Assembly (NCBI RefSeq): GCF_020025155.1
Contig: NZ_CP073751.1
Location: forward strand, 1,240,001 to 1,304,000
DNA from: Halopseudomonas nanhaiensis
Lineage (GTDB): Bacteria > Pseudomonadota > Gammaproteobacteria > Pseudomonadales > Pseudomonadaceae
Length of the DNA: 64,000 nt
Direction: 5' to 3'
Part shown: positions 1 through 64,000 of the stretch, piece by piece
Layout: the number at the start of each line of letters is the position of its first letter
How positions within the stretch are numbered: position 1 is the first letter of the stretch
The notes under the pieces: model-generated
Told to the model about the DNA's origin: nothing
Database searches by the model: none
The model's input: the letters and a program-made list of their open reading frames with translations, nothing else
Made by a program: the position numbers and the translations under genes

Positions 1-442
1 GAAAGGCAATATCGAGCTTCCGCTCCGCCAGCACTTCGGTCATGCGCGCACTGACCCGGTCAGCGGTGCCGACCGGCACGGTCGACTTGTTCACCACGAT
101 CTTTGGCGAATCCATATAACAGGCGATGGTCTCGGCCACGGCCAGCACGTACTTCAGGTCCGCGCTGCCGTCTTCATCGGGTGGCGTACCCACGGCGATG
201 AACTGTATCTCGCCGAAGGCGACGCCTACGGCCGCGTCAGTCGTGAACAGCAGGCGGCCAGATTGGTGGTTCTTCTTCACCAGGTCAGTCAGCCCCGGTT
301 CGAAGATCGGGATGATGCCCTGCTCAAGGTTGGCGATCTTGTCCGGGTCCACATCCACGCAGCAGACCTGATGGCCCGCATCGGCCAAAACAGCAGCCTG
401 CACCAGACCCACGTAGCCAATCCCAAAAACGGTAACTTTCAT
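1..442 (-). CDS. ugd: UDP-glucose 6-dehydrogenase, N-terminal part (cut by window edge)
   Basis: Oxidises UDP-glucose to UDP-glucuronate with NAD in the cytoplasm, a precursor for acidic exopolysaccharide. About 147 codons are visible; the C-terminal part lies beyond the left edge. The start ATG at 442 gives MKVTVFGIGYVGLVQAAVLA, with the GxGYVG dinucleotide-binding loop and an acidic residue pair (CVDVD) after the second strand. Further on are the family motifs EPGL and NKSTVPVGT. It is the last visible gene of the minus-strand cluster, 30 nt after manC. The motifs would also fit a GDP-mannose dehydrogenase; the UDP-glucose assignment rests on the colanic-acid-like context. Confidence 0.85.
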   Translation of the reverse strand, partial: MKVTVFGIGYVGLVQAAVLADAGHQVCCVDVDPDKIANLEQGIIPIFEPGLTDLVKKNHQSGRLLFTTDAAVGVAFGEIQFIAVGTPPDEDGSADLKYVLAVAETIACYMDSPKIVVNKSTVPVGTADRVSARMTEVLAERKLDIAF

Positions 443-472
443 GTCATTCCTTTCGACAAATAGCTGGCAGGT

Positions 473-1882
473 TTACGCACGACCGTAGCGGTCTTCGAAG
501 CGGACGATATCGTCCTCGCCGAGGTACGACCCGGACTGCACTTCGATCAGCTCCAGGTCGATCACGCCGGGGTTCTCCAAAGCGTGGACCTGGCCGATGG
601 GGATGTAAGTAGACTGGTTCTCTGCGACGAGATAGGTCGTGTCACCATTGGTGACCTTCGCGGTGCCGCTGACGACAATCCAGTGTTCAGCGCGGTGGTG
701 GTGCATTTGCACCGACAGCTTGGCACCCGGTTTCACCGTAATGCGCTTGACCTGATACCGATCGCCATTATCGATGGAGTCATACACGCCCCAGGGGCGG
801 TACACCTCCCGATGGTTCATGTGCTCGTGACGCCCGTCCTGCTTGATCTGCTCGACGATGCGTTTCACGTCCTGCGTGTGATCCTTGTGCGCGACCAGTA
901 CCGCGTCCTTGGTTTCGACGATGACCAGATCCTGCACGCCGACGGTTGCAACCAGACGATGCTCGGCTCGCACGAAGGTATCGCGCGTGGCATGCAGCAT
1001 CACATCGCCAGTCGCCGCGTTACCTGCTGCATCCTTGTCAGTCACTTCCCACAAAGCAGACCAGGAGCCGATATCGCTCCAGCCTGCGTCCAGGCTGACC
1101 ACAGCCGCGTCGGCTGTCTTCTCCATCACCGCGTAATCGATCGAATCGTCCGGGCAGGCGGCGAAAGCTTCCGCATCCACGCGGGTGAAATGCAGGTCAT
1201 CGCTCGCCTGCGCCATGGCCTGTTCGCATGCGCGGAGAATATCAGGGCGGTGCGAAGCGAGCTCCTCGAGATAGCGGCTGGCGCGGAACAGGAACATGCC
1301 GCTGTTCCACAGGTAGTCACCTGCTGCCAGGTAGCCTGCAGCAGTAGCCGCATCCGGCTTTTCGACAAACCGGCTGACCGTAAAGCTGGTGTCGGATAGA
1401 GCAGTGCCTTGCTGAATGTAGCCGTAGCCGGTTTCCGCATGAGTCGGCACGATGCCAAAGGTCACCAGCTTGCCTTGTTCTGCCAAGCCTTGCGCCTGTT
1501 CGATACTGCGGTGAAAGGCCGACGTGTCGCGAATCAGATGGTCAGCAGCCAGAACCAGCATTAACGGATCGTCACCTACAGCACGCAGCTTGAGTGCGGC
1601 CAGCGCAATGGCCGGCGCGGTGTTGCGTCCCACGGGCTCCAAAATGATCTTCGCTTCGTTCAAGCCGAGCTGACGCAGCTGCTCCGCTGCGAGAAAGCGA
1701 TGCTGCTCGTTGCAGATCAACAGGGGCTGAGCAACCGCCAGCGGGGAAAGCCGCCGAACGGTCTGCTGCAGCATTGAGAGTGCATCGTCAGTCAGAGAAA
1801 TGAACTGCTTTGGGTTCAATTGGCGGGAAAGAGGCCACAAGCGTGAGCCGCTGCCCCCGGCCATGATTACCGGATGGAGCAT
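473..1882 (-). CDS. manC: Mannose-1-phosphate guanylyltransferase / mannose-6-phosphate isomerase (type II PMI-GMP)
   Basis: Bifunctional cytoplasmic enzyme making GDP-mannose: isomerises fructose-6-P to mannose-6-P and joins mannose-1-P to GTP. The 469 residues are the usual length of the AlgA/ManC/WbpW family. The N-terminal nucleotidyltransferase signature [12 protein letters not shown] lies at about residues 9-20 and FVEKP at about 170. The C-terminal cupin/isomerase domain carries the metal motif [10 protein letters not shown] at about 395. An AGGA-type ribosome site precedes the ATG. It lies between the wcaI-like gene and ugd and feeds gmd and fcl of the same cluster; mannose-1-P would come from the phosphomannomutase at 41.3 kb. 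Confidence 0.95.
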
Positions 1883-1901
1883 TTAGGATATTCCTGGTTG
1901 G

Positions 1902-3158
1902 CTAGGCTACGGCGATATCGTCCTGGGGCGGCGCGGTCGTCTCGATGGGGGATACGTCCTGCAGGAAGCGTTCAAGTACGCGGTCCTTGGCCAAGTATTC
2001 GGACGCATAGTTGCGGGCGATCACGTTGTTCGGCGCCAGCTCCAGAACGGTTTCAATGCCCTTGACCAGGGCACTGACCGATTCCGGCTCCACGAGTGTG
2101 GCGATACCCGGGTATTCGGTACACAGCATGCCGAGCGTGGTTTCCGGGTCCGCAGTGATGATGGCGTTTCCACCGACAGCGAGGATGTTGGTCAACTTCG
2201 AGGGCAGCACCGCATCCGCCGCGCCGCGCTTCTGAATCACCAGGTGACCGTCCGCCGAACCCAGCAAAGCAGGCAGGTCCTCATAGGGTTGCAGCGGTGC
2301 AAACATGACGTTGGCCAGTTGGTTCTGCTCGACCAGCTTCATCAGGCGCTTCTTGCCGGCACCTTCGCCCACGATAAGAAACACGATGTCATCCCGCTCA
2401 CGGAAGTGCACGGCTGCTTCGATAACACCTTCGAGCCCCTGCTTCTCGCCGATATTGCCGGAGTAGAGCATCACCCGTTTCGTTGGATCGACGCCCAGCC
2501 GTATCAACAGCTCGGCCTGCCGCGCAATATTCTGGAAGCGTTCGGTCTCCGACCAGTTGGGGAAGAACATCAGCTTTTCTGCGGGTACGCCCTTCTCTTC
2601 AGCGCGCTTGAGCATGCCGGTGGAGATGGTCGAGAAGCGATCAAACGAGCGCAGCAACCGCGCCTCGATCGCGCAAGCCACCTTGCGGAAGAGCCCTTTG
2701 CGCGCAATGCCGAGGCCGAACATGGCATCCACCTCATAGTCCTGCACGTGAATCACGCTGGTCGCGCCGGTGATTTTTGCAAGAAGCAGCGCACCGGGGG
2801 CACAGAACAGGGTTGGTGCCACCAGTACTACCACGTCTGGCTTCCAACGGATCTTGGTCGCCAGCGAGACCAGCGAGCTCAGGGCGAAGCTGCTCAAGTG
2901 CAGGATGCGCTTGATGGCAGAAGGATTCTTCGGCACATACAGCGGGCAGCGGGTAACGGTCACCACGTCATCGTTATCGCGGTACGGACGCCAGCGCTTG
3001 TAGCCAGCCTGCACCTGCCAGTCGGGGTAATAGGGTGGGGCGGTGACGACGCGAATGTCGTGCCCCTTCTCAGCCAGCCAGCGAGACATCTCACCGCTGT
3101 ATTTGCCAATACCGGTCAGCTCCGGGCTGTAGTTGATCCCGTAGATCAGAATTTTCAT
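1902..3158 (-). CDS. WcaI-like glycosyltransferase (GT4 family)
   Basis: Predicted cytoplasmic GT-B transferase adding a sugar to the lipid-linked repeat unit. The start MKILIYGINYSPELTGIGKY, followed by SRWLAEKGHDIRVVTAPPYY, is characteristic of the colanic acid WcaI group. The second Rossmann half holds the donor-site region, LYSGNIGEKQGLEGVIEAA at about residue 230. The 418 residues match that family. AGGGA precedes the ATG. It sits 20 nt before manC and downstream of fcl, from which a strong hairpin (3237-3261) separates it. WcaI of Escherichia coli is linked to fucose transfer; the exact donor here is inference. Confidence 0.85.
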   Translation of the reverse strand: MKILIYGINYSPELTGIGKYSGEMSRWLAEKGHDIRVVTAPPYYPDWQVQAGYKRWRPYRDNDDVVTVTRCPLYVPKNPSAIKRILHLSSFALSSLVSLATKIRWKPDVVVLVAPTLFCAPGALLLAKITGATSVIHVQDYEVDAMFGLGIARKGLFRKVACAIEARLLRSFDRFSTISTGMLKRAEEKGVPAEKLMFFPNWSETERFQNIARQAELLIRLGVDPTKRVMLYSGNIGEKQGLEGVIEAAVHFRERDDIVFLIVGEGAGKKRLMKLVEQNQLANVMFAPLQPYEDLPALLGSADGHLVIQKRGAADAVLPSKLTNILAVGGNAIITADPETTLGMLCTEYPGIATLVEPESVSALVKGIETVLELAPNNVIARNYASEYLAKDRVLERFLQDVSPIETTAPPQDDIAVA

Positions 3159-3236
3159 GTCTTACGTCCCTGTAAAAGCAAGTCGAAGCGCTCTAGCGCG
3201 GGGCCTTCCATGGGTGGCCGGGCGCTACTATAACGA

Positions 3237-3261
3237 GAGTGATGCCGCTTTGGCATCACTC
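3237..3261. terminator. Intergenic hairpin between fcl and the wcaI-like gene
   Basis: A perfect 10-bp inverted repeat (GAGTGATGCC / GGCATCACTC) with a 5-nt loop. No clear T-run follows on either strand, so it may be a processing or pausing hairpin, or an attenuator, and not a full terminator. It lies inside the operon, 32 nt after the fcl stop on the minus strand. Confidence 0.45.
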
Positions 3262-3292
3262 AATTGGATGATGTCGGGTTTGTTTGGGGGTG

Positions 3293-4270
3293 TTAGTGCG
3301 TGCGTGCGTCGTCCTGATGCTCGACAAACCAGCGATAGGCATCACGCAGCCCATCCTCGAGCTTGATGCTGCTCTTCCAGCCGAGCCGTTCCAGACGCGA
3401 GACATCCATCAGCTTGCGTGGCGTGCCGTCGGGCTTGCTGGCGTCGAACGTCAGCTTGCCGGGGAACTCGGTCACTTTCTTGACCGTTTCGGCCAGCTCG
3501 CGGATGGTGCAGTCTTCGCCGGTGCCGACATTGATGTGCGAGAGCATCGGCTGGGTGTGCTCGCGGTAGGTCTCGGTGTCGAGATTCATCACGTGGATGC
3601 TGGCCGCAGCCATATCGTCCACATGCAGAAACTCGCGCATCGGCTTGCCGCTGCCCCAGACCATCACCTCTTCATCGCCCCGTTGGGTCGCTTCATGGAA
3701 GCGGCGCAGCAGGGCAGGGATGACGTGGCTGTTTTCCGGGTGGTAGTTGTCGTGCGGGCCGTACAGGTTGGTCGGCATCACGCTGCGGTAGTCACGACCG
3801 TACTGGCGGTTGTAGCTTTCGCAGAGCTTGATACCGGCAATCTTGGCGATCGCGTAGGGCTCGTTGGTCGGCTCGAGAATGCCGGTCAGCAGGGCCTCTT
3901 CGCGCATCGGCTGCTCGGCATGCTTGGGATAGATGCACGAGGAGCCGAGGAACAGCAACTTCTCCACGCCGGCGCGGTGCGCGGCGTGGATGATGTTGGC
4001 CTCGATCATCAGGTTCTCGTAGATAAACTCGGCAGGGTACTCGTTGTTGGCGTGAATGCCGCCGACCTTGGCCGCGGCCAGGTAGACCTGGTCGATGCCT
4101 TCGGCCTGGAAGAACGCGTTCACCGCGCGCTGATCCAGCAGGTTCAGCTCGTTGCGGCCCCGCGTGACGATGTCGGTATAGCCCAGCGCCTCGAGGCGCC
4201 GGACGATCGCCGAGCCGACCATGCCGCGATGGCCGGCGACGAAGATGCGCTGGTTGAGGTCAGCTGCCAT
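3293..4270 (-). CDS. fcl: GDP-L-fucose synthase
   Basis: Converts GDP-4-keto-6-deoxy-D-mannose to GDP-L-fucose by epimerisation at C3 and C5 and NADPH reduction at C4. The 325 residues fit the family (about 320). The Rossmann motif [10 protein letters not shown] is at about residues 12-21, and the catalytic Tyr-Lys pair is in [10 protein letters not shown]. An upstream in-frame extension to 4369 would overlap gmd by about 100 nt, so the ATG at 4270, two nucleotides after the gmd stop, was chosen. Spacing to gmd implies one transcript. Confidence 0.95.
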
Positions 4271-4272
4271 GC

Positions 4273-5394
4273 TCAACCCTCCACGCTGACCGGAATCTCG
4301 TGGCCGTGCTCCTTGAGCAGCGCGTGGCGCTGGGCGACCTTCAGATCTTCGGAGACCATTTCCGCGCACATTTCCTGCACGGTAATTTCCGGAGTCCAGC
4401 CGAGTACGTCCTTGGCCTTGCTCGGATCGCCCAGGAGAGTTTCCACTTCGGCGGGACGGAAGTAGCGGGGATCGACGCGCACGATCACATCGCCAGTCGC
4501 CAGACCGGGCGCCTTGTCACCTTCGATCTTCTCGACGATGGCCTTCTCGTCAACGCCCTGGCCTTCGAAGCGCAGGGTGATGCCCAGCTCGGCCGCCGAC
4601 CACTTGATGAATTCACGTACCGAGTACTGCACGCCGGTGGCGATGACGAAGTCGTCAGCGGTTTCCTGCTGCAGCATCATCCACTGCATACGCACGTAAT
4701 CCTTGGCATGGCCCCAGTCACGTAGCGCATCCATGTTGCCCATATACAGGCAGCTTTCCAGACCCTGGGCGATGTTCGCCAGGCCGCGGGTGATCTTGCG
4801 CGTGACGAAGGTTTCGCCGCGGCGCGGAGACTCGTGGTTGAACAGGATGCCGTTGCAGGCATACATGCCATAGGCTTCGCGGTAGTTCACGGTGATCCAG
4901 TAGGCGTACAGCTTGGCGACGGCGTAGGGCGAACGCGGGTAGAAGGGAGTGGTTTCCTTCTGCGGAATCTCCTGCACCAGACCGTACAGCTCGGAGGTGG
5001 AGGCCTGATAGAAACGGGTCTTCTTTTCCAGGCCCAGCAGACGGATCGCCTCGAGGATACGCAGGGTACCCATGGCATCGACGTCTGCGGTGTACTCCGG
5101 CGCTTCGAAGCTGACCGCCACGTGGGACTGGGCGCCGAGGTTGTAGACCTCGTCGGGCTGCACTTCCTGGATGATGCGGGTCAGGTTGGACGAGTCGCTC
5201 AGGTCGCCGTAGTGCAAAACGAAGTTCTTGTTCTCGACATGCGGGTCCTGATAGATATGGTCGACGCGCTGGGTGTTGAACAGCGAGGCGCGCCGCTTGA
5301 TGCCGTGGACTTCGTAGCCCTTCTCCAGGAGAAACTCTGCCAGGTATGAGCCATCCTGACCTGTAATGCCGGTGATGAGTGCTTTTTTCTTCAT
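4273..5394 (-). CDS. gmd: GDP-mannose 4,6-dehydratase
   Basis: First committed step to GDP-L-fucose: dehydrates GDP-D-mannose to GDP-4-keto-6-deoxymannose with bound NADP. The 373 residues match Gmd of enteric bacteria. Visible motifs are the NADP loop [14 protein letters not shown] near the N terminus, the catalytic [10 protein letters not shown] at about 156, and the substrate-binding stretch [15 protein letters not shown]. An AAGG ribosome site precedes the ATG. It is tightly followed by fcl, the usual pairing. Confidence 0.96.
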
Positions 5395-5397
5395 AAC

Positions 5398-5952
5398 TTA
5401 ACCTTGTTGATGGAATGAACGCGGCTTGATGAATGTGGCAGGAGTCCCGGCGTATATGCCCTCACGTCCGATGCTCTTGAAGACCGAGCTTCGCGCACCG
5501 ACCACTACCCCGTTAGCGATACATACTCCTGGCGCAACGAAGACATCAGTCGCGAGCCAAACACCGTCCCCAATTACCACGGGAAGAGAGAAAATATCGA
5601 AGCTGCTTCGATGAGCATCATGGCTCCCAGTGCAAATATATGATCGCTGAGATATGACCGAGCTTTTTCCAATACGAATTGGCCCTAAGGAGTACAACAC
5701 AACGTTGTCGCCAATCCACGAAAAATCTCCAACTTCTAGCTTCCATGGATAGGTAACCTTAACGCTTGGGCGTATTTTTACATCTCGTCCAATCTTGGCA
5801 CCGAATAACCTGAGGAGAAAAACTCTCCACCCGAATAGGAATTGCGGCGATGTATTTAGTAGTAGAGATTGCACAAGCCACCACAGCTGGCATACAAATG
5901 CGCTTCTACCTCTAAAGTTTGGTGGCTGGGTGTAAGTAGCTAAATTCTGCAT
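5398..5952 (-). CDS. wcaF: WcaF-like colanic acid-type acetyltransferase (left-handed beta-helix)
   Basis: Predicted O-acetyltransferase decorating the repeat unit with acetyl-CoA. The 184 residues have an N-terminal helical segment (LWWLVQSLLLNTSP) followed by irregular hexapeptide repeats (IGRDVKI, VGDFSWIGDNVVL, IGDGVWLATDVFVAPGV) and a His-containing GSHD motif near residue 110. These match the WcaF group. A TTG start at 5967 is possible, but GAGGA five bases before the ATG at 5952 favours the shorter form. Only three nucleotides separate it from gmd. Its codon use is AT-richer than in gmd and fcl, like the genes upstream. Confidence 0.85.
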   Translation of the reverse strand: MQNLATYTQPPNFRGRSAFVCQLWWLVQSLLLNTSPQFLFGWRVFLLRLFGAKIGRDVKIRPSVKVTYPWKLEVGDFSWIGDNVVLYSLGPIRIGKSSVISQRSYICTGSHDAHRSSFDIFSLPVVIGDGVWLATDVFVAPGVCIANGVVVGARSSVFKSIGREGIYAGTPATFIKPRSFHQQG

Positions 5953-5959
5953 GTTGTCC

Positions 5960-7144
5960 TCAGTCAAAAATAAAAGATGGTTTCGGTAAGTTGCTATCTA
6001 GCAACCAGGAATAAGATGCGCCCATCATTTTGCAGACCATACTCCAAGAATAGTTTTGCGTGACGTGATGCCTACCGAAATCCCCCATCTTTTTCAGAAT
6101 CTTTCTGTCAGTACTCATAGCCTCGGACAGGTGCGACTGAAACGTTTCGGGGCTCAATTCGACGCACCAGCCTGCAGATATTTCATTTAGAATCGTCCAA
6201 GGTGTACCTGTCGTAGTTAGGACTGGAAGCCCTGCTGCCATAGCTTCACCTATTGCAATGCCAAAGTTTTCGCTGTGGGTGGGCAATACGAACAAGTCTG
6301 AGGCGGCGAAGGCGGCCTGCCGTTCCGCACCTGCAAGCATTCCCATCACGTGAATACGGCTTGCAGCGGCAATGTTTCTTTTAACAATATCAGCGATATT
6401 AGTGTCGTCTGCGATCGGACCAACGATTAAGAGCTCCCAGTCCGGATAACGAGATGCCAGTCGACTAAACGTGTCTATCAGAATATCGATTCCCTTTTTG
6501 GGATGCACCCTAGACAGAAATAGGATTTTTTTTGAGTGAGGGTTGATTTTTAATGTAGATGATGCGACTTCCCTGCTCGGTAATTGAGAAAACTCATCGA
6601 AGTTTATACCGTTGGGAATTAACGCGATCGGCGATGAAATCCCCAACCTTCTAATCGCCACAATTTCGTTTGGCTCTGTGGCGTGCAGGAGATCAGCAGA
6701 GGCAAGAATCTTGTGTTGGTATAGCGACAACGCGGCTCTCTTTGCAAAAGCAGACTGTTGCAAATTCCATTCATAAAGATTCCCTCGAATAGAGCACACC
6801 AGCGGAGCACGAACGACTTTCGCTGCCCGATAGGCCGCGATTGCAGGATACGTCCACAAATTATGGGTGTGAATGATGTCGCTCTGCTTTGCCAGAGCGA
6901 TCAGGTGCCTGCTTAGAGCTGGCGAATACCTGAACTTTTTTGTATATCCGTTAAATATGATAGGTTCGATGGAGTGTTCCGAGCACACACTATTGTGGTT
7001 GCCGTCTGGACTGCTAATAGATACCAGACTGTTAACATGGCCGGTCGCGTTTAGGCCAGCTATCAAATATGGGACTGACTTGGCCGGTCCGCCATATGTG
7101 TCAGAAACACTCTCTACGACATGTATCAGCTTCTTACGACGCAT
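5960..7144 (-). CDS. Glycosyltransferase family 4 (WcaL/GT4 type)
   Basis: Predicted GT-B retaining glycosyltransferase of the exopolysaccharide cluster. The 394 residues start MRRKKLIHVVESVSDTYGG, with the acceptor-side GGPAKS loop. The C-terminal donor domain carries ILFLSRVHPKKGID and the E-x7-E motif ENFGIAIGEA. An in-frame start at 7183 exists, but 7144 has GGGA upstream and overlaps the wzy stop by 11 nt, as expected in a compact operon. Base composition is clearly AT-rich against the flanking fcl/gmd and wzc. The sugar transferred cannot be read from the sequence. Confidence 0.85.
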   Translation of the reverse strand: MRRKKLIHVVESVSDTYGGPAKSVPYLIAGLNATGHVNSLVSISSPDGNHNSVCSEHSIEPIIFNGYTKKFRYSPALSRHLIALAKQSDIIHTHNLWTYPAIAAYRAAKVVRAPLVCSIRGNLYEWNLQQSAFAKRAALSLYQHKILASADLLHATEPNEIVAIRRLGISSPIALIPNGINFDEFSQLPSREVASSTLKINPHSKKILFLSRVHPKKGIDILIDTFSRLASRYPDWELLIVGPIADDTNIADIVKRNIAAASRIHVMGMLAGAERQAAFAASDLFVLPTHSENFGIAIGEAMAAGLPVLTTTGTPWTILNEISAGWCVELSPETFQSHLSEAMSTDRKILKKMGDFGRHHVTQNYSWSMVCKMMGASYSWLLDSNLPKPSFIFD

Positions 7145-8498
7145 TTTCAATCCCAATTTTCGTTTGCTTCGTTGGTTTTTCAATTAGTGGGAGGCAGGCT
7201 CTCGCGACTACATAAATCCAAAGACCATAAAAAGCGTAGGAATCGAATTGAAGATAGCACCAGAATATAGTGAGAAATAGAAAACAAAAACGTCTGTCGA
7301 ATAATGCAAAAAGAAGTAGCAGGTAGACTATTAGCCCGAACTCCCCGATGGTCTTCGCATGCATATTGAAAATATTCGGTCCGCTGCCGGACTCTCCTAT
7401 CTGAATGACCTCTTTCATATAGGAAGATCGAAAATTGTCAAGTGCTTTTTGATATCCCACGTCGATTAGCGCGCCGATATTTCCGAAGCCTGCTCCAGTT
7501 ATCAAATACTGTGGGTATTCCTTCCACGCCTGGTACGCTGCATCCGTTCTGAAAAATCGCGACGCTAACGAGTCATCCGAATTCAGCGTGATCAGCAAGT
7601 CGTCACTTGCCTGGACGCGTCCCATCGTCAGACTTCCCAGGAGCCCCTCGTTGAATAAGATAAAGTTACTGGTTGGTAGTGCTATCGTCATGGCAAACAA
7701 CAAGGTTTTGATAGAAACCTTTTTAAACGATCTAGTTATATAAAAGAAGGCGGACGTCGCCGCCAAAAAGCACATGTCAATCCAAAATCTCGCAGAGTCA
7801 AGCAATAGTACTGATATCAGGATGTAAGCCAGTCCCAAGCCAAGCAGTCGATTGCGTTCTAGGGTTAGATCAAGGCGCCATGCCAGCCAAGTCAAGGGGA
7901 TCAGGACGCCGAGGATGTGTACACTTACGAACGATGGCTCAGCGAAAAAGAACGCAAACCGATTCATTTCCTCATTTCTTTTCAAAATTATGAGGGCAAG
8001 GTAAGATGCAAAGCTCACACCGGCCTTAGATAACAAATACAGTAAGCTAGAGGTGCCAATAGCAATGGTGGATCCGAGTGCATAAGCGTTTAGATAGCCG
8101 CGTATCTGCAAATCGGCACGTACGCCTGGGCGAAAAACCCTTGCGAGACAGATTGCAAAACAAACGCCCAGCGTGAGCGCGGCAAAGGCGTCAAAAACGT
8201 CACGTACAAAAAAACGGTTGTCCAGCCCTAAAACATAGGTCGAGATCCATCCGCAAGAGCTTATTATAACTAGCGCAACCACGGTCCGAACTTTCGCGAC
8301 CGAAAACGACATGCTATTGAGAGATAGCAAAACAGATGCGAAAAAGAAGATTGGTGCTATCGCTGGCCACCCAGCGCTGGGTGCTATAGCGAGATTCTCG
8401 AACGGGAGGAGGAAAAAACCCAGCGTGGCAAAGGTGCTCGCGCTGCGCGCGGAGGCGGCGAGTGAGTAAGTGTTCTGTGGGGGCTTGTAACCTAGCAT
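7134..8498 (-). CDS. wzy: Repeat-unit polymerase, Wzy-like integral membrane protein
   Basis: Predicted inner-membrane polymerase joining lipid-linked repeat units on the periplasmic side. The 454 residues are mostly hydrophobic helices (roughly 10-12), with a large soluble loop at about residues 285-385 (HSDD/ASRFFRTDAAYQAW...ITGAGFGNIG). That arrangement is typical of Wzy/O-antigen ligase-like proteins. Wzy proteins are barely conserved, so the call rests on topology and on lying between wzx and the transferase genes. Strongly AT-rich, suggesting acquisition by transfer. A ligase of the WaaL type is a less likely alternative. Confidence 0.75.
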   Translation of the reverse strand: MLGYKPPQNTYSLAASARSASTFATLGFFLLPFENLAIAPSAGWPAIAPIFFFASVLLSLNSMSFSVAKVRTVVALVIISSCGWISTYVLGLDNRFFVRDVFDAFAALTLGVCFAICLARVFRPGVRADLQIRGYLNAYALGSTIAIGTSSLLYLLSKAGVSFASYLALIILKRNEEMNRFAFFFAEPSFVSVHILGVLIPLTWLAWRLDLTLERNRLLGLGLAYILISVLLLDSARFWIDMCFLAATSAFFYITRSFKKVSIKTLLFAMTIALPTSNFILFNEGLLGSLTMGRVQASDDLLITLNSDDSLASRFFRTDAAYQAWKEYPQYLITGAGFGNIGALIDVGYQKALDNFRSSYMKEVIQIGESGSGPNIFNMHAKTIGEFGLIVYLLLLFALFDRRFCFLFLTIFWCYLQFDSYAFYGLWIYVVARACLPLIEKPTKQTKIGIENAS

Positions 8499-8614
8499 AA
8501 GGTGGCCGTGTATGAACCAGTGCTTAAGGGTGTCATCGAATACAAGGAAAGCTAAGGGTTGAACTTCTTGGGCGGGTAGCTACGCATAGTCCAAGGCTTT
8601 TGAGAGATAATGTA

Positions 8615-9367
8615 CTAATTTCGTAGAAGCCTGCGAAAAGAAAGCCCGCAATACCGCTTTGCGATGAATAACATTGTAATGAAAGCAGAAATTGATCGTG
8701 GACAAGTGCCGTTCTTCTGCCTTGCTGCGTGGTAAGCCCAAAACGTCCCTTTATAGCAGGATGTGCTTATACCCCCAGGTTCCATTACGCTGAGCACCCT
8801 GGGGGTGCGGGCCACTCTTGTAAGGCGAGGATTTAGACGTAACGACCACTCATAGTCCATTCCTAATCTATACGACTGGTCATATAAGCCGTAGGAAATA
8901 AACAGCTCTTTGCCGATACACATAGCTTGATGAGGAAGATAGTTCCGCAAGATCTGCCAGTGGAGATCTTTCCGATAGGAATATTTACTTCCGCCTATCT
9001 CGATATCCCCGACGAGGATATCGATGTCCTGAGAGAGAGCTGAGTTCAGATGCATTATAGTTTCGTTATCTGCGAGAACGTCGCCGCTATTCAAAAATAG
9101 CAAAAAAGAGCCGGTGCTCAACGCAATGCCCTTATTAAACGCATCGGCGATCCCGCGATCTGGCTCGCTTTTGTGTGCAGTGATTAGATCGGTGTTATCA
9201 GCGATTAGTTGTTTTGACCCATCCGTGGAGCCACCATCCACGACAATATATTCGAAATTGCGGGAGACCTGCGTTCGAACACTGTCGAAGGTTCTTTCGA
9301 GGCCCAGACGGTTGTTATAGCAAATCGTAATGATAGAGAGCGTTGGGGCTGGGCTGGATTCGTTCAT
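8615..9367 (-). CDS. Glycosyltransferase family 2 (WcaE-like)
   Basis: Predicted inverting GT-A glycosyltransferase. The 250 residues open with LSIITICYNNRLGLERTFDS, followed by EYIVVDGGSTDGSKQLI and the metal/nucleotide region FLLFLNSGDVL near residue 90, all typical GT2 motifs. The compact size and the opening resemble colanic acid WcaE. AGGAA precedes the ATG. It lies between the acyltransferase gene and wzy in the AT-rich core. Donor unknown; GDP-fucose is possible given gmd/fcl. Confidence 0.85.
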   Translation of the reverse strand: MNESSPAPTLSIITICYNNRLGLERTFDSVRTQVSRNFEYIVVDGGSTDGSKQLIADNTDLITAHKSEPDRGIADAFNKGIALSTGSFLLFLNSGDVLADNETIMHLNSALSQDIDILVGDIEIGGSKYSYRKDLHWQILRNYLPHQAMCIGKELFISYGLYDQSYRLGMDYEWSLRLNPRLTRVARTPRVLSVMEPGGISTSCYKGTFWAYHAARQKNGTCPRSISAFITMLFIAKRYCGLSFRRLLRN

Positions 9368-9513
9368 TCAATCGTTCCTATCTTAAGCTCTGTAAATAGG
9401 CTCAGGCGAGCGTCGGCCCTAGTTTAGTCAGAGCGCAGCGAAGCTTTCGCGTTACGCGCTGGGGGCATATCGGCGTAAGCGGTACTCCTGCTGTTAGCGC
9501 CTGGCCGATGGAT

Positions 9514-10119
9514 TCAAACCAAGCGACCAACGTTCAACTCCCTTATTATCCGGCACGGGTTGCCCGCAGCCACTACATTAGGCGGAATCAAGCCAGACAC
9601 GACGCTCCCTGCGCCAATCACCGAATTCTCGCCGATGGTTGATCCCTTCAAGACGATAGTGTTCGTACCCAAAAAAACGTTCTCCCCAATATGCACGGGT
9701 CTTCCGGACGGTTGTCGACTGTACCGCCTTGAGATATCGTCAACGGGGTGAAAGTCATTGTCGGCGATAATCACGTTGGCGCCGACCAGGGTTCCCGCGC
9801 CAATGTGGATGCTAGTCGACGCGCATATGATTGCGCCGCTTATACCCACGTCATCTCCAATGGTTACCTTCGAATTTGCGCTAAGCGTTCGAATGGTGAC
9901 CTTACGGTTGACTCCTATGGCATTGAAAGCAGAAATCGATGTTAATACTGCTCGGCTTCCAATACGTATCTCGCTTCCCTTGCACAAGTCGATAATCGGC
10001 CAACCATATATGACTGGTTGCTGTCCGATTTTGGCGCCGCCGCGAAATATCATCCGGACGACGAAGTTGGTTCCAATGGTCCGCCATAGGCGCCCTTGGA
10101 GTCGGCTCAGGACGTTCAT
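9514..10119 (-). CDS. Acyltransferase of the left-handed beta-helix family
   Basis: Predicted acetyl-CoA dependent sugar O-acetyltransferase, 201 residues. Hexapeptide repeats run through most of the protein (SKVTIGDDVGISGAII, HIGAGTLVGANVIIADNDFH, HIGENVFLGTNTIVLKG), with the catalytic-type His in DNDFH. The C terminus has the usual AAGNPCRII. The ATG at 10119 overlaps the stop of the preceding small ORF as ATGA, so it is probably translationally coupled. The in-frame upstream start at 10155 lacks a ribosome site. With wcaF this makes two putative O-acetyltransferases in the cluster. Confidence 0.82.
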   Translation of the reverse strand: MNVLSRLQGRLWRTIGTNFVVRMIFRGGAKIGQQPVIYGWPIIDLCKGSEIRIGSRAVLTSISAFNAIGVNRKVTIRTLSANSKVTIGDDVGISGAIICASTSIHIGAGTLVGANVIIADNDFHPVDDISRRYSRQPSGRPVHIGENVFLGTNTIVLKGSTIGENSVIGAGSVVSGLIPPNVVAAGNPCRIIRELNVGRLV

Positions 10120-10349
10120 GGTATCTCGATGGTGTTGAATCGCTTGCCAAGGCAAGAAATGTGTCTCGCCGCCGTCTCGAAATTACCGAAAGAATGAATG
10201 CCGAACAACGTTTTTACAGTTAGGTTACAGCCGCTAAATTCGGTAACGCCCTTTAAGGATATATATGTGCGGGATATTAGCGACAGTATAATGCCTTCTA
10301 ATTGACCGGATATTTTTGTGCGGGTGTACACCGGATAGTATAGTTGCAT
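10116..10349 (-). CDS. Small coupled ORF of unknown function (77 codons)
   Basis: I do not recognise this protein. It starts at 10349 with the ATG sharing one base with the wzx stop (TAATG) and ends at 10116 in an ATGA overlap with the acyltransferase start. An AGGAG lies 10 nt before the ATG. These features argue for real translation. The product begins MQLYYPVYTRTKISGQLEGI and has no membrane segment or known motif I can name. It could be a small novel protein or the rest of a deleted glycosyltransferase gene, since such clusters usually carry a transferase here. Confidence 0.4.
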   Translation of the reverse strand: MQLYYPVYTRTKISGQLEGIILSLISRTYISLKGVTEFSGCNLTVKTLFGIHSFGNFETAARHISCLGKRFNTIEIP

Positions 10350-11695
10350 TAGGTTCGTGCTCCTGTTAAGTGTCGCCTGGTTTCGATTGCCATGCAGGCC
10401 ACTCTTCCGGCTTCACCTATGAGTACCACAATGAGTAAGTTGATAGGCAGGGTAATTTCGGCTCCTGCCGAGTACGCTATGCTAATTGCTGCGAAAGGTA
10501 AAAAAACTCCGTATATCGCTTGGCCTTTTAGTTTACCAACACCGTTAAGTAGCATGCTGAACGCGCGTACAAACGCAGTGAGCACCATCCATAAGCCGCA
10601 CACGTATAAGAGGCTTTTCTCAACTTGAACTTGAGCCTGCTTGGTAGTCCATACTGAAATTATGTCTTGACCGAAGCAGACTAGTCCAATGAAGGCAGGA
10701 ATAGACACTGCTAGGCAGATGTTAACTGAACGTCGAAACGTCTTGGCAATCCACGTGCTGTCGCCGCGCCGAACCGCGTCCCCATAAGCTGGCCACAAGG
10801 GTCCGAGAACGGCCGAAAGCAACATTCCCACTAGTCCAGCTAGCCGTTGGACTAGGGCAAATGGCACTATCGCAGCGGCACCGTAGACTGCAGCTAGCGA
10901 GATAATGGGTCCAGACAGCATCAGCGATGCTCCGACTTGCGCCAAAAACGCTTGTGAGCCCGTCCTGATTAGTTGGCTCCAAGTAGATAACGAGTTTTCT
11001 TTCAATCGCGGGCGGAGATGCTTGAAGCGAACCAGCAAAAGAGCGCCGCCGGCAAGTAAGCAGATCATAGGTAGCCCTGTGTACATTGCGATCATTATTG
11101 CTAGACCCAAATCGAATTGCACTGCGAGAACCACACTAGCTAATGAAAGAAGTCGGCCTGTGATGAAAAGGATGTTTAAGATCTTTCCGTCCTGATACGC
11201 CTCGAAAATTCGTTGAAAGAACGTTGCGTACAATCCAAGTAGAAAGATATATAACATCGTGTCCATGGTTTTCTTGAGTTCTGGCACGAGTTCCTTGTTG
11301 ACTGCCAATTGGGCGAGGAAAGGTTCCGCGGGCAGTAACTGATAAGCCGAAAAGATTGTGATAACAATTGTAGTGAGTAGAAAAAATGCGTTGCTTATTG
11401 ATTTTCTCGTGGCTTGGAGGCGGCCTACATTTGCAGTTAGAGATTGCTGTAGTCCTATGTTTATGCCGAGGTCCGCGAACGCTAGGAATGCGAATATCCC
11501 AGTGATAGCCATCCAGACGCCGAATAGTTCTTCTCCCAGATAAGGCAGGGTCAACGGCACTGTGATTAGAGCGGCGATGACCTGAATTGCCTTGGCGAAC
11601 AACGCAGCCACAGCACTGTGCTTGATCCGTTTTTCGCGTTCCTCAATTCTCGATTGGGTCTGCGGAGAGTCTAACGTATCTTTTGTGATTGTCAT
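10349..11695 (-). CDS. wzx: Repeat-unit flippase, Wzx-like (MOP superfamily)
   Basis: Predicted inner-membrane flippase moving undecaprenyl-PP-linked repeat units to the periplasm. The 448 residues show about 12 hydrophobic helices in the two-bundle MOP pattern. The opening VAALFAKAIQVIAALITVPL..YLGEELFGVW is typical of Wzx. The ATG at 11695 (MTITKDTL) was chosen over an in-frame 11866 start, which would overlap wzc. It lies 49 nt downstream of wzc. Somewhat AT-rich. Confidence 0.85.
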   Translation of the reverse strand: MTITKDTLDSPQTQSRIEEREKRIKHSAVAALFAKAIQVIAALITVPLTLPYLGEELFGVWMAITGIFAFLAFADLGINIGLQQSLTANVGRLQATRKSISNAFFLLTTIVITIFSAYQLLPAEPFLAQLAVNKELVPELKKTMDTMLYIFLLGLYATFFQRIFEAYQDGKILNILFITGRLLSLASVVLAVQFDLGLAIMIAMYTGLPMICLLAGGALLLVRFKHLRPRLKENSLSTWSQLIRTGSQAFLAQVGASLMLSGPIISLAAVYGAAAIVPFALVQRLAGLVGMLLSAVLGPLWPAYGDAVRRGDSTWIAKTFRRSVNICLAVSIPAFIGLVCFGQDIISVWTTKQAQVQVEKSLLYVCGLWMVLTAFVRAFSMLLNGVGKLKGQAIYGVFLPFAAISIAYSAGAEITLPINLLIVVLIGEAGRVACMAIETRRHLTGART

Positions 11696-11744
11696 ATGTG
11701 CGGCTGGTCTTTGGCTCTGCTTTATCGGAAGTCGTAACTTATGG

Positions 11745-13961
11745 TTAACTCTGTTCCGACTGATATACATAATTGTAGTAGCCGGAATTCCCGTATCCGT
11801 AAGCGCCGGCTTTCTTGAGAACTGCGTTAAAGATCGCACCTTTAAGCTGTATATCGTTTTGCTCAAACCGCCGCTTCATGACTTCGATCTCTTTTGCGCC
11901 GTTCACACCAAATCGGGTCACCACCAGACTGGTGCCTGCGCTGCGGCCTACGATTGCGGCATCGGTCACGGCGAGGATCGGCGGGGTGTCTATTATGACC
12001 AGGTCGTACTGGCTGCTGACGTTTTCTATGAAAGCGATGAAGTTCGGGTGCATCAACAGTTCGGACGGGTTCGGCGGAACCTGGCCGCGTGGCACGAAGT
12101 GCAGGTTCTCCACTTCGGTCTGCCGGATGGCCTGATCGCTGGTCAGCTGCGCCGCCAGCAGTTCGGACAGGCCATTGGTTGGCTGCATGCGGAACATCTT
12201 GTTCACATAGCCCTTGCGCATGTCGGCATCGATCAGCAGCACTTTCTGGCCGGCCTGGGCCATGATCACGGCCAGGTTCGATGAGACGAACGACTTGCCC
12301 ACGGACGGGCTGGGGCCGGAGATCATCAGGATGTTGTTCTTCGCTTCCAGCCGCGCGAAGTGCAAACTGGTGCGCAGGCTGCGTAGCGATTCGATGGACA
12401 GGTCCGCGGGGTTGTTGACGGCGAGCAGCAGCGAGCTGGGACCTTTGTCGTTCCGGTCGCGGGCGCGTTTTTCCAGTGCTTCCTGGTCCTTGCTGAAAGG
12501 TATGGCGGCGTAGACGGGCAGGCCGAGCTGTTCGATCACGTCCGGGTCTTCGATGCCGCGATTGAGTGCCTGGCGCAGTAGGACAAGTGCGACGCCGACG
12601 AAGCCGCCCAATAACGTTGCGACCAGCACGATCATCGATTTCTTCGGCGCGACCGGCGCAGCGAGATTCACATCGGCTGTATCCACGACGCGTACGTTGC
12701 CCACGGTGCCCGCACGCAAGACATCCAGCTCCTGCGCGGTGTTGAGCATGGCGGTGTACACCTCGGTGGTCACTGTCACATCGCGAGTGAGGCGCAGCAG
12801 TTCCTGCTGGGTTTGTGGCAGGTTTTCGATCTTGCTCGCCAGTTCGCTGCGCTGGCGCTCCAGCTGGGCGGTCTGTTCGATCAGCGCCTGATAGGTGGGG
12901 TGTTCGCGAGTGAAGCGGCGCTCCAGTTCGGCGCGCTTGAGGTTCTGCTCGCTGATCAGCGTATCCAGCTCGACCAGCTGATCCAGTACGGCCTGGGTCT
13001 CGATGGTGATGTTTACCGACTTGTTGCTGGTCTGGTATTCGTTCAGCGCCTGCTCGTAGCGCTCCAGCTCGGTGCGTACCTGCGGCAGTTGCTGGCGGAG
13101 GAATTCCAGGCTTTGCGCCGCTTCGGCGGAGTTGCGTTCAACGTTCTGGCGTACATACAGGCGGCTGACTTCGTCCAGCACGCGGGTGGCGTAGGCCGGG
13201 TCTTCATGCTTCAGGCTCAGGGCGATGATACCGCTGTCCTTGCCGCGCTCGCTGGCGCCGAGTTCTTCCTGGTATTGCAGGATGGTGTTCAAGCGGCGCT
13301 GGCGGATCAGTTCGAATTGCGTGCCGGGGCGGGCGATGAGCTGAGCGATCTGGACCTGGAAGCCGAACTCGTCGATCTGCTGGCCTACGGTGCCTTCCAC
13401 CAGCAGGTTCCCGTCTTCATCGGCAATCGCGAAGCTGGCGTGGTCGATGGCGGTGAGGGTCAGTGTTTCGCCCAGGTAGCGCGGCGGTACGTCCAGTTGA
13501 AATACGTCGATTACTTCGCCGCCCCAGGCGTAGGCATCCAGGCCGAACAGCGGCTGGGCCACGTCGCCGATTGATTCCGGCTCGAAGCGGCGGGCGGCCC
13601 AGGCGCCGATCGCCGGGAAGTGTTTGGGTGTGGCGATAATGTCCAGCTTGAGGTTCTGCACCGCCTGGCCGATCACGGCGCGGGACTTGAGCAGCTCGAT
13701 CTCGGTTACCGCCTTGGAGGTGGAGCCGAACATGTCGGTCAGTTCACTCAGGCCGCTCAGGCTGCTGCCGGTTTTCTCCTCGATCTGGATCAGCGCATTG
13801 GCCTGGTAGATCGGCGTTGCCAGCAGGGCGTAGGCGATGCCGGCAACGGCGAACAGGAAGGTGAAGCCGAGGATGATCCATTTGCCGTCGATCAGGGCGC
13901 CCAGCAGGGCAAGCAGATCGATTTCATTATCGTCCTGGGTGTGAGTCTGATTCGTTTGCAT
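11745..13961 (-). CDS. wzc: Wzc-like polysaccharide co-polymerase / BY-kinase
   Basis: Inner-membrane tyrosine autokinase controlling chain length and export of capsule or exopolysaccharide. The 738 residues show the N-terminal Wzz domain with its first membrane helix (WIILGFTFLFAVAGIAYALL), a long periplasmic coiled-coil (about 200-400), and a second membrane helix (SMIVLVATLLGGFVGVALVL). The cytoplasmic kinase has Walker A SGPSPSVGKS (about 550), Walker A' LLIDADMRKG and Walker B LVIIDTPP. It ends in a tyrosine cluster (YGYGNSGYYNYVYQ), the usual autophosphorylation tail. The ATG at 13961 has AAGG six bases upstream. Its phosphatase partner Wzb is encoded upstream at 14566. No Wza export gene is visible in the window. 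Confidence 0.93.
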   Translation of the reverse strand: MQTNQTHTQDDNEIDLLALLGALIDGKWIILGFTFLFAVAGIAYALLATPIYQANALIQIEEKTGSSLSGLSELTDMFGSTSKAVTEIELLKSRAVIGQAVQNLKLDIIATPKHFPAIGAWAARRFEPESIGDVAQPLFGLDAYAWGGEVIDVFQLDVPPRYLGETLTLTAIDHASFAIADEDGNLLVEGTVGQQIDEFGFQVQIAQLIARPGTQFELIRQRRLNTILQYQEELGASERGKDSGIIALSLKHEDPAYATRVLDEVSRLYVRQNVERNSAEAAQSLEFLRQQLPQVRTELERYEQALNEYQTSNKSVNITIETQAVLDQLVELDTLISEQNLKRAELERRFTREHPTYQALIEQTAQLERQRSELASKIENLPQTQQELLRLTRDVTVTTEVYTAMLNTAQELDVLRAGTVGNVRVVDTADVNLAAPVAPKKSMIVLVATLLGGFVGVALVLLRQALNRGIEDPDVIEQLGLPVYAAIPFSKDQEALEKRARDRNDKGPSSLLLAVNNPADLSIESLRSLRTSLHFARLEAKNNILMISGPSPSVGKSFVSSNLAVIMAQAGQKVLLIDADMRKGYVNKMFRMQPTNGLSELLAAQLTSDQAIRQTEVENLHFVPRGQVPPNPSELLMHPNFIAFIENVSSQYDLVIIDTPPILAVTDAAIVGRSAGTSLVVTRFGVNGAKEIEVMKRRFEQNDIQLKGAIFNAVLKKAGAYGYGNSGYYNYVYQSEQS

Positions 13962-14310
13962 GTGCAACCTTGCGGATGTAAGCGTTGAGGGCTGAGCGAA
14001 CTCGAACCAAAAAAAGTTTTGAACCTTCCCTGCAGCGGGCGGTCGTATCGGATGGTCGCCTGGTGCCCATTCGTTTGGCCCGGCTGACCCTCTACTGCAC
14101 GCGCCGCTCTGGCGCCTGCCTTTGAGCTGTATCGGCCAGTGCCTGCCACACGTTAGGCGCATGCAAGGACCTGCTCTGCGATCGAAACGAAAGCAGTGCG
14201 CATGTTCTGAGCGGAGTAGGGGCTGAATCGGCTTGCTGCAACCGGGTTCTGCTGGTTGCCAATCGGGGGAGATCTGGCCCGGGGGGCCGGAGGGTTACCT
14301 TCCGTTGGAC

Positions 14311-14341
14311 AATGCTACCGCCACAGGATTTACAGTTTCTT
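14311..14341 (-). promoter_or_regulatory. JUMPstart / ops element of the exopolysaccharide operon
   Basis: On the minus strand, 14322 to 14311 reads GGCGGTAGCATT, agreeing with the ops core GGCGGTAGC-N-T. Upstream sequence CTGTAAATCCTGT matches the JUMPstart consensus part CTGTAAAGCCAGG. Ops in non-template DNA recruits RfaH to paused RNA polymerase. An rfaH gene is present at 24434. The orientation fits transcription into wzc. Confidence 0.75.
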
Positions 14342-14437
14342 CCTGAAGACTTCCATGTAATCGAATTTTTCACGCCATCGGTGTGGCGTCATGCTATGCA
14401 TGACCCATGCCACGGTGATGGCTTAATACTGGCGCGT

Positions 14438-14467
14438 ATTCTAGCCGCAACAGCGCGCGAAAGGTAA
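14438..14467 (-). promoter_or_regulatory. Candidate sigma-70 promoter for the wzc operon
   Basis: Minus strand: -35 TTACCT (14462-14467) and -10 TAGAAT (14438-14443), spaced 18 bp. The predicted start lies about 110 nt upstream of the ops element, a normal distance. An alternative pairing, TTGCGG with TATTAA at 16 bp, overlaps it. Confidence 0.4.
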
Positions 14468-14565
14468 GGGCAAATTCACTTGCGACCAAGCGAAAAACGA
14501 CCAGCGGCGCCGCACGCTTCTGGAGCGTGGGCGCTATTGTGGTGCGGTTCGGTTACAGGCTGGAG

Positions 14566-15006
14566 TCAGCGGACGAGATAGGGCAGCCAGGCGTTGGCGG
14601 CCTTGTCGAGGATCTGGTAGACATGCACGAAAGCCTGGCGCTGCTGACGGTACGGGTCTGGCGTTTCACAACCATTGAGCCAGCGGCCGAAGAGGAACGT
14701 CTTGCCCCGCGCCTCGGGCGTGAGCTCGCAGATCGCCTTGATATGCCGCGTTTCCATGGTGAGGATCAGGTCGGCATCGCGGACCATTTCCCGCGTCAGC
14801 TGGCGGGCCATGTGGTCGTGCAGGCTGATGTCATGTTCAGCCATGACGGCGGCGGCGGTGGGGTCTACGCCCTTGCCGACCAGGGCGCCCAGGCCCGCTG
14901 AGGTGACCTTGATGTCGTAGCCTTGCAGCTTGTGTTTGAGCAGCGCTTCGGCAGTAGGGCTACGACATATATTCCCTACACATACGATCAATATCGATTT
15001 GAACAT
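14566..15006 (-). CDS. wzb: Low-molecular-weight protein tyrosine phosphatase, Wzb-like
   Basis: Cytoplasmic phosphatase that removes phosphate from the tyrosine tail of Wzc. The 146 residues fit the family. The P-loop CVGNICRS is at residues 9-16 (C9 nucleophile, R15), with the catalytic aspartate in DPYRQ near residue 117. It lies upstream of wzc in the same direction but is separated by about 600 bp with a promoter and ops site, so it may be on its own transcript. Wza would normally precede it and is not present. Confidence 0.93.
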   Translation of the reverse strand: MFKSILIVCVGNICRSPTAEALLKHKLQGYDIKVTSAGLGALVGKGVDPTAAAVMAEHDISLHDHMARQLTREMVRDADLILTMETRHIKAICELTPEARGKTFLFGRWLNGCETPDPYRQQRQAFVHVYQILDKAANAWLPYLVR

Positions 15007-15134
15007 TTGGCTTTCTTGGTTTCCGGCGCGGTGGCCACGAAAGTGGAACTGTATGGCGCAGCGGGGTGCGGGTCAAGCTGGAGGCGCGCTGCGCGCGGCG
15101 TGGTTCATGCATTTGGGCCGTTCTGTACCTTCCT

Positions 15135-16409
15135 CTACTCCTCGGCGGGCCAGTACACCTGCGCTGCCGGGATCGGTTCGCCATCCCAGCCGACAATCGT
15201 GACCGGACGTTTCCCTGGGGCCAGGCGTGCCTGCCTGATGACCTCCGCCAGGTTCGGTGGTCGGTAGGGGACCGGCGGTATGGCTTTATGCTCCGGTGCA
15301 TCATGCTGCACGGCCTCCAGTTGCCAGCGTTGCAGGGCCGATATGTGCACCCGTTCGTTGACGGTTTGCTCACCGGGTCTGGGCTGGTTACGGCGGCTGT
15401 GTAGCGGTTTGACCCGGTTGCGGATCAGCGCGTCCAGCCTGCCGGTGGGTGGGGTGAGTACATTGCATAGCGTGCGCAGGTAGGGCCACGCGTGGCTGAG
15501 CATGGCGCGGTACAGCAGCGTGCGGCTTTCGATGCCCTTGCCGGCGATGCAGTCTTCGATTGTCTGCGCAGCCGGGTGAAGCGTCAGGTCGTCGACGGTC
15601 AACCTGGTGTGGGCGCGTAGCCGCTTGATCATCCAGTCCAGCGTGATGTCAGACAGGCGGCTGTCCGCATAAGAGCCGCCGATATTGGAGTGCACACCCG
15701 GGAACCATACCTGCTCGACCACCTGCCCGGGTGGCAGTGGCTGGTCAATCGGTTTCTCCCACAGGGTCGGCGGAAAGGCCGGGCGCTTTTCATCGATGGC
15801 CAGGGCGTGCAGGGCGACGTCGACATGTTGGCCCAGGTGCACGTCATGAAAGTACCAGCGCGAGGCGAAGGACTTGTGCCGCGCCCAGTCCCCGGGGATG
15901 CCCAGCGAACCGACGGTGTCCCATACGCCGATGCATTTGATGGGTGCCGGTTCATGCCGGCGCAGACCGCTGATGGCGGCGATGGCTGCTCGCTTGTGCT
16001 GAGCGGTCTGGTTTGAGCGGCGGATGGTCTGCAGTTCGTCCAGCTGTTCGCCCAGACAGGACGGGTGTATGACCCCGGCGATGTCGATAAGCCCGGCGAG
16101 GCTGCGCGCGGTGTAGGCGCCGCGGGAAAAGCCGAACAGATAGATCTCGTCGCCTGGGTGGTAGTTGTTGCCGAGAAAGCGGTAGGCATCGATGATTTTC
16201 TCGTCCAGCCCCTTGCCGCTGAACCCGCCTGTGATTCTGTCCCCCGGCCCGGTGCCCACGCCGCGATCGTAGTAGACGATCTGGCTGATGCCGTCTGCGC
16301 CGATGCACGGGATCAGGCGCATCAGCTTGACCACGTTGGTGATGGCGTCGCTCTTGTCGTTGCTGTTCCAGGTGCCGTCCAGGCACAGGATGAGGCGTCG
16401 TTTGATCAT
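15135..16409 (-). CDS. DUF2235 alpha/beta hydrolase (Tle1-like phospholipase fold)
   Basis: Putative serine lipase or hydrolase of 424 residues. The N-terminal RLILCLDGTWNSNDKSD and the nucleophile motif GFSRGAYTAR at about 90-100 define the DUF2235 family, which includes the type VI secretion effectors Tle1. Further motifs are the second aspartate region GVWDTVGSLG and VWFPGVHSNIGG with the likely catalytic His. The ATG at 16409 has AGGGAAGG upstream; a longer in-frame extension to 16541 is unlikely. No VgrG, PAAR or immunity gene is adjacent, so an effector role is unsupported; most family members outside such loci have no known function. Confidence 0.8.
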   Translation of the reverse strand: MIKRRLILCLDGTWNSNDKSDAITNVVKLMRLIPCIGADGISQIVYYDRGVGTGPGDRITGGFSGKGLDEKIIDAYRFLGNNYHPGDEIYLFGFSRGAYTARSLAGLIDIAGVIHPSCLGEQLDELQTIRRSNQTAQHKRAAIAAISGLRRHEPAPIKCIGVWDTVGSLGIPGDWARHKSFASRWYFHDVHLGQHVDVALHALAIDEKRPAFPPTLWEKPIDQPLPPGQVVEQVWFPGVHSNIGGSYADSRLSDITLDWMIKRLRAHTRLTVDDLTLHPAAQTIEDCIAGKGIESRTLLYRAMLSHAWPYLRTLCNVLTPPTGRLDALIRNRVKPLHSRRNQPRPGEQTVNERVHISALQRWQLEAVQHDAPEHKAIPPVPYRPPNLAEVIRQARLAPGKRPVTIVGWDGEPIPAAQVYWPAEE

Positions 16410-16539
16410 GAGCCTTCCCTGGTGATGTGACGTTGAGGGGAGGGTGCCTGTGGGTGGCGGGCGATTCAAATCGGGGCGGTGGGTTTGTGAAGGGGGTCTT
16501 GTTTGGCTTAGCAGGAACCTTGGGCGTCCTGCGGACGCC

Positions 16540-16564
16540 ATCGCGGCGGGGACGCCGCTCCCAC
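16540..16564. repeat. REP-like palindromic repeat (type B, copy 1)
   Basis: An imperfect palindrome reading ATCGCGGCGGGGACGCCGCT followed by CCCAC. A near-identical copy is at 46895-46919. This resembles Pseudomonas REP elements of the form GTGGGAGCGGC...CGCGAT. It lies between the DUF2235 gene and the dmeF-like gene. Confidence 0.7.
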
Positions 16565-16642
16565 TGGGGGGTGGATGGTGCTGTGCAGAAGGCGCTGTTG
16601 AGCGACTAGGCTGTCGGTATCCAACACTGCGATGGCACCAGG

Positions 16643-17581
16643 ATGACTACTGCGATGAACAGCACCGCCCGACCGGCCCATGACCATGTCTTTCTCGGCT
16701 CGCAACACGAAGGCAACGCCCGGCGCACGCTGTGGGTGGTGGCGCTGACGCTGGTGATGATGGTCGGCGAGATCACGGCCGGGTATCTCACCGGCTCCAT
16801 GGCATTGCTTGCCGACGGGTTTCACATGGCCACGCACGCCGGCGCGCTGGGCATCGCCGCGGCGGCTTACGCCTACGCCCGGCGCCATGCGCACAGCGGG
16901 CGTTACAGCTTCGGCACCGGCAAGGTGGGGGATCTCGGCGGCTTTGCGTCGGCGCTGATCCTGGGGCTGGTCGCGTTGGGGATCGCGTTCGAGTCGGTGA
17001 TGCGGCTGCTGCAGCCGGTTCCGGTCCAGTTCGGCGCGGCCATTCTGGTGGCAATACTGGGGCTGGTGGTGAACGTGGTCAGCGCGGTGTTGCTCGGGCC
17101 TAAGCACAGCCATGGGCATGAGGGCGAAGGCGCGCACGGACACGCTCACCAGCACGGCGGCGACAACAACCTGCGATCGGCCTATTTTCATGTGCTGGCC
17201 GATGCGTTGACCTCCGTCCTGGCGATCGTCGGGCTGATGGCGGGCCGCTATCTGGGCTGGGTATGGGTGGACCCGCTGATGGGTATCGTCGGCGCACTGG
17301 TCATCGCGCGCTGGGCGTGGAGCCTGATCGGTGTGACGTCGGGCGTGCTACTGGACCGCACCGATCCGCATGTGGCCGACGAGATCCGGCAGCTGGTTGA
17401 AGGGCCAGGCGATGCGGCGGTGGTTGATCTGCACGTATGGCAGGTCGGCCCGGAGGCGCTGGCGGCGATTGTAAGTGTGGTGGGGCGCGGGGAGTCGGGT
17501 GCCGAGGAGGTGCGTCAGAGACTTGACCATGTGCATGAGGTCAAGCATCTGACGGTGGAGTTTCGAAGCGGGGATGTCTGA
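16643..17581 (+). CDS. dmeF: Cation diffusion facilitator, DmeF-like Co/Ni/Zn exporter
   Basis: Proton-driven efflux of divalent metal across the inner membrane. The 312 residues contain six predicted membrane helices. The transport-site motifs are LLADGFHMATHAGAL in helix II and HVLADALTSVLA in helix V. A His-rich cytoplasmic loop (HSHGHEGEGAHGHAHQHGG) lies at about 154-172. The N terminus HDHVFLGSQHEGNARRT matches the DmeF subgroup. An alternative ATG exists at 16655. It stands alone, with no metal-responsive regulator visible next to it. Confidence 0.88.
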   Translation: MTTAMNSTARPAHDHVFLGSQHEGNARRTLWVVALTLVMMVGEITAGYLTGSMALLADGFHMATHAGALGIAAAAYAYARRHAHSGRYSFGTGKVGDLGGFASALILGLVALGIAFESVMRLLQPVPVQFGAAILVAILGLVVNVVSAVLLGPKHSHGHEGEGAHGHAHQHGGDNNLRSAYFHVLADALTSVLAIVGLMAGRYLGWVWVDPLMGIVGALVIARWAWSLIGVTSGVLLDRTDPHVADEIRQLVEGPGDAAVVDLHVWQVGPEALAAIVSVVGRGESGAEEVRQRLDHVHEVKHLTVEFRSGDV

Positions 17582-17598
17582 GCGCTGCGTTCGACGCC

Positions 17599-18465
17599 TT
17601 AGCGACCCATCACGACCGCTGTCATCGCTCGGTTCAACTCTGGATAGATGCCCGCCGTGGCCGCGACGACTTCCTTGTACTGAGGGTGGGCTGAATGGCG
17701 GTAGTGCAGGTAGCGCCCCAGGTCTTCGACGGTTTCGAAGGACTGGTCGGAGTTTGCCTTGACGAATTCCCAGCCGCCGACGGCTTCGACCGATATCGCC
17801 GTGCCGACCGCTTTACCGATCGCGCCCCCGGCTAGCGCCAAGATGAGATTGTCGGAACTTGCGCTGAGTGCCGCGACGCTTCCCAGGGCCTGACCAACGT
17901 TAGCACCGACGGTGACGGCTATGCCTTTCTCCACCCAGGGGGTGATGGTGTCGTCTTCGGTAAAGGGGCTCATGTATTTGCCGGTAGTGCCCAGAATCGG
18001 CGACGGCAGTTTGAGAATGTCCTGTGATACGACTAAACCCTTTTGAAGGGTAAGACTGTAGGCGCCGGTGTCCTCCAGCATCACACGGACGTAATAATTG
18101 CCGTCTGGGCTGGCTGGCAGCAACGTGCGGATCTCTGCATGCGGACCGTTGGCGTTGAAGTTCTGCGGCATCATGGTGTTGGGATACTCGGTCACGTTCG
18201 AAGCGCCAGGTTTGCCGCCAAGCTCGAGTCCGCCATCGGGCCCTTGCGATCTCAGCGTAATGGTCACCGGCTGGCCGGCGGTGCCACTGAACCGGTAATA
18301 GAGATTTGAGGCGGGATAGGTGTTGGCGGCGCCCTGTACGGTTTCACCGTACTGGATTGGCTTGGCGCTGGTCGCGATAGCGGCGGCCTGTTCCGGGCTT
18401 GTAACGAGGCCGGCGCAGCCGGTGAGGCTCGCGGTAAGCGCGACTACTGCAATAAGTCGTTTCAT
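17599..18465 (-). CDS. Putative lipoprotein with PPC-like domain (paralog 1)
   Basis: Function unknown. The 288 residues start with a lipoprotein signal (MKRLIAVVALTASLTGC, lipid-attached C17). Residues about 45-145 form a beta-rich domain with YYRFSGTAGQPVTITLRSQG and GAYSLTLQKGLVVSQDILKL. Both are closely echoed in the neighbouring protein at 18500-19024. The remainder contains a small glycine/alanine-rich hydrophobic stretch (about 185-235), perhaps membrane-inserting. It is the last gene of the six-gene envelope operon. Confidence 0.75.
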   Translation of the reverse strand: MKRLIAVVALTASLTGCAGLVTSPEQAAAIATSAKPIQYGETVQGAANTYPASNLYYRFSGTAGQPVTITLRSQGPDGGLELGGKPGASNVTEYPNTMMPQNFNANGPHAEIRTLLPASPDGNYYVRVMLEDTGAYSLTLQKGLVVSQDILKLPSPILGTTGKYMSPFTEDDTITPWVEKGIAVTVGANVGQALGSVAALSASSDNLILALAGGAIGKAVGTAISVEAVGGWEFVKANSDQSFETVEDLGRYLHYRHSAHPQYKEVVAATAGIYPELNRAMTAVVMGR

Positions 18466-18499
18466 ACGGGTGCGTTCCCTGCTTTACGGTTGTGCTGAT

Positions 18500-19024
18500 T
18501 CAAGGTTTTTTCAGAATGTCCTGCGCGGGTACCGATCCGGCCTGCAGCGTGAGCGAAAAGCCGTTCTGCGCCATGGTCGGCTGGATGTAGTAAACGCCAT
18601 CTTCATCCGGCGGGAGCGTGATGATCATTTCGGAATGCTCTCCGCGCGCCCGTGCTGCCCGCGCCGCCTCGTTGTTACGGACTGATGTGGTGCTGGCAAG
18701 GATTTGCACGTTCTCGTGGCCATAGGAGTCCAGCAGCGACAGGGCGGTGTCTCCACCCTTGGAGCGCATGGTGATGGTGACGGTCTGTCCGGGCTTGGAG
18801 TTGAACTGGTAGAAGTTGAACAGCGGTATTTCGGCATCCATCATGCGGGTGCGTAGCAGAAACATCTCCGGCGCCGCCACATCGATAGTTTGGCCCATCT
18901 GGATTGGAACGAGTTCCGGTGCCGGCGGGACGTCCTCAGGGGCAACGTACGCCGCGTGTTCGATCATTTGGGTGCAACCGCTTGTCAGGCCGATCAGGGC
19001 GAGACAGCAAATCAGTTTCTTCAT
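18500..19024 (-). CDS. Putative lipoprotein with PPC-like domain (paralog 2)
   Basis: Function unknown. The 174 residues have a lipobox at LTSGC (C17). The body shows YQFNSKPGQTVTITMRSKGG and NGFSLTLQAGSVPAQDILKK, aligning with the N-terminal half of the 17599-18465 protein and marking a tandem duplication. This copy lacks the C-terminal extension. It lies 34 nt upstream of its paralog and 13 nt after the secreted protein at 19038. Confidence 0.75.
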   Translation of the reverse strand: MKKLICCLALIGLTSGCTQMIEHAAYVAPEDVPPAPELVPIQMGQTIDVAAPEMFLLRTRMMDAEIPLFNFYQFNSKPGQTVTITMRSKGGDTALSLLDSYGHENVQILASTTSVRNNEAARAARARGEHSEMIITLPPDEDGVYYIQPTMAQNGFSLTLQAGSVPAQDILKKP

Positions 19025-19037
19025 GGTGAAATTCCGT

Positions 19038-19982
19038 TCAGCGGCTCAACTGTGGTGCCATCGACTGCATCAGCTTGAGCGTCAGCTCCCGTGAGATGTA
19101 ATCGACCGTGAGGGGGGTGGTGTACTGTTTCTCATAGCCGTTGGCGGTGGCCACGTAGCTCTGCGCGCGCTGGTCGCCTTCGCCATTCAAGTAGGCTGAG
19201 GCGATGATCTGGCCGGTCTTGATGTTCTTGCCGGTCGCACGGAAGTCATAACCGAGCGCGGAGGCGGAGCGCGTCACCTTCACCTCGACGAGGATGTCGG
19301 CAAAGCCATTGAGTGCGGACATCTCATTCTGCGTGATGGAGATGGAACCGTCTGCGCCTTGGCTGTTAGGGTTCTTGTGGGCGGCCTGGCGGAACATCAT
19401 CGCACGATCCACTACATTGGCGCCGGCACCGAGAAATACCTGGGTGATGGCATCCTCGAACTGCCATGTCCATTCTTCTGACGGATCCACCCGGCGGCCG
19501 GAGGTATCGACTGCGTGCCGTGTGGTCAGCGTGGCGCTGCGGTCACTGCTGTAGCTGGCGTCGGCCGTCTGCAGGTCCGGACCGGTAACGCTGGCGGTCT
19601 GGTTGCTGGTGACGCGCAACTGCTGGTAGCCGGGTATCCACTCGCGGACTTCTTCGCTCAGCTGGCGGTTGAAATACACCGCCATGCGGGGGGAGCCGGC
19701 AGCACGATAGGCCGCGCTGAAGCTGGCGGTGATGGTCTGGGCGGCCTCGGCATTGGTGTCACGCGTGGGTTCGGTTATGTAGCGCTGTTCGCCCGGGTCG
19801 CTGGCCGCAGGCGGCGGTGTCCAGCCAGAGCTGATCTGCCCGGCCGGAGTGGTCTGTTCCAACCGCGATTCGCCCAGATCCTCATCGAACGGGGTGTGCG
19901 AGTCGGCGAAGACGACCGGGGCAGCCATCGCTGCGCTGATGAACAATGCCAGCGTGCAGGTTCTGATTGGCAGGCGGTTCAT
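19038..19982 (-). CDS. Secreted protein of the lpoB/ycfL operon, function unknown
   Basis: 314 residues with a cleavable signal peptide (about 1-26, ending in VVFADS). A central motif AAYRAAGSPRMAVYFNRQLS and later VDRAMMFRQAA resemble the strand/helix layout of CsgG/LpoB-type periplasmic proteins, but this is only a visual impression. The start codon shares one base with the stop of the ycfL-like gene (TGATG), so translation is coupled. It probably works with the LpoB-like protein encoded two genes upstream. Confidence 0.7.
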   Translation of the reverse strand: MNRLPIRTCTLALFISAAMAAPVVFADSHTPFDEDLGESRLEQTTPAGQISSGWTPPPAASDPGEQRYITEPTRDTNAEAAQTITASFSAAYRAAGSPRMAVYFNRQLSEEVREWIPGYQQLRVTSNQTASVTGPDLQTADASYSSDRSATLTTRHAVDTSGRRVDPSEEWTWQFEDAITQVFLGAGANVVDRAMMFRQAAHKNPNSQGADGSISITQNEMSALNGFADILVEVKVTRSASALGYDFRATGKNIKTGQIIASAYLNGEGDQRAQSYVATANGYEKQYTTPLTVDYISRELTLKLMQSMAPQLSR

Positions 19983-20431
19983 CAGCGAGCTTCCCGAATT
20001 TCAATGTAATAATGCGCTACGCCCTGCACGCTGGTAGATAGCTCGCGATAGCCGTTGACCGACTGCGGATCCAGATAGAGGCGCTTCCACTGGCTGGGCG
20101 CCTCCATCGGCACGCCAAGGTCATCGAGGAACTGCGTGCGGCCTTCGATCTGCAGCGGATGGTCGGTACGGTTGCGAATCACGGCGAAGGCTTCCAGGGT
20201 GCCGGTCTGGGTGCGACGGGCGCCGGAGCGCTCTATGGCGAGCTTGCCGGAGCGACGGTCCTGCAGGGTCTTGTCCAGAATGACCACGCTATCCAGCGTC
20301 ACGCCGGCGTTCGGCGCGCGGTCATCGCTGATGCGGACGCCGGGTTGGGCACCTTCGTTACGGTCGACGGAGGAACAGGCGGTCATGGCCAGCAGCGCGC
20401 TGGCCAGTAGTGCGGCATTGCAGATTTTCAT
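19982..20431 (-). CDS. ycfL: YcfL-like lipoprotein (DUF1425)
   Basis: 149-residue lipoprotein (signal ending LLAMTAC, C19). The body, with LEAFAVIRNRTDHPLQIEGRTQF and the C-terminal YREL...VQGVAHYYIEIREA, matches the YcfL/DUF1425 fold. In enteric bacteria ycfL sits next to lpoB, as it nearly does here. Role unknown, presumed outer-membrane envelope maintenance. Confidence 0.8.
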   Translation of the reverse strand: MKICNAALLASALLAMTACSSVDRNEGAQPGVRISDDRAPNAGVTLDSVVILDKTLQDRRSGKLAIERSGARRTQTGTLEAFAVIRNRTDHPLQIEGRTQFLDDLGVPMEAPSQWKRLYLDPQSVNGYRELSTSVQGVAHYYIEIREAR

Positions 20432-20441
20432 TGCGTGTACC

Positions 20442-21605
20442 TCATTTGGTATCTACGTCCGTTGCTCGGCGCGCCCGGACCCAGACGAGCCCCCGGCCCT
20501 GGTCATCAAAATGAATAGCGGCGGTCTGGCTCAGCTCGGGCAGCACGGTGCCGTTGCCATCGACAAAGTCCACCCGCACTTCGCGCTCGCCCTTGGGGGC
20601 GGCCATGGTGTGCACGTGAACCATGTCGGGCAGATTGTTCCAGAAGCGGTTGTCGGCCCGGGCGGTGACTTTAGCGGTGGCTAGCGTGGCGAGGCCGGCT
20701 ACTGCGGCGACCCCTGCGAATGCACCGCCGGCAGCGCCGAACAGAGGCGCGAAGCTGGCAGCGTTGCTGGCTACACCCGAGACGTTCGCCGACACCGTCT
20801 GGGTGGTCTGCTTGAACTGCACCTGACCGTCGAGAATCCCGTCAACCGGACGGCCGCCACGGGTGGACGCCTGCCAGAAGATGCTTTCCATTGGCAATAG
20901 ATCGATGGTCTGGCCGTTGCTGGTCAGGCGTGCCCCAGCCTCGGTGAAGCGTTTGCCCTGGCGATACACCAGCAGATTGCCGCCGATGCCGTCCTGCAGC
21001 TTGCGTGGCGCTTTGCCGGTTTCGACGATGACCAGCACGTTGTGCGAGGCGTCCGGCGGCGTGAGAGCAGGGCGCAGCCCCTGTACCTCGGTGAAGCGTT
21101 CACTGGCCAGGTCCTTCGCGCCGAGTACATGGGATGACCAGGCCTCGAGAAACATCAGCAGGGCGAAATCGGCACGATGCTGCGCCTCTTCAGCGAAGGC
21201 GTCCTGCAGCAGCCCGCTCTTGAAGCTGGCGCGGGCGTTCTCATAGTCGCCTGCGTACATGTCGAGGATGCCGCGGTAGTAGAACGCCATGGCGCGTTCG
21301 TAGGGTTCCCCCTTGAAGTCCTTGGCGCCCTCGTTCTGCCACAGTCCGCGGGCCGCGGCGGCGCGCTCGTTGTCCGCGTAGACTGCGGTCACGCCCGCCA
21401 GAGCCTCATCGAACAGCCTGGCCGACTCGTCCCGCAGGCCCAGATCGAGCGCGACGGTGGCGGCCTGCAGCTGGTTGAGTACCAGGTTGTTGGCGTCATC
21501 GGTCTCTATACGTTGGATCGCGTCCGCCAAAGGTTCCGGCTGGGCGACGGCAACAGTCTGCCAGCCCGCCATCAACAGCGCGGGCAGTAATAGTCCTGAT
21601 CGCAT
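20442..21605 (-). CDS. COG3014-like exported TPR protein
   Basis: 387 residues with a signal peptide (about 1-21). The N-terminal two thirds looks like helical TPR repeats (ERAMAFYYRGILDMYAGDYE, ASFKSGLLQD). A Gly/Ala-rich hydrophobic segment (about 270-310) follows, then the conserved ARADNRFWNNLPDMVHVHT and a beta-sandwich-like tail. This combination is typical of the COG3014 family found beside lpoB in Vibrio, Shewanella and Pseudomonas. It has been proposed to serve the envelope; no activity is established. Confidence 0.75.
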   Translation of the reverse strand: MRSGLLLPALLMAGWQTVAVAQPEPLADAIQRIETDDANNLVLNQLQAATVALDLGLRDESARLFDEALAGVTAVYADNERAAAARGLWQNEGAKDFKGEPYERAMAFYYRGILDMYAGDYENARASFKSGLLQDAFAEEAQHRADFALLMFLEAWSSHVLGAKDLASERFTEVQGLRPALTPPDASHNVLVIVETGKAPRKLQDGIGGNLLVYRQGKRFTEAGARLTSNGQTIDLLPMESIFWQASTRGGRPVDGILDGQVQFKQTTQTVSANVSGVASNAASFAPLFGAAGGAFAGVAAVAGLATLATAKVTARADNRFWNNLPDMVHVHTMAAPKGEREVRVDFVDGNGTVLPELSQTAAIHFDDQGRGLVWVRARRATDVDTK

Positions 21606-21628
21606 GGCATGGGTCCTTATGCCGGGTC

Positions 21629-22261
21629 CTAGCGGTAGATCACATCGTCCTGCGCGGTCTTCTTCATCTCGTACATGCCGGCCCAGACGACGGTGCCGTA
21701 TTCCATGTCGATCATCTCGAAGGTCAGCTGCTGATAACGCGATGTGGCGCTGGAGTAGGTGTCGACCGCGTCGGCCGAAGTAATGCGACCGACCAGCCGG
21801 AAGTCCGCGCCGGCAGTGCCCTGGGTGCTGCGGATGGTGCCGGCATCGGTCACGCCGGCGCGCTTGAGATCACGCTCTGCTTCGACCATGGCAGCATGCT
21901 CGCGCCCGATGAACACCATGCGTCCCTGAGCCGCGCGTTGCAGCTCGATACGCAGCCGGTCGGTGATCATGTTCTTGTTGATCCGCGAGGCGCTTTCGTT
22001 GGTGAAGTAGGCCGAATCGAGGATGATCCGCGGAGGTGTGGCGCGACGGGCCAGGGCAGGGTTGGCAAGCATGTCGCGCATCATCTGGTCGGTGACGGCA
22101 ACGATGTCCTGCGATTCCAGGCCGATGCCCTGGACGGTTGAGCTGCTGGTGCGCACATCTTCGTAGATGGTCTGGCGGCCGGCGGTGTTGTTGACTGCGG
22201 TGCCGGCGCAGGCGGAAAGCAGGAGCGCACAGGCGACGACGGAAATCGGACGGTACTGCAT
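21629..22261 (-). CDS. LpoB-like outer-membrane lipoprotein (PBP activator family)
   Basis: 210-residue lipoprotein (lipobox LLLSAC, C18). The core (DVRTSSSTVQGIGLESQDI, RIILDSAYFTNESASRINKN, ADFRLVGRITSADAV) matches the LpoB/COG3417 family, which in Escherichia coli stimulates penicillin-binding protein 1B. It has only a short linker before the domain. The ATG at 22261 is preferred over the in-frame 22357, because the signal peptide begins there. First gene of the operon, divergent from the metallo-hydrolase gene. Confidence 0.8.
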   Translation of the reverse strand: MQYRPISVVACALLLSACAGTAVNNTAGRQTIYEDVRTSSSTVQGIGLESQDIVAVTDQMMRDMLANPALARRATPPRIILDSAYFTNESASRINKNMITDRLRIELQRAAQGRMVFIGREHAAMVEAERDLKRAGVTDAGTIRSTQGTAGADFRLVGRITSADAVDTYSSATSRYQQLTFEMIDMEYGTVVWAGMYEMKKTAQDDVIYR

Positions 22262-22576
22262 AACACGGTCCCTCGCATGGCACCGAACCTGGCGGATCGG
22301 CGCGTTAGGTTTATGTCCTTTCGTCGGAATTTGACCATTGCCGGGAACTTTCGGCAATCGTCTGAATTGATGATGACGAACGGGCGCGGAGTATGATGGC
22401 TCAGTGCTACTTTCGGAAGCCCCATTCGTCTGTGCAGGACAGCCAGCGGCTTGGGCAGAGGAATGAAAGGCGGAGCGGAAGGTTGGAATGGTCCTGTCAT
22501 GTGAGAGAGGTCACGGCTAGCGATGCGCCATTACGGTAAGGTTCCGCCCACGTTTTCCAACGCAAGGGATTGTGCA
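22262..22576. promoter_or_regulatory. Divergent control region of the lpoB-like operon and the beta-CASP gene
   Basis: About 315 bp, no gene seen. It includes an inverted repeat ATTGCCG...CGGCAAT (22337-22358, 7-bp arms, 8-bp spacer). On the plus strand a weak -35/-10 pair, TTGATG (22367-22372) and TATGAT (22392-22397), has an over-long 19-bp spacer. A ribosome site AAGGGAT lies at 22564-22570. Confidence 0.35.
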
Positions 22577-24019
22577 ATGAGCGGAACCTATCCATTCATC
22601 GAGCACCACGGAGCGGTGCAGGGTGTGACCGGGTCGTGCCATCAACTATGGTTGACGGAGCACGACAGCCTGCTGGTCGATTGCGGCATGTTCCAGGGCG
22701 CGGAGCTCTCCAACGCAGGGGCGGGTGCAGGCAAGCTGGAGATCGAGTTCGACCTGTCCAGCGTGCGAGCGCTGATCGCCACGCATGTGCATATCGACCA
22801 TATCGGCAGGCTGCCCTGGTTGATCGCGGCCGGGTTCAAGGGGCCGGTGCATTGCACGGAGCCGTCAGCAATGCTGATGCCTGCTGTGCTGGAAGATGCC
22901 TTCATGCTGAGCGTTAAACGCGATCGCGACCTGACAGAGAAATTTCTCGCGCTTGTGGAGCCGATGCTGCAAGGGCACGCCTACCGCGAATGGATCTCGC
23001 TCATCGATCGGGACGACCTCGTTTGTCGGGTCCGGTTCCGGCAGGCAGGGCACATTCTCGGGTCGGCGTGGGTTGAGGTGGACGTGCGCTACCCCGCAAC
23101 CGGGGCGAAGCATCGCATTGTGTTCTCCGGTGATCTTGGCGCGCCGCATGCGCCCTTGCTGCCGCCACCGAAGTCGGCCTGGCAGGCGGACGTGGTGGTG
23201 CTGGAGAGTACCTATGGCGACCGCCTGCACGAAGACCGCCGCACTCGCCGCGAGCGCCTGCAGAAGGCGCTGGAGTCGGCGCTGGCCGATGGCGGAACGG
23301 TGCTGATCCCTGCGTTCAGCATTGGCCGTACGCAGGAGCTGCTCTACGAGATCGAAGCGATCATCTCCAGCGCAAAAAAGCGCAGCAAAGGCGGGCCGGG
23401 CAAGAATCTTGACTGGGAGAATCTGCCGATCATTCTGGATGCGCCGCTGGCCACCCGCTTCACCACGCTATACCGCCAGCTCAAGCCATGGTGGGACAAG
23501 GAAGCGCTGCGCCGCGTGCGTCAGGGCCACAAGCCGCTGGGGTTCGAGCAGTTGCTGACGGTGGACTCGCACGACAAGCATATCGCCATGGTCAATCGCC
23601 TGGCCCAGACGAAGCAGCCGGCCGTGGTGATCACCAGTAACGGCATGTGCAGCGCCGGGCGGATCGTCAACTACCTGAAGGCCATGCTGCATGACCCGCG
23701 ACACAACGTGCTGTTCGTCGGCTACCAGGCACGCGGCACCCCGGGGCGGGACATTCAGCAGTATGGGCCGGGTGGCGGCTGGGTCGAGCTTGATGGCGAG
23801 CGCTATGACATCCGTGCGGGCATCGAGACGCTGGGTGGCTATTCCGCGCACGCGGATCAGAAGGGCCTGGTGAAATTCGTCACCGGCATGCGCCACTGGC
23901 CCAGGCAGGTGCGGCTGGTGCATGGCGATGACGCAGCCAAGCAACGGCTGGCGGGGTTGTTGAAGGAAGCAGCGCGGCGCAAGGGTGTGGCGATGGAAGT
24001 GGTGATTCCGACCGCGTGA
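22577..24019 (+). CDS. MBL-fold beta-CASP metallo-hydrolase (predicted RNase)
   Basis: Predicted zinc-dependent ribonuclease of the CPSF73/RNase J-like superfamily, cytoplasmic. The 480 residues show the metal motif THVHIDHIGR (HxHxDH) at about 74-83 and the third-ligand histidine in RQAGHILGSAWVEV. Further motifs are SGDLG, the beta-CASP cap with STYGDR and PAFSIGRTQELLYEI, and the C-terminal SNGMCSAGRI and GYSAHADQKGLVKFV. The ATG at 22577 has AAGGGA seven bases upstream; a more upstream in-frame ATG is unlikely. Monocistronic, followed by REP repeats. Confidence 0.9.
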   Translation: MSGTYPFIEHHGAVQGVTGSCHQLWLTEHDSLLVDCGMFQGAELSNAGAGAGKLEIEFDLSSVRALIATHVHIDHIGRLPWLIAAGFKGPVHCTEPSAMLMPAVLEDAFMLSVKRDRDLTEKFLALVEPMLQGHAYREWISLIDRDDLVCRVRFRQAGHILGSAWVEVDVRYPATGAKHRIVFSGDLGAPHAPLLPPPKSAWQADVVVLESTYGDRLHEDRRTRRERLQKALESALADGGTVLIPAFSIGRTQELLYEIEAIISSAKKRSKGGPGKNLDWENLPIILDAPLATRFTTLYRQLKPWWDKEALRRVRQGHKPLGFEQLLTVDSHDKHIAMVNRLAQTKQPAVVITSNGMCSAGRIVNYLKAMLHDPRHNVLFVGYQARGTPGRDIQQYGPGGGWVELDGERYDIRAGIETLGGYSAHADQKGLVKFVTGMRHWPRQVRLVHGDDAAKQRLAGLLKEAARRKGVAMEVVIPTA

Positions 24020-24030
24020 TTCCGCTTTTT

Positions 24031-24094
24031 GTAGGAGCGGGCATGACCGCGAAGGGTTCGCGGATGCTGCATTCGCGCCCAGGTGCGCTCCTAC
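24031..24094. repeat. REP-like palindromic repeat (type A, copy 1)
   Basis: Begins GTAGGAGCGGGCATGACCGC and ends GCGCTCCTAC, the two ends being inverted copies. The inner arms CGCGAA and TTCGCG are also inverted. Same family as 24122-24179 and 51465-51530. Confidence 0.8.
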
Positions 24095-24121
24095 AGAGGT
24101 AGGCAGCAGTGGGTGTTATCG

Positions 24122-24179
24122 GACCTGGCCGCGAAGCAGGGTGCTCGGACTCCGCTTTCGCGCCCAGGTACGCTCCTAC
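24122..24179. repeat. REP-like palindromic repeat (type A, copy 2)
   Basis: Carries GGCCGCGAAGCAGG and TTTCGCGCCCAGGTACGCTC. It lines up with the copy 40 bp upstream but its left end is degraded. Confidence 0.7.
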
Positions 24180-24301
24180 GGCCCGGCGGGAGCTTGCCGT
24201 TTGCCGGCCGAAGAATTGGTCCATTCCGCTAAAGGCCTTGCACCACGGGCGCGCAACGCGAGCCTGTTCGCGCGAGTCATCGTGGAGTGCAAAAAGAGCA
24301 T

Positions 24302-24330
24302 TTGTACAGAAGGTCGCCGCGCTATTATAT
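24302..24330 (+). promoter_or_regulatory. Sigma-70 promoter of rfaH
   Basis: TTGTAC (24302-24307) and TTATAT (24325-24330) with a 17-bp spacer. The predicted start, near 24337, gives a leader of about 95 nt before rfaH. Confidence 0.6.
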
Positions 24331-24433
24331 TGGCATCGCCGCGCTGCGTAGCGCCCCAGGTTTTTACCGGCGGCAATTATTTGGCAACAACGAGCATGGA
24401 TGCATCGTGCAAGGCTTAAAGGAGACAGACAGG

Positions 24434-24943
24434 ATGTCTGGCAATCAGAGCAGTTCCCCCCAGTGGTATCTCATCCAGTGCAAGCCCCGCCAGGACGCCC
24501 GCGCTGAAGAGCATCTGCGCAATCAGAAATTCCCCTGTTACCGCCCGGTGCACCCGGTCGAAGCCATGCGCCGAGGCAAGCGCGTGATGCTCGACGAATC
24601 CCTGTTCCCTGGTTACCTGTTCATCAACCTCTGCCAGACCACTGACAGCTGGCACAGCATTCGCTCGACGCGCGGTGTAGCGCGGCTAGTCACCTTCTGC
24701 GACCGTCCGGTGGCCGTGCCGGGTGACATCATCGTAGACATTCGCCAGCGTCTGGCCACCAACAAGGCACAGCCGCTTTTTGAGTCGGGCTGCAAAGTGA
24801 CGGTGTCCGATGGGCCGTTTCGAGATATCGAGGCGGTGTTCTGCAAAGCAGATGGAGAAGATCGTGCGGTGATCCTGCTCAACCTTTTGCAGCGTGAGCA
24901 GTTGTTGCATATTCCGCTCAGAGCGCTAAAGGCAGCGGGTTGA
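24434..24943 (+). CDS. rfaH: RfaH, NusG-family antitermination factor
   Basis: Operon-specific elongation factor that binds RNA polymerase paused at ops, suppresses pausing and Rho termination, and recruits ribosomes. The 169 residues have the NGN domain opening WYLIQCKPRQDARAEEHLRN, then FPGYLFINL, and end in a KOW-type domain (CKVTVSDGPFRDIEAVFCKA). The Q-C-K-P opening and lack of the longer housekeeping NusG features favour RfaH. The start at 24434 has GGAG nine bases upstream and discards an unlikely N-terminal extension. It lies between two clusters that each carry an ops element. Confidence 0.92.
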   Translation: MSGNQSSSPQWYLIQCKPRQDARAEEHLRNQKFPCYRPVHPVEAMRRGKRVMLDESLFPGYLFINLCQTTDSWHSIRSTRGVARLVTFCDRPVAVPGDIIVDIRQRLATNKAQPLFESGCKVTVSDGPFRDIEAVFCKADGEDRAVILLNLLQREQLLHIPLRALKAAG

Positions 24944-25555
24944 TCTGACCTGCATGCTTAAAGAACTGTGCGCAGCGAAGCGCAAGGACTACAGCCGCAG
25001 CTCAGTGGATCCACGAAGACACCGCGACATGCGGTAGCACAAGCGTCTGGGTAACTCTATTTTCAGGACACCCTGCCGTGGCTCTCGTGAAAAAAACGCC
25101 TTTGCGCGCGCCGGTTAGGTCACTGCTAATGGGGTGCGACGCGAGGTTCCATAAAAAGTGCGTGGATTGGAGCGGAGTAGTTCTACTGACAAGCCGGCCA
25201 CCTCTTATAACTCCAGCTCCTCCTGTTCGACCGGCAAGCGAGAGGGATACCTTTACGGAGCAAACGAGCAGATTGCGCGCCCACCGAAGCTTAGCTGGTA
25301 GGCGATGTAACGTCTTTGAGACCCAGCAAGGCACCGAAGGTAACCCGAGAGGCGGTATCCATCCCTTCGCCGCCTCGGGCGAGACTTCGTGATGCTGCTT
25401 CGCCTGAGAAGTCATTGAAAAACCCGGCAACCAAGGAATCGCTCCTCAAGAGTGGCCAAAACTTGCTACAAGCTTTAAGTGCAAAAACGCCTGATGCCGT
25501 GCCCCTGAAAGTTCCGCCTACAGTTTAGATACGATAGAGGGCAACGCGATATATC

Positions 25556-25710
25556 GTGCAAGACTGGGGGCCAATACGCACCAATTGCGAGCGGGCGATC
25601 CGTTGGGATGACCCAGTACTCGCGATCGACTGGCCGCTCCGCGATAGGTTGACTGTTGTCACAAGGACGAAATTGCTGGCCCGCTTTTGGAACGGTACGT
25701 GGATGAGTGA
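25556..25710 (+). pseudogene. rmlC: Remnant of rmlC (dTDP-4-dehydrorhamnose 3,5-epimerase), C-terminal end
   Basis: Three reading frames in succession spell the end of RmlC. First, KTGGQYAP (about 25560-25585) is comparable with the family's YKTTDYYAP. Next comes CERAIRWDDPVLAIDWPL (25587-25640), comparable with ERCIVWNDPELAIDWPL. Last is HKDEIAGPLLERYVDE and a TGA at 25710, comparable with SxKD-type ends. At least two frame changes separate them, so the gene is dead. No other rml gene is recognisable in the window. Confidence 0.7.
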
Positions 25711-25825
25711 GTCTATGTCTAATTGATCAACGTTGGCGCTTGTTGGTTACTCAGCTCGAAGGTCAAGACAGAGCACAATTTGCCGCCATCGATTCGCTTG
25801 ACGGTGACCAGCTGCCCATTTTGCG

Positions 25826-25855
25826 CTGACAAGGTCACCCCGGAGCGTCTATCAT
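25826..25855 (+). promoter_or_regulatory. Candidate promoter of the O-antigen-like cluster
   Basis: CTGACA (25826-25831) and TATCAT (25850-25855) with an 18-bp spacer. The predicted start lies about 90 nt upstream of the ops element, the expected arrangement. Confidence 0.4.
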
Positions 25856-25952
25856 CTCGCCTGCGCCTGTCAGGCCATTATTGAAGTATGCTATCGAAGG
25901 TGACTGTTGCGCGTCGCAGACCAGCCTCAATGGAAAGCAGTAGAAATCTCGG

Positions 25953-25964
25953 GGCGGTAGCGTG
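25953..25964 (+). promoter_or_regulatory. ops element of the O-antigen-like cluster
   Basis: GGCGGTAGCGTG on the plus strand is identical to the enterobacterial ops sequence and is preceded by GG as in JUMPstart. It lies 170 bp upstream of wzx and about 1 kb downstream of rfaH, in the direction of the cluster. Confidence 0.88.
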
Positions 25965-26133
25965 CGCGATGCAGCCAGCCGGCTGTGCAAGAGCCTTCTT
26001 ACGCCACGCGGAGGCTTGGTGATCCGGGTTCGATGCTCAGGCTCACCGATGTAATTCTGTATTTGGAGCCGAGTTTGCGACCTGCTGAACGAATATTCCT
26101 GACGAACGAGCTCTGCGTTGGAAAACTCCCCGG

Positions 26134-27585
26134 ATGAATTCCTCGACCTTCCTCGGGAAGCTCTTGTTGTACGTTCCGGTCAAGCTGATCCCTGCGGCTA
26201 CCGGCATATTCTTTATCGTCCTCCTCTATTCGGTTCTGCCCGAAGGTGGATATGTCAGCTATTCAGTGAGCATCGCGAGTGCTCTGATCGCTGCGCAGTT
26301 GGGTAGTGCATGGATAGGTAATTCCTATATTTACTGTGTGGCAAGCGCCGATAATCGAGCGACGCTTTTCTACAGCTGTCTATGGTCCGTCCTTATTATA
26401 GCCCCCGTGGCGGCTATAGCTGCCGGAGTCGTATCGACGGTTTTCGTCGACGATTATGCGTTCTACAACGTCGTGCTGCTGTGCTTCAGCCAAGCGTTGT
26501 TCTTTTTCCTTTCTTCGGTGTATCAAGCGACGTTTCAGGTGCGACATCAGTTGGTCGCCATCCTCCTCCAGGCGGTCGGCCAAGTCGTGACCGTCCTTGT
26601 GATTTTCGAGCGGATAGCAGTGAACTACAAGTTTGCAATCCTGTCGCTATCGGTTGGCTATCTCGCGGCATCCTTGTTTCTCCTGCTGGTTAAGCTGAAG
26701 GAGCACGGTGCGGAAAACTTGATCGTAGGGAAGAAAGCCTTCGTAGCCAGTTTTACGGCCATATATCAATATGGCTCTGCATTGTCGCCGTGGATGCTCG
26801 GAATGCTGATCATGGCTGCCGCAGACCGATTTGCTCTCGGGCACTATAACCTTGCGGGGGGTGATGCCTACCTCTCTTTGAAAGACTTGTTCATAGGCGC
26901 GTCGGGGCTATTAAGCATGCCACTGCTTATGATGGTCCATTCGTTGTTGATCAATCGATTCCGCGAAGGCCATTTCGCGATTGACATCGTCGAAGCTTCA
27001 ATTTCCTTTCTGGTTATTGCCTTTGCCGCGTTATGGGTTGCGCTAGACCTTTGGGGGCTCGAGCTTTTCGAGCGGATTGCTGACAGGCAAGTCGGTTTGT
27101 CGATAAGCACCATCTTTCTGGCATTCTGCGGCGTTTTTCTGGCTTCCGTCTCGGTTTACGCTCAAAAACGGATGGAGGTGCACCGCAAGATAGGTAGGCT
27201 GGCGATACTTTCCATAGGCTGCGCTCTGGTCTCGATCGTACTCTGTTTCATCGCAGGCGCGACAGGAAAGATTCTCGGTGTCGCTGTTGCCGCCGTGCTC
27301 GCACAAATGCTGTATCTGGCTGTCTTGATGTACACTCTTCGCAAGAAAATTCAGCTCGTCAAATTCTGCATGCCGATCCTTTGGGCATTTTTACTATTCG
27401 GCATTGGGGAGCTATTGAGCCATGCCATGGGGCCGTCAAGAAACTCGTTGGGATATTGGATAGGTAGCCTCATGTTGCTCGCAGGTTTTTCTTTTTTCGC
27501 TTGTCTGGCTCTCTGGAAGGGTATCGATTGGAAATCCTTCACAGAACGGGGACGGCGGACATCCATAAGACGAAGCCTGGCTTGA
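26134..27585 (+). CDS. wzx: O-unit flippase, Wzx-like
   Basis: Predicted inner-membrane translocase of the undecaprenyl-linked O-unit. The 483 residues have about 12-14 hydrophobic helices in MOP-superfamily style, with charged loops (KEHGAENLIVGKKAF; AQKRMEVHRKIGR). It is the first gene after the ops element. It is AT-richer than the flanking rfaH but less so than the first cluster's core. Not similar by eye to the wzx at 10349, so the two clusters handle different units. Confidence 0.8.
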   Translation: MNSSTFLGKLLLYVPVKLIPAATGIFFIVLLYSVLPEGGYVSYSVSIASALIAAQLGSAWIGNSYIYCVASADNRATLFYSCLWSVLIIAPVAAIAAGVVSTVFVDDYAFYNVVLLCFSQALFFFLSSVYQATFQVRHQLVAILLQAVGQVVTVLVIFERIAVNYKFAILSLSVGYLAASLFLLLVKLKEHGAENLIVGKKAFVASFTAIYQYGSALSPWMLGMLIMAAADRFALGHYNLAGGDAYLSLKDLFIGASGLLSMPLLMMVHSLLINRFREGHFAIDIVEASISFLVIAFAALWVALDLWGLELFERIADRQVGLSISTIFLAFCGVFLASVSVYAQKRMEVHRKIGRLAILSIGCALVSIVLCFIAGATGKILGVAVAAVLAQMLYLAVLMYTLRKKIQLVKFCMPILWAFLLFGIGELLSHAMGPSRNSLGYWIGSLMLLAGFSFFACLALWKGIDWKSFTERGRRTSIRRSLA

Positions 27586-27638
27586 TGGAGAGTAGCGTTC
27601 CACGCGAAATGCACTAGATACGACTATTAAGGATCCGG

Positions 27639-28970
27639 ATGCTGGATATATTTAAGCTGCACCTAACCCTCGGCAGGAGCGACGCGCTAGTGGCTATCGT
27701 TGCCGCTATGATGTGTATCCCCATCGTGCTGTTTCAGCTACTGGGCTATGACATCAACCCTGCCTTTTTCTTGGTTCCTCTGATTGGACTGGGGTTCTTG
27801 AATGACTTCGATCGCACGGGGGCAGCCTACATACTTTCGATGGTAGCTGGTGTTGTTTCGATATTTGCAGCGGAAGCGGTATCGCCTGACGGCGAGACGA
27901 TCAGGCACCTTCTTTCGTTAGTCCTTATCATGTTCGCGCCTTCATTCTTGTTCTTGGGGCGATTTTTAGCGAAGAGTAGCGGGATTAGCCGGATTTTCTT
28001 CTGGTTTTCCATGTTTTCATCGATATTCCTGATCGTGGTCGCTGCCCGCGTGATTCTTCTGGACCAAGCCGTGAGGATTTACATAGGTTCTCTTGGCTTT
28101 GCGGCCATGAACGCCGAGTTTCTAGGACTGCCGGTTTTTGCGACCTTCGGGGTTCTCAGCCTTGCGCACCTAATTTGTTTGCAAGCCATGATTCTTTGCG
28201 GAACTCTAATTGGCGGTGTGGCGAACCGGTGGCTATCAGCAGTAATGTGGCTCGCTCTTTTATCCGCATCGTTTCTGATCTTCGGAAGTGAGTCACGCAG
28301 CGCGCAGCTGCTGTTGATCTGGATTTTTGGGTCTGTCGTCCTATTTGCATTTCGCGATCGACAGAATGCGCGAAAAGCTCTCTTCGCGCTTCTCGCCCTT
28401 GTCGCTGCGTTTGGTCTCACTTACGTCAGAGGTATAGAGGCGAGTCGGATGTTGTCTTCGCTGGACGCGATCAAGGGGCCAGCGTCTGCACAGGAAGGGC
28501 ACTTGTCAGGAACCGCAGAGGCAGACAGGGTCTGGCAGGAAAAGGCCGATCAGTTTGCCACGGGTCGCATTCAACTTCTCGTTGAAGGTGTAAGTGAGGC
28601 GGTAGCCAGCCCGCTCTTCGGCAATGGTTTCTCAGGGTACGGTCGATATACGTCAGAAGAGATTTCTCCGGGCTTGGCAGCCAATACATCTACTCACGTT
28701 TATTTCCTCACGTTGGTCTGGAAAGGAGGATTGATTTTCTTCATTCCATTCATCGCCATGCTCTTTTTCAACCTGAGCTCGGCAGTTCGACGCACCAGGA
28801 TGAGTGAGCCTTCGCCCGAGCGCTTTTTTGCCTGGTCGGCAGTCTTGATGGCTTTCGGCCCGATGGCGCTAGTCTGGGATATTTTGATAGTTCCAAGCGC
28901 CGGAGCGGTGGCGTTTTTCCTGTTCGGTATGCTCGGCGCAAAGAGACACTCAGTAGGCCCGAGCGCGTAG
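27639..28970 (+). CDS. wzy: O-unit polymerase, Wzy-like
   Basis: Predicted membrane polymerase of 443 residues with about 10-11 helices. A large loop (about 270-340, RMLSSLDAIKGPASAQEGHL...ATGRIQLLVEGV) contains the SPLFGNGFSGYGRYT stretch, resembling O-antigen ligase/polymerase proteins (GNGxxGY). An AAGGA ribosome site lies before the ATG. Position directly after wzx supports the call; a WaaL ligase cannot be excluded. Confidence 0.75.
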   Translation: MLDIFKLHLTLGRSDALVAIVAAMMCIPIVLFQLLGYDINPAFFLVPLIGLGFLNDFDRTGAAYILSMVAGVVSIFAAEAVSPDGETIRHLLSLVLIMFAPSFLFLGRFLAKSSGISRIFFWFSMFSSIFLIVVAARVILLDQAVRIYIGSLGFAAMNAEFLGLPVFATFGVLSLAHLICLQAMILCGTLIGGVANRWLSAVMWLALLSASFLIFGSESRSAQLLLIWIFGSVVLFAFRDRQNARKALFALLALVAAFGLTYVRGIEASRMLSSLDAIKGPASAQEGHLSGTAEADRVWQEKADQFATGRIQLLVEGVSEAVASPLFGNGFSGYGRYTSEEISPGLAANTSTHVYFLTLVWKGGLIFFIPFIAMLFFNLSSAVRRTRMSEPSPERFFAWSAVLMAFGPMALVWDILIVPSAGAVAFFLFGMLGAKRHSVGPSA

Positions 28971-29142
28971 CGTTTTGCGCGCTGCCGACAGTGGTCAGGC
29001 CTTCTGTTTTGCCTGGGGTCTGGACGTTACTATCGCTTCGCTTGGTCCGTGGCAGTTGTTCTGGCGTATACTGCGCTCCGCTTTTTGTTTCACCCGTCAG
29101 CGCCCCGACCGCGACCGTCATTACGATCAGCACTGAGAATCT

Positions 29143-30369
29143 ATGAATATTCTGTTGGTGGGTTTTTGTGTAAGCCCGGACTATTTCGAGAGATACACTG
29201 CTGGCGATGCGCTCCCTCAGGTTGCGGCGTACAAGCTTGAGTCGCGATTCTTGCGTGCTTTGCGCATTGGTGGGGCGCGTGTGCGGACGATTTCCACAGC
29301 GGCAGTCTCGACTTATCCACGCAATCCGCACGTGCTCCTGCCGAGTCAGACTGGGCAAGCTCAGGACGGGCGCGGGGCACGGGTCCTTCCGCTGATCAAC
29401 TTGCCGGTGTTGAAACTCGCGTCGCGCTTTTTGGGGGTGCTGACCGCGTTGATTTCTCAGCCCAGGTCCGAAAAGCCGGTGGTTTGCTTATATTCGGCCC
29501 ATACGCCAAATCTGCTCGCTGCGTATTTGTACTCGACGTTCGTGTCGGCTCCCTTCTTCGTGTACGTGCCGGATCTGCCGGTTTATATGGATATGGGGCT
29601 CAACCGGTCGTTGCCTGTCAAATGGCTGAAAAGGCTGGACGTCAAACTGGTAGATGCCATGCTGGCTCGGGCGAGTGGCGTTTTTGTCGCTGCCAAGCCA
29701 ATGGCTGAGGACAGTTCCGCCTGGGCGCATGTGCCTGCGCTAGTAGTGGAGGGAATATGTGATGACTCGGTCGCGGTGGATGTTGAGTATCCGGCTTCAC
29801 TACCCGACTGCTCAGGCAAAAAAATTATATTTTATGCTGGTTCGGTTAACCGCGCTTACGGCATTGTCGAACTCGTCGAAGCGTTCAAGAGGGCGGGATC
29901 TTCCTACGAGCTCTGGCTGTGCGGCCGTGGCGACCTAGAGGACTACCTGCGAAGCCAATCGCAGGATTGCGCTGCGATCAAATACCTCGGATTCGTACCG
30001 CCCGCGCATGCTCAAGCTATTCAGCAGCGTGCCTCGTTGCTTGCCCTGACCCGTGACCCAGCGGAAAAGTACACTCGGTACTCATTTCCTTCCAAGATTC
30101 TGGAGTACATGGCCAGTGGTGTCCCAGTCATGACAACCAAGCTTGATGGGGTTCCTGCAGAGTACGATGCCTATCTGAACCTCATTGAAGAATTCTCGGT
30201 TGATTGTATAGCGCGGACAATCGAAAGATTGGACCGCATGGATGAAACCGTTTTGCTGCGAAAAGCTGACGATGCCCGTGACTGGCTCTTGCGTGAAAAG
30301 ACCAGCGGTGCAGTCGGCGCAAGAATCGTGCGTTTTGTGGAGGCGAATTGTGAACGAATTTCAAGGTAA
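29143..30369 (+). CDS. Glycosyltransferase (GT4-like)
   Basis: Predicted GT-B transferase of 408 residues, beginning MNILLVGFCVSPDYFERYTA. The C-terminal domain shows KKIIFYAGSVNRAYGIVELV, the KYLGFVPPAHAQAI loop and FPSKILEYMASGVPVMTTKL with the conserved family glutamate. A 172-nt gap separates it from wzy, and its end overlaps fnlA by 20 nt. Acceptor and donor unknown; L-FucNAc or another HexNAc derivative is plausible. Confidence 0.82.
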   Translation: MNILLVGFCVSPDYFERYTAGDALPQVAAYKLESRFLRALRIGGARVRTISTAAVSTYPRNPHVLLPSQTGQAQDGRGARVLPLINLPVLKLASRFLGVLTALISQPRSEKPVVCLYSAHTPNLLAAYLYSTFVSAPFFVYVPDLPVYMDMGLNRSLPVKWLKRLDVKLVDAMLARASGVFVAAKPMAEDSSAWAHVPALVVEGICDDSVAVDVEYPASLPDCSGKKIIFYAGSVNRAYGIVELVEAFKRAGSSYELWLCGRGDLEDYLRSQSQDCAAIKYLGFVPPAHAQAIQQRASLLALTRDPAEKYTRYSFPSKILEYMASGVPVMTTKLDGVPAEYDAYLNLIEEFSVDCIARTIERLDRMDETVLLRKADDARDWLLREKTSGAVGARIVRFVEANCERISR

Positions 30370-31390
30370 GACTCTTCTGATCACCGGCGGCACTGGCTCC
30401 TTCGGTAATGCCGTGCTCAAACGGTTTCTTCAGTCCGAGTTGGGCGAGATCCGAGTTTTTAGCCGCGATGAAAAGAAGCAGGACGACATGCGGAAGATCT
30501 ACAGTCATCCCAAGCTGAAGTTTTACCTGGGGGACGTCAGAGATTATCCGGGCATTCTGAATGCGACACGCGGGGTGGATTACATATTTCATGCAGCCGC
30601 CCTAAAGCAGGTTCCGTCGTGTGAGTTCCATCCGATGGAAGCGGTCAAGACCAACGTGATCGGTACTGAAAACGTGCTGGAAGCGGCGATCCAGAATCAG
30701 GTCAAGCGCGTGGTGTGCTTGAGTACCGATAAAGCGGTGTACCCGATCAACGCAATGGGTATTTCCAAGGCGATGATGGAAAAGGTCATGGTTGCCAAGT
30801 CGCGCCACGCAGATGATGCCAAGACGGTCATCTGTGGCACTCGTTACGGCAACGTGATGGCATCCCGTGGCTCTGTCATTCCCCTATTCATCGAGCAGAT
30901 CAGAGCGGGCAAGCCGCTGACCTTGACCGATCCGAACATGACTCGCTTCATGATGACGCTCTCCGACGCGGTCGACCTGGTCCTGCATGCCTTCGAGCAC
31001 GGCACCAACGGCGATATCTTCGTGCAGAAAGCACCCGCTGCAACCGTGGAAACCCTGGCGCGCGCGCTGGTTGAACTGCTCGACAAACCGGAACACCCGA
31101 TTCAGGTAATCGGAACGCGTCATGGTGAAAAGCTGTACGAAGCACTGCTCAGCCGCGAAGAAATGGCCGCCGCTGAAGAGGCAGGTCAGTACTTCCGGGT
31201 GCCCCCGGACCTGCGCGACCTGAACTACGCGAAGTATGTCGAACAGGGTGAAGAGAAAATCTCCCGTAGTGAAGACTACAACTCTCACAACACCGAACGG
31301 CTGGATGTGGAAGGCATGAAGCGCTTGTTGTTGAGACTCGAGTTCATGCGCGCGATCCAACGTGGCGAATACGCAACGCCGGAGGAATAG
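30350..31390 (+). CDS. fnlA: UDP-GlcNAc 4,6-dehydratase / 5-epimerase of the UDP-L-FucNAc pathway
   Basis: First enzyme of UDP-N-acetyl-L-fucosamine synthesis (FnlA/WbjB/CapE), an SDR acting on UDP-GlcNAc. The GTG at 30350 has GGAGG six bases upstream, giving 346 residues; an in-frame ATG further upstream would extend it implausibly. The NADP loop is TGGTGSFGNAVLKRF, and the active site is STDKAVYPINAMGISKAMMEK, where Met replaces the usual Tyr as in the family. FHAAALKQVPSCEFHPMEA is also typical. It is followed at once by fnlB and fnlC. Confidence 0.93.
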   Translation: MNEFQGKTLLITGGTGSFGNAVLKRFLQSELGEIRVFSRDEKKQDDMRKIYSHPKLKFYLGDVRDYPGILNATRGVDYIFHAAALKQVPSCEFHPMEAVKTNVIGTENVLEAAIQNQVKRVVCLSTDKAVYPINAMGISKAMMEKVMVAKSRHADDAKTVICGTRYGNVMASRGSVIPLFIEQIRAGKPLTLTDPNMTRFMMTLSDAVDLVLHAFEHGTNGDIFVQKAPAATVETLARALVELLDKPEHPIQVIGTRHGEKLYEALLSREEMAAAEEAGQYFRVPPDLRDLNYAKYVEQGEEKISRSEDYNSHNTERLDVEGMKRLLLRLEFMRAIQRGEYATPEE

Positions 31391-31393
31391 CCG

Positions 31394-32512
31394 ATGAAAG
31401 TGCTGATCACCGGAGCGAACGGCTTCGTAGGCAAAAATCTTGTTGCCCACCTGGGGGAGCGCAAGGATGTCGACGTTCACACGTTTACCCGCGAAGACTC
31501 ATTGGAGCGCCTCGGCCAACTGGTCGGGGATGCGGAGTTCATTTTCCACCTGGCGGGGGTGAATAGACCGGAAGACCCAGCGGATTTCACCATAGGCAAC
31601 ACGGATCTCACCCGGGCGCTCTGTGATGCGGTCGCCAGGAGCGGACGCGAGATCCCGTTGATATACACCTCGTCCATTCAGGCCGAAAGTTCCAACCCCT
31701 ACGGCGAGAGTAAGAAGGCAGCGGAGCAGTCGCTGATCGACCTTGCATCGTCGACCGGTTCTCCGGTACACGTTTTCAGGCTGCCGAATGTGTTTGGCAA
31801 GTGGGCCCGGCCCAATTACAACTCGGCTGTCGCGACCTTCTGTCATAACATTTCACGTGGTCTGCCCATCAAGGTGAACGACCCTGACGCCCCGCTTCGA
31901 CTGGTTTACATCGATGACGTGGTGGATTGTTTCGTTTCTCTTATGGACGGTAAGGTCGACGGCCAGCCGTTCATGGACGTCGACCCGGTGTATGCCACCA
32001 CAGTCGGAGCTCTGGCTAGACAGATTCAGGCATTTCGAGACAGCCGCCAGACGCTCACGACGGATGCCGTCGGTACTGGTCTGACGCGCGCGCTTTATTC
32101 CACCTATCTGAGCTATCTGCCGCCCGAGAGCTTCAGCTATACGCTCCCCAAGCACGGGGACGAACGCGGCGTATTCGTCGAAATGCTCAAGACGAAGGAC
32201 TCGGGGCAGTTCTCTTTTTTCACCGCGCATCCGGGTATCACCCGCGGTGGCCATTATCATCACTCGAAAACCGAAAAGTTCCTGGTTATCAAGGGTCAGG
32301 CTTGTTATCGGTTCCGACACATCGTCACGGGTGAATTTTACGAGCTGTTCGCATCGGGTGATGAGCCAGTAGTCGTTGAAACCGTACCCGGCTGGACCCA
32401 TGACATTACCAATGTCGGAAGTGACGAAATGCTGGTGATGCTCTGGGCGAACGAGATTTTCGACCGGGAGCGGCCGGATACCTACGCCAGGCCGGTGGGC
32501 ACTGAAGCTTGA
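31394..32512 (+). CDS. fnlB: Bifunctional reductase / 3-epimerase of the UDP-L-FucNAc pathway
   Basis: FnlB/WbjC/CapF type enzyme converting the keto intermediate to UDP-6-deoxy-L-talosamine derivative. The 372 residues contain an N-terminal SDR domain (TGANGFVGKNL; YTSSIQAESSNPYGESKKAAE with the catalytic Tyr-Lys). A C-terminal cupin domain begins near 250 (KHGDERGVFVEML, GGHYHHSKTEKFLVI with metal histidines). GGAGGA lies before the ATG, 3 nt after fnlA. Confidence 0.93.
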   Translation: MKVLITGANGFVGKNLVAHLGERKDVDVHTFTREDSLERLGQLVGDAEFIFHLAGVNRPEDPADFTIGNTDLTRALCDAVARSGREIPLIYTSSIQAESSNPYGESKKAAEQSLIDLASSTGSPVHVFRLPNVFGKWARPNYNSAVATFCHNISRGLPIKVNDPDAPLRLVYIDDVVDCFVSLMDGKVDGQPFMDVDPVYATTVGALARQIQAFRDSRQTLTTDAVGTGLTRALYSTYLSYLPPESFSYTLPKHGDERGVFVEMLKTKDSGQFSFFTAHPGITRGGHYHHSKTEKFLVIKGQACYRFRHIVTGEFYELFASGDEPVVVETVPGWTHDITNVGSDEMLVMLWANEIFDRERPDTYARPVGTEA

Positions 32513-32530
32513 CTGCTACAAGGATTTCAA

Positions 32531-33661
32531 ATGAAGAAACTTAAGGTCGTGACGGTGGTGGGCACCCGTCCGGAAATCATTCGGCTTTCTCGGGTCATGG
32601 CAAAGCTGGACGAACATTGCGAACATATCCTGGTTCACACTGGCCAAAACTACGATTACGAACTCAATGAGATATTTTTTCAGGACTTGGAAATAAGAAA
32701 GCCTGATCATTTTCTCAACGCGGCCGGAGCCAGCGGAGCGGAGACAATCGGCAATGTCATCATCGCTGTGGACAAGGTCCTGGCTCAGGTTCAGCCAGAC
32801 GCTTTGCTGGTGCTGGGCGATACTAACAGCTGCATGGCGGTCATTCCTGCCAAGCGCCGGAAAATCCCGACTTTTCATATGGAGGCGGGTAACCGCTGTT
32901 TCGATATGCGGGTTCCGGAGGAGATCAACCGCCGCATCGTCGACCATACTGCAGACATCAACTTGACCTATAGCACCATCGCGCGGGACTACCTGCTGCG
33001 CGAGGGGCTGTCACCGGATATGGTCATCAAGACCGGCAGCCCGATGTACGAGGTGCTCAACCATTACCGATCCGGCATCGAGAATTCGGACATACTCCAA
33101 CGCCTGGGACTGGAAGCTGGCAAGTTCTTCGTCGTGAGCGCTCACCGGGAAGAGAACATCGATTCGGATGCCAACTTCTCCGGCTTGGTCGATGTGCTGA
33201 ATACCGTCGCGGAGCAGTACGGGTTTCCGGTCATCGTATCGACGCACCCGCGAACCCAAAAACGCGTCGATGCACTCGGAGTCGATTTTCATCCCAATGT
33301 CCAGCTCCTCAAGCCGCTGGGCTTCAAGGACTACAATAAGCTGCAGCTTGCGGCTAAAGCTGTGTTGTCCGACAGCGGCACGATCAATGAAGAGTCATCC
33401 ATCCTCAATTTCCCGGCTTTGAATATCCGTGAAGCGCATGAGCGGCCTGAAGGCATGGAAGAGGCTGCTGCGATGATGGTGGGACTGAACAAGGAGCGTG
33501 TCTTGCAGGGGCTCGCGATATTGGAGGGCCAGCAGCGCGGTGAACAGCGAACGCTTCGGTTGGTTGGCGATTACAGCATGCCGAACGTGGCAGAGAAGGT
33601 CGTGCGCATCGTCCACAGTTATCGTGATTATGTGATGCAGAACGTCTGGAAGCGCTTCTGA
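32531..33661 (+). CDS. fnlC: UDP-N-acetyl sugar 2-epimerase making UDP-L-FucNAc
   Basis: FnlC/WbjD/CapG: epimerises C2 to give UDP-N-acetyl-L-fucosamine. The 376 residues show WecB-fold motifs: VGTRPEIIRLSRVM, HTGQNYDYELNEIFF, LVLGDTNSC, ESSILNFPALNIREAHERPE. The AREAHERPE-type end and the pathway context separate it from WecB. An AAGGA ribosome site lies upstream. Confidence 0.93.
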   Translation: MKKLKVVTVVGTRPEIIRLSRVMAKLDEHCEHILVHTGQNYDYELNEIFFQDLEIRKPDHFLNAAGASGAETIGNVIIAVDKVLAQVQPDALLVLGDTNSCMAVIPAKRRKIPTFHMEAGNRCFDMRVPEEINRRIVDHTADINLTYSTIARDYLLREGLSPDMVIKTGSPMYEVLNHYRSGIENSDILQRLGLEAGKFFVVSAHREENIDSDANFSGLVDVLNTVAEQYGFPVIVSTHPRTQKRVDALGVDFHPNVQLLKPLGFKDYNKLQLAAKAVLSDSGTINEESSILNFPALNIREAHERPEGMEEAAAMMVGLNKERVLQGLAILEGQQRGEQRTLRLVGDYSMPNVAEKVVRIVHSYRDYVMQNVWKRF

Positions 33662-33672
33662 GGGCCGGGCAC

Positions 33673-34827
33673 GTGGGACGCAAACGTACCGACCTCGCAA
33701 TCGTGAACCGTAGCTTCTGGCCTGACAGCCAGGTGATTGGCGAAGGTTTGCTTCAGTTCGCTGAAACTGCTGCCCGAGACCACACTGTCTGCGTTCTGAC
33801 GCAGACGAGTGGTAACCTGGAGCAAACCTTGGCTGACGCTGGCCGGGGAGCGAATGTCCAGATACGTGCCTGTCGATCCTACACGACTTCCGGCAGCGGC
33901 TTGGCCAAGCGTATCGCGGAGGCCATTTTCTTCATGGCGTGGACGTTTTTCAGCCTGGTCCGCGTGAAGCCTGCGACGGTTTATGTCTCGACCAACCCGC
34001 CGGTAGTCGTACCCTTCGTGGTGGCGGTCTACTGTCGATTGTTCCGGGCTGCCTATGTTTACCACCTGCAGGACATTCATCCCGAGGCCGCAAACATTGT
34101 GGTACCGCTGAATCGGCTGGTCTTCAAGGTACTGCAAGCGTTGGATAACTTCACCATCCGGAATGCGGCGGCGGCGGTGACCCTGTCCGAAGACATGAGA
34201 ACCTACATCAACGCTCGCGCTTCAGGTGACATACCAATACACCTGCTCGATAATCCCTCTTTCGACAGGGTGCCAGCGCAAACGGGTTTGCCTGAGGGGG
34301 ATGTCGTGTTCTGCGGCAATGCTGGCCGGTTGCAGCGGATCCCGTTGGTGGTGGCGGCGATACGCGCCTATTTGAAGGCAGGCGGTGGCCTACGGTTCAC
34401 CTTTGCCGGCGGCGGAGTACACGCTCAGGATATCGAAGCATTGGCGTCGGAATATGAGCAGGTGCAATACAAAGGGGTGATCTCCGCGGTCGAGGCGGCC
34501 GAGCTGGTGGCTGGACATCGATGGGCGTTGCTGCCCATCGATGACGAGGTTACGCGTTACGCTTTCCCCAGCAAGTCCTCCGGTTATGCGCTCTCCGGCG
34601 CGGGCGTACTGGCCATATGCGGTGAAGGGACGAGCGTCGCGCGCTGGGTGCGAGATCTGAATCTGGGTGTCGTTTGCGAACCAGAGCACGATGCGCTGAT
34701 AGCTTGTTTTTCGTCTCTGGAGGGTGCGTCTGCGCCGATCACGGTGCCTGACGAACTTAGGGAGCGGCTGCAAATCTCGCATTTCGCACAACGTCTTACA
34801 GATATCACGCTTGCCGGCGGCGCATAA
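33673..34827 (+). CDS. WbuB-like glycosyltransferase (probable L-FucNAc transferase)
   Basis: Predicted GT4 enzyme of 384 residues from a GTG start. The opening TDLAIVNRSFWPDSQVIGEG, the VYVSTNPPVVVPF segment and the YHLQDIHPEAANIV motif are typical of the WbuB group, which in known O-antigens transfers L-FucNAc. The C-terminal domain has FCGNAGRLQRIPLVV and FPSKSSGYALSGAGVLAIC. It lies directly after fnlC, as wbuB does in FucNAc loci. Confidence 0.85.
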   Translation: MGRKRTDLAIVNRSFWPDSQVIGEGLLQFAETAARDHTVCVLTQTSGNLEQTLADAGRGANVQIRACRSYTTSGSGLAKRIAEAIFFMAWTFFSLVRVKPATVYVSTNPPVVVPFVVAVYCRLFRAAYVYHLQDIHPEAANIVVPLNRLVFKVLQALDNFTIRNAAAAVTLSEDMRTYINARASGDIPIHLLDNPSFDRVPAQTGLPEGDVVFCGNAGRLQRIPLVVAAIRAYLKAGGGLRFTFAGGGVHAQDIEALASEYEQVQYKGVISAVEAAELVAGHRWALLPIDDEVTRYAFPSKSSGYALSGAGVLAICGEGTSVARWVRDLNLGVVCEPEHDALIACFSSLEGASAPITVPDELRERLQISHFAQRLTDITLAGGA

Positions 34828-34830
34828 CAA

Positions 34831-35439
34831 GTGGTGGGAATGATGTTGAAGAGAATCATGGATTGTCTGGTCGCCTTGCTTGCCTTGCTATTGCTGGCAC
34901 CTGTGCTTGCTATCGTAGCTTGGCAGGTACGCTGCAACCTTGGAACGCCAGTGTTGTTTCGGCAGGTACGCCCGGGTTTGAATGGTAAGCCGTTCGAGAT
35001 GGTGAAATTCCGCACTATGAAAGACGCGGTTGATGCGAACGGGACTCCCTTGCCTGATTCCGAGCGCCTCACGTCATTCGGCCAGTTTCTTCGTTCGACC
35101 AGTTTGGATGAGTTGCCCGAACTGTGGAATGTCTTGAAAGGCGACATGAGCCTGGTTGGACCACGGCCTTTGTTGATGGAGTACCTTCCGTTGTATTCGG
35201 CTGAGCAGTACCGTCGCCATGAGGTAAGACCGGGAGTCACCGGGTGGGCCCAGGTAAACGGACGTAACGCCTTGGGATGGAATGAAAAGTTCATGCTCGA
35301 CGTCTGGTACGTCGACAATCAAACGCTGTCGTTGGATATCAAGATTCTATTTTTGACCGTGAAAAAAGTGCTAGTGCGCGACGGTATCAGCGCTGATGGC
35401 GAAGCCACAGCAGCGAGATTTACTGGGAATGACTCGTGA
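34831..35439 (+). CDS. PglC-like initiating phosphoglycosyltransferase (small monotopic PHPT)
   Basis: Transfers the first sugar-1-phosphate from its UDP donor to undecaprenyl phosphate at the inner membrane. The 202 residues contain one N-terminal re-entrant hydrophobic helix (DCLVALLALLLLAPVLAIVA), KFRTM, the catalytic Asp-Glu pair in STSLDELPELWNVLKGDMSL, and VGPRPLL. It lacks the four extra helices of WbaP/WcaJ. The start may be GTG 34831 or ATG 34840/34843. Neighbouring pglD- and pglE-like genes point to UDP-N,N'-diacetylbacillosamine as donor. Confidence 0.9.
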   Translation: MVGMMLKRIMDCLVALLALLLLAPVLAIVAWQVRCNLGTPVLFRQVRPGLNGKPFEMVKFRTMKDAVDANGTPLPDSERLTSFGQFLRSTSLDELPELWNVLKGDMSLVGPRPLLMEYLPLYSAEQYRRHEVRPGVTGWAQVNGRNALGWNEKFMLDVWYVDNQTLSLDIKILFLTVKKVLVRDGISADGEATAARFTGNDS

Positions 35440-36053
35440 AGCGGCTGGCTATCTTGGGCGCCAGCGGCCACGGGAAAGTAATCGCCGATTGCGCGGAGGT
35501 TTGCGGCTGGGAGACAGTCATATTTTTCGACGATGCTTGGCCAGCTAAGCGATCGATTTCCAGGTGGTCTGTTGAAGGTGATATGGCGGCCTTGCTAAAG
35601 CGGTTATCAGATTTCGATGGCGTGTTGGTTGCCATAGGTAACAATGCTGTACGGCAGTCCAAGCTGACCGCATTGGCTCAACACGGCGCGAAGCTGACGA
35701 CGTTGGTTCACCCGTCAGCTTTAGTCAGTCGTTCCGCTCGCGTTGGAGTCGGTTCGGTTGTACTTGGCGGGGTCGTGATAAACGTTGATGCTTCAATCGG
35801 TATGGGCGCGATCATCAACACTGGTGCGACAGTTGACCATGACTGCGTGCTTGGAATTGCGGTTCATATCAGCCCAGGAGCTCATTTGGCAGGAGGGGTC
35901 GTAATAGGAGATCAGAGTTGGCTTGGCATCGGTAGTTGTGTTCGCCAGCTAGTGCGTATTGGCTCTGGTGTCACAGTGGGAGCCGGAGCGGCTGTGGTGA
36001 GCGATGTTGCTGACGCATGTACCGTTGTCGGTGTTCCCGCTCGGGTGCTCTGA
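35436..36053 (+). CDS. PglD/NeuD-family sugar N-acetyltransferase
   Basis: Predicted acetyl-CoA dependent acetylation of a UDP-4-amino-6-deoxy sugar. The 205 residues start with a Rossmann-like segment (LAILGASGHGKVIADCA), and a left-handed beta-helix (about 90-205) follows. The catalytic His is in GATVDHDCVLG, with a HISPGAHLAGGVVIGD coil. The GTG start overlaps the preceding stop as GTGA. Size and layout match PglD of Campylobacter. Confidence 0.88.
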   Translation: MKRLAILGASGHGKVIADCAEVCGWETVIFFDDAWPAKRSISRWSVEGDMAALLKRLSDFDGVLVAIGNNAVRQSKLTALAQHGAKLTTLVHPSALVSRSARVGVGSVVLGGVVINVDASIGMGAIINTGATVDHDCVLGIAVHISPGAHLAGGVVIGDQSWLGIGSCVRQLVRIGSGVTVGAGAAVVSDVADACTVVGVPARVL

Positions 36054-36117
36054 CGGGCCTCCACGTCTTCCGATTAATACAGCCAGGACTTGGCTGCCTT
36101 CGTTCCGAGATATTTCT

Positions 36118-37299
36118 ATGCTTAACACCCCTTTCTCACCCTGGCCTTGCTTTACTGACGAGGAGGCCGACGCGGTGCGTGACGTCCTGCTATCAAACAA
36201 GGTCAATTACTGGACTGGTAACGAGGGCCGCGAGTTTGAAAAAGAATTTGCTGTTTGGGCCGACTCTGATCATGCAATTGCATTGACCAACGGTACGGTA
36301 GCTCTGGATCTGGCGTTGAAAGCGCTAGGGATCGGTCCGGGAGACGAAGTGATCGTCACTTCGCGCACGTTCCTTGCATCGGCTTCGAGTATCGTGACTG
36401 CTGGGGCTGTGCCTGTGTTTGCAGACGTCGATGCGGTGTCGCAGAACATCACGCACGAGACTGTCAGTGCGGTCCTGACAGAGCGAACCAGGGCGGTCAT
36501 CTGCGTCCATCTCGCCGGCTGGCCGTGTGACATGGACCCGATCATGGCGATGGCCAAGCAGCAAGGATTTTTTGTAATCGAGGATTGTGCCCAGGCACAC
36601 GGCGCTCGCTACAAAGGGCGTTCGGTCGGGTCGATTGGCCACATCTCGGCATGGTCCTTCTGTCAGGACAAGATTATGACCACCGGCGGAGAGGGTGGCA
36701 TGGTTACAACCAACGACCGCGACCTGTGGAAGCGGATGTGGGCTTACAAGGATCACGGTAAGTCGTGGGATGCGGTTTATGAGCGTGAGCACCCGCCGGG
36801 TTTCCGTTGGCTGCATGAGAGCTTCGGCACTAATTGGCGCATGACTGAAATACAGGCGGTGCTCGGGCGGATTCAACTGCGTCGCATGAAAGAATGGACC
36901 GCGGCCCGCACGCAGAACGCGCAGCGTATATGGGAAACCTGCCGCGGCTTCGCATCGCTCAAGGTGCCCAGTTTCGACGAGGCCACGGGGAGCACTCATG
37001 CGCATTACAAGTGCTACGTGCAGATCGAATCGGAGCGTTTGGCGCAAGGCTGGGGGCGAGATCGTATCATCGAGGCCATAAATAAAAGTGGCGTGCCGTG
37101 CTATCAAGGCTCCTGCTCCGAGGTCTATCTCGAAAAGGCGTTCGACGACACTGGCTGGCGTCCAACTGAGCGTTTGCCCGTCGCGAAACGGCTGGGAGAA
37201 ACCAGCTTGATGTTCCTTGTCCATCCGACACTGACCGGCGAGGAATTGGAAAAAACCTGCGCCGTGATACGCGAAGTCATGACTGAGGCGACGGCCTGA
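36118..37299 (+). CDS. PglE-like DegT/DnrJ/EryC1 aminotransferase
   Basis: PLP-dependent enzyme adding the C4 amino group to UDP-4-keto-6-deoxy-GlcNAc with glutamate as donor. The 393 residues include NGTVALDLALKALGIGPGDEV, the IEDCAQAHGA motif, and the PLP lysine in SFCQDKIMTTGGEGGM near 184. The ATG at 36118 was taken over an in-frame start at 36004 that would overlap the acetyltransferase gene. With WbpM, PglD and PglC-like partners it completes a bacillosamine-type route. Confidence 0.9.
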   Translation: MLNTPFSPWPCFTDEEADAVRDVLLSNKVNYWTGNEGREFEKEFAVWADSDHAIALTNGTVALDLALKALGIGPGDEVIVTSRTFLASASSIVTAGAVPVFADVDAVSQNITHETVSAVLTERTRAVICVHLAGWPCDMDPIMAMAKQQGFFVIEDCAQAHGARYKGRSVGSIGHISAWSFCQDKIMTTGGEGGMVTTNDRDLWKRMWAYKDHGKSWDAVYEREHPPGFRWLHESFGTNWRMTEIQAVLGRIQLRRMKEWTAARTQNAQRIWETCRGFASLKVPSFDEATGSTHAHYKCYVQIESERLAQGWGRDRIIEAINKSGVPCYQGSCSEVYLEKAFDDTGWRPTERLPVAKRLGETSLMFLVHPTLTGEELEKTCAVIREVMTEATA

Positions 37300-37421
37300 T
37301 CCAGCCTTTTGACGGGCTGTAGGATTTGCGAAAAAACGATCACGACCATCGATCGGAAATGGAACTTAGGGGCGTAGAAACGTTCCACACAACAGGCAGG
37401 TTGGCGTCCCGTTTCATGGCT

Positions 37422-37441
37422 AGCTTGCGCCCCCGCAAGCT
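37422..37441. promoter_or_regulatory. Hairpin in the galU leader
   Basis: A perfect inverted repeat AGCTTGCG / CGCAAGCT with a CCCC loop, 49 nt before the galU start, with no T-run. It could be an operator or an RNA stem at the boundary between variable O-unit genes and the housekeeping galU block. The surrounding 37300-37489 has no gene. Confidence 0.4.
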
Positions 37442-37489
37442 TATGGCATGCATGGACATCGAATTGATTTTTTGATACATGGAGTTCTC

Positions 37490-38368
37490 GTGAAGGTTAC
37501 AAAAGCTGTTCTACCCGTGGCCGGACTCGGCACGCGCTTCCTCCCGGCCAGCAAGGCCATTCCGAAGGAAATGGTCACTGTTGTTGATAAGCCCGTCATT
37601 CAGTACGTTGTCGAGGAAGCCCTCGCCGCAGGCATCGACGAGATCATTCTGGTCACACACTCCAGCAAAAAAGCCATCGAAGATCATTTCGACACGCACT
37701 ACGAATTGGAAGCCGAGCTCGATCGGCGCGGCAAGCATGAGCTCCTTGAGATTTTGCGTGAAACGGCTCCTGCCAATCTGAAGGTTACTGCCGTTCGCCA
37801 GGGCAAGGCGCTCGGCCTGGGCCATGCCGTGAATTGTGCTCGTGCAGTCATCGGAAACGAGCCATTTGCCGTGATGCTTCCCGATGTTCTGGTAGAGCAG
37901 AAGGGCTCCAGCGTAGACCTGGGTGTAATGGTGCAGCACTTCGAGCAGACCGGTCGCGCACAGATCATGGTCGAGCCGGTTCCCTACGAGCTTGTCAGCC
38001 AGTACGGGGTGGTGGATGTGGCGGGGGTCGACCTTCAGGCCGGCGAAGGCACTGCCATGCATCGCGTTGTGGAAAAGCCGCCTCGCGAGGAAGCGCCCTC
38101 GAACCTGTCGATCGTTGGCCGGTATGTGCTCCCGGCTCGCATTTTCGAGCTGCTCGACGAGACCAAGCCTGGTGCAGGCAACGAAATTCAGCTGACCGAC
38201 GCCATCGCCGCATTGATGAAAGAGCAGGGCGCCGATGCTTTCCGCATCGCTGGACGCTCCTTTGATTGCGGCAGCAAGCTTGGCTACCTGGAAGCAACCG
38301 TCGCGTACGGTGTAAAACATCCCAAACTCGGTGAGGGATTCAGGGATATTCTCAAGCAATATATGTAA
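37490..38368 (+). CDS. galU: UTP-glucose-1-phosphate uridylyltransferase
   Basis: Makes UDP-glucose. The 292 residues start VKVTKAVLPVAGLGTRFLPA, with the nucleotidyltransferase signature, then KPVIQYVVEEALAAG, LVTHSSKKAIEDHFD and VEKPPREEAPSNL. The GTG start has GGAG five bases upstream. GalU begins a galU / ugd-like / pgi / manB block, the same order seen at the end of Acinetobacter capsule loci. Confidence 0.95.
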   Translation: MKVTKAVLPVAGLGTRFLPASKAIPKEMVTVVDKPVIQYVVEEALAAGIDEIILVTHSSKKAIEDHFDTHYELEAELDRRGKHELLEILRETAPANLKVTAVRQGKALGLGHAVNCARAVIGNEPFAVMLPDVLVEQKGSSVDLGVMVQHFEQTGRAQIMVEPVPYELVSQYGVVDVAGVDLQAGEGTAMHRVVEKPPREEAPSNLSIVGRYVLPARIFELLDETKPGAGNEIQLTDAIAALMKEQGADAFRIAGRSFDCGSKLGYLEATVAYGVKHPKLGEGFRDILKQYM

Positions 38369-38377
38369 GGGGCGTGC

Positions 38378-39676
38378 ATGTTCATCGATGTGTATGGAGA
38401 CACGTTGTGCGCTTTGGTAAGTGCCGCTGCCCTGGCCTCTACCGGACATAACGTCACCATGCGGGTCCCCAAGGGGCCCGCTGCAACCACGCTCGCGAGG
38501 GGCGGTTGCCCATTTCGCGAGCCGGGTCTTGCTGAAATGATCGCCGAGCAGACTACCGCGGGCCGGTTCCGGCTTGCGCGCGTCGATGAGCAGGTAGACG
38601 ACAAAACCTCGGTCGTCTGGCTGGGTCTGTCGCCGAATGATACCCATATCGCTTATGACGCGATCGCGGCGTTGCCCTCAGGCCCGGAGCGTAGCTGGCT
38701 TCTGATCAATCAGTCCACCTTCCAGGTGGGTACTACTGAAGCGTTGCAGAAAGCGTTGCGCGAACTGCCTGGCGCGTCAACTGCTCAACGCGCAGCTGTA
38801 GCGGTGCCGGATTTGCTGATCGAAGGCTCCGCGCTGCAAAGCTTTCTCAACGCCTCTCAATGGTTGGTGGGCTGTGATTCCGAGTGGGCTCAGCGGATGA
38901 CGGGCGAAATTCTCCGTCCTTTCAACCGCCGCATCGACCGAATGATGTTCATGCTTCCGCGCGAAGCCGAGTTCACCAAGCTGGCGATCACCGGCATGCT
39001 GGCTACACGCCTGAGCTTCATGAACGATATGGCCAACCTGGCCGATATGCTCGATGTCGACATTGAGCGGGTACGACGCGGGATGGGCGCGGACAAGCGT
39101 ATCGGCGAAGGCTATCTCTACCCCGGTTGCGGTTTCGGCGGGTTGGCGTTCTCGCGCGATGTGATGAGCCTGGCTTCAACCTTGCAGTTGAGCGGTATTC
39201 AGGCGCAACTGCTGGATCAGGTCTTGCGCATCAACGAGCGTCAGAAGGAGTCGCTGTTTCGCAAACTCTGGCGCTACTACGGCACAGACCTTCAAGGACG
39301 CAAGATTGCGATCTGGGGCGTGGCGTTCAAGCCCGAATCAGCGCGTATCGACAACGCTCCAGCCTTGCGTTTGATCGAGGCTTTATGGGCACAAGGTGTG
39401 CAAGTACACGTCCATGACCCTAGAGCGATGCCGGCTTTGACCGAATGGGCTGGCGGTCCTCGCGACGATCTGATCCTGCATCAGGACCCGTACGCGGCCC
39501 TGGTTGATGCCGATGCGCTGATGCTGGTCACGGAGTGGAAGGCTTACTGGAGCCCGGACTTCGCGCATATGAAGGCGAGCATGCGGCATCCATTGTTGCT
39601 CGACGGCCGCAACGTGTGGGACCCGGAGTACATGAAAGAGATCGGGTTTGAGTATTTCGGAATCGGACGACGCTGA
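38378..39676 (+). CDS. Degenerate UDP-glucose dehydrogenase-like protein, probably not catalytic
   Basis: 432 residues with the UDP-glucose/GDP-mannose dehydrogenase outline: EPGL at about 50, a central helix region [21 protein letters not shown], the nucleophile-type [10 protein letters not shown] and a C-terminal ESARIDNAP. Key features are altered. The GxGYVG loop is replaced by YGDTLCA, and the acidic residue after strand 2 is gone (MRVP). NKSTVPVGT has become [17 protein letters not shown] has become VPDLLIEG, and the Asn four residues after the catalytic Lys is Thr. NAD binding is doubtful. The ORF is long and intact with a good AAGGGG site, so a selected non-catalytic role is possible. 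Confidence 0.8.
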
Positions 39677-41325
39677 TGACTGACGCCAAGAAACGCCAAT
39701 GGAACGAGCTGCTTTCGCACGGAGCGACGGCTGGCAAGCAGCACCTCGCCGAACTCTTCGCAGCAGACCCGGACCGATTTTCAAAGATGCACCGTCAGTT
39801 CGGCCCGCTACTGTTCGATTTTTCCAAGCAACGTGTCACGGAAGAGACCTTGAATCAACTGTTCGAGCTGGCCCGAACGCACGAGTTGAGTGAGTGGATC
39901 GGCCGCCTCTTTGCCGGGGAAAAGGTCAATGACACCGAAGGCAGGGCGGCCATGCACTGGGCGTTGCGACTGCCACCCGATGCGCGCTGCGAGGTAGATG
40001 GTGAGAACATTACCGCCGAGGTGCACGAGCAGCTTGCCCGGATGGAGCGTATCGTCGCCAAGATTCAGGCAGGCCAGTGGCGCGGCGCGACGGGCGAAGT
40101 GATCACCGACGTGATCAACATCGGTGTTGGTGGCTCCGATCTCGGGCCGCTGATGGTGACCGAGGCACTGGCCGACTTTACGACCCGGACTCGGCAAAGA
40201 CTGAATATTCACTTCGCATCGACGATCGATGGCAGTCAGTTGTCGCAGTTGCTGCGGGACAAGAAACCGCAGACAACGCTGTTCATCGTATCGTCCAAAT
40301 CGTTCACCACCATCGACACCCTGACCAATGCCGCGACTGCACTACAGTGGCTGCAGCGTTCGTTTGGCCGCCGTGCCAATGCCAGTGTGCTGCATTGCCA
40401 CTTTATTGGTGTCTCTGCCTCGCCAGACAAGATGACCGAATGGGGCATCGCCGAAGAAAATCAGATCGGGTTCTGGGGCTGGGTGGGTGGGCGCTATTCG
40501 ATGTGGTCAGCAATCGGTCTTCCGATCGCGCTGAAAATCGGTATGCAGGGCTTCCGGGATTTTCTCGCGGGCGCCTACGACATGGACGAGCACTTCAAGA
40601 ATGCGAGGTGGGAGGAAAACCTGCCGGTTCTGATGGCCATGATTGGTGTCTGGAACACCAACGTTCTGGACATTAATGGTCTGGCGATTCTGCCTTACGA
40701 TGGCCGCCTGAAGCAGTTGCCGCTGTACCTCGAGCAGCTGGAAATGGAGTCGAACGGCAAAAGCGTCACGCGGGAAGGCGAGCCGGTCGAGCACGCTACC
40801 TGTCCGATCATCTGGGGCGATGTGGGCCCGAATGCGCAGCACGCGTTCTACCAGTTGCTGCATCAGGGCACCGAGGCGGTGACCTGCGATTTCATCGTGC
40901 CGGCCCGCCGGTATCATGAATCGCTGCACCATGACGCTGCAGATGAGCTGATCGCCCAGCATCAGCTGGCGCTGGCAAACTGTCTGGCGCAGTCACGCCT
41001 GTTGGCATTGGGTGACGCGGCGTTGAAGGATGCCGAAAGCCAGCCGCTGTACATGCGCTATCGCGGCAACCAGCCAAGTTCGACATTGCTCCTCGATGAA
41101 TTGAATCCCTACAGCCTCGGAGCTGTGATCGCCTTGTATGAGCACAAGGTGTTCGTGCAATCGGTTATCTGGGGCATCAACCCGTTCGATCAGTGGGGTG
41201 TGGAAATGGGCAAGAAGATTGCCATGACCACGCTCGGCAAGATTCGCGGGGAAGATAACGAAACGGATGACACTGACGTCTCCACCGCCGGCCTGCTACG
41301 CCGGATTCGCGCAGAATGGAAATAA
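39676..41325 (+). CDS. pgi: Glucose-6-phosphate isomerase
   Basis: Interconverts glucose-6-P and fructose-6-P, linking GalU and ManC supply. The 549 residues show the signatures [14 protein letters not shown], the [14 protein letters not shown] loop, [16 protein letters not shown] and a C-terminal active-site Lys region ([20 protein letters not shown]). The ATG shares one base with the previous stop (TGATG). Confidence 0.96.
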
Positions 41326-41336
41326 TGGGAACCGAC

Positions 41337-42731
41337 ATGACACAGCTGACCTGCTTCAAGGCTTATGACATTCGTGGACAGCTTGGTACGGAGCTGAATG
41401 AAGATATCGCTTACCGTATCGCCCGCGCCTTTGCGAAATTTCTCAAACCGCGCAGCATTGTGCTGGGCGGAGACGTACGTGAGACATCGCCCCAGTTGAA
41501 GGCAGCGCTGGCCAACGGCTTGCGCGATGAAGGTGTAGACGTGCTGGACCTGGGGCTCGCAGGGACCGAGGAAGTGTACTTTGCTACCTTCCACCTTGGC
41601 GTGGATGGCGGCATCGAGGTCACTGCTTCGCATAATCCGATCGACTACAACGGCTTCAAACTGGTGCGCGAGGGCTCGCGTCCGATCTCCGCCGACACCG
41701 GCCTGGCAGACATTCGCCAGATGGCCGAGCAGATGAGCGTTACCCTCGAGGATGGCCGAGATCCGTCGGTACCGGACAGCGCACGCGGCAAATACGAAAA
41801 GGTAGATACGCGCCAGGCGTTCGTCGAGCACCTGATGGGCTACATCGAGCCTGACAAGTTCACCCCGCTGAAGCTGGTGGTGAATGCGGGAAACGGCGCG
41901 GCCGGTCCGGTGATTGATGCCATCGAGCAGGCCTTCAAGGCAAAGCAGATACCGGTAGAGTTCATCAAGATCTGCCATGAGCCGGACGGCACCTTCCCCA
42001 ATGGTATCCCCAATCCGATTCTGATCGAGAATCGAGAGACCACCAGCAAGGCCGTGCTGGAGCACAAGGCAGACATGGGTATCGCTTGGGACGGCGACTT
42101 CGACCGTTGCTTCCTGTTTGACGAGCAGGGGCGCTTCATCGAGGGCTATTACATCGTCGGCCTTCTGGCGGAGGCGTTCCTGAAGAAAGAGCCTGGTGCA
42201 GCGATCATCCATGACCCACGCCTGGTGTGGAACACCGTCGAGCAGGTTGAAGAAAATGGTGGCCGCGCGGTGCAGACCAAGGCAGGTCACGCGTTCATCA
42301 AGGAGCGTATGCGCAAGGAAGACGCAGCCTATGGCGGCGAAATGAGCGCGCACCATTACTTCCGCAACTTCGCTTACTGCGACAGCGGCATGATCCCGTG
42401 GCTGCTCGTGGCAGAACTGCTCTGCCGCAAGGGAGTGCCCATGTCCGATATGGTCGGTGAGCGCATTGCCGCGTACCCGTCATCCGGCGAGATCAATCTC
42501 AAGGTCAACGATGCGCCTACTGTCCTCAAGGCAATCGAAGCGCAGTATACGAAGGACGCGCTCGACGTCGACTACACGGATGGGGTCAGTATTTGCTTTA
42601 CGGACTGGCGTTTCAATCTGCGGGCATCCAATACCGAGCCGGTTATTCGTCTGAATGTGGAGAGCCGTGGCGACTTTCAGCTAATGGAACGTCAGACTAA
42701 GCGCCTGTTGGAGGCGATTCGTTCGATGTGA
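41337..42731 (+). CDS. manB: Phosphomannomutase
   Basis: Converts mannose-6-P to mannose-1-P, the substrate of ManC at 473-1882. The 464 residues show the phosphoserine loop [15 protein letters not shown], the Mg-binding [11 protein letters not shown], the sugar-binding [10 protein letters not shown] and the C-terminal phosphate loop [12 protein letters not shown]. The CFKAYDIRG opening fits the ManB/CpsG group; phosphoglucomutase side activity is common. The ATG at 41337 has GGGA six bases upstream, preferred to in-frame starts at 41316/41325 inside pgi. Confidence 0.92.
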
Positions 42732-42763
42732 TGGGTAGTATTCTTCGGTTGGACCGCTAAAAT

Positions 42764-42784
42764 GGCGCCCTAGGGCGCCTTTTT
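42764..42784 (+). terminator. Intrinsic terminator after manB
   Basis: A GC-rich palindrome (GGCGCCC / GGGCGCC) is followed directly by TTTTT, a textbook rho-independent terminator. Only 35 nt separate it from the wbpM-like start. Confidence 0.85.
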
Positions 42785-42819
42785 CGTTGTTACATTTTTG
42801 AGTCGAGCGGAAGAATAGT

Positions 42820-44838
42820 TTGTTAAAAGAACGTCTCGTTTCGTTGAGCTACACGCAGAAACGCATTATTCAGATCCTAGCCGACGTGCTGTTGATCTGG
42901 ATTGCGCTGTGGTTGGCTTTCTATCTTCGAATGGGAAGCGAAGGCTGGCTATGGCCGGGGCCGGGGCAGACACAGATATTCCTGCTAGCGCCGATTCTGG
43001 CTGTGCCATTTTTCATTCGTTTGGGTATGTATCGTGCTGTCATGCGGTATGTCGGTACGGATGCGCTGACCTGTATTTTCAAAGCGGTGTCCATTGGGCT
43101 TCTAGCACTTGGTAGCGCAATACTCCTGCTGGACATCTCAGGTACCGGAATCTTCCGCTCTCGATCAGTCCTGTTCATGTATTGGTGCTTGAGTTTGTTG
43201 CTGCTTGGCGGGCTTCGACTGGTAGCGCGTGAATATTTCACCGGCGACTGGTTTACGGCAGGTCGCGCTGTGATCCGCCCCAGGGGCGCAGGATTCGGAA
43301 TTCCTGTCGCGATTTACGGCGCTGGAGGCGCCGGAAATCAACTACTCGCCTCCATTAAAATCGACGGCACATACAAACCTGTGGCGTTCGTTGATGACGA
43401 CCCGAACCTGGCTGGCCGTACGGTGTCCGGTCTGCCGGTGTATCCGTCGGAACGCATCGGCGAGATGATTGCAGCTACCGGTGTAGAAGAATTGTTCCTG
43501 GCGATCCCGTCTGCCACTCGTATGTATCGTCAGAAGATATTGTCAACACTCGAACAGTATCCTCTTCATGTTAGAACTATGCCTGCTATCGCTGACATTG
43601 CTTCGGGCAAGGTGAAGGTAGACGACTTGCAGGAAGTCGATATTGCTGACCTCCTGGGGAGAGATTGCGTGCCTCCTGACCATGGTCTGTTCGAACGTTG
43701 CATCAAGTCTCGTGCGGTGATGGTGACGGGGGCCGGAGGGTCCATTGGTAGCGAGCTTTGTCGGCAGATAGTGTCAGCCCAGCCCCGCACGCTGATCTTG
43801 TTTGAGCATAGCGAATTCGCCTTGTATGCCATACATACGGAACTTGCGAGCCTAGTGGCGGCGCAGGGCTTATCGATTCAGCTTATTCCAATTCTCGGGT
43901 CAATTCGCAATAAGAGTCGGCTTGAGCAAGTTACTGCCAAATGGGGCGTCCACACGATCTATCACGCTGCTGCCTACAAGCATGTACCCATCGTGGAGTT
44001 TAACGTTGCCGAAGGCATCATGAATAACGTGTTCGGCACATTGAACGTGGCGCAGGTCGCTATCAAATGTCAGGTCGAGAACGTGGTCCTGATTTCCACT
44101 GACAAAGCCGTCCGTCCGACCAACGTTATGGGGTCCACGAAGCGGATGGCCGAGATGCTCATGCAGGCATTGAGTGTGGAAAAGGCCCCGGCCCTATGGG
44201 GCTATGATTCAGTTCTGAAGCACATGAACCGTACGCGCTTCACCATGGTTCGTTTCGGAAACGTACTTGGTTCATCAGGCTCGGTGATTCCGCTGTTCCG
44301 CGAACAGATCCGTGCTGGGGGACCGGTCACGGTGACGCACCCGGAAATCACCCGCTATTTCATGACTATCCCGGAAGCCGCCCAGCTGGTTATACAGGCC
44401 GGGGCGATGGGCACAGGCGGAGACGTTTTCGTGCTCGATATGGGTGAGCCCGTGAAGATTGCGAATCTGGCCAGAAAGATGATCTCATTGTCCGGTCTTT
44501 CCGTGAAGGATTCCAACAACCCAAATGGCGACATCGAGATTGTTTTTTCCGGTCTCCGCCCTGGCGAGAAGCTCTATGAAGAGCTTCTGATTGGCGATAA
44601 CCCTCAGGAAACACAGCATCCGAAAATTCGTCGAGCAAGCGAAGTTTTTATAAGCTGGGACCGGCTTTTGCCGGTCCTGGACACCATCCGTCAGGCGGTC
44701 CGCAACAGTGACTACGATGTAATCAGGCAGACTTTGCTGAGCACGGCTTTAGGGTACGAACCCAGCAGCGAAATCGTCGACCTGCTGTATCAACCAGAAG
44801 AACAGGCAGCCATGCGATCTAATAGAGTAGAGGGGTAA
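42820..44838 (+). CDS. wbpM: Membrane UDP-GlcNAc 4,6-dehydratase, WbpM/PglF-like
   Basis: Dehydrates UDP-GlcNAc to UDP-4-keto-6-deoxy-GlcNAc, the first step to bacillosamine-type and QuiNAc/FucNAc sugars. The 672 residues start at a TTG with GGAAG six bases upstream. Four membrane helices (about 15-125) precede a first Rossmann domain (VAIYGAGGAGNQLL, about 166). The catalytic SDR domain begins at TGAGGSIGSELCRQI (about 304) and has STDKAVRPTNVMGSTKRMAE with Met at the Tyr site, as in WbpM. It ends the O-antigen cluster as in Pseudomonas aeruginosa. The terminator in front makes its transcription unclear. Confidence 0.94.
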   Translation: MLKERLVSLSYTQKRIIQILADVLLIWIALWLAFYLRMGSEGWLWPGPGQTQIFLLAPILAVPFFIRLGMYRAVMRYVGTDALTCIFKAVSIGLLALGSAILLLDISGTGIFRSRSVLFMYWCLSLLLLGGLRLVAREYFTGDWFTAGRAVIRPRGAGFGIPVAIYGAGGAGNQLLASIKIDGTYKPVAFVDDDPNLAGRTVSGLPVYPSERIGEMIAATGVEELFLAIPSATRMYRQKILSTLEQYPLHVRTMPAIADIASGKVKVDDLQEVDIADLLGRDCVPPDHGLFERCIKSRAVMVTGAGGSIGSELCRQIVSAQPRTLILFEHSEFALYAIHTELASLVAAQGLSIQLIPILGSIRNKSRLEQVTAKWGVHTIYHAAAYKHVPIVEFNVAEGIMNNVFGTLNVAQVAIKCQVENVVLISTDKAVRPTNVMGSTKRMAEMLMQALSVEKAPALWGYDSVLKHMNRTRFTMVRFGNVLGSSGSVIPLFREQIRAGGPVTVTHPEITRYFMTIPEAAQLVIQAGAMGTGGDVFVLDMGEPVKIANLARKMISLSGLSVKDSNNPNGDIEIVFSGLRPGEKLYEELLIGDNPQETQHPKIRRASEVFISWDRLLPVLDTIRQAVRNSDYDVIRQTLLSTALGYEPSSEIVDLLYQPEEQAAMRSNRVEG

Positions 44839-44877
44839 GGGACCCGAGCGCGTCCCCAGATCAGCTGTCGAAGGTCG

Positions 44878-44896
44878 GCCGGGCTCTTCGCCCGGC
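44878..44896. terminator. Terminator-like hairpin between wbpM and glmS
   Basis: GCCGGGC / GCCCGGC with a 5-nt loop, followed by a weak T-rich TTCCT. It lies between two convergent genes, so it may serve both. Confidence 0.55.
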
Positions 44897-44920
44897 TTCC
44901 TGCGGGGATCAACTCGCGCT

Positions 44921-46750
44921 TCACTCCACAGTCACAGACTTTGCCAGATTCCGCGGTTTATCCACATCGGTCCCCTTCACCAGCGCTACGTGATAGCTAA
45001 GCAGCTGCAGCGGGACTGTATAGAGGATGGGCGAGATGCATTCTTCCACCCACGGCAGGCTGATGGTTTCGGTGGTGCCGTCCTCGCTCTGCTCGACACG
45101 CTCACACGCAAAGGTAATCAGCTGCCCACCACGCGCCCGCACTTCCTCCAGATTCGACTTCAGCTTCTCAAGCAACGCATCGCTCGGCGCCACACTCACC
45201 ACTGGCATATCTTCATCCACCAGTGCCAGCGGCCCATGCTTGAGCTCGCCAGCGGCGTAGGCTTCAGCATGAATGTAGGAAATCTCCTTGAGCTTCAGCG
45301 CGCCTTCCATGGCGATCGGATAATGCGTGCCGCGGCCCAGGAACAGGGCGTGATGCTTGTTGGCGAAGCGCTCGGCGAGTTCGGCGATGCGGGTGTCGAG
45401 CTCGAGAGCCTGCTCGACCATCTTCGGTAATGCGTTCAGCGCGTTGATGTTGGTGATGATCAGTTGCTTGTCGCCACCACGGGCCTGTACCAGCGCGGTA
45501 GTCAACCACAGCAGCGCCACCAGCTGGGTGGTGAATGCCTTGGTCGACGCGACGCCAATTTCCGGGCCTGCATGGGTCAGCAGACGCCAGTCCGCCTCGC
45601 GCACTAGGGAACTGCCGGCTACGTTGCACAGAGCCAGTGTTGCGAGGTAGCCCTGATCCTTGGCAAAGCGCAGCGCAGCGAGGGTGTCTGCAGTCTCGCC
45701 TGACTGGGAAATGGTAATCAACAGGGTGTTCTTCGGCACCACCACGGTGCGGTAGCGGTACTCGCTGGCGACTTCGACCTGACAGGTGATGCCGACCTGC
45801 GCCTCGATCCAGTAGCGGGCAACCAGGCCGGCGTGGTAGCTGGTGCCGCAGGCGACGATGTGGATATGCTCGATGTCGGCCAGGCGCGTTTCGGCTTCCG
45901 GGCCGAGCAGGGCGGTGAGCACATGGTCGTCACCCAGCGTGCCCGCCAGCGTCTGGGTGATCGCCTCGGGCTGCTCGTAGATTTCCTTGAGCATAAAGTG
46001 GCGATACTCGCCCTTGTCCAGGCTGTGCGCGGCATGTTCGTAGCGCTTGACGGGGCGGTCTACGGTTTCGTGCTGACGGTTCCAGATGTCGCACTGCTCA
46101 CGCGATACACGCGCATAGTCGCCTTCTTCAAGGTAACGGAAGCAATCAGTGACCTGCAGCAGGGCCAGCGGGTCGGAGGCAATATAGTGCTCTTCAACGC
46201 CTTCGCCGATAACCAGCGGGCTGCCCATGCGCGAGCAATACAGCGTCTCGGGCTCGTCTTCATGGAGGACCGCAAGGGCGTAGGCGCCGTGGATTTCGCC
46301 CAGCGTCTGGCGGAATGCCTCAAGCAGATCCTTGCTTTGCTCGTAGTGATGGGCGAGCAGGTGGGCGACCACTTCGGTGTCGGTTTCGGAGGTGAAAACG
46401 TAGCCCAGGTCCTTGAGCTTCTTTCTTAGCGGTGCGTGGTTTTCGATGATGCCGTTGTGGACAACGGCCAACCTGTTGGACACGTGCGGATGTGCATTGT
46501 GCTCGGCGGGCTTGCCGTGGGTCGCCCAGCGCGTATGGGCGATGCCCATGTGACCCAGCGCCGGTGTTTCGCTCAGGCTCTTTTCCAGCTCGATGACCTT
46601 GCCGACTGCCCGGACTCGCTGAATGCCCTTGCCCTGCGCCAGGACGGCTACCCCGGCCGAATCATAGCCGCGGTATTCGAGGCGTCGCAGGCCTTCGATC
46701 AGGATGGGAGTGATATTACGCTGGGCGATGGCGCCGACGATTCCGCACAT
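44921..46750 (-). CDS. glmS: Glutamine-fructose-6-phosphate aminotransferase (isomerising)
   Basis: Makes glucosamine-6-P, the entry to UDP-GlcNAc used by peptidoglycan, LPS and the FucNAc and bacillosamine routes. The 609 residues start MCGIVGAIAQRNITPILIEG with the N-terminal catalytic Cys. Two SIS domains follow (CGTSYHAGLVARYWIE; SQSGETADTLAALRFAK), and the C terminus is KGTDVDKPRNLAKSVTVE. An AAGGA site lies upstream of the ATG. Convergent with wbpM. Confidence 0.97.
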   Translation of the reverse strand: MCGIVGAIAQRNITPILIEGLRRLEYRGYDSAGVAVLAQGKGIQRVRAVGKVIELEKSLSETPALGHMGIAHTRWATHGKPAEHNAHPHVSNRLAVVHNGIIENHAPLRKKLKDLGYVFTSETDTEVVAHLLAHHYEQSKDLLEAFRQTLGEIHGAYALAVLHEDEPETLYCSRMGSPLVIGEGVEEHYIASDPLALLQVTDCFRYLEEGDYARVSREQCDIWNRQHETVDRPVKRYEHAAHSLDKGEYRHFMLKEIYEQPEAITQTLAGTLGDDHVLTALLGPEAETRLADIEHIHIVACGTSYHAGLVARYWIEAQVGITCQVEVASEYRYRTVVVPKNTLLITISQSGETADTLAALRFAKDQGYLATLALCNVAGSSLVREADWRLLTHAGPEIGVASTKAFTTQLVALLWLTTALVQARGGDKQLIITNINALNALPKMVEQALELDTRIAELAERFANKHHALFLGRGTHYPIAMEGALKLKEISYIHAEAYAAGELKHGPLALVDEDMPVVSVAPSDALLEKLKSNLEEVRARGGQLITFACERVEQSEDGTTETISLPWVEECISPILYTVPLQLLSYHVALVKGTDVDKPRNLAKSVTVE

Positions 46751-46894
46751 GGGGTGTCCTTGTTGCGATCTGCAAAAGGACGGAGTTTAGCACCGCGCCA
46801 AAGTGCCCGGTAGGTTCATGCAGTCTGGCGACGGTGTCAGTCAATGGTGAGAGAGCCGTTCTCGGCGCGATTGGGTGCGAAGGGCGAGTCCGCT

Positions 46895-46919
46895 ATCGCG
46901 GCGGGGCCGCCGCTCCCAC
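46895..46919. repeat. REP-like palindromic repeat (type B, copy 2)
   Basis: ATCGCGGCGGGGCCGCCGCT followed by CCCAC. Differs from the 16540 copy at two positions. It lies between glmS and aer. Confidence 0.7.
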
Positions 46920-46945
46920 ATCCCGGCTCCCGCAGCCTCTCCCGA

Positions 46946-48505
46946 TTATCGCTTGGCGAAGCGCTCTACCAGCGCAGCCTGCTGTCCGGCAGTCGCGGCG
47001 AGTTCTGCGCCGAGCGTTGCGCTTCGGGAGGCTTGAGTCGCGGTGCTGTCCGACAGGCTGGCGATGTTGACCACATTGCGATTGATCTCATCGGCGACGG
47101 CGGTCTGCTCTTCCGACGCAGCGGCGATCTGGCCAGTCATCTCGTTGATGCGTTCGATGGCGTTGCGAATGCCGTCCAGCGCCTCGTCAGCGTCGATGAC
47201 CCGGCTTACGCCCAGTTCGGCCTGTTCGTGACCGGCATGCATGGTCGATACCGCTTTCGCCGCGGCGCCCTGTAGGTTTTCGATCAGCTTGTGGATCTGT
47301 TCAGTCGAACTGGCGGTCCGGCTGGCCAATGCGCGCACCTCATCAGCCACTACGGCAAAGCCGCGCCCCTGTTCGCCGGCACGGGCCGCTTCAATCGCTG
47401 CGTTCAAGGCCAGCAGGTTGGTCTGTTCCGCGATCCCCCGGATAACGTCGACGACGCTGCCGATCTCCCGTGCATCGACAGACAGCTGGTTGGAGACGGT
47501 GGCCGCCGAGCGCACCGACGCGGAAAGCACTTCGATGGCGTCGCGCGCCTGGGTGGCCACCTGCTTGCCGCGGTCGGCAAGGGTGTTGGCATCGCGGGTA
47601 GCGTCCGCAGTGCGCTGCACATTGCTCGATACTTCCTGGGTGGCGGCAGCCATCTGGTTGATCGCCGTAGCGACCATATCGGTCTCCTGGCGCTGCCGCG
47701 ACAGGCCGTCGCTGCTGGCACGTGCCAGCTTGCTGGACTCCTCGGCCTGCACCCGCAAACCGTCCGTACTGTCCATGACACGCGTCAGGCACGTGCGCAG
47801 ACGGGCCTGCTGGCTGTGCATGGCCATCTCCAGCTGACCGAGGACGCCGCGGTGAGGCGTATACATGGTCGCCAGCAGCGGATCGACAATGGCATTGTCA
47901 GCGGCGCTGATGGCGCGTTGCAACCGTTGATCGTTGAGTCGCTTGTACACCCAGGCCGCTGGTATGCCGGCAGCGCAAGCCAGTCCCGCACCCAGGCCGC
48001 CAAGTCCCAGCGTCAGTCCGCCACCGACCGCGGCCAGGGTAATACCGAAGGCGGCCGGCAGCATGACACCAGCCCAGTCGGTTGTTCGCGGGGCGCGGCC
48101 CTGATTGAGTCTGCTGTAAAGCGCCTCGGCCCGCTCGACCTGGGCAGGGGTCGTGCGCACCCGTACCGATTCATAGCCGGTCACCTGGCCGTTCTCCCAG
48201 ACCGGGGTGGCAAATGCGTTCACCCAGTAGTGATCGCCATTCTTGCAACGGTTCTTGACGATACCCATCCAGCTGCGCCCGTTTTTCAGGTCGTTCCACA
48301 TATGCGCGAACACCGCAGATGGGGTATCCGGATGGCGTACCAGATTGTGCGGGCTGCCGATCAACTCCTCTCGCGTGAAGCCGCTTATATCGACGAAGGC
48401 ATCATTGCAGTAGACGATCTGACCCTTCAGATTGGTCGCTGATATCAAACGTTGATCGGCATTGAACATCCGTTCACGCTGGGTGATGGGCTGGTTGTTG
48501 CGCAT
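46946..48505 (-). CDS. aer: Aer-like PAS-domain chemotaxis receptor
   Basis: Energy or redox taxis receptor at the inner membrane, signalling through CheA/CheW. The 519 residues contain an N-terminal PAS domain with [20 protein letters not shown] and [17 protein letters not shown], the FAD-type layout of Aer. Two hydrophobic helices (about 145-185) follow, then a HAMP-like linker and the signalling hairpin tip, [20 protein letters not shown]. No C-terminal methyltransferase-binding pentapeptide is seen. Divergent from acnA, as aer is in Pseudomonas aeruginosa. Confidence 0.88.
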
Positions 48506-48590
48506 TTTAATACTGTCCTGGGAAGAAAGCGTGAGCGGTGGGAGACGTTTTGTTGTCTATGCTCACTGTATCGCCGAAACAGGCGCGGTC

Positions 48591-48618
48591 TTTAGCCCCA
48601 TGGGACTAAAGTTTTAGT
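48591..48618. promoter_or_regulatory. Overlapping palindromes in the aer-acnA divergent region
   Basis: A near-perfect 20-bp palindrome with one mismatched pair (48591-48610, TTTAG...CTAAA arms) overlaps a second, ACTAAA-GT-TTTAGT (48605-48618). This gives three TTTAGY/RCTAAA half sites. The arrangement looks like an operator between divergent genes. The regulator is not identifiable by eye. Confidence 0.45.
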
Positions 48619-48683
48619 GAGCTGTTTGGCAGTTTTAACCGATCCGGCGCGAGCCGTCGGCTGACCAGAGAGGAGAGTTGAGG

Positions 48684-51398
<2,715 letters not shown>

Positions 51399-51410
51399 CG
51401 GACCGGCAGA

Positions 51411-51433
51411 GCGGAGCCCTGATCGGGCTCCGC
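51411..51433 (+). terminator. Terminator-like hairpin after acnA
   Basis: GCGGAGCCC / GGGCTCCGC, a 9-bp perfect stem with a 5-nt loop, 13 nt after the acnA stop. The following T-run is poor (TTCAC). Confidence 0.6.
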
Positions 51434-51464
51434 TTCACGTACCTACGTACATCGCTGTTTGTAG

Positions 51465-51530
51465 GTAGGAGCGGGCATGACCGCGAAGCAGCATCCGCAA
51501 AACCCTTTCGCGCCCAGTCGCGCTCCTGCA
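51465..51530. repeat. REP-like palindromic repeat (type A, copy 3)
   Basis: GTAGGAGCGGGCATGACCGC at the left and CGCGCTCCTGC at the right. Matches the copies at 24 kb almost base for base at its left end. A truncated fourth copy (TGTAGGAGCCGCGAAGGGTC) starts at 51549. Confidence 0.75.
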
Positions 51531-51593
51531 AAAGCGTATTGAGCCACTGTAGGAGCCGCGAAGGGTCGCCGGCCTCGGTCGACGCCTGGACGC

Positions 51594-53246
51594 CTACTCC
51601 GGCTTCTCGGCAATGGCGCGATCGGGCTCGACGATTACCGGCTCGATCTTGTACAGCCCGTTGTCGATATCCGACCCGAAATAGATCACCCCATCGGCGT
51701 CAACCGCGACCCCGGTGGTGATTCCGCTCGGCGGCATGCCCGGGCCGGCGGGTAGGCCGATCGGGAGATTCTTTGCCAGGACCTCCCGTTCACCACCATC
51801 AAGATCGATCACCGAAAGGCGCTTCGCGGCGGTTTCGGCAACGACGATGTCACCATTGCTCAGCTGAGCCAGTCCTTCCGGCATCGCCAGATCCTCGATC
51901 AAGCGCTCGATCTTGCCATTCTTCGGGTCAACCCGCGTCAGAAAGCCTGCCGCCTCGGTGAGGTAAATCTTCCCATCGGCGCCGACAATCATCTGCACCA
52001 CCCCCTGCAGCCCTTCGACAAGACCGGCACGCTTGTCCAGCGCGTCACCGGTCACCTTGATCAGCTTGCCGCTGCCCAGCTCACTGACCACGATCGTGCC
52101 GTCCTCCAGCTCCACCGCCGAACTCGGTGCGTTGAAGCCATGCACCATGGCGCTGGTTTCGCGGGTTTCCATGTCTATCGCTTGCAGGGTACCGGTCGAC
52201 GCGCTGGTCAGCAGAAACCGCGTGCGACCCATCGAGACGGCAGACGGATATTCGATGTCCGATCCATGCGCCCTGCGGATGTCGGTGACCTCACCTGTGT
52301 CGGTATCCACCGCACGAAAGGCGAAGATGTCGGCAATGTAGAGCGTCTTGCCGTCCTCGCTGATGGTCAGACCGGCTGGCACGGCCAGTTCCCCCTTGGT
52401 GATCACCCGCGCTTCGCCGGATGAAGGGTCGACCAGCTCGATGGAGTTGTCGGCCATGTTCGAGACGAATATCCGATCATCCTTGTCGATGGCCAGGTTA
52501 TCCAGCGAGCTGTCGAGCGTCGCCACCACGTTCGTCTGCCCGGTGGAGACATCTACGCGATTGAGCGTGCCGGCGCGAGTGTCCAGCACATACAGGTTGC
52601 CTTCGGAGTCGAAGTTCACCGCGGCCGGGGTGTCGAAGCCTTCGGCAACTGTTTGCATGGCCCCGTCCGCCGGATTGATCTTCACGACCTGGCCCTTGAA
52701 CCACAGCGGCCCATACAGCCAGCCATCCCGGCCAACTTCAAAGCCATTGAAACCGCCCAGGTCCTTGCCTATCGCTCGCGGCTCGCTAGCGCCCGACACG
52801 TCGACTTCCCAGAGCGCATCACCCAGAAACACCTGGCTGGCGTAGAGCTTGCCCGTTTCCTGATTGAAAGCGATCGAATTGATGCCAGGCAACCCTTCGG
52901 CGAGCACGCGAATCGGCGCATCGTCCTTCTCGCGATAGAGCACCTTGCCAAGATAAAAGCCGGTCCAGGCCATTTCGCCGTTGGGTCCGATGGCGATGTC
53001 GTCAGCCTGTCCTTCCGGCGGACCGATGAAGGTGGTCACCTCGCCGGAGTCTATGTCGACCTGATACATGCTGGCGCTGACCACACTGCCCGCGAGCAGG
53101 CGGCCCTGGTGATCCACGGCCAGGCCATGCACCCCCTTGAATGCCGAGGGGGCGACCAGCGCCTGCGGCGGCTGGTAGCTATTGTCTGCCAGCGCAGGAG
53201 TGCTGATCAGCACAGCGAGCATCGCAAGTGGAAAGAGTGGCTTCAT
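51594..53246 (-). CDS. Exported beta-propeller protein (SMP-30/NHL/Vgb-like), function unknown
   Basis: 550 residues with a signal peptide (1-20, ending ALA). The rest is repeated blades of about 40-45 residues with recurring GLAVDHQGRLLAGS, NSIAFNQETGKLYAS, AVNFDSEGNLYVLD, GLTISEDGKTLYIAD and QMIVGADGKIYLTE patterns. These indicate two six- or seven-bladed propellers or one large one. Such proteins bind ligands or act as lactonases, but no catalytic metal site can be assigned by eye. It is monocistronic, after a REP cluster. Confidence 0.75.
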   Translation of the reverse strand: MKPLFPLAMLAVLISTPALADNSYQPPQALVAPSAFKGVHGLAVDHQGRLLAGSVVSASMYQVDIDSGEVTTFIGPPEGQADDIAIGPNGEMAWTGFYLGKVLYREKDDAPIRVLAEGLPGINSIAFNQETGKLYASQVFLGDALWEVDVSGASEPRAIGKDLGGFNGFEVGRDGWLYGPLWFKGQVVKINPADGAMQTVAEGFDTPAAVNFDSEGNLYVLDTRAGTLNRVDVSTGQTNVVATLDSSLDNLAIDKDDRIFVSNMADNSIELVDPSSGEARVITKGELAVPAGLTISEDGKTLYIADIFAFRAVDTDTGEVTDIRRAHGSDIEYPSAVSMGRTRFLLTSASTGTLQAIDMETRETSAMVHGFNAPSSAVELEDGTIVVSELGSGKLIKVTGDALDKRAGLVEGLQGVVQMIVGADGKIYLTEAAGFLTRVDPKNGKIERLIEDLAMPEGLAQLSNGDIVVAETAAKRLSVIDLDGGEREVLAKNLPIGLPAGPGMPPSGITTGVAVDADGVIYFGSDIDNGLYKIEPVIVEPDRAIAEKPE

Positions 53247-53371
53247 GTACGGTTCCTTGTTGTTGTTATCGGAAGGCGTTGCCTGAGCCTGATTCTAGCC
53301 AATCGCCGGGATCAGGCAGCATTCATTGAGCCGGCTTATGGATGCTTATGCAGCCACCCGGGCAGGCCGTT

Positions 53372-54097
53372 TCAGCTGTCGAACAGATCCAGCGTGCGAG
53401 GGGCCAGCGGGCGCGGCTCGATCAGCTGTGGCCCATCGTTGCGTACATTGCCCACCGCCGCGTCCACCGAGTGCCAGCGAAATGACTCGGCCGGCGTTGC
53501 GTGCGTTCTGGCCAGGTCCTCAGCCGCCGCGGCATCCAGGCCCGGGTCCAGCCATCGGCGAGCCACCGCGGGTGCCAGCACGACCGGCCGCCGGTCATGA
53601 ATGTCGAGCATGCCGCCTTCGCTGTCGGCCGTGACGATGGCAAAGCCGGTGGTCTCAGGTGATGGCGCTGAGAGCCCTCGCTCGAAACGACCGATTGCCG
53701 CGAAGAACATGGGCTGATTGTCAGCCAGGTGAATAAAGTAGGGCTGGCGACTGCGTGGCTGGTGGGCATCGCTTACCCACTCGAACCAGCCGTCGGCGGG
53801 AACCAGACAGCGTCCGACTGCCCAGATGTCGCGCCAGTATCTGCTGCGGGCCGCTGTCTCGAGACGAGCGTTGATCGAGGGTGGTTTATCGCCCGCCCAC
53901 AGCGGGGCGTAGCCCCAGCGCATGGGCGAGAAGCGCAGGCCGTCTTCGTCCTGGTGCAGAACGCTGACATGGGTTTGCGGCGCAACGTTGTAGCGCTCGC
54001 TGGGCCGGTCATCGACAGGGCCGGCTACCGGTACCTGGCTTTTCAGCCACTTGAGGTATTTTTCCTCGGATCGAAAATGGGATATGCGGCCGCACAT
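53372..54097 (-). CDS. yedK: YedK/HMCES-family abasic-site protein (SRAP domain)
   Basis: Crosslinks to abasic sites in single-stranded DNA through its N-terminal cysteine, protecting them during replication. The 241 residues begin MCGRISHF (Cys2 after Met removal). The family motifs RYNVAPQTHVSVL, RWGYAPLWAGD, SINARLETAA, RCLVPADGWFEW, FAIVTADSEGGMLDIHDRRP and the glutamate and histidine of the active site are visible. Length is normal. Confidence 0.93.
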   Translation of the reverse strand: MCGRISHFRSEEKYLKWLKSQVPVAGPVDDRPSERYNVAPQTHVSVLHQDEDGLRFSPMRWGYAPLWAGDKPPSINARLETAARSRYWRDIWAVGRCLVPADGWFEWVSDAHQPRSRQPYFIHLADNQPMFFAAIGRFERGLSAPSPETTGFAIVTADSEGGMLDIHDRRPVVLAPAVARRWLDPGLDAAAAEDLARTHATPAESFRWHSVDAAVGNVRNDGPQLIEPRPLAPRTLDLFDS

Positions 54098-54234
54098 CGA
54101 CGGTTCTCCAGCGCCGGATCGTTCAACCAGCCTAGTTCAAGATGCCGGGGCCACCGCCGCTTTGCAGGCATTGGCAGCGTGATCGAGCCGAAGAGAGAAC
54201 AGCGAGGCAAGCGCCGACGGCGCAGCGGTTCTGC

Positions 54235-54648
54235 TCAACTGCTCTTGAGCCAGTCCCATAGTCCCAGCGAGGTGTTGGGCATGAGGTTGATGCCCAGCGC
54301 TGACTTGAGCACGTACAGCACCAGCAACCCGACCAGCACTGAAAACAGCAGAAAACCGACCAGTGAAAGCGCGCCCATCACGCGGGAGATTCGCTGCTCA
54401 CGGCGGGTGAGCTCGCGCCGGTTGCGACCGATCAGCAGCACGAAGTAGTAACGCCAACGCCACAGATCGAGCGTGCCGCGCAGGTCTACCGGGTGTTTTC
54501 CCCAGCGTCGTGCGCCAAAGGCGACTTTCAGCGCCTGCAGCTGCTGTTCGGAGAACGACTCGCGTACCTCGCTGGGCAGGCGCTCTTTCAGGCCTTTGGT
54601 AAACCAGTCTTCGCGAGACCGGCTATGGCTGGGTTGCTCGTTGTTCAA
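54235..54648 (-). CDS. Small membrane protein, function unknown
   Basis: 137 residues. A basic soluble N-terminal half contains SEQQLQALKVAFGARRWGKH and VDLRGTLDLWRWRYYFVLLI, followed by one strong hydrophobic helix (about 93-115, LSLVGFLLFSVLVGLLVLYV). A short tail ends in LWDWLKSS. I recognise this type as a conserved Pseudomonas protein but know no function. Confidence 0.7.
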   Translation of the reverse strand: MNNEQPSHSRSREDWFTKGLKERLPSEVRESFSEQQLQALKVAFGARRWGKHPVDLRGTLDLWRWRYYFVLLIGRNRRELTRREQRISRVMGALSLVGFLLFSVLVGLLVLYVLKSALGINLMPNTSLGLWDWLKSS

Positions 54649-54799
54649 GGAGTCTGATCTCTGTCACGCAGGGAGCCAAGTGGGCGGGCGATAACGGCAG
54701 CAGTCGGGCCAGTATCGAAGCGAAGCGCCACATGGTAGCGCGGCGACGCAGCCAGCCCAAGCCAAAGGCGAGCCGCCTGTCTGGCGGCCGGACATGGAG

Positions 54800-55675
54800 T
54801 CAGAGGGTGATGGACCCATCGATGCAGGTGACCGCCGCCCCGCCGATCTGTATGCGCTGTGGTTCGATGACGATATCGATGAGGCCCGCCCGCCCCAGTG
54901 CTGCACCCTGCGAGGAGACGAAACGGCTGCCGAAGTGGGCGGTCTGGTCGGTTGCGCGGATAAATGCAGCCAGGCAGCCATTTCCACTGCCGCACACAGG
55001 GTCTTCTTCGATGCCGGTTGCCGGCCCGAATGCGCGGGTCTCGACTCGGGCTGGCGAGCCTTCGGGATACTCGCCGAAAATCACCACGCCGGTCGCCTCG
55101 GCGGCGGCATCCTGCTTTCGCATACGCAGAAAGTCCGGCGTGCAGGCGAGCACTGCGTCAGCAGACGGCAGCTGCGCGACGATCCACCGAGCGCCTACAT
55201 CGATCAGCCGAGGCGTAGCCTGGCGCACCAGCGGGGTGCCGAGGATCGCTTCCAGCTCCTCGACCTGCGCCTGGTCAAAGGAGGTGAATGCCGGCTCCGG
55301 AAGTTCGAAGGCGATAGAGCGGGTGTCTCCGGCGCCGGTAATGCAAAGCGGAACCAGCCCGGCGGGGCATTGCTGCACCAGACGACCATTACGTGCTTCG
55401 ACCAGTCCGGCCTCGAGCAGCGCATGCGCGGTGCCAATGGTCGGATGGCCGGCGAAGGGCAGCTCGAACACCGTGGTGAAGATCCGTAACTGGTAGTCGG
55501 CACCGTCGGCCGTGGCCGGGAAGACAAATGTCGTCTCGGACAGGTTCGTCCAGTTGGCGATCTGCTGCATCTGTTCATCAGACAATCCCTGGGCATCGAG
55601 CACCACGGCGACGGGGTTGCCCTTGAACGGAGTGCGAGTGAAAACATCGACCTGCTTGAATGGCACGCTGCGCAT
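54800..55675 (-). CDS. PhzF-family isomerase-like protein
   Basis: 291 residues with the PhzF/diaminopimelate-epimerase-like fold. The start is PFKQVDVFTRTPFKGNPVAV, the general acid/base Glu is in NLSETTFV (E47), and GHPTIGTAHALLE and DPVCGSGNGCLAAFI are also present. No phenazine genes are near, so it is one of the many orphan PhzF relatives, substrate unknown. Confidence 0.88.
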   Translation of the reverse strand: MRSVPFKQVDVFTRTPFKGNPVAVVLDAQGLSDEQMQQIANWTNLSETTFVFPATADGADYQLRIFTTVFELPFAGHPTIGTAHALLEAGLVEARNGRLVQQCPAGLVPLCITGAGDTRSIAFELPEPAFTSFDQAQVEELEAILGTPLVRQATPRLIDVGARWIVAQLPSADAVLACTPDFLRMRKQDAAAEATGVVIFGEYPEGSPARVETRAFGPATGIEEDPVCGSGNGCLAAFIRATDQTAHFGSRFVSSQGAALGRAGLIDIVIEPQRIQIGGAAVTCIDGSITL

Positions 55676-55866
55676 GGGAATCTCCTTGTAGGCTGTTCAT
55701 CCTAGATGACCGGAAAGGGCTGAAACAGAGACAGAAGGCGCGCGGCGTTCCGTAACAGTTCGCGGCAGGCTCAGACTGTCATGCCCCCGCAAGCCGGGCC
55801 AGCCCATCAGGGCTGGCTATACTCTCGATGCCTTTCAGCCAAGTCAGATTCAAGGAGCTTTTAACA

Positions 55867-56874
55867 ATGGTCTTTCGATACAGCTTTTTCGGAGCGGCGC
55901 TGCTGTGTGCCAGCGTGGCCCAGGCCGAGTCCCGGCCCAGCTATGGCGCACAGCTTGAAGGGTTTGACTATCCGCATCCGGTGCAGCAGTTCGAGTTCAC
56001 TTCGCAGCAGCAGGACCTGTCCATGGCCTATATGGATGTGGAGCCGTCCGGTGAAGCGAACGGCCGCACGGCGGTGCTGTTGCACGGCAAGAACTTCTGC
56101 GCAGCGACCTGGGAGCGGACGATCGAGGTGTTGAGCGAAGCTGGGTACCGGGTCATCGCGCCGGACCAGGTGGGCTTTTGCAAATCCACCAAGCCGCGCG
56201 GCTACCAGTTCAGCTTCGGCCAGCTCGCTGCAAACACTGCCAAATTGCTCGAGCATGAGGACGTCGAGCAGGCGGTGATCATCGGGCACTCCATCGGCGG
56301 CATGCTCGCCGCACGCTTTGCGCTGGATCATGCGGATCTGACCGAGCGTCTGGTCATGGTCAACCCCATCGGGCTCGAAGACTGGCTGGCCAAGGGCGTC
56401 CCCTACGCAACCGTCGACTCGCTGTACGAAGGGGAGCTGCAGACCGACTACGAGCGCGTAAAGGGCTACCAGCAGAAGTTCTACTATGACGGCCAGTGGA
56501 AGCCGGAATACGACCGTTGGGTAGAGATGCTCGCCGGGATGTACAGCGGGCCGGGTCGGGAGATCGTCGCCTGGAACCAGGCGCAGACGGCCGAGATGCT
56601 GTTCACCCAGCCGGTGGTCCAGGAATTCCCCAACATCAAGGCGCCCACTCTGCTGCTGATCGGAGGCAAGGACCGCACGGCCCCGGGCGCCAACCGGGCA
56701 CCGGACGACGTTGCCAGGAAGCTGGGTGATTATCCCGCGCTGGGCCGCGAAACTGCAGAGGCTATCCCCAATGCCGAATTGATCGAGTTTCCGGAGCTGG
56801 GCCATTCCCCGCAGGTCGAGGCGCCCGAGGAGTTCCATGAGGCATTGTTGAAGGCGCTGGCGAACGCACCGTAA
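55867..56874 (+). CDS. Exported alpha/beta hydrolase
   Basis: 335 residues with a signal peptide (about 1-19, ending AQA). Catalytic elements: oxyanion region LLHGKNFCAATWE, nucleophile elbow IIGHSIGGMLAARF (Ser about 142), acid region LLIGGKDRTAPGANR and the late histidine in FPELGHSPQVEAPEEF. The ATG at 55867 has AAGGAG about nine bases upstream; an in-frame ATG at 55828 would spoil the signal peptide. Periplasmic esterase-like role likely, substrate unknown. Upstream of pelA but with its own spacing. Confidence 0.85.
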   Translation: MVFRYSFFGAALLCASVAQAESRPSYGAQLEGFDYPHPVQQFEFTSQQQDLSMAYMDVEPSGEANGRTAVLLHGKNFCAATWERTIEVLSEAGYRVIAPDQVGFCKSTKPRGYQFSFGQLAANTAKLLEHEDVEQAVIIGHSIGGMLAARFALDHADLTERLVMVNPIGLEDWLAKGVPYATVDSLYEGELQTDYERVKGYQQKFYYDGQWKPEYDRWVEMLAGMYSGPGREIVAWNQAQTAEMLFTQPVVQEFPNIKAPTLLLIGGKDRTAPGANRAPDDVARKLGDYPALGRETAEAIPNAELIEFPELGHSPQVEAPEEFHEALLKALANAP

Positions 56875-56938
56875 GAGGCCGTATGATGCGTCCGATAACC
56901 GGCATCGACCGCTCGTCCGGCCGATTGCAGACGGTATA

Positions 56939-56974
56939 TTGACGTACTAATCGATGATGCCATACTGGCATCAT
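56939..56974 (+). promoter_or_regulatory. Candidate pel promoter with overlapping palindrome
   Basis: TTGACG (56939-56944) and CATACT (56961-56966), 16-bp spacer. A perfect inverted repeat ATGATGCCA / TGGCATCAT with a TAC centre (56954-56974) covers the -10 region. That placement is typical of a repressor site. It lies 130 bp upstream of pelA. Confidence 0.5.
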
Positions 56975-57105
56975 ATTGGACCGTTCTCTGGAATTTGACG
57001 GTTCCATTCGTCCGCGGCATCGCGCCTGCCCGGTCGTTCTTCTGCTAGTCATTCGAGCCGCTGGGCGCATCCAAGGGGAGGGCGGTTCGAATCTCGGGGA
57101 CGTAG

Positions 57106-59910
57106 ATGCAGTTCAGGAACGGTTGTAGGCCACAGGGACGGGCCTGGTGTCGCATGGTTGCGGGCATTCTGTTGCTGTGCGTCGTCTCCGCCGGTCAGGC
57201 TACCACTCTCCCCAGCGTTGCCTTCTGGTATGCCGATCAGCCGCCGCTTGCCGAACTGTCCCAGTTTGACTGGGTGGTGGTAGAGCCAGCCCATTTGTCT
57301 GCAGACAACGTCGCCTTTCTTTGCGCGCAGGGCAGCCTGCCTTTCGCCTATCTCTCCATTGGTGAGCTGGACGCGTCCGAGGCTGAGCAATACCCTGACG
57401 TCGCCCGTACCGCCTCCACCAGCGTCACCAATCACGGCTGGAACAGCCAGGTCATGGACCTCACGTCGCCGGTCTGGCGGGCGCATCTGCTGTCACAGGC
57501 ACGCTCCTTCAGCGCACTCGGCTATCGCGGTCTGTTTCTCGACACGCTGGACAGCTTCACGCTGTTGCCCAAGGCCGAGCACTCGGCGCAGCGTGAGGCG
57601 CTGGTGACACTCATCGCTGCGCTGAATCAGGCCGAGCCGGAACTCAAGCTGTTTTTCAACCGCGGCTTCGAGGTGCTACCGGAGCTGGGTGAGTCGGTCG
57701 CTGCCGTCGCAGCGGAGTCGCTGCGTGCCGGCTGGGATGCCTCCGCCAATGCCTATCGGAATGTGCCCGAGCAGGACCGGCAATGGCTTGAAGGCCAGCT
57801 CGCCCCCCTCAGGGATCGCGGCGTTCCGGTGATCGCCATCGAGTACCTGCCGCCAGAGCGACGCGATGAGGCGCGAAAGCTGGCCGCTGCGCTCGGCGAG
57901 CAAGGTTATGTGCCTTACATCACCACGCCCCAGCTCGATTCCTTGGGTGTCGGCAGCATCGAGGTGCACCCTCGGCGCATCGCCGTGCTGTATGACCCGC
58001 GCGAGGGTAGCGTCTCGCGTAATGATGGCCACACGTTGCTGGGCGGCGTGATCGAACATCTCGGCTACCGGGTGGATTACCTGTCGGTCGACGGCAGCTC
58101 CTTGCCGGTTCAGCCGCTGGGCCTGTACGCCGGCGTGGTGGTATGGATGACCAGCGGCGCTCCGGATGATCCATACCCCTTGCATGCGTGGCTGAGTGCT
58201 CGTCTTGACGAGGGCCTGCCGATGGCTTTCATGGCTGGCCTGCCGGTGGACGACACGGCCCTGCTGCGCAGGCTTGGCCTGCGCCGTTCCAGCGAGCCCG
58301 TGCGGCCCGGGCTCACGATCACCAGCCAGGATGAGACGCTGCTCGGCGCATTCGAAGCGCCGGTGGTGGCGCGCACGCGTGGCATGGTCGGCCTCTCCCT
58401 GTTGCCGGGCGGTCCAACCGCGAGTCTGACCTTGACCGGTGCGGACGGCCGCACCTTCTCCCCGGTAGCCATTGGCGAGTGGGGCGGGTTGGCGCTCAGT
58501 CCCTACGTGCTGGAAGACGGTGCCGAGCAGCGTCGGTGGATCCTCGACCCGTTTGCATTCCTGCAGCGAGCGCTGCGCCTGCCGCCAATGCCGCGCCCGG
58601 ATGCGACCACGGAAAACGGGCTGCGGATAGCCACCGTGCATATCGATGGAGACGGGTTTGTCTCACGCGCCGAGGCGGCCGGGGCGCCCTATGCCGGGCA
58701 GGTGGCACTGGATCAGTTCATCGAACCGTATCCGCTGCTGACCTCGGCATCGGTCGTCGAAGGTGAGGTCGGCCCGAAGGGCATGTATCCCTATCTCGCG
58801 CCAAAGCTTGAACCCATTGCCCGCAAGATCTTCGCTCATCCCCGGGTCGAGGTCGCCACCCACAGCTATAGCCACCCGTTCTACTGGCAGCCGGAGCGTG
58901 CCGCCCAGCGCGAGGGGTTTCATGCCGAGTACGGCCTGAACATGGCGATACCCGGCTACACGCAGATGGATCTCGAGCGGGAGATCGTCGGCTCGCGTGA
59001 CTACATCAACGAACGCCTGACCACTCCCGACAAGCCGGTGAAGATGATCTTCTGGTCCGGCGATGCGGTGCCCGATGACCAGACCATCCGGCTTGCCTAC
59101 GAGGCTGGCCTGAGCAACGTCAACGGCGGGGCCACCATACTCACCCATGCCAATCCGTCGCTGACCGGCCTTTACCCGCTTCTGCGGCCCACGGCCGGCG
59201 GCCTGCAGGTGTACGCGCCAATCATCAACGAAAACGTCTACACCAATCTGTGGCGCGGGCCGTTCTACGGCTTCAAGGGCGTGATGGAGACATTCGAGCT
59301 GACCGATACGCCCCGCCGGCTGCGTGGCATGCATCTGTATTACCACTTCTATTCGGCGACCAAGCAGGCGTCGATCAAGGTCATGCGCGACATCTACCGG
59401 AGCATGCTCGCGGAGCAACCGTTCTCCATGTGGATGAGTGACTACGTCCAGCGCGTGCATGGTCTGCATTCAGCCAGCCTGGCCCAGCGTGGTGATGGTG
59501 CGTGGCAGGTGAAGGGTCTGGGGGCGCTGCGCACCCTTCGACTCGATCCCGCCATGGGGTGGCCGGATTTGCTGCGCTCCGATGGCGTCGCTGGCGTGCG
59601 TGAACTGCCGCAGGGCCGCTACGTGCATTTGAGCAAGGCCGATGCAACCATCGCCCTGCGCACCGAGCGCGACACGCGTCCTGCTCTGGAGCATGCCAAC
59701 CTGCCGTTGCAGCGCTGGGAATACGACACCGCCGACCAGGTGACATTCTCCTTCGCCGGCCAATTTCCGTTGCGGTTTGCCGTCAGGGCGGCCGGGCAGT
59801 GCACAGTGCGTCATTCAGGGAAGACCTACTCCGGGGCCAGCGCCGCCGGGGTGTGGATGTTCGAGATGCCGATGGAACAGGTGACGAATGCGCAACTCAC
59901 CTGCAGATAA
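57106..59910 (+). CDS. pelA: PelA, Pel polysaccharide hydrolase / deacetylase
   Basis: Periplasmic enzyme that trims and partly deacetylates Pel, a cationic GalNAc/GlcNAc exopolysaccharide. The 934 residues compare with about 948 in Pseudomonas aeruginosa. An N-terminal signal segment (VAGILLLCVVSAGQA) precedes a GH114-type hydrolase domain (about 37-290; LFLDTLDSFTLLP, AVAAESLRAGWDA). A reductase-like middle domain follows, then the polysaccharide deacetylase domain with HIDGDGF (about 512-518) and HSYSHPFYW (about 586). GGGGA five bases before the ATG supports the 57106 start; M17 at 57154 is the alternative. Overlaps pelB by 23 nt. Confidence 0.95.
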   Translation: MQFRNGCRPQGRAWCRMVAGILLLCVVSAGQATTLPSVAFWYADQPPLAELSQFDWVVVEPAHLSADNVAFLCAQGSLPFAYLSIGELDASEAEQYPDVARTASTSVTNHGWNSQVMDLTSPVWRAHLLSQARSFSALGYRGLFLDTLDSFTLLPKAEHSAQREALVTLIAALNQAEPELKLFFNRGFEVLPELGESVAAVAAESLRAGWDASANAYRNVPEQDRQWLEGQLAPLRDRGVPVIAIEYLPPERRDEARKLAAALGEQGYVPYITTPQLDSLGVGSIEVHPRRIAVLYDPREGSVSRNDGHTLLGGVIEHLGYRVDYLSVDGSSLPVQPLGLYAGVVVWMTSGAPDDPYPLHAWLSARLDEGLPMAFMAGLPVDDTALLRRLGLRRSSEPVRPGLTITSQDETLLGAFEAPVVARTRGMVGLSLLPGGPTASLTLTGADGRTFSPVAIGEWGGLALSPYVLEDGAEQRRWILDPFAFLQRALRLPPMPRPDATTENGLRIATVHIDGDGFVSRAEAAGAPYAGQVALDQFIEPYPLLTSASVVEGEVGPKGMYPYLAPKLEPIARKIFAHPRVEVATHSYSHPFYWQPERAAQREGFHAEYGLNMAIPGYTQMDLEREIVGSRDYINERLTTPDKPVKMIFWSGDAVPDDQTIRLAYEAGLSNVNGGATILTHANPSLTGLYPLLRPTAGGLQVYAPIINENVYTNLWRGPFYGFKGVMETFELTDTPRRLRGMHLYYHFYSATKQASIKVMRDIYRSMLAEQPFSMWMSDYVQRVHGLHSASLAQRGDGAWQVKGLGALRTLRLDPAMGWPDLLRSDGVAGVRELPQGRYVHLSKADATIALRTERDTRPALEHANLPLQRWEYDTADQVTFSFAGQFPLRFAVRAAGQCTVRHSGKTYSGASAAGVWMFEMPMEQVTNAQLTCR

Positions 59911-62900
59911 ACCCATCAGGCTGGTCCGGCCATGGACACTGGTCGCGATTGCCTCCGGTATCGGCGGGGCGCTCGTGCTCACCTATACCGGCGAAGACAT
60001 GCTGTTGCCTGAAGGCCGCACGCCTGACGCGGTCTCGGCCAACTATGCCGAGTTGCTGCTCGCCGCGCGCCCGGAAGATGAGGCGCGTCGGATCGAACTC
60101 ATCGAATTGCTGACGTACCTCGGCGAGTACGACCGCGCTCGCCAGCATCTGAAGGCCTGGCCCGACCCGGACCGCGAAGAGGCCAGCTATCTTGGTCTGC
60201 ACATCACTATCGCCCAGGCCCTGAGTAGCGCAGAGCCGGGCCGCCTGGATGAGGCGCGGGCGGCGCTGCAAAGTTACGATAGCAGCGCATTGTCAGCGGC
60301 TCGCCAGCAGCGTCTGGCAAAGGACGCCCTTCGGCTCGAATTGCCCCTGGTCGCGGCTGACCTGTATCGACGCCTCGCCGCACAGCAGGACGGCCAGCGC
60401 GTCGCTCTGCTGGAGCAGGCGGCCACCTGGTACATGGCAGGCAACCGTCCGGCCCAGGCGGCGCAGGTCTATCTGGAGCTGCTCGAGTCGTCGGGCGATG
60501 GTGCGATGCGAGCGGCTCTGGTGCGGCGCGCCTATGAAGGCCTAGTGGCGGTGGGCGAGCATGCTGAGGCATCACTCTTGCTGGTCCGCGAGCTGGAACG
60601 GTTGCCGATCAGCGACGCGCTCTCCACCTGGCTGGCCCAGGGCGTCAATGTCGCGATGGGTGTCCAGCGATTCGATCTTGCCGGTCGGATCGTTCGTTAC
60701 TGGCGCGAAATCCTGCCGGACAGTGAAACGGCGCTCGAGGCCGAACTGCGCTTTCATCTGGCTGCCGGTGATATCCGCAATGCCTGGTTTCCCGGCGAGC
60801 GGCTGGCAGCGCTGCGTCCCGGCGATGCGGCGTTGCAGCGGCAAATGGCCCAGCTTGCCGAATGGAACGGCTACGGCCCCGAGGCACTGGACTACTGGCA
60901 GGCATACCTTGCGCTAGAGCCCGCTGCGGACGGCCGCACCCATGCCTGGAAGCTCGCCTTCCAGCTGTATGACTACGACCGCGGCATCCAGTGGCTGGGT
61001 GGTGAAGGGGTCGGGCAACGTCTCTCTGATGTCGAGCTGGACGCGCTGGTTTATGCCCACGAACAGCGCGGGACGCCGGATGAGGCTGAAACCTGGCTGC
61101 GCAGCTACCTGCAACGCCAGCCGAGACATCGCCTTGCCTGGTCACGTCTGTCACAGAATCTGGAAAACACCGGGCAGCTTCAGTCCAAATTCGAAACGCT
61201 GCAGCGCATGGCGAAGCGTTTCAAGCTGGACTCGCAGGAGTTGGTCGACTGGGCAAATACCGCCTGGCGACTCCACCAGCCGGAGCTCGCATGGCAAGTG
61301 CTACAGGTCGATACGCGCGGCATCACCGACCCGGAGTACTGGCGCACCCGGGCTGCGCTGGCCTGGACGCTTGAGCGTACGGAAGATCTACAGCATGCCT
61401 ATCAGTCGCTGGTCGCAAGTGGTACGCCGCTCCTTCGCAGCGAACAGAGCGAACTCATCGAAACCTACCGCTTCGAGCAGCCGCGTCGCGCCCTCGCCAT
61501 GCTGGTGGGGAGCTGGCGAAATTGGGCCGACGCAGGCGACCTGGTGCTGGCGCTGGAGCTTGCCGATCAACTGGGCGACATGCAGCTCTACCGTGAGCTG
61601 ATCCAGGAAGCCGAGCGCGATCCAAACGTTGCCGAGCTGTCCCGATTGCTGCTCGCCCGCGCGATTCTTGCAGAACGCGAGCAGCGCCATGACGAAGCCG
61701 AACGTCTGTATCGCCTCGGCCTGGCGCGCTTCCCCCGCGAATACCTGTTCCATGAACGGTTGATGTGGCACCTCATCGACCGGCAACGGGTGGCCGAACT
61801 GCCCATGTTGCTTACGCGCTGGCACTACGCTGCCCGAAACGTCGGGGCTCTGTGGCTTCCCTTTGCTACCGCCAACCAGATGCTGCAGCGCCATGAACAG
61901 TCACTGGCCTGGTTCCGGCTGTACCTGCAGGCGAATGCCGATGACTGGGTGGCGCAGGCTGCCTACGCCGATGCGCTGGATGCCGCCGGGCGCAGCGACC
62001 AGGCCCATCGTCTGCGCGATGCGCTCGTCGTGCGATTACAGACCCAGCCGATGAACGAGTCGCCCGAGCGCTACGCCACCTGGCTGCGCCTGCTGGCGGC
62101 GAGTACGTCGTCCCTGCAGGCCGAACAGCAGGCGATGCGCTGGCGTGATGGCTCGCCGGCCATGCTCCAGGTCTGGTTCGACCGCCTGCTGGCCCAGTTC
62201 GACGCCACCAATCAGGAAGCCCAGAAGGATGAGTGGATTGCCTGGGCACAGCGCAAGGGCCTGCGGGTTGATGCTTACAACCAGCTGCAACAGGCGCTGC
62301 GTCAGGACAGCCGCGACACGCTTGAGCGGCTGCTGCAAACCGGTGATCTCGATCCGGCGCAGCGCGTGGCGATCCTCGATCGGCTTGGACTCAGCCGCAG
62401 TGCGATGAGCCTGGCGCTGAGCAGTATCGGGACGCGTCAGGCCCCGGTTGTCGCCGAACAGTTGCGCCGTCAGGCGGTGGAGTTTCATCAGCGGCACCCG
62501 CAGGGCGTGCGCATCGGTTGGCTGCGGCAGGACTTCGGTGGCTTCAATCGCGAGGGCCCTCAGTTGACGCTGGCGCGGCATGTGGGGGATGCATGGTACG
62601 CATCGCTCGATCTTCAACAGGCACGTTATCGCAGCGATTTGCTCGAGCCGGGTAGGCTGGATGATGAACAGTTTGCCGCGATCACGCTGGAGCGCTCGCT
62701 TGATGACGGTGCTGCCGAGCTGACACTGGATACCAGCCTGCACGGGGCCGACGACCGCTTCGGTCTGGGAGTCAGCCGTAGCTGGACCCTGACCAGTCGC
62801 GATGCGCTGCAGCTCTCGCTGGACTGGGACCGGGCCAGCGTGGAAAGCGGCCTGCTGCGCGCCTTCGGCAAGCAGAGCGGCATCGGGCTGGCCGGCCAGC

Positions 62901-63445
62901 ATCGTTTCTCGGCGCGTGACCAGCTCGGCTGGACGCTGCGCCATAACCGCTACAGCACCCTCGACGGTCAGGCCCTGGGCGCCTCGGAAGCGGTAACCAC
63001 CGAGTGGACGCAAATACAGAAATTCTCCGGGCCCACCTGGCTGCTGCGCACCGGCATCGACTATCAGCGTGCGCGTCTGAGCAGCGGTGCGTTGTCTGGC
63101 CTCACCGCAGAGGAGGGCGGCGCGCTGCGTGTTGACGCGGTTGCTGCCGATACCCTGCTACAGGACGAGTTCGGCCGTGTGTATGCCGGCACCTCGTTGC
63201 AGCGCGGCATCCCCGGCGCGCTCAACCGTACCCGCGGCCAGTACACCTGGTCGCTGGATCTGCTGGCTGGCTGGCAGTTCACCGACAGCAGCTTCGTGTA
63301 TGGCATCAATGCGGGCATCGGTGTCGAGCTGCTCGGCGATGACGAACTCGCCATCACCGGCGGCTACCAGTCGGCACCGCGCGGAGGTGGTGGCGAGCCA
63401 GGCGGTACCTTGGGATTAACTTACAGCCTCCGATTCGGACGCTGA
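59888..63445 (+). CDS. pelB: PelB, TPR scaffold and outer-membrane porin for Pel export
   Basis: 1185 residues, close to the 1193 of the Pseudomonas aeruginosa protein. One N-terminal membrane helix (LVAIASGIGGALVLTYTG) leads to a long periplasmic superhelix of TPR repeats (about 50-860; for example AEWNGYGPEALDYWQAYLAL and AERLYRLGLARFPREYLF). The C-terminal 300 residues are an alternating beta-barrel (RSWTLTSRDALQLSLDWDRA; ending LGLTYSLRFGR with the outer-membrane terminal signature). The start lies inside the end of pelA, so translation is probably coupled. Confidence 0.94.
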   Translation: MRNSPADKPIRLVRPWTLVAIASGIGGALVLTYTGEDMLLPEGRTPDAVSANYAELLLAARPEDEARRIELIELLTYLGEYDRARQHLKAWPDPDREEASYLGLHITIAQALSSAEPGRLDEARAALQSYDSSALSAARQQRLAKDALRLELPLVAADLYRRLAAQQDGQRVALLEQAATWYMAGNRPAQAAQVYLELLESSGDGAMRAALVRRAYEGLVAVGEHAEASLLLVRELERLPISDALSTWLAQGVNVAMGVQRFDLAGRIVRYWREILPDSETALEAELRFHLAAGDIRNAWFPGERLAALRPGDAALQRQMAQLAEWNGYGPEALDYWQAYLALEPAADGRTHAWKLAFQLYDYDRGIQWLGGEGVGQRLSDVELDALVYAHEQRGTPDEAETWLRSYLQRQPRHRLAWSRLSQNLENTGQLQSKFETLQRMAKRFKLDSQELVDWANTAWRLHQPELAWQVLQVDTRGITDPEYWRTRAALAWTLERTEDLQHAYQSLVASGTPLLRSEQSELIETYRFEQPRRALAMLVGSWRNWADAGDLVLALELADQLGDMQLYRELIQEAERDPNVAELSRLLLARAILAEREQRHDEAERLYRLGLARFPREYLFHERLMWHLIDRQRVAELPMLLTRWHYAARNVGALWLPFATANQMLQRHEQSLAWFRLYLQANADDWVAQAAYADALDAAGRSDQAHRLRDALVVRLQTQPMNESPERYATWLRLLAASTSSLQAEQQAMRWRDGSPAMLQVWFDRLLAQFDATNQEAQKDEWIAWAQRKGLRVDAYNQLQQALRQDSRDTLERLLQTGDLDPAQRVAILDRLGLSRSAMSLALSSIGTRQAPVVAEQLRRQAVEFHQRHPQGVRIGWLRQDFGGFNREGPQLTLARHVGDAWYASLDLQQARYRSDLLEPGRLDDEQFAAITLERSLDDGAAELTLDTSLHGADDRFGLGVSRSWTLTSRDALQLSLDWDRASVESGLLRAFGKQSGIGLAGQHRFSARDQLGWTLRHNRYSTLDGQALGASEAVTTEWTQIQKFSGPTWLLRTGIDYQRARLSSGALSGLTAEEGGALRVDAVAADTLLQDEFGRVYAGTSLQRGIPGALNRTRGQYTWSLDLLAGWQFTDSSFVYGINAGIGVELLGDDELAITGGYQSAPRGGGGEPGGTLGLTYSLRFGR

Positions 63446-63471
63446 TCGTGGCATCAAACAGGAGACTCATC

Positions 63472-63990
63472 ATGCAATGGTTCCGTTATCTGACGCTGGC
63501 AGGCCTCGCAGCGCTGCTTGGCGGTTGCGCCAACTTCACCGGCCAGCAGGGCGAGGCCTTGCCGCGCGAGGCGCAATGGGGTCTTGTGCCCATGGTCAAC
63601 TATTCACAAACGCCGTTGGCCGGAGAGCGCAGCGAACAGATCCTGCTCAGCTCGTTGACGCGCAAGGGCCTGCAACCGCGTATCTATCCGCCCGCACGGC
63701 AGGGTGATCTGATCCTGGTCGATGACCGCGAACGGCTCGCCGCCGCGCTGGATTGGGCCCGCCAGCAGCGTCTGGACTATGTCATCAGCGGCAGCATTGA
63801 AGAGTGGCAGTACAAGAGCGGCCTGGATGGCGAGCCCGCTGTTGGGATCAGCCTGCGCGTGCTCGAGCCGTCTACGGGCAGGGTGCTCTGGAGCAACAGT
63901 GGCGCTCGCGCCGGCTGGTCGCGCGAGAGCCTGGCCGGCTCGGCGCAGAAAGTCATCGACAAGCTCGTCGACGATCTGCAGCTTCAGTAA
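63472..63990 (+). CDS. pelC: PelC outer-membrane lipoprotein
   Basis: 172 residues, the usual PelC length. The signal MQWFRYLTLAGLAALLGGC has its lipidated Cys at 19. The mature part has WGLVPMVNYSQTPLAGERSE and LDYVISGSIEEWQYKSGLDG, as in the ring-forming PelC that guides Pel to PelB. AGGAG seven bases before the ATG at 63472 decides the start over an in-frame 63448. Downstream pelDEFG would follow beyond the window. Confidence 0.95.
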   Translation: MQWFRYLTLAGLAALLGGCANFTGQQGEALPREAQWGLVPMVNYSQTPLAGERSEQILLSSLTRKGLQPRIYPPARQGDLILVDDRERLAAALDWARQQRLDYVISGSIEEWQYKSGLDGEPAVGISLRVLEPSTGRVLWSNSGARAGWSRESLAGSAQKVIDKLVDDLQLQ

Positions 63991-64000
63991 TGACTATCGA

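Follow-up and report, generated by a model that had tools for sequence, protein, structure and literature searches.

A probable RfaH/JUMPstart circuit in a linked chromosomal layout between two polysaccharide gene clusters of Halopseudomonas nanhaiensis

The region analysed is a stretch of 64,000 nucleotides (the window), corresponding to positions 1240001-1304000 of the single-contig genome (3,653,147 bases). It contains an rfaH gene, whose product is here called RfaHa, located between two polysaccharide clusters that are each led by an exact ops element. Its main features are as follows, R1 being the hairpin-plus-ops model described below and RF01707 the Rfam JUMPstart model:

473..13961, minus strand: polysaccharide cluster led by the minus-strand ops, ~13.5 kb (profiles and ORFs)
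14310..14352, minus strand: JUMPstart-like hairpin CAGGA/TCCTG plus ops; R1 39.3 bits (an R1 training row), RF01707 18.2 bits
14312..14322, minus strand: exact ops GGCGGTAGCAT, followed by T, with no G at position 12
14566..15006, minus strand: wzb-like tyrosine phosphatase gene upstream of the minus-strand ops (NF007520 198.7 bits, under the cut-off of 243)
22577..24019, plus strand: beta-CASP metallo-beta-lactamase gene (Pfam Beta-Casp, RMMBL and Lactamase_B), commonly adjoining rfaH on its 5' side within the genus
24434..24943, plus strand: rfaH (RfaHa), NusG-family specialised antiterminator of 169 aa (NCBIfam TIGR01955)
24944..25940, no strand: spacer of ~1 kb from rfaH to ops, compared by blastn
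25826..25855, plus strand: promoter-like CTGACA-18-TATCAT, 10 of 12 positions (pattern scan)
25922..25965, plus strand: JUMPstart-like leader element with degenerate hairpin and irregular fold; R1 24.4 bits, RF01707 21.5 bits
25953..25963, plus strand: exact ops GGCGGTAGCGT (with the G after it, GGCGGTAGCGTG), TG present at positions 11-12
26134..44838, plus strand: polysaccharide cluster led by the plus-strand ops, ~18.7 kb, with every predicted gene on the plus strand

The plus-strand cluster comprises flippase-like, Wzy_C (PF04932), glycosyltransferase (Glycos_transf_1) and sugar-nucleotide genes. Wzy_C and Glycos_transf_1 were assigned by Pfam and the other gene names by reading, and the flippase-like first gene gave no Pfam match at 1e-5. 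The minus-strand cluster carries wzc, glycosyltransferase and acyltransferase genes together with gmd-, fcl- and manC-like genes; its Pfam matches were Glycos_transf_2, GT4-type and hexapeptide, the remaining names being given by reading, and wzc scored below the equivalog cut-offs of the Wzc models and above the cut-off of eps_fam. The gene run that separates both clusters (17599-22357) lies on the minus strand and includes several lipoprotein-like genes by reading. A protein matching Pfam PF09994, the catalytic domain of T6SS Tle1-like phospholipases, is encoded at 15135-16409 and adjoins wzb, and short inverted repeats of the gcgctcctac type, also found at loci L032 and L033, occur between the beta-CASP gene and rfaH (24020-24190).

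The presence of an RfaH-type protein at 24434-24943, as recognised in an earlier note on this DNA, was confirmed by curated models. RfaHa passed the NCBIfam profiles TIGR01955 (175.7 bits against a cut-off of 144.5) and NF006534 (141 against 124), remained below the cut-offs of UpxY (63.6 versus 100 bits) and LoaP (48.2 versus 125 bits), and did not reach that of NusG in the curated profile search. Its best PDB matches were E. coli RfaH, and among matches in named genomes it was nearest to RfaH of Halopseudomonas and of the related Pseudomonas saudimassiliensis (62-64% identity). In E. coli RfaH, residue E48 pairs with R138 in autoinhibition; E48 is present in RfaHa and R138 is aligned. AlphaFold gave RfaHa a beta C-terminal domain (pTM 0.58), and recruited E. 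coli RfaH was the second-best Foldseek match of the model. Since an E48-bearing RfaH of Vreelandella, modelled by the same procedure, was also beta, the fold does not separate cis from trans action. Compared with the nearest relative, G034, the nucleotide identity of rfaH declines along the gene and drops over its last 60 bases, and the clusters beyond differ; from this fall-off, rfaH looks like a cluster-exchange boundary.

Both ops elements reported previously (the minus-strand one at 14311, its exact position being 14312-14322) were found in the leaders of polysaccharide clusters, and no other exact copy of GGCGGTAGNNT is present in the window. A home-made ORF scorer placed both in intergenic DNA. 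The minus-strand element falls between the wzb-like and wzc-like genes, with wzc as the next gene on its strand 361 bp further on, and the plus-strand element precedes the flippase-like gene by 181 bp. The two differ at the 3' end: with one more base the minus-strand site reads GGCGGTAGCATT, that is, an exact motif with TT where TG is expected at positions 11-12. According to the available text of PMC5995543, TG at these positions is common to all validated E. coli ops targets, and loss of G12 abolishes the U11 pause but not recruitment.

The bare motif proved to be no evidence by itself. The 11-base ops GGCGGTAGNNT has 29 copies in the 3.65-Mb genome, compared with 41 for the reversed control, and was rejected as a criterion for lack of enrichment. 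Three of the 29 copies lead polysaccharide genes (the two in the window and one beside the second RfaH described below), 16 fall inside predicted genes, and three more are intergenic and have short runs of genes. A further three share one identical flank; the one checked lies within 23S rRNA and was rejected as a target, and the other two carry the same flank. The ops-like sites at 190969, 1410740, 2497943 and 2986250 were set aside as well, as they belong to a separate repeat with four copies in the genome and none in the control, although RfaH action there is not thereby disproved. This repeat (G000:C1:190969, 1410740, 2497943 and 2986250) spans ~70-100 bp, has the form GACAGCYGT ... ATGCC ... 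GGGCGGTA and precedes low-GC genes. A simple attC-like pattern gave one match near two of its copies, and the repeat may mark the boundary of a gene cassette or an island.

Relatives have a stem with paired changes ahead of ops, for example CCTCAAGA/TCTTGGGG. It corresponds to the stem-loop of JUMPstart elements, described in 2010 from the leaders of polysaccharide genes (RF01707; accessible text of PMC2864571). In an alignment of 26 of 55 sites (A1), most of them with a visible stem in the standard register, so that the covariation figures lean to structure, 95.2% of cells pair, compared with 89.6 in shuffles and at most 63.0 in slid versions, and 17 double-change cells were counted against 6.1. 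The model R1, comprising hairpin plus ops, was trained on these 26 rows, one of which is the minus-strand site of the window. Each whole-genome hairpin search scored 150 first-look candidates, a depth at which weak sites can be missed.

With R1, the two sites of the window ranked highest in the genome, at 39.3 bits (minus strand) and 24.4 bits (plus strand), the next one scoring 19.2 (150 of 1172 candidates scored). Of their hairpins, the minus-strand one is the better formed. RF01707, which is independent of R1, ranked the plus-strand site first (21.5 bits) and the minus-strand site third (18.2 bits) in the genome; its gathering score of 35 bits was reached by no site in the window or in locus L034. 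Relative G034 has a near-identical counterpart of the minus-strand hairpin and ops. Thus, unlike the bare motif, hairpin plus ops lifts both sites above chance by ranking them at the top of the genome. Many unrelated ops-like sites without operon bias, which the earlier note regarded as adverse to its reading, were accordingly found for the bare motif but not for the motif with its hairpin.

When R1 was applied to 37 genomes of the genus, 37 sites scored at least 39 bits, followed by 33.9, 28.5 and 24.4, with a tail from 22.2 down. Fifteen of these 37 strong sites are R1 training rows, most of them chosen for lying by rfaH, which favours the counts of linkage and co-occurrence that follow. In the 10 assemblies with a one-contig chromosome, 11 of 15 strong sites lie within 25 kb of rfaH (0.22 expected), or 5 of 9 once six training rows are removed. 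Strong sites occur in 25 of the 29 genus genomes with RfaH and in one of the eight without it (Fisher p 2.3e-4), and minus the 14 training genomes they occur in 11 of 15 RfaH-bearing genomes (p 0.009). The four RfaH-bearing genomes without a strong site comprise three incomplete assemblies (75-92%) and G032, which has a stop inside rfaH. All 14 sites whose flanks were examined precede polysaccharide or sugar-precursor genes by reading, with a profile for one gene at nine of them.

The linked arrangement itself is widespread. RfaH is present in 29 of the 37 genus genomes, with 33 copies in all, of which one is interrupted by an internal stop. An exact ops lies within 1.3 kb downstream of 20 of the 33, and the reversed motif downstream of one; in this count G012 and G020 contribute less than 1.3 kb of downstream sequence, and loci L015-L018, from genus genomes already counted, were not added. 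In 18 of the 20 pairs, ops is 98-249 bp past the rfaH stop codon. In other genera, 15 of 20 loci picked by hand to spread the genera have ops downstream of rfaH (reversed motif, 0 of 20), and the tandem is also found in Amphritea and Pseudomonas citronellolis. The figure was 5 among the 29 best-scoring loci of the family, four of them with hairpin (reversed motif, 0 of 29). Of the 24 such loci without ops, 21 belong to one genus, g15, where RfaH is present and a site of 39 bits was found in none of 12 genomes searched, the one weak match scoring 24.3. A frequent order in the genus is beta-CASP gene, rfaH, ops and a variable cluster, often with divergent wzb/wzc on the opposite flank. Another group carries galU-ugd-pgi after rfaH and lacks a nearby ops; there, G001, G008, G011, G017 and G019 have sites scoring at least 39 bits at a distance of 8-23 kb. 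Four Vreelandella/Halomonas records each carry two sites upstream of rfaH and on the opposite strand. On the tree, the linked state changes 12 to 13 times, with at least 6 to 7 changes forced by well-supported branches, which indicates repeated gain or loss of the layout.

The linkage of rfaH and ops is therefore a conserved layout of many relatives and not a one-off. The earlier suggestion of a resemblance to plasmid-style regulation, or any view of the linkage as odd, is not supported, given the 20 of 33 genus copies, the several other genera and the linked rfaH genes already in print. For Pseudomonadaceae, the layout offers a simple genome rule for spotting co-regulated surface-polysaccharide clusters.

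The spacing in the window departs from that of most relatives: the gap between rfaH and ops is 1009 bp, compared with 63-249 bp in 32 of 39 rfaH-ops pairs (a set that leaves out L121 and L136), and the spacer at 24944..25940 showed blastn similarity to none of the other loci compared. Promoter-like sites of the quality of that at 25826..25855 numbered two in the region scanned against a mean of 0.8 in shuffles, which is not evidence of function. Taken together, the long gap, the promoter-like site and the lack of a match to other loci suggest that rfaH and the plus-strand cluster are probably separate transcripts here.

The genome encodes a second RfaH, located 1.97 Mb along the contig from the window; the third match to the NusG family is NusG itself.

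G000:C1:3234758-3235210, strand not stated: second RfaH gene (RfaHb), TIGR01955 170.5 bits, over the cut-off

An exact ops GGCGGTAGCGTG lies 137 bp downstream of this gene and is followed by an operon of exopolysaccharide type with a porin-like gene (profile) and wza-, wzc-, cpsB-, wcaJ- and ugd-like genes (by reading). The site scored 17.2 bits with R1, among the tail matches, and its leader has a different hairpin. RfaHa and RfaHb form separate lineages on the tree. The ops-contact residues, which we take to be K10, Q13, R16, H20, T72 and R73, and also R23 (E. coli numbering), are retained in both paralogues with the sole exception of R23, which is N in RfaHa. The ops cores at the targets of the two are likewise alike (GGCGGTAGC[GA]T).

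This bears on the proposal that one local factor serves both clusters. An RfaH does lie between two ops-led clusters, and a common factor is the simplest reading of that; however, since RfaHb exists with its own ops and exopolysaccharide operon, RfaHa is not established as the sole factor acting at the window.

We consider it quite probable, from the arrangement of genes and sites, that the window holds a chromosomal RfaH/JUMPstart circuit in a linked layout. With E. coli RfaH as the guide, RNA polymerase on each cluster would pause at ops, the non-template strand exposed at the pause would recruit RfaH, and RfaH would stay bound as polymerase and ribosome traverse the long polysaccharide operon. 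RfaHa and RfaHb are most likely each able to act in trans on all three ops-led clusters, and would thus probably be at least partly redundant. Action in trans is likely, as relatives have strong sites separated by 0.84-2.06 Mb from every rfaH (G007, G021 and G013). In agreement with this, G013 has a beta-CASP/JUMPstart/glmS locus (L199) without rfaH, whose JUMPstart scores 62.3 bits, and the fragmented G012 likewise has such a locus without rfaH (L204), an RfaHb-type gene being located elsewhere in both genomes. Several observations weigh against the circuit: the degenerate plus-strand hairpin, the 1009-bp gap, the TT in the minus-strand ops and the sub-threshold RF01707 scores, and also the tail score of the RfaHb site, the linkage of no more than 5 of the 29 best-scoring family loci and the absence of strong sites from g15.

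The circuit in the window is perhaps partly cis-acting, and a possible, though doubtful, alternative gives cis action the leading part: in many relatives, rfaH would be first on a transcript running through JUMPstart into the cluster, and RfaH would load its own operon preferentially, with trans action secondary. The spacing in relatives is consistent with such a transcript, as the gap from rfaH to ops is at most 137 bp in 24 of the 39 pairs, and in the shortest (63 bp, L147) the stem begins ~35 bp past the rfaH stop codon. A home-made scan detected a terminator-like site in 2 of the 39 gaps, and promoter-like sites matching 10 of 12 positions in 2 of the 24 short ones. Among linked copies, 12 of 42 have Q in place of E48, compared with 3 of 44 among unlinked ones (Fisher p 0.01, uncorrected for kinship), and non-autoinhibited RfaH has been argued to act near its own gene (PMC13015549, available text). 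The window fits this alternative poorly, with its 1009-bp gap, its own promoter-like site and an RfaHa that retains E48, and the unlinked strong sites and the G013 locus without rfaH favour trans action over a cis module. We also advance, as a rather speculative extension, that the tandem of rfaH, JUMPstart and cluster might be a self-delivering module, in which rfaH would lead the ops-bearing transcript in much of the family and the factor would be made beside its polymerase. If this were true, the tandem would represent an extant intermediate, standing between NusG paralogues that act in cis and are always on and the trans-acting, autoinhibited RfaH of E. coli, the E48 lock would have been lost in at least two lineages, and surface-sugar clusters could be exchanged along with their own antiterminator or directly beside it.

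It is unlikely that the two RfaH proteins are insulated from each other, RfaHa serving both window clusters and RfaHb the distant exopolysaccharide operon exclusively. Each rfaH does adjoin one ops-led cluster, the lineages are separate and the RfaHb leader hairpin is different, but the ops cores are alike, both paralogues retain the known contact residues, and in G013 and the fragmented G012 classic JUMPstart sites persist with RfaHb as the only type found. Least probable is that the ops matches arose by chance or are remnants in decay, with rfaH as a passenger, an anchor gene at the border where clusters are exchanged, a reading suggested by the unenriched bare motif, the degenerate plus-strand hairpin and the loss of similarity to G034 at the rfaH 3' end ahead of differing clusters, but opposed by the conserved position, strand and hairpin of the sites within and outside the genus and by their co-occurrence with RfaH.

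The circuit proposed here resembles that of E. coli in its RfaH-family protein, in the exact ops in the leaders of long polysaccharide operons and in the JUMPstart context, and differs from it in the position of rfaH, which has a likely target on either side, and in the presence of a second rfaH. With JUMPstart RF01707 it shares the conserved stem-loop in polysaccharide leaders (PMC2864571, accessible text), although the sites here fall below the gathering threshold. Bacteroides UpxY and the Shewanella cluster-7 RfaH are likewise specialised NusG paralogues encoded with their polysaccharide operon, according to the section text of PMC7593976, which, Fig. 6C and the supplements aside, does not mention ops for these operons; RfaHa, for its part, fails the UpxY cut-off. 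The same text describes envelope-gene neighbours for RfaH clusters CL2 to CL8 and Shewanella rfaH genes inside operons. In the O-antigen locus of Plesiomonas, rfaH is similarly a fixed flank of a variable cluster, and an adjoining ops or hairpin goes unmentioned in the accessible part of the article (PMC9723277). The EPS273 locus of P. stutzeri 273 includes an RfaH-domain protein (PMC5532660, in part), and many specialised NusG paralogues are encoded within or near their operons (PMC6391919, in part). The available text of PMC13015549 counts RfaH next to an operon in 17 of 212 metamorphic and 7 of 10 monomorphic cases, and divides RfaH into mostly unlinked, autoinhibited, trans-acting and linked, non-autoinhibited, cis-acting proteins. 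In the main text of the accessible literature on linked rfaH (figures, supplements and most subscription papers aside), we found no description of the rfaH-JUMPstart/ops-cluster tandem. Linked rfaH genes are thus already known, and the tandem is a variant of a known control system. Its layout combines linkage with ops and is present in many genomes. Together with the natural variants (JUMPstart kept without rfaH, two paralogues, E48 or Q48), it allows the succession of steps in the evolution of RfaH to be tested in existing species.
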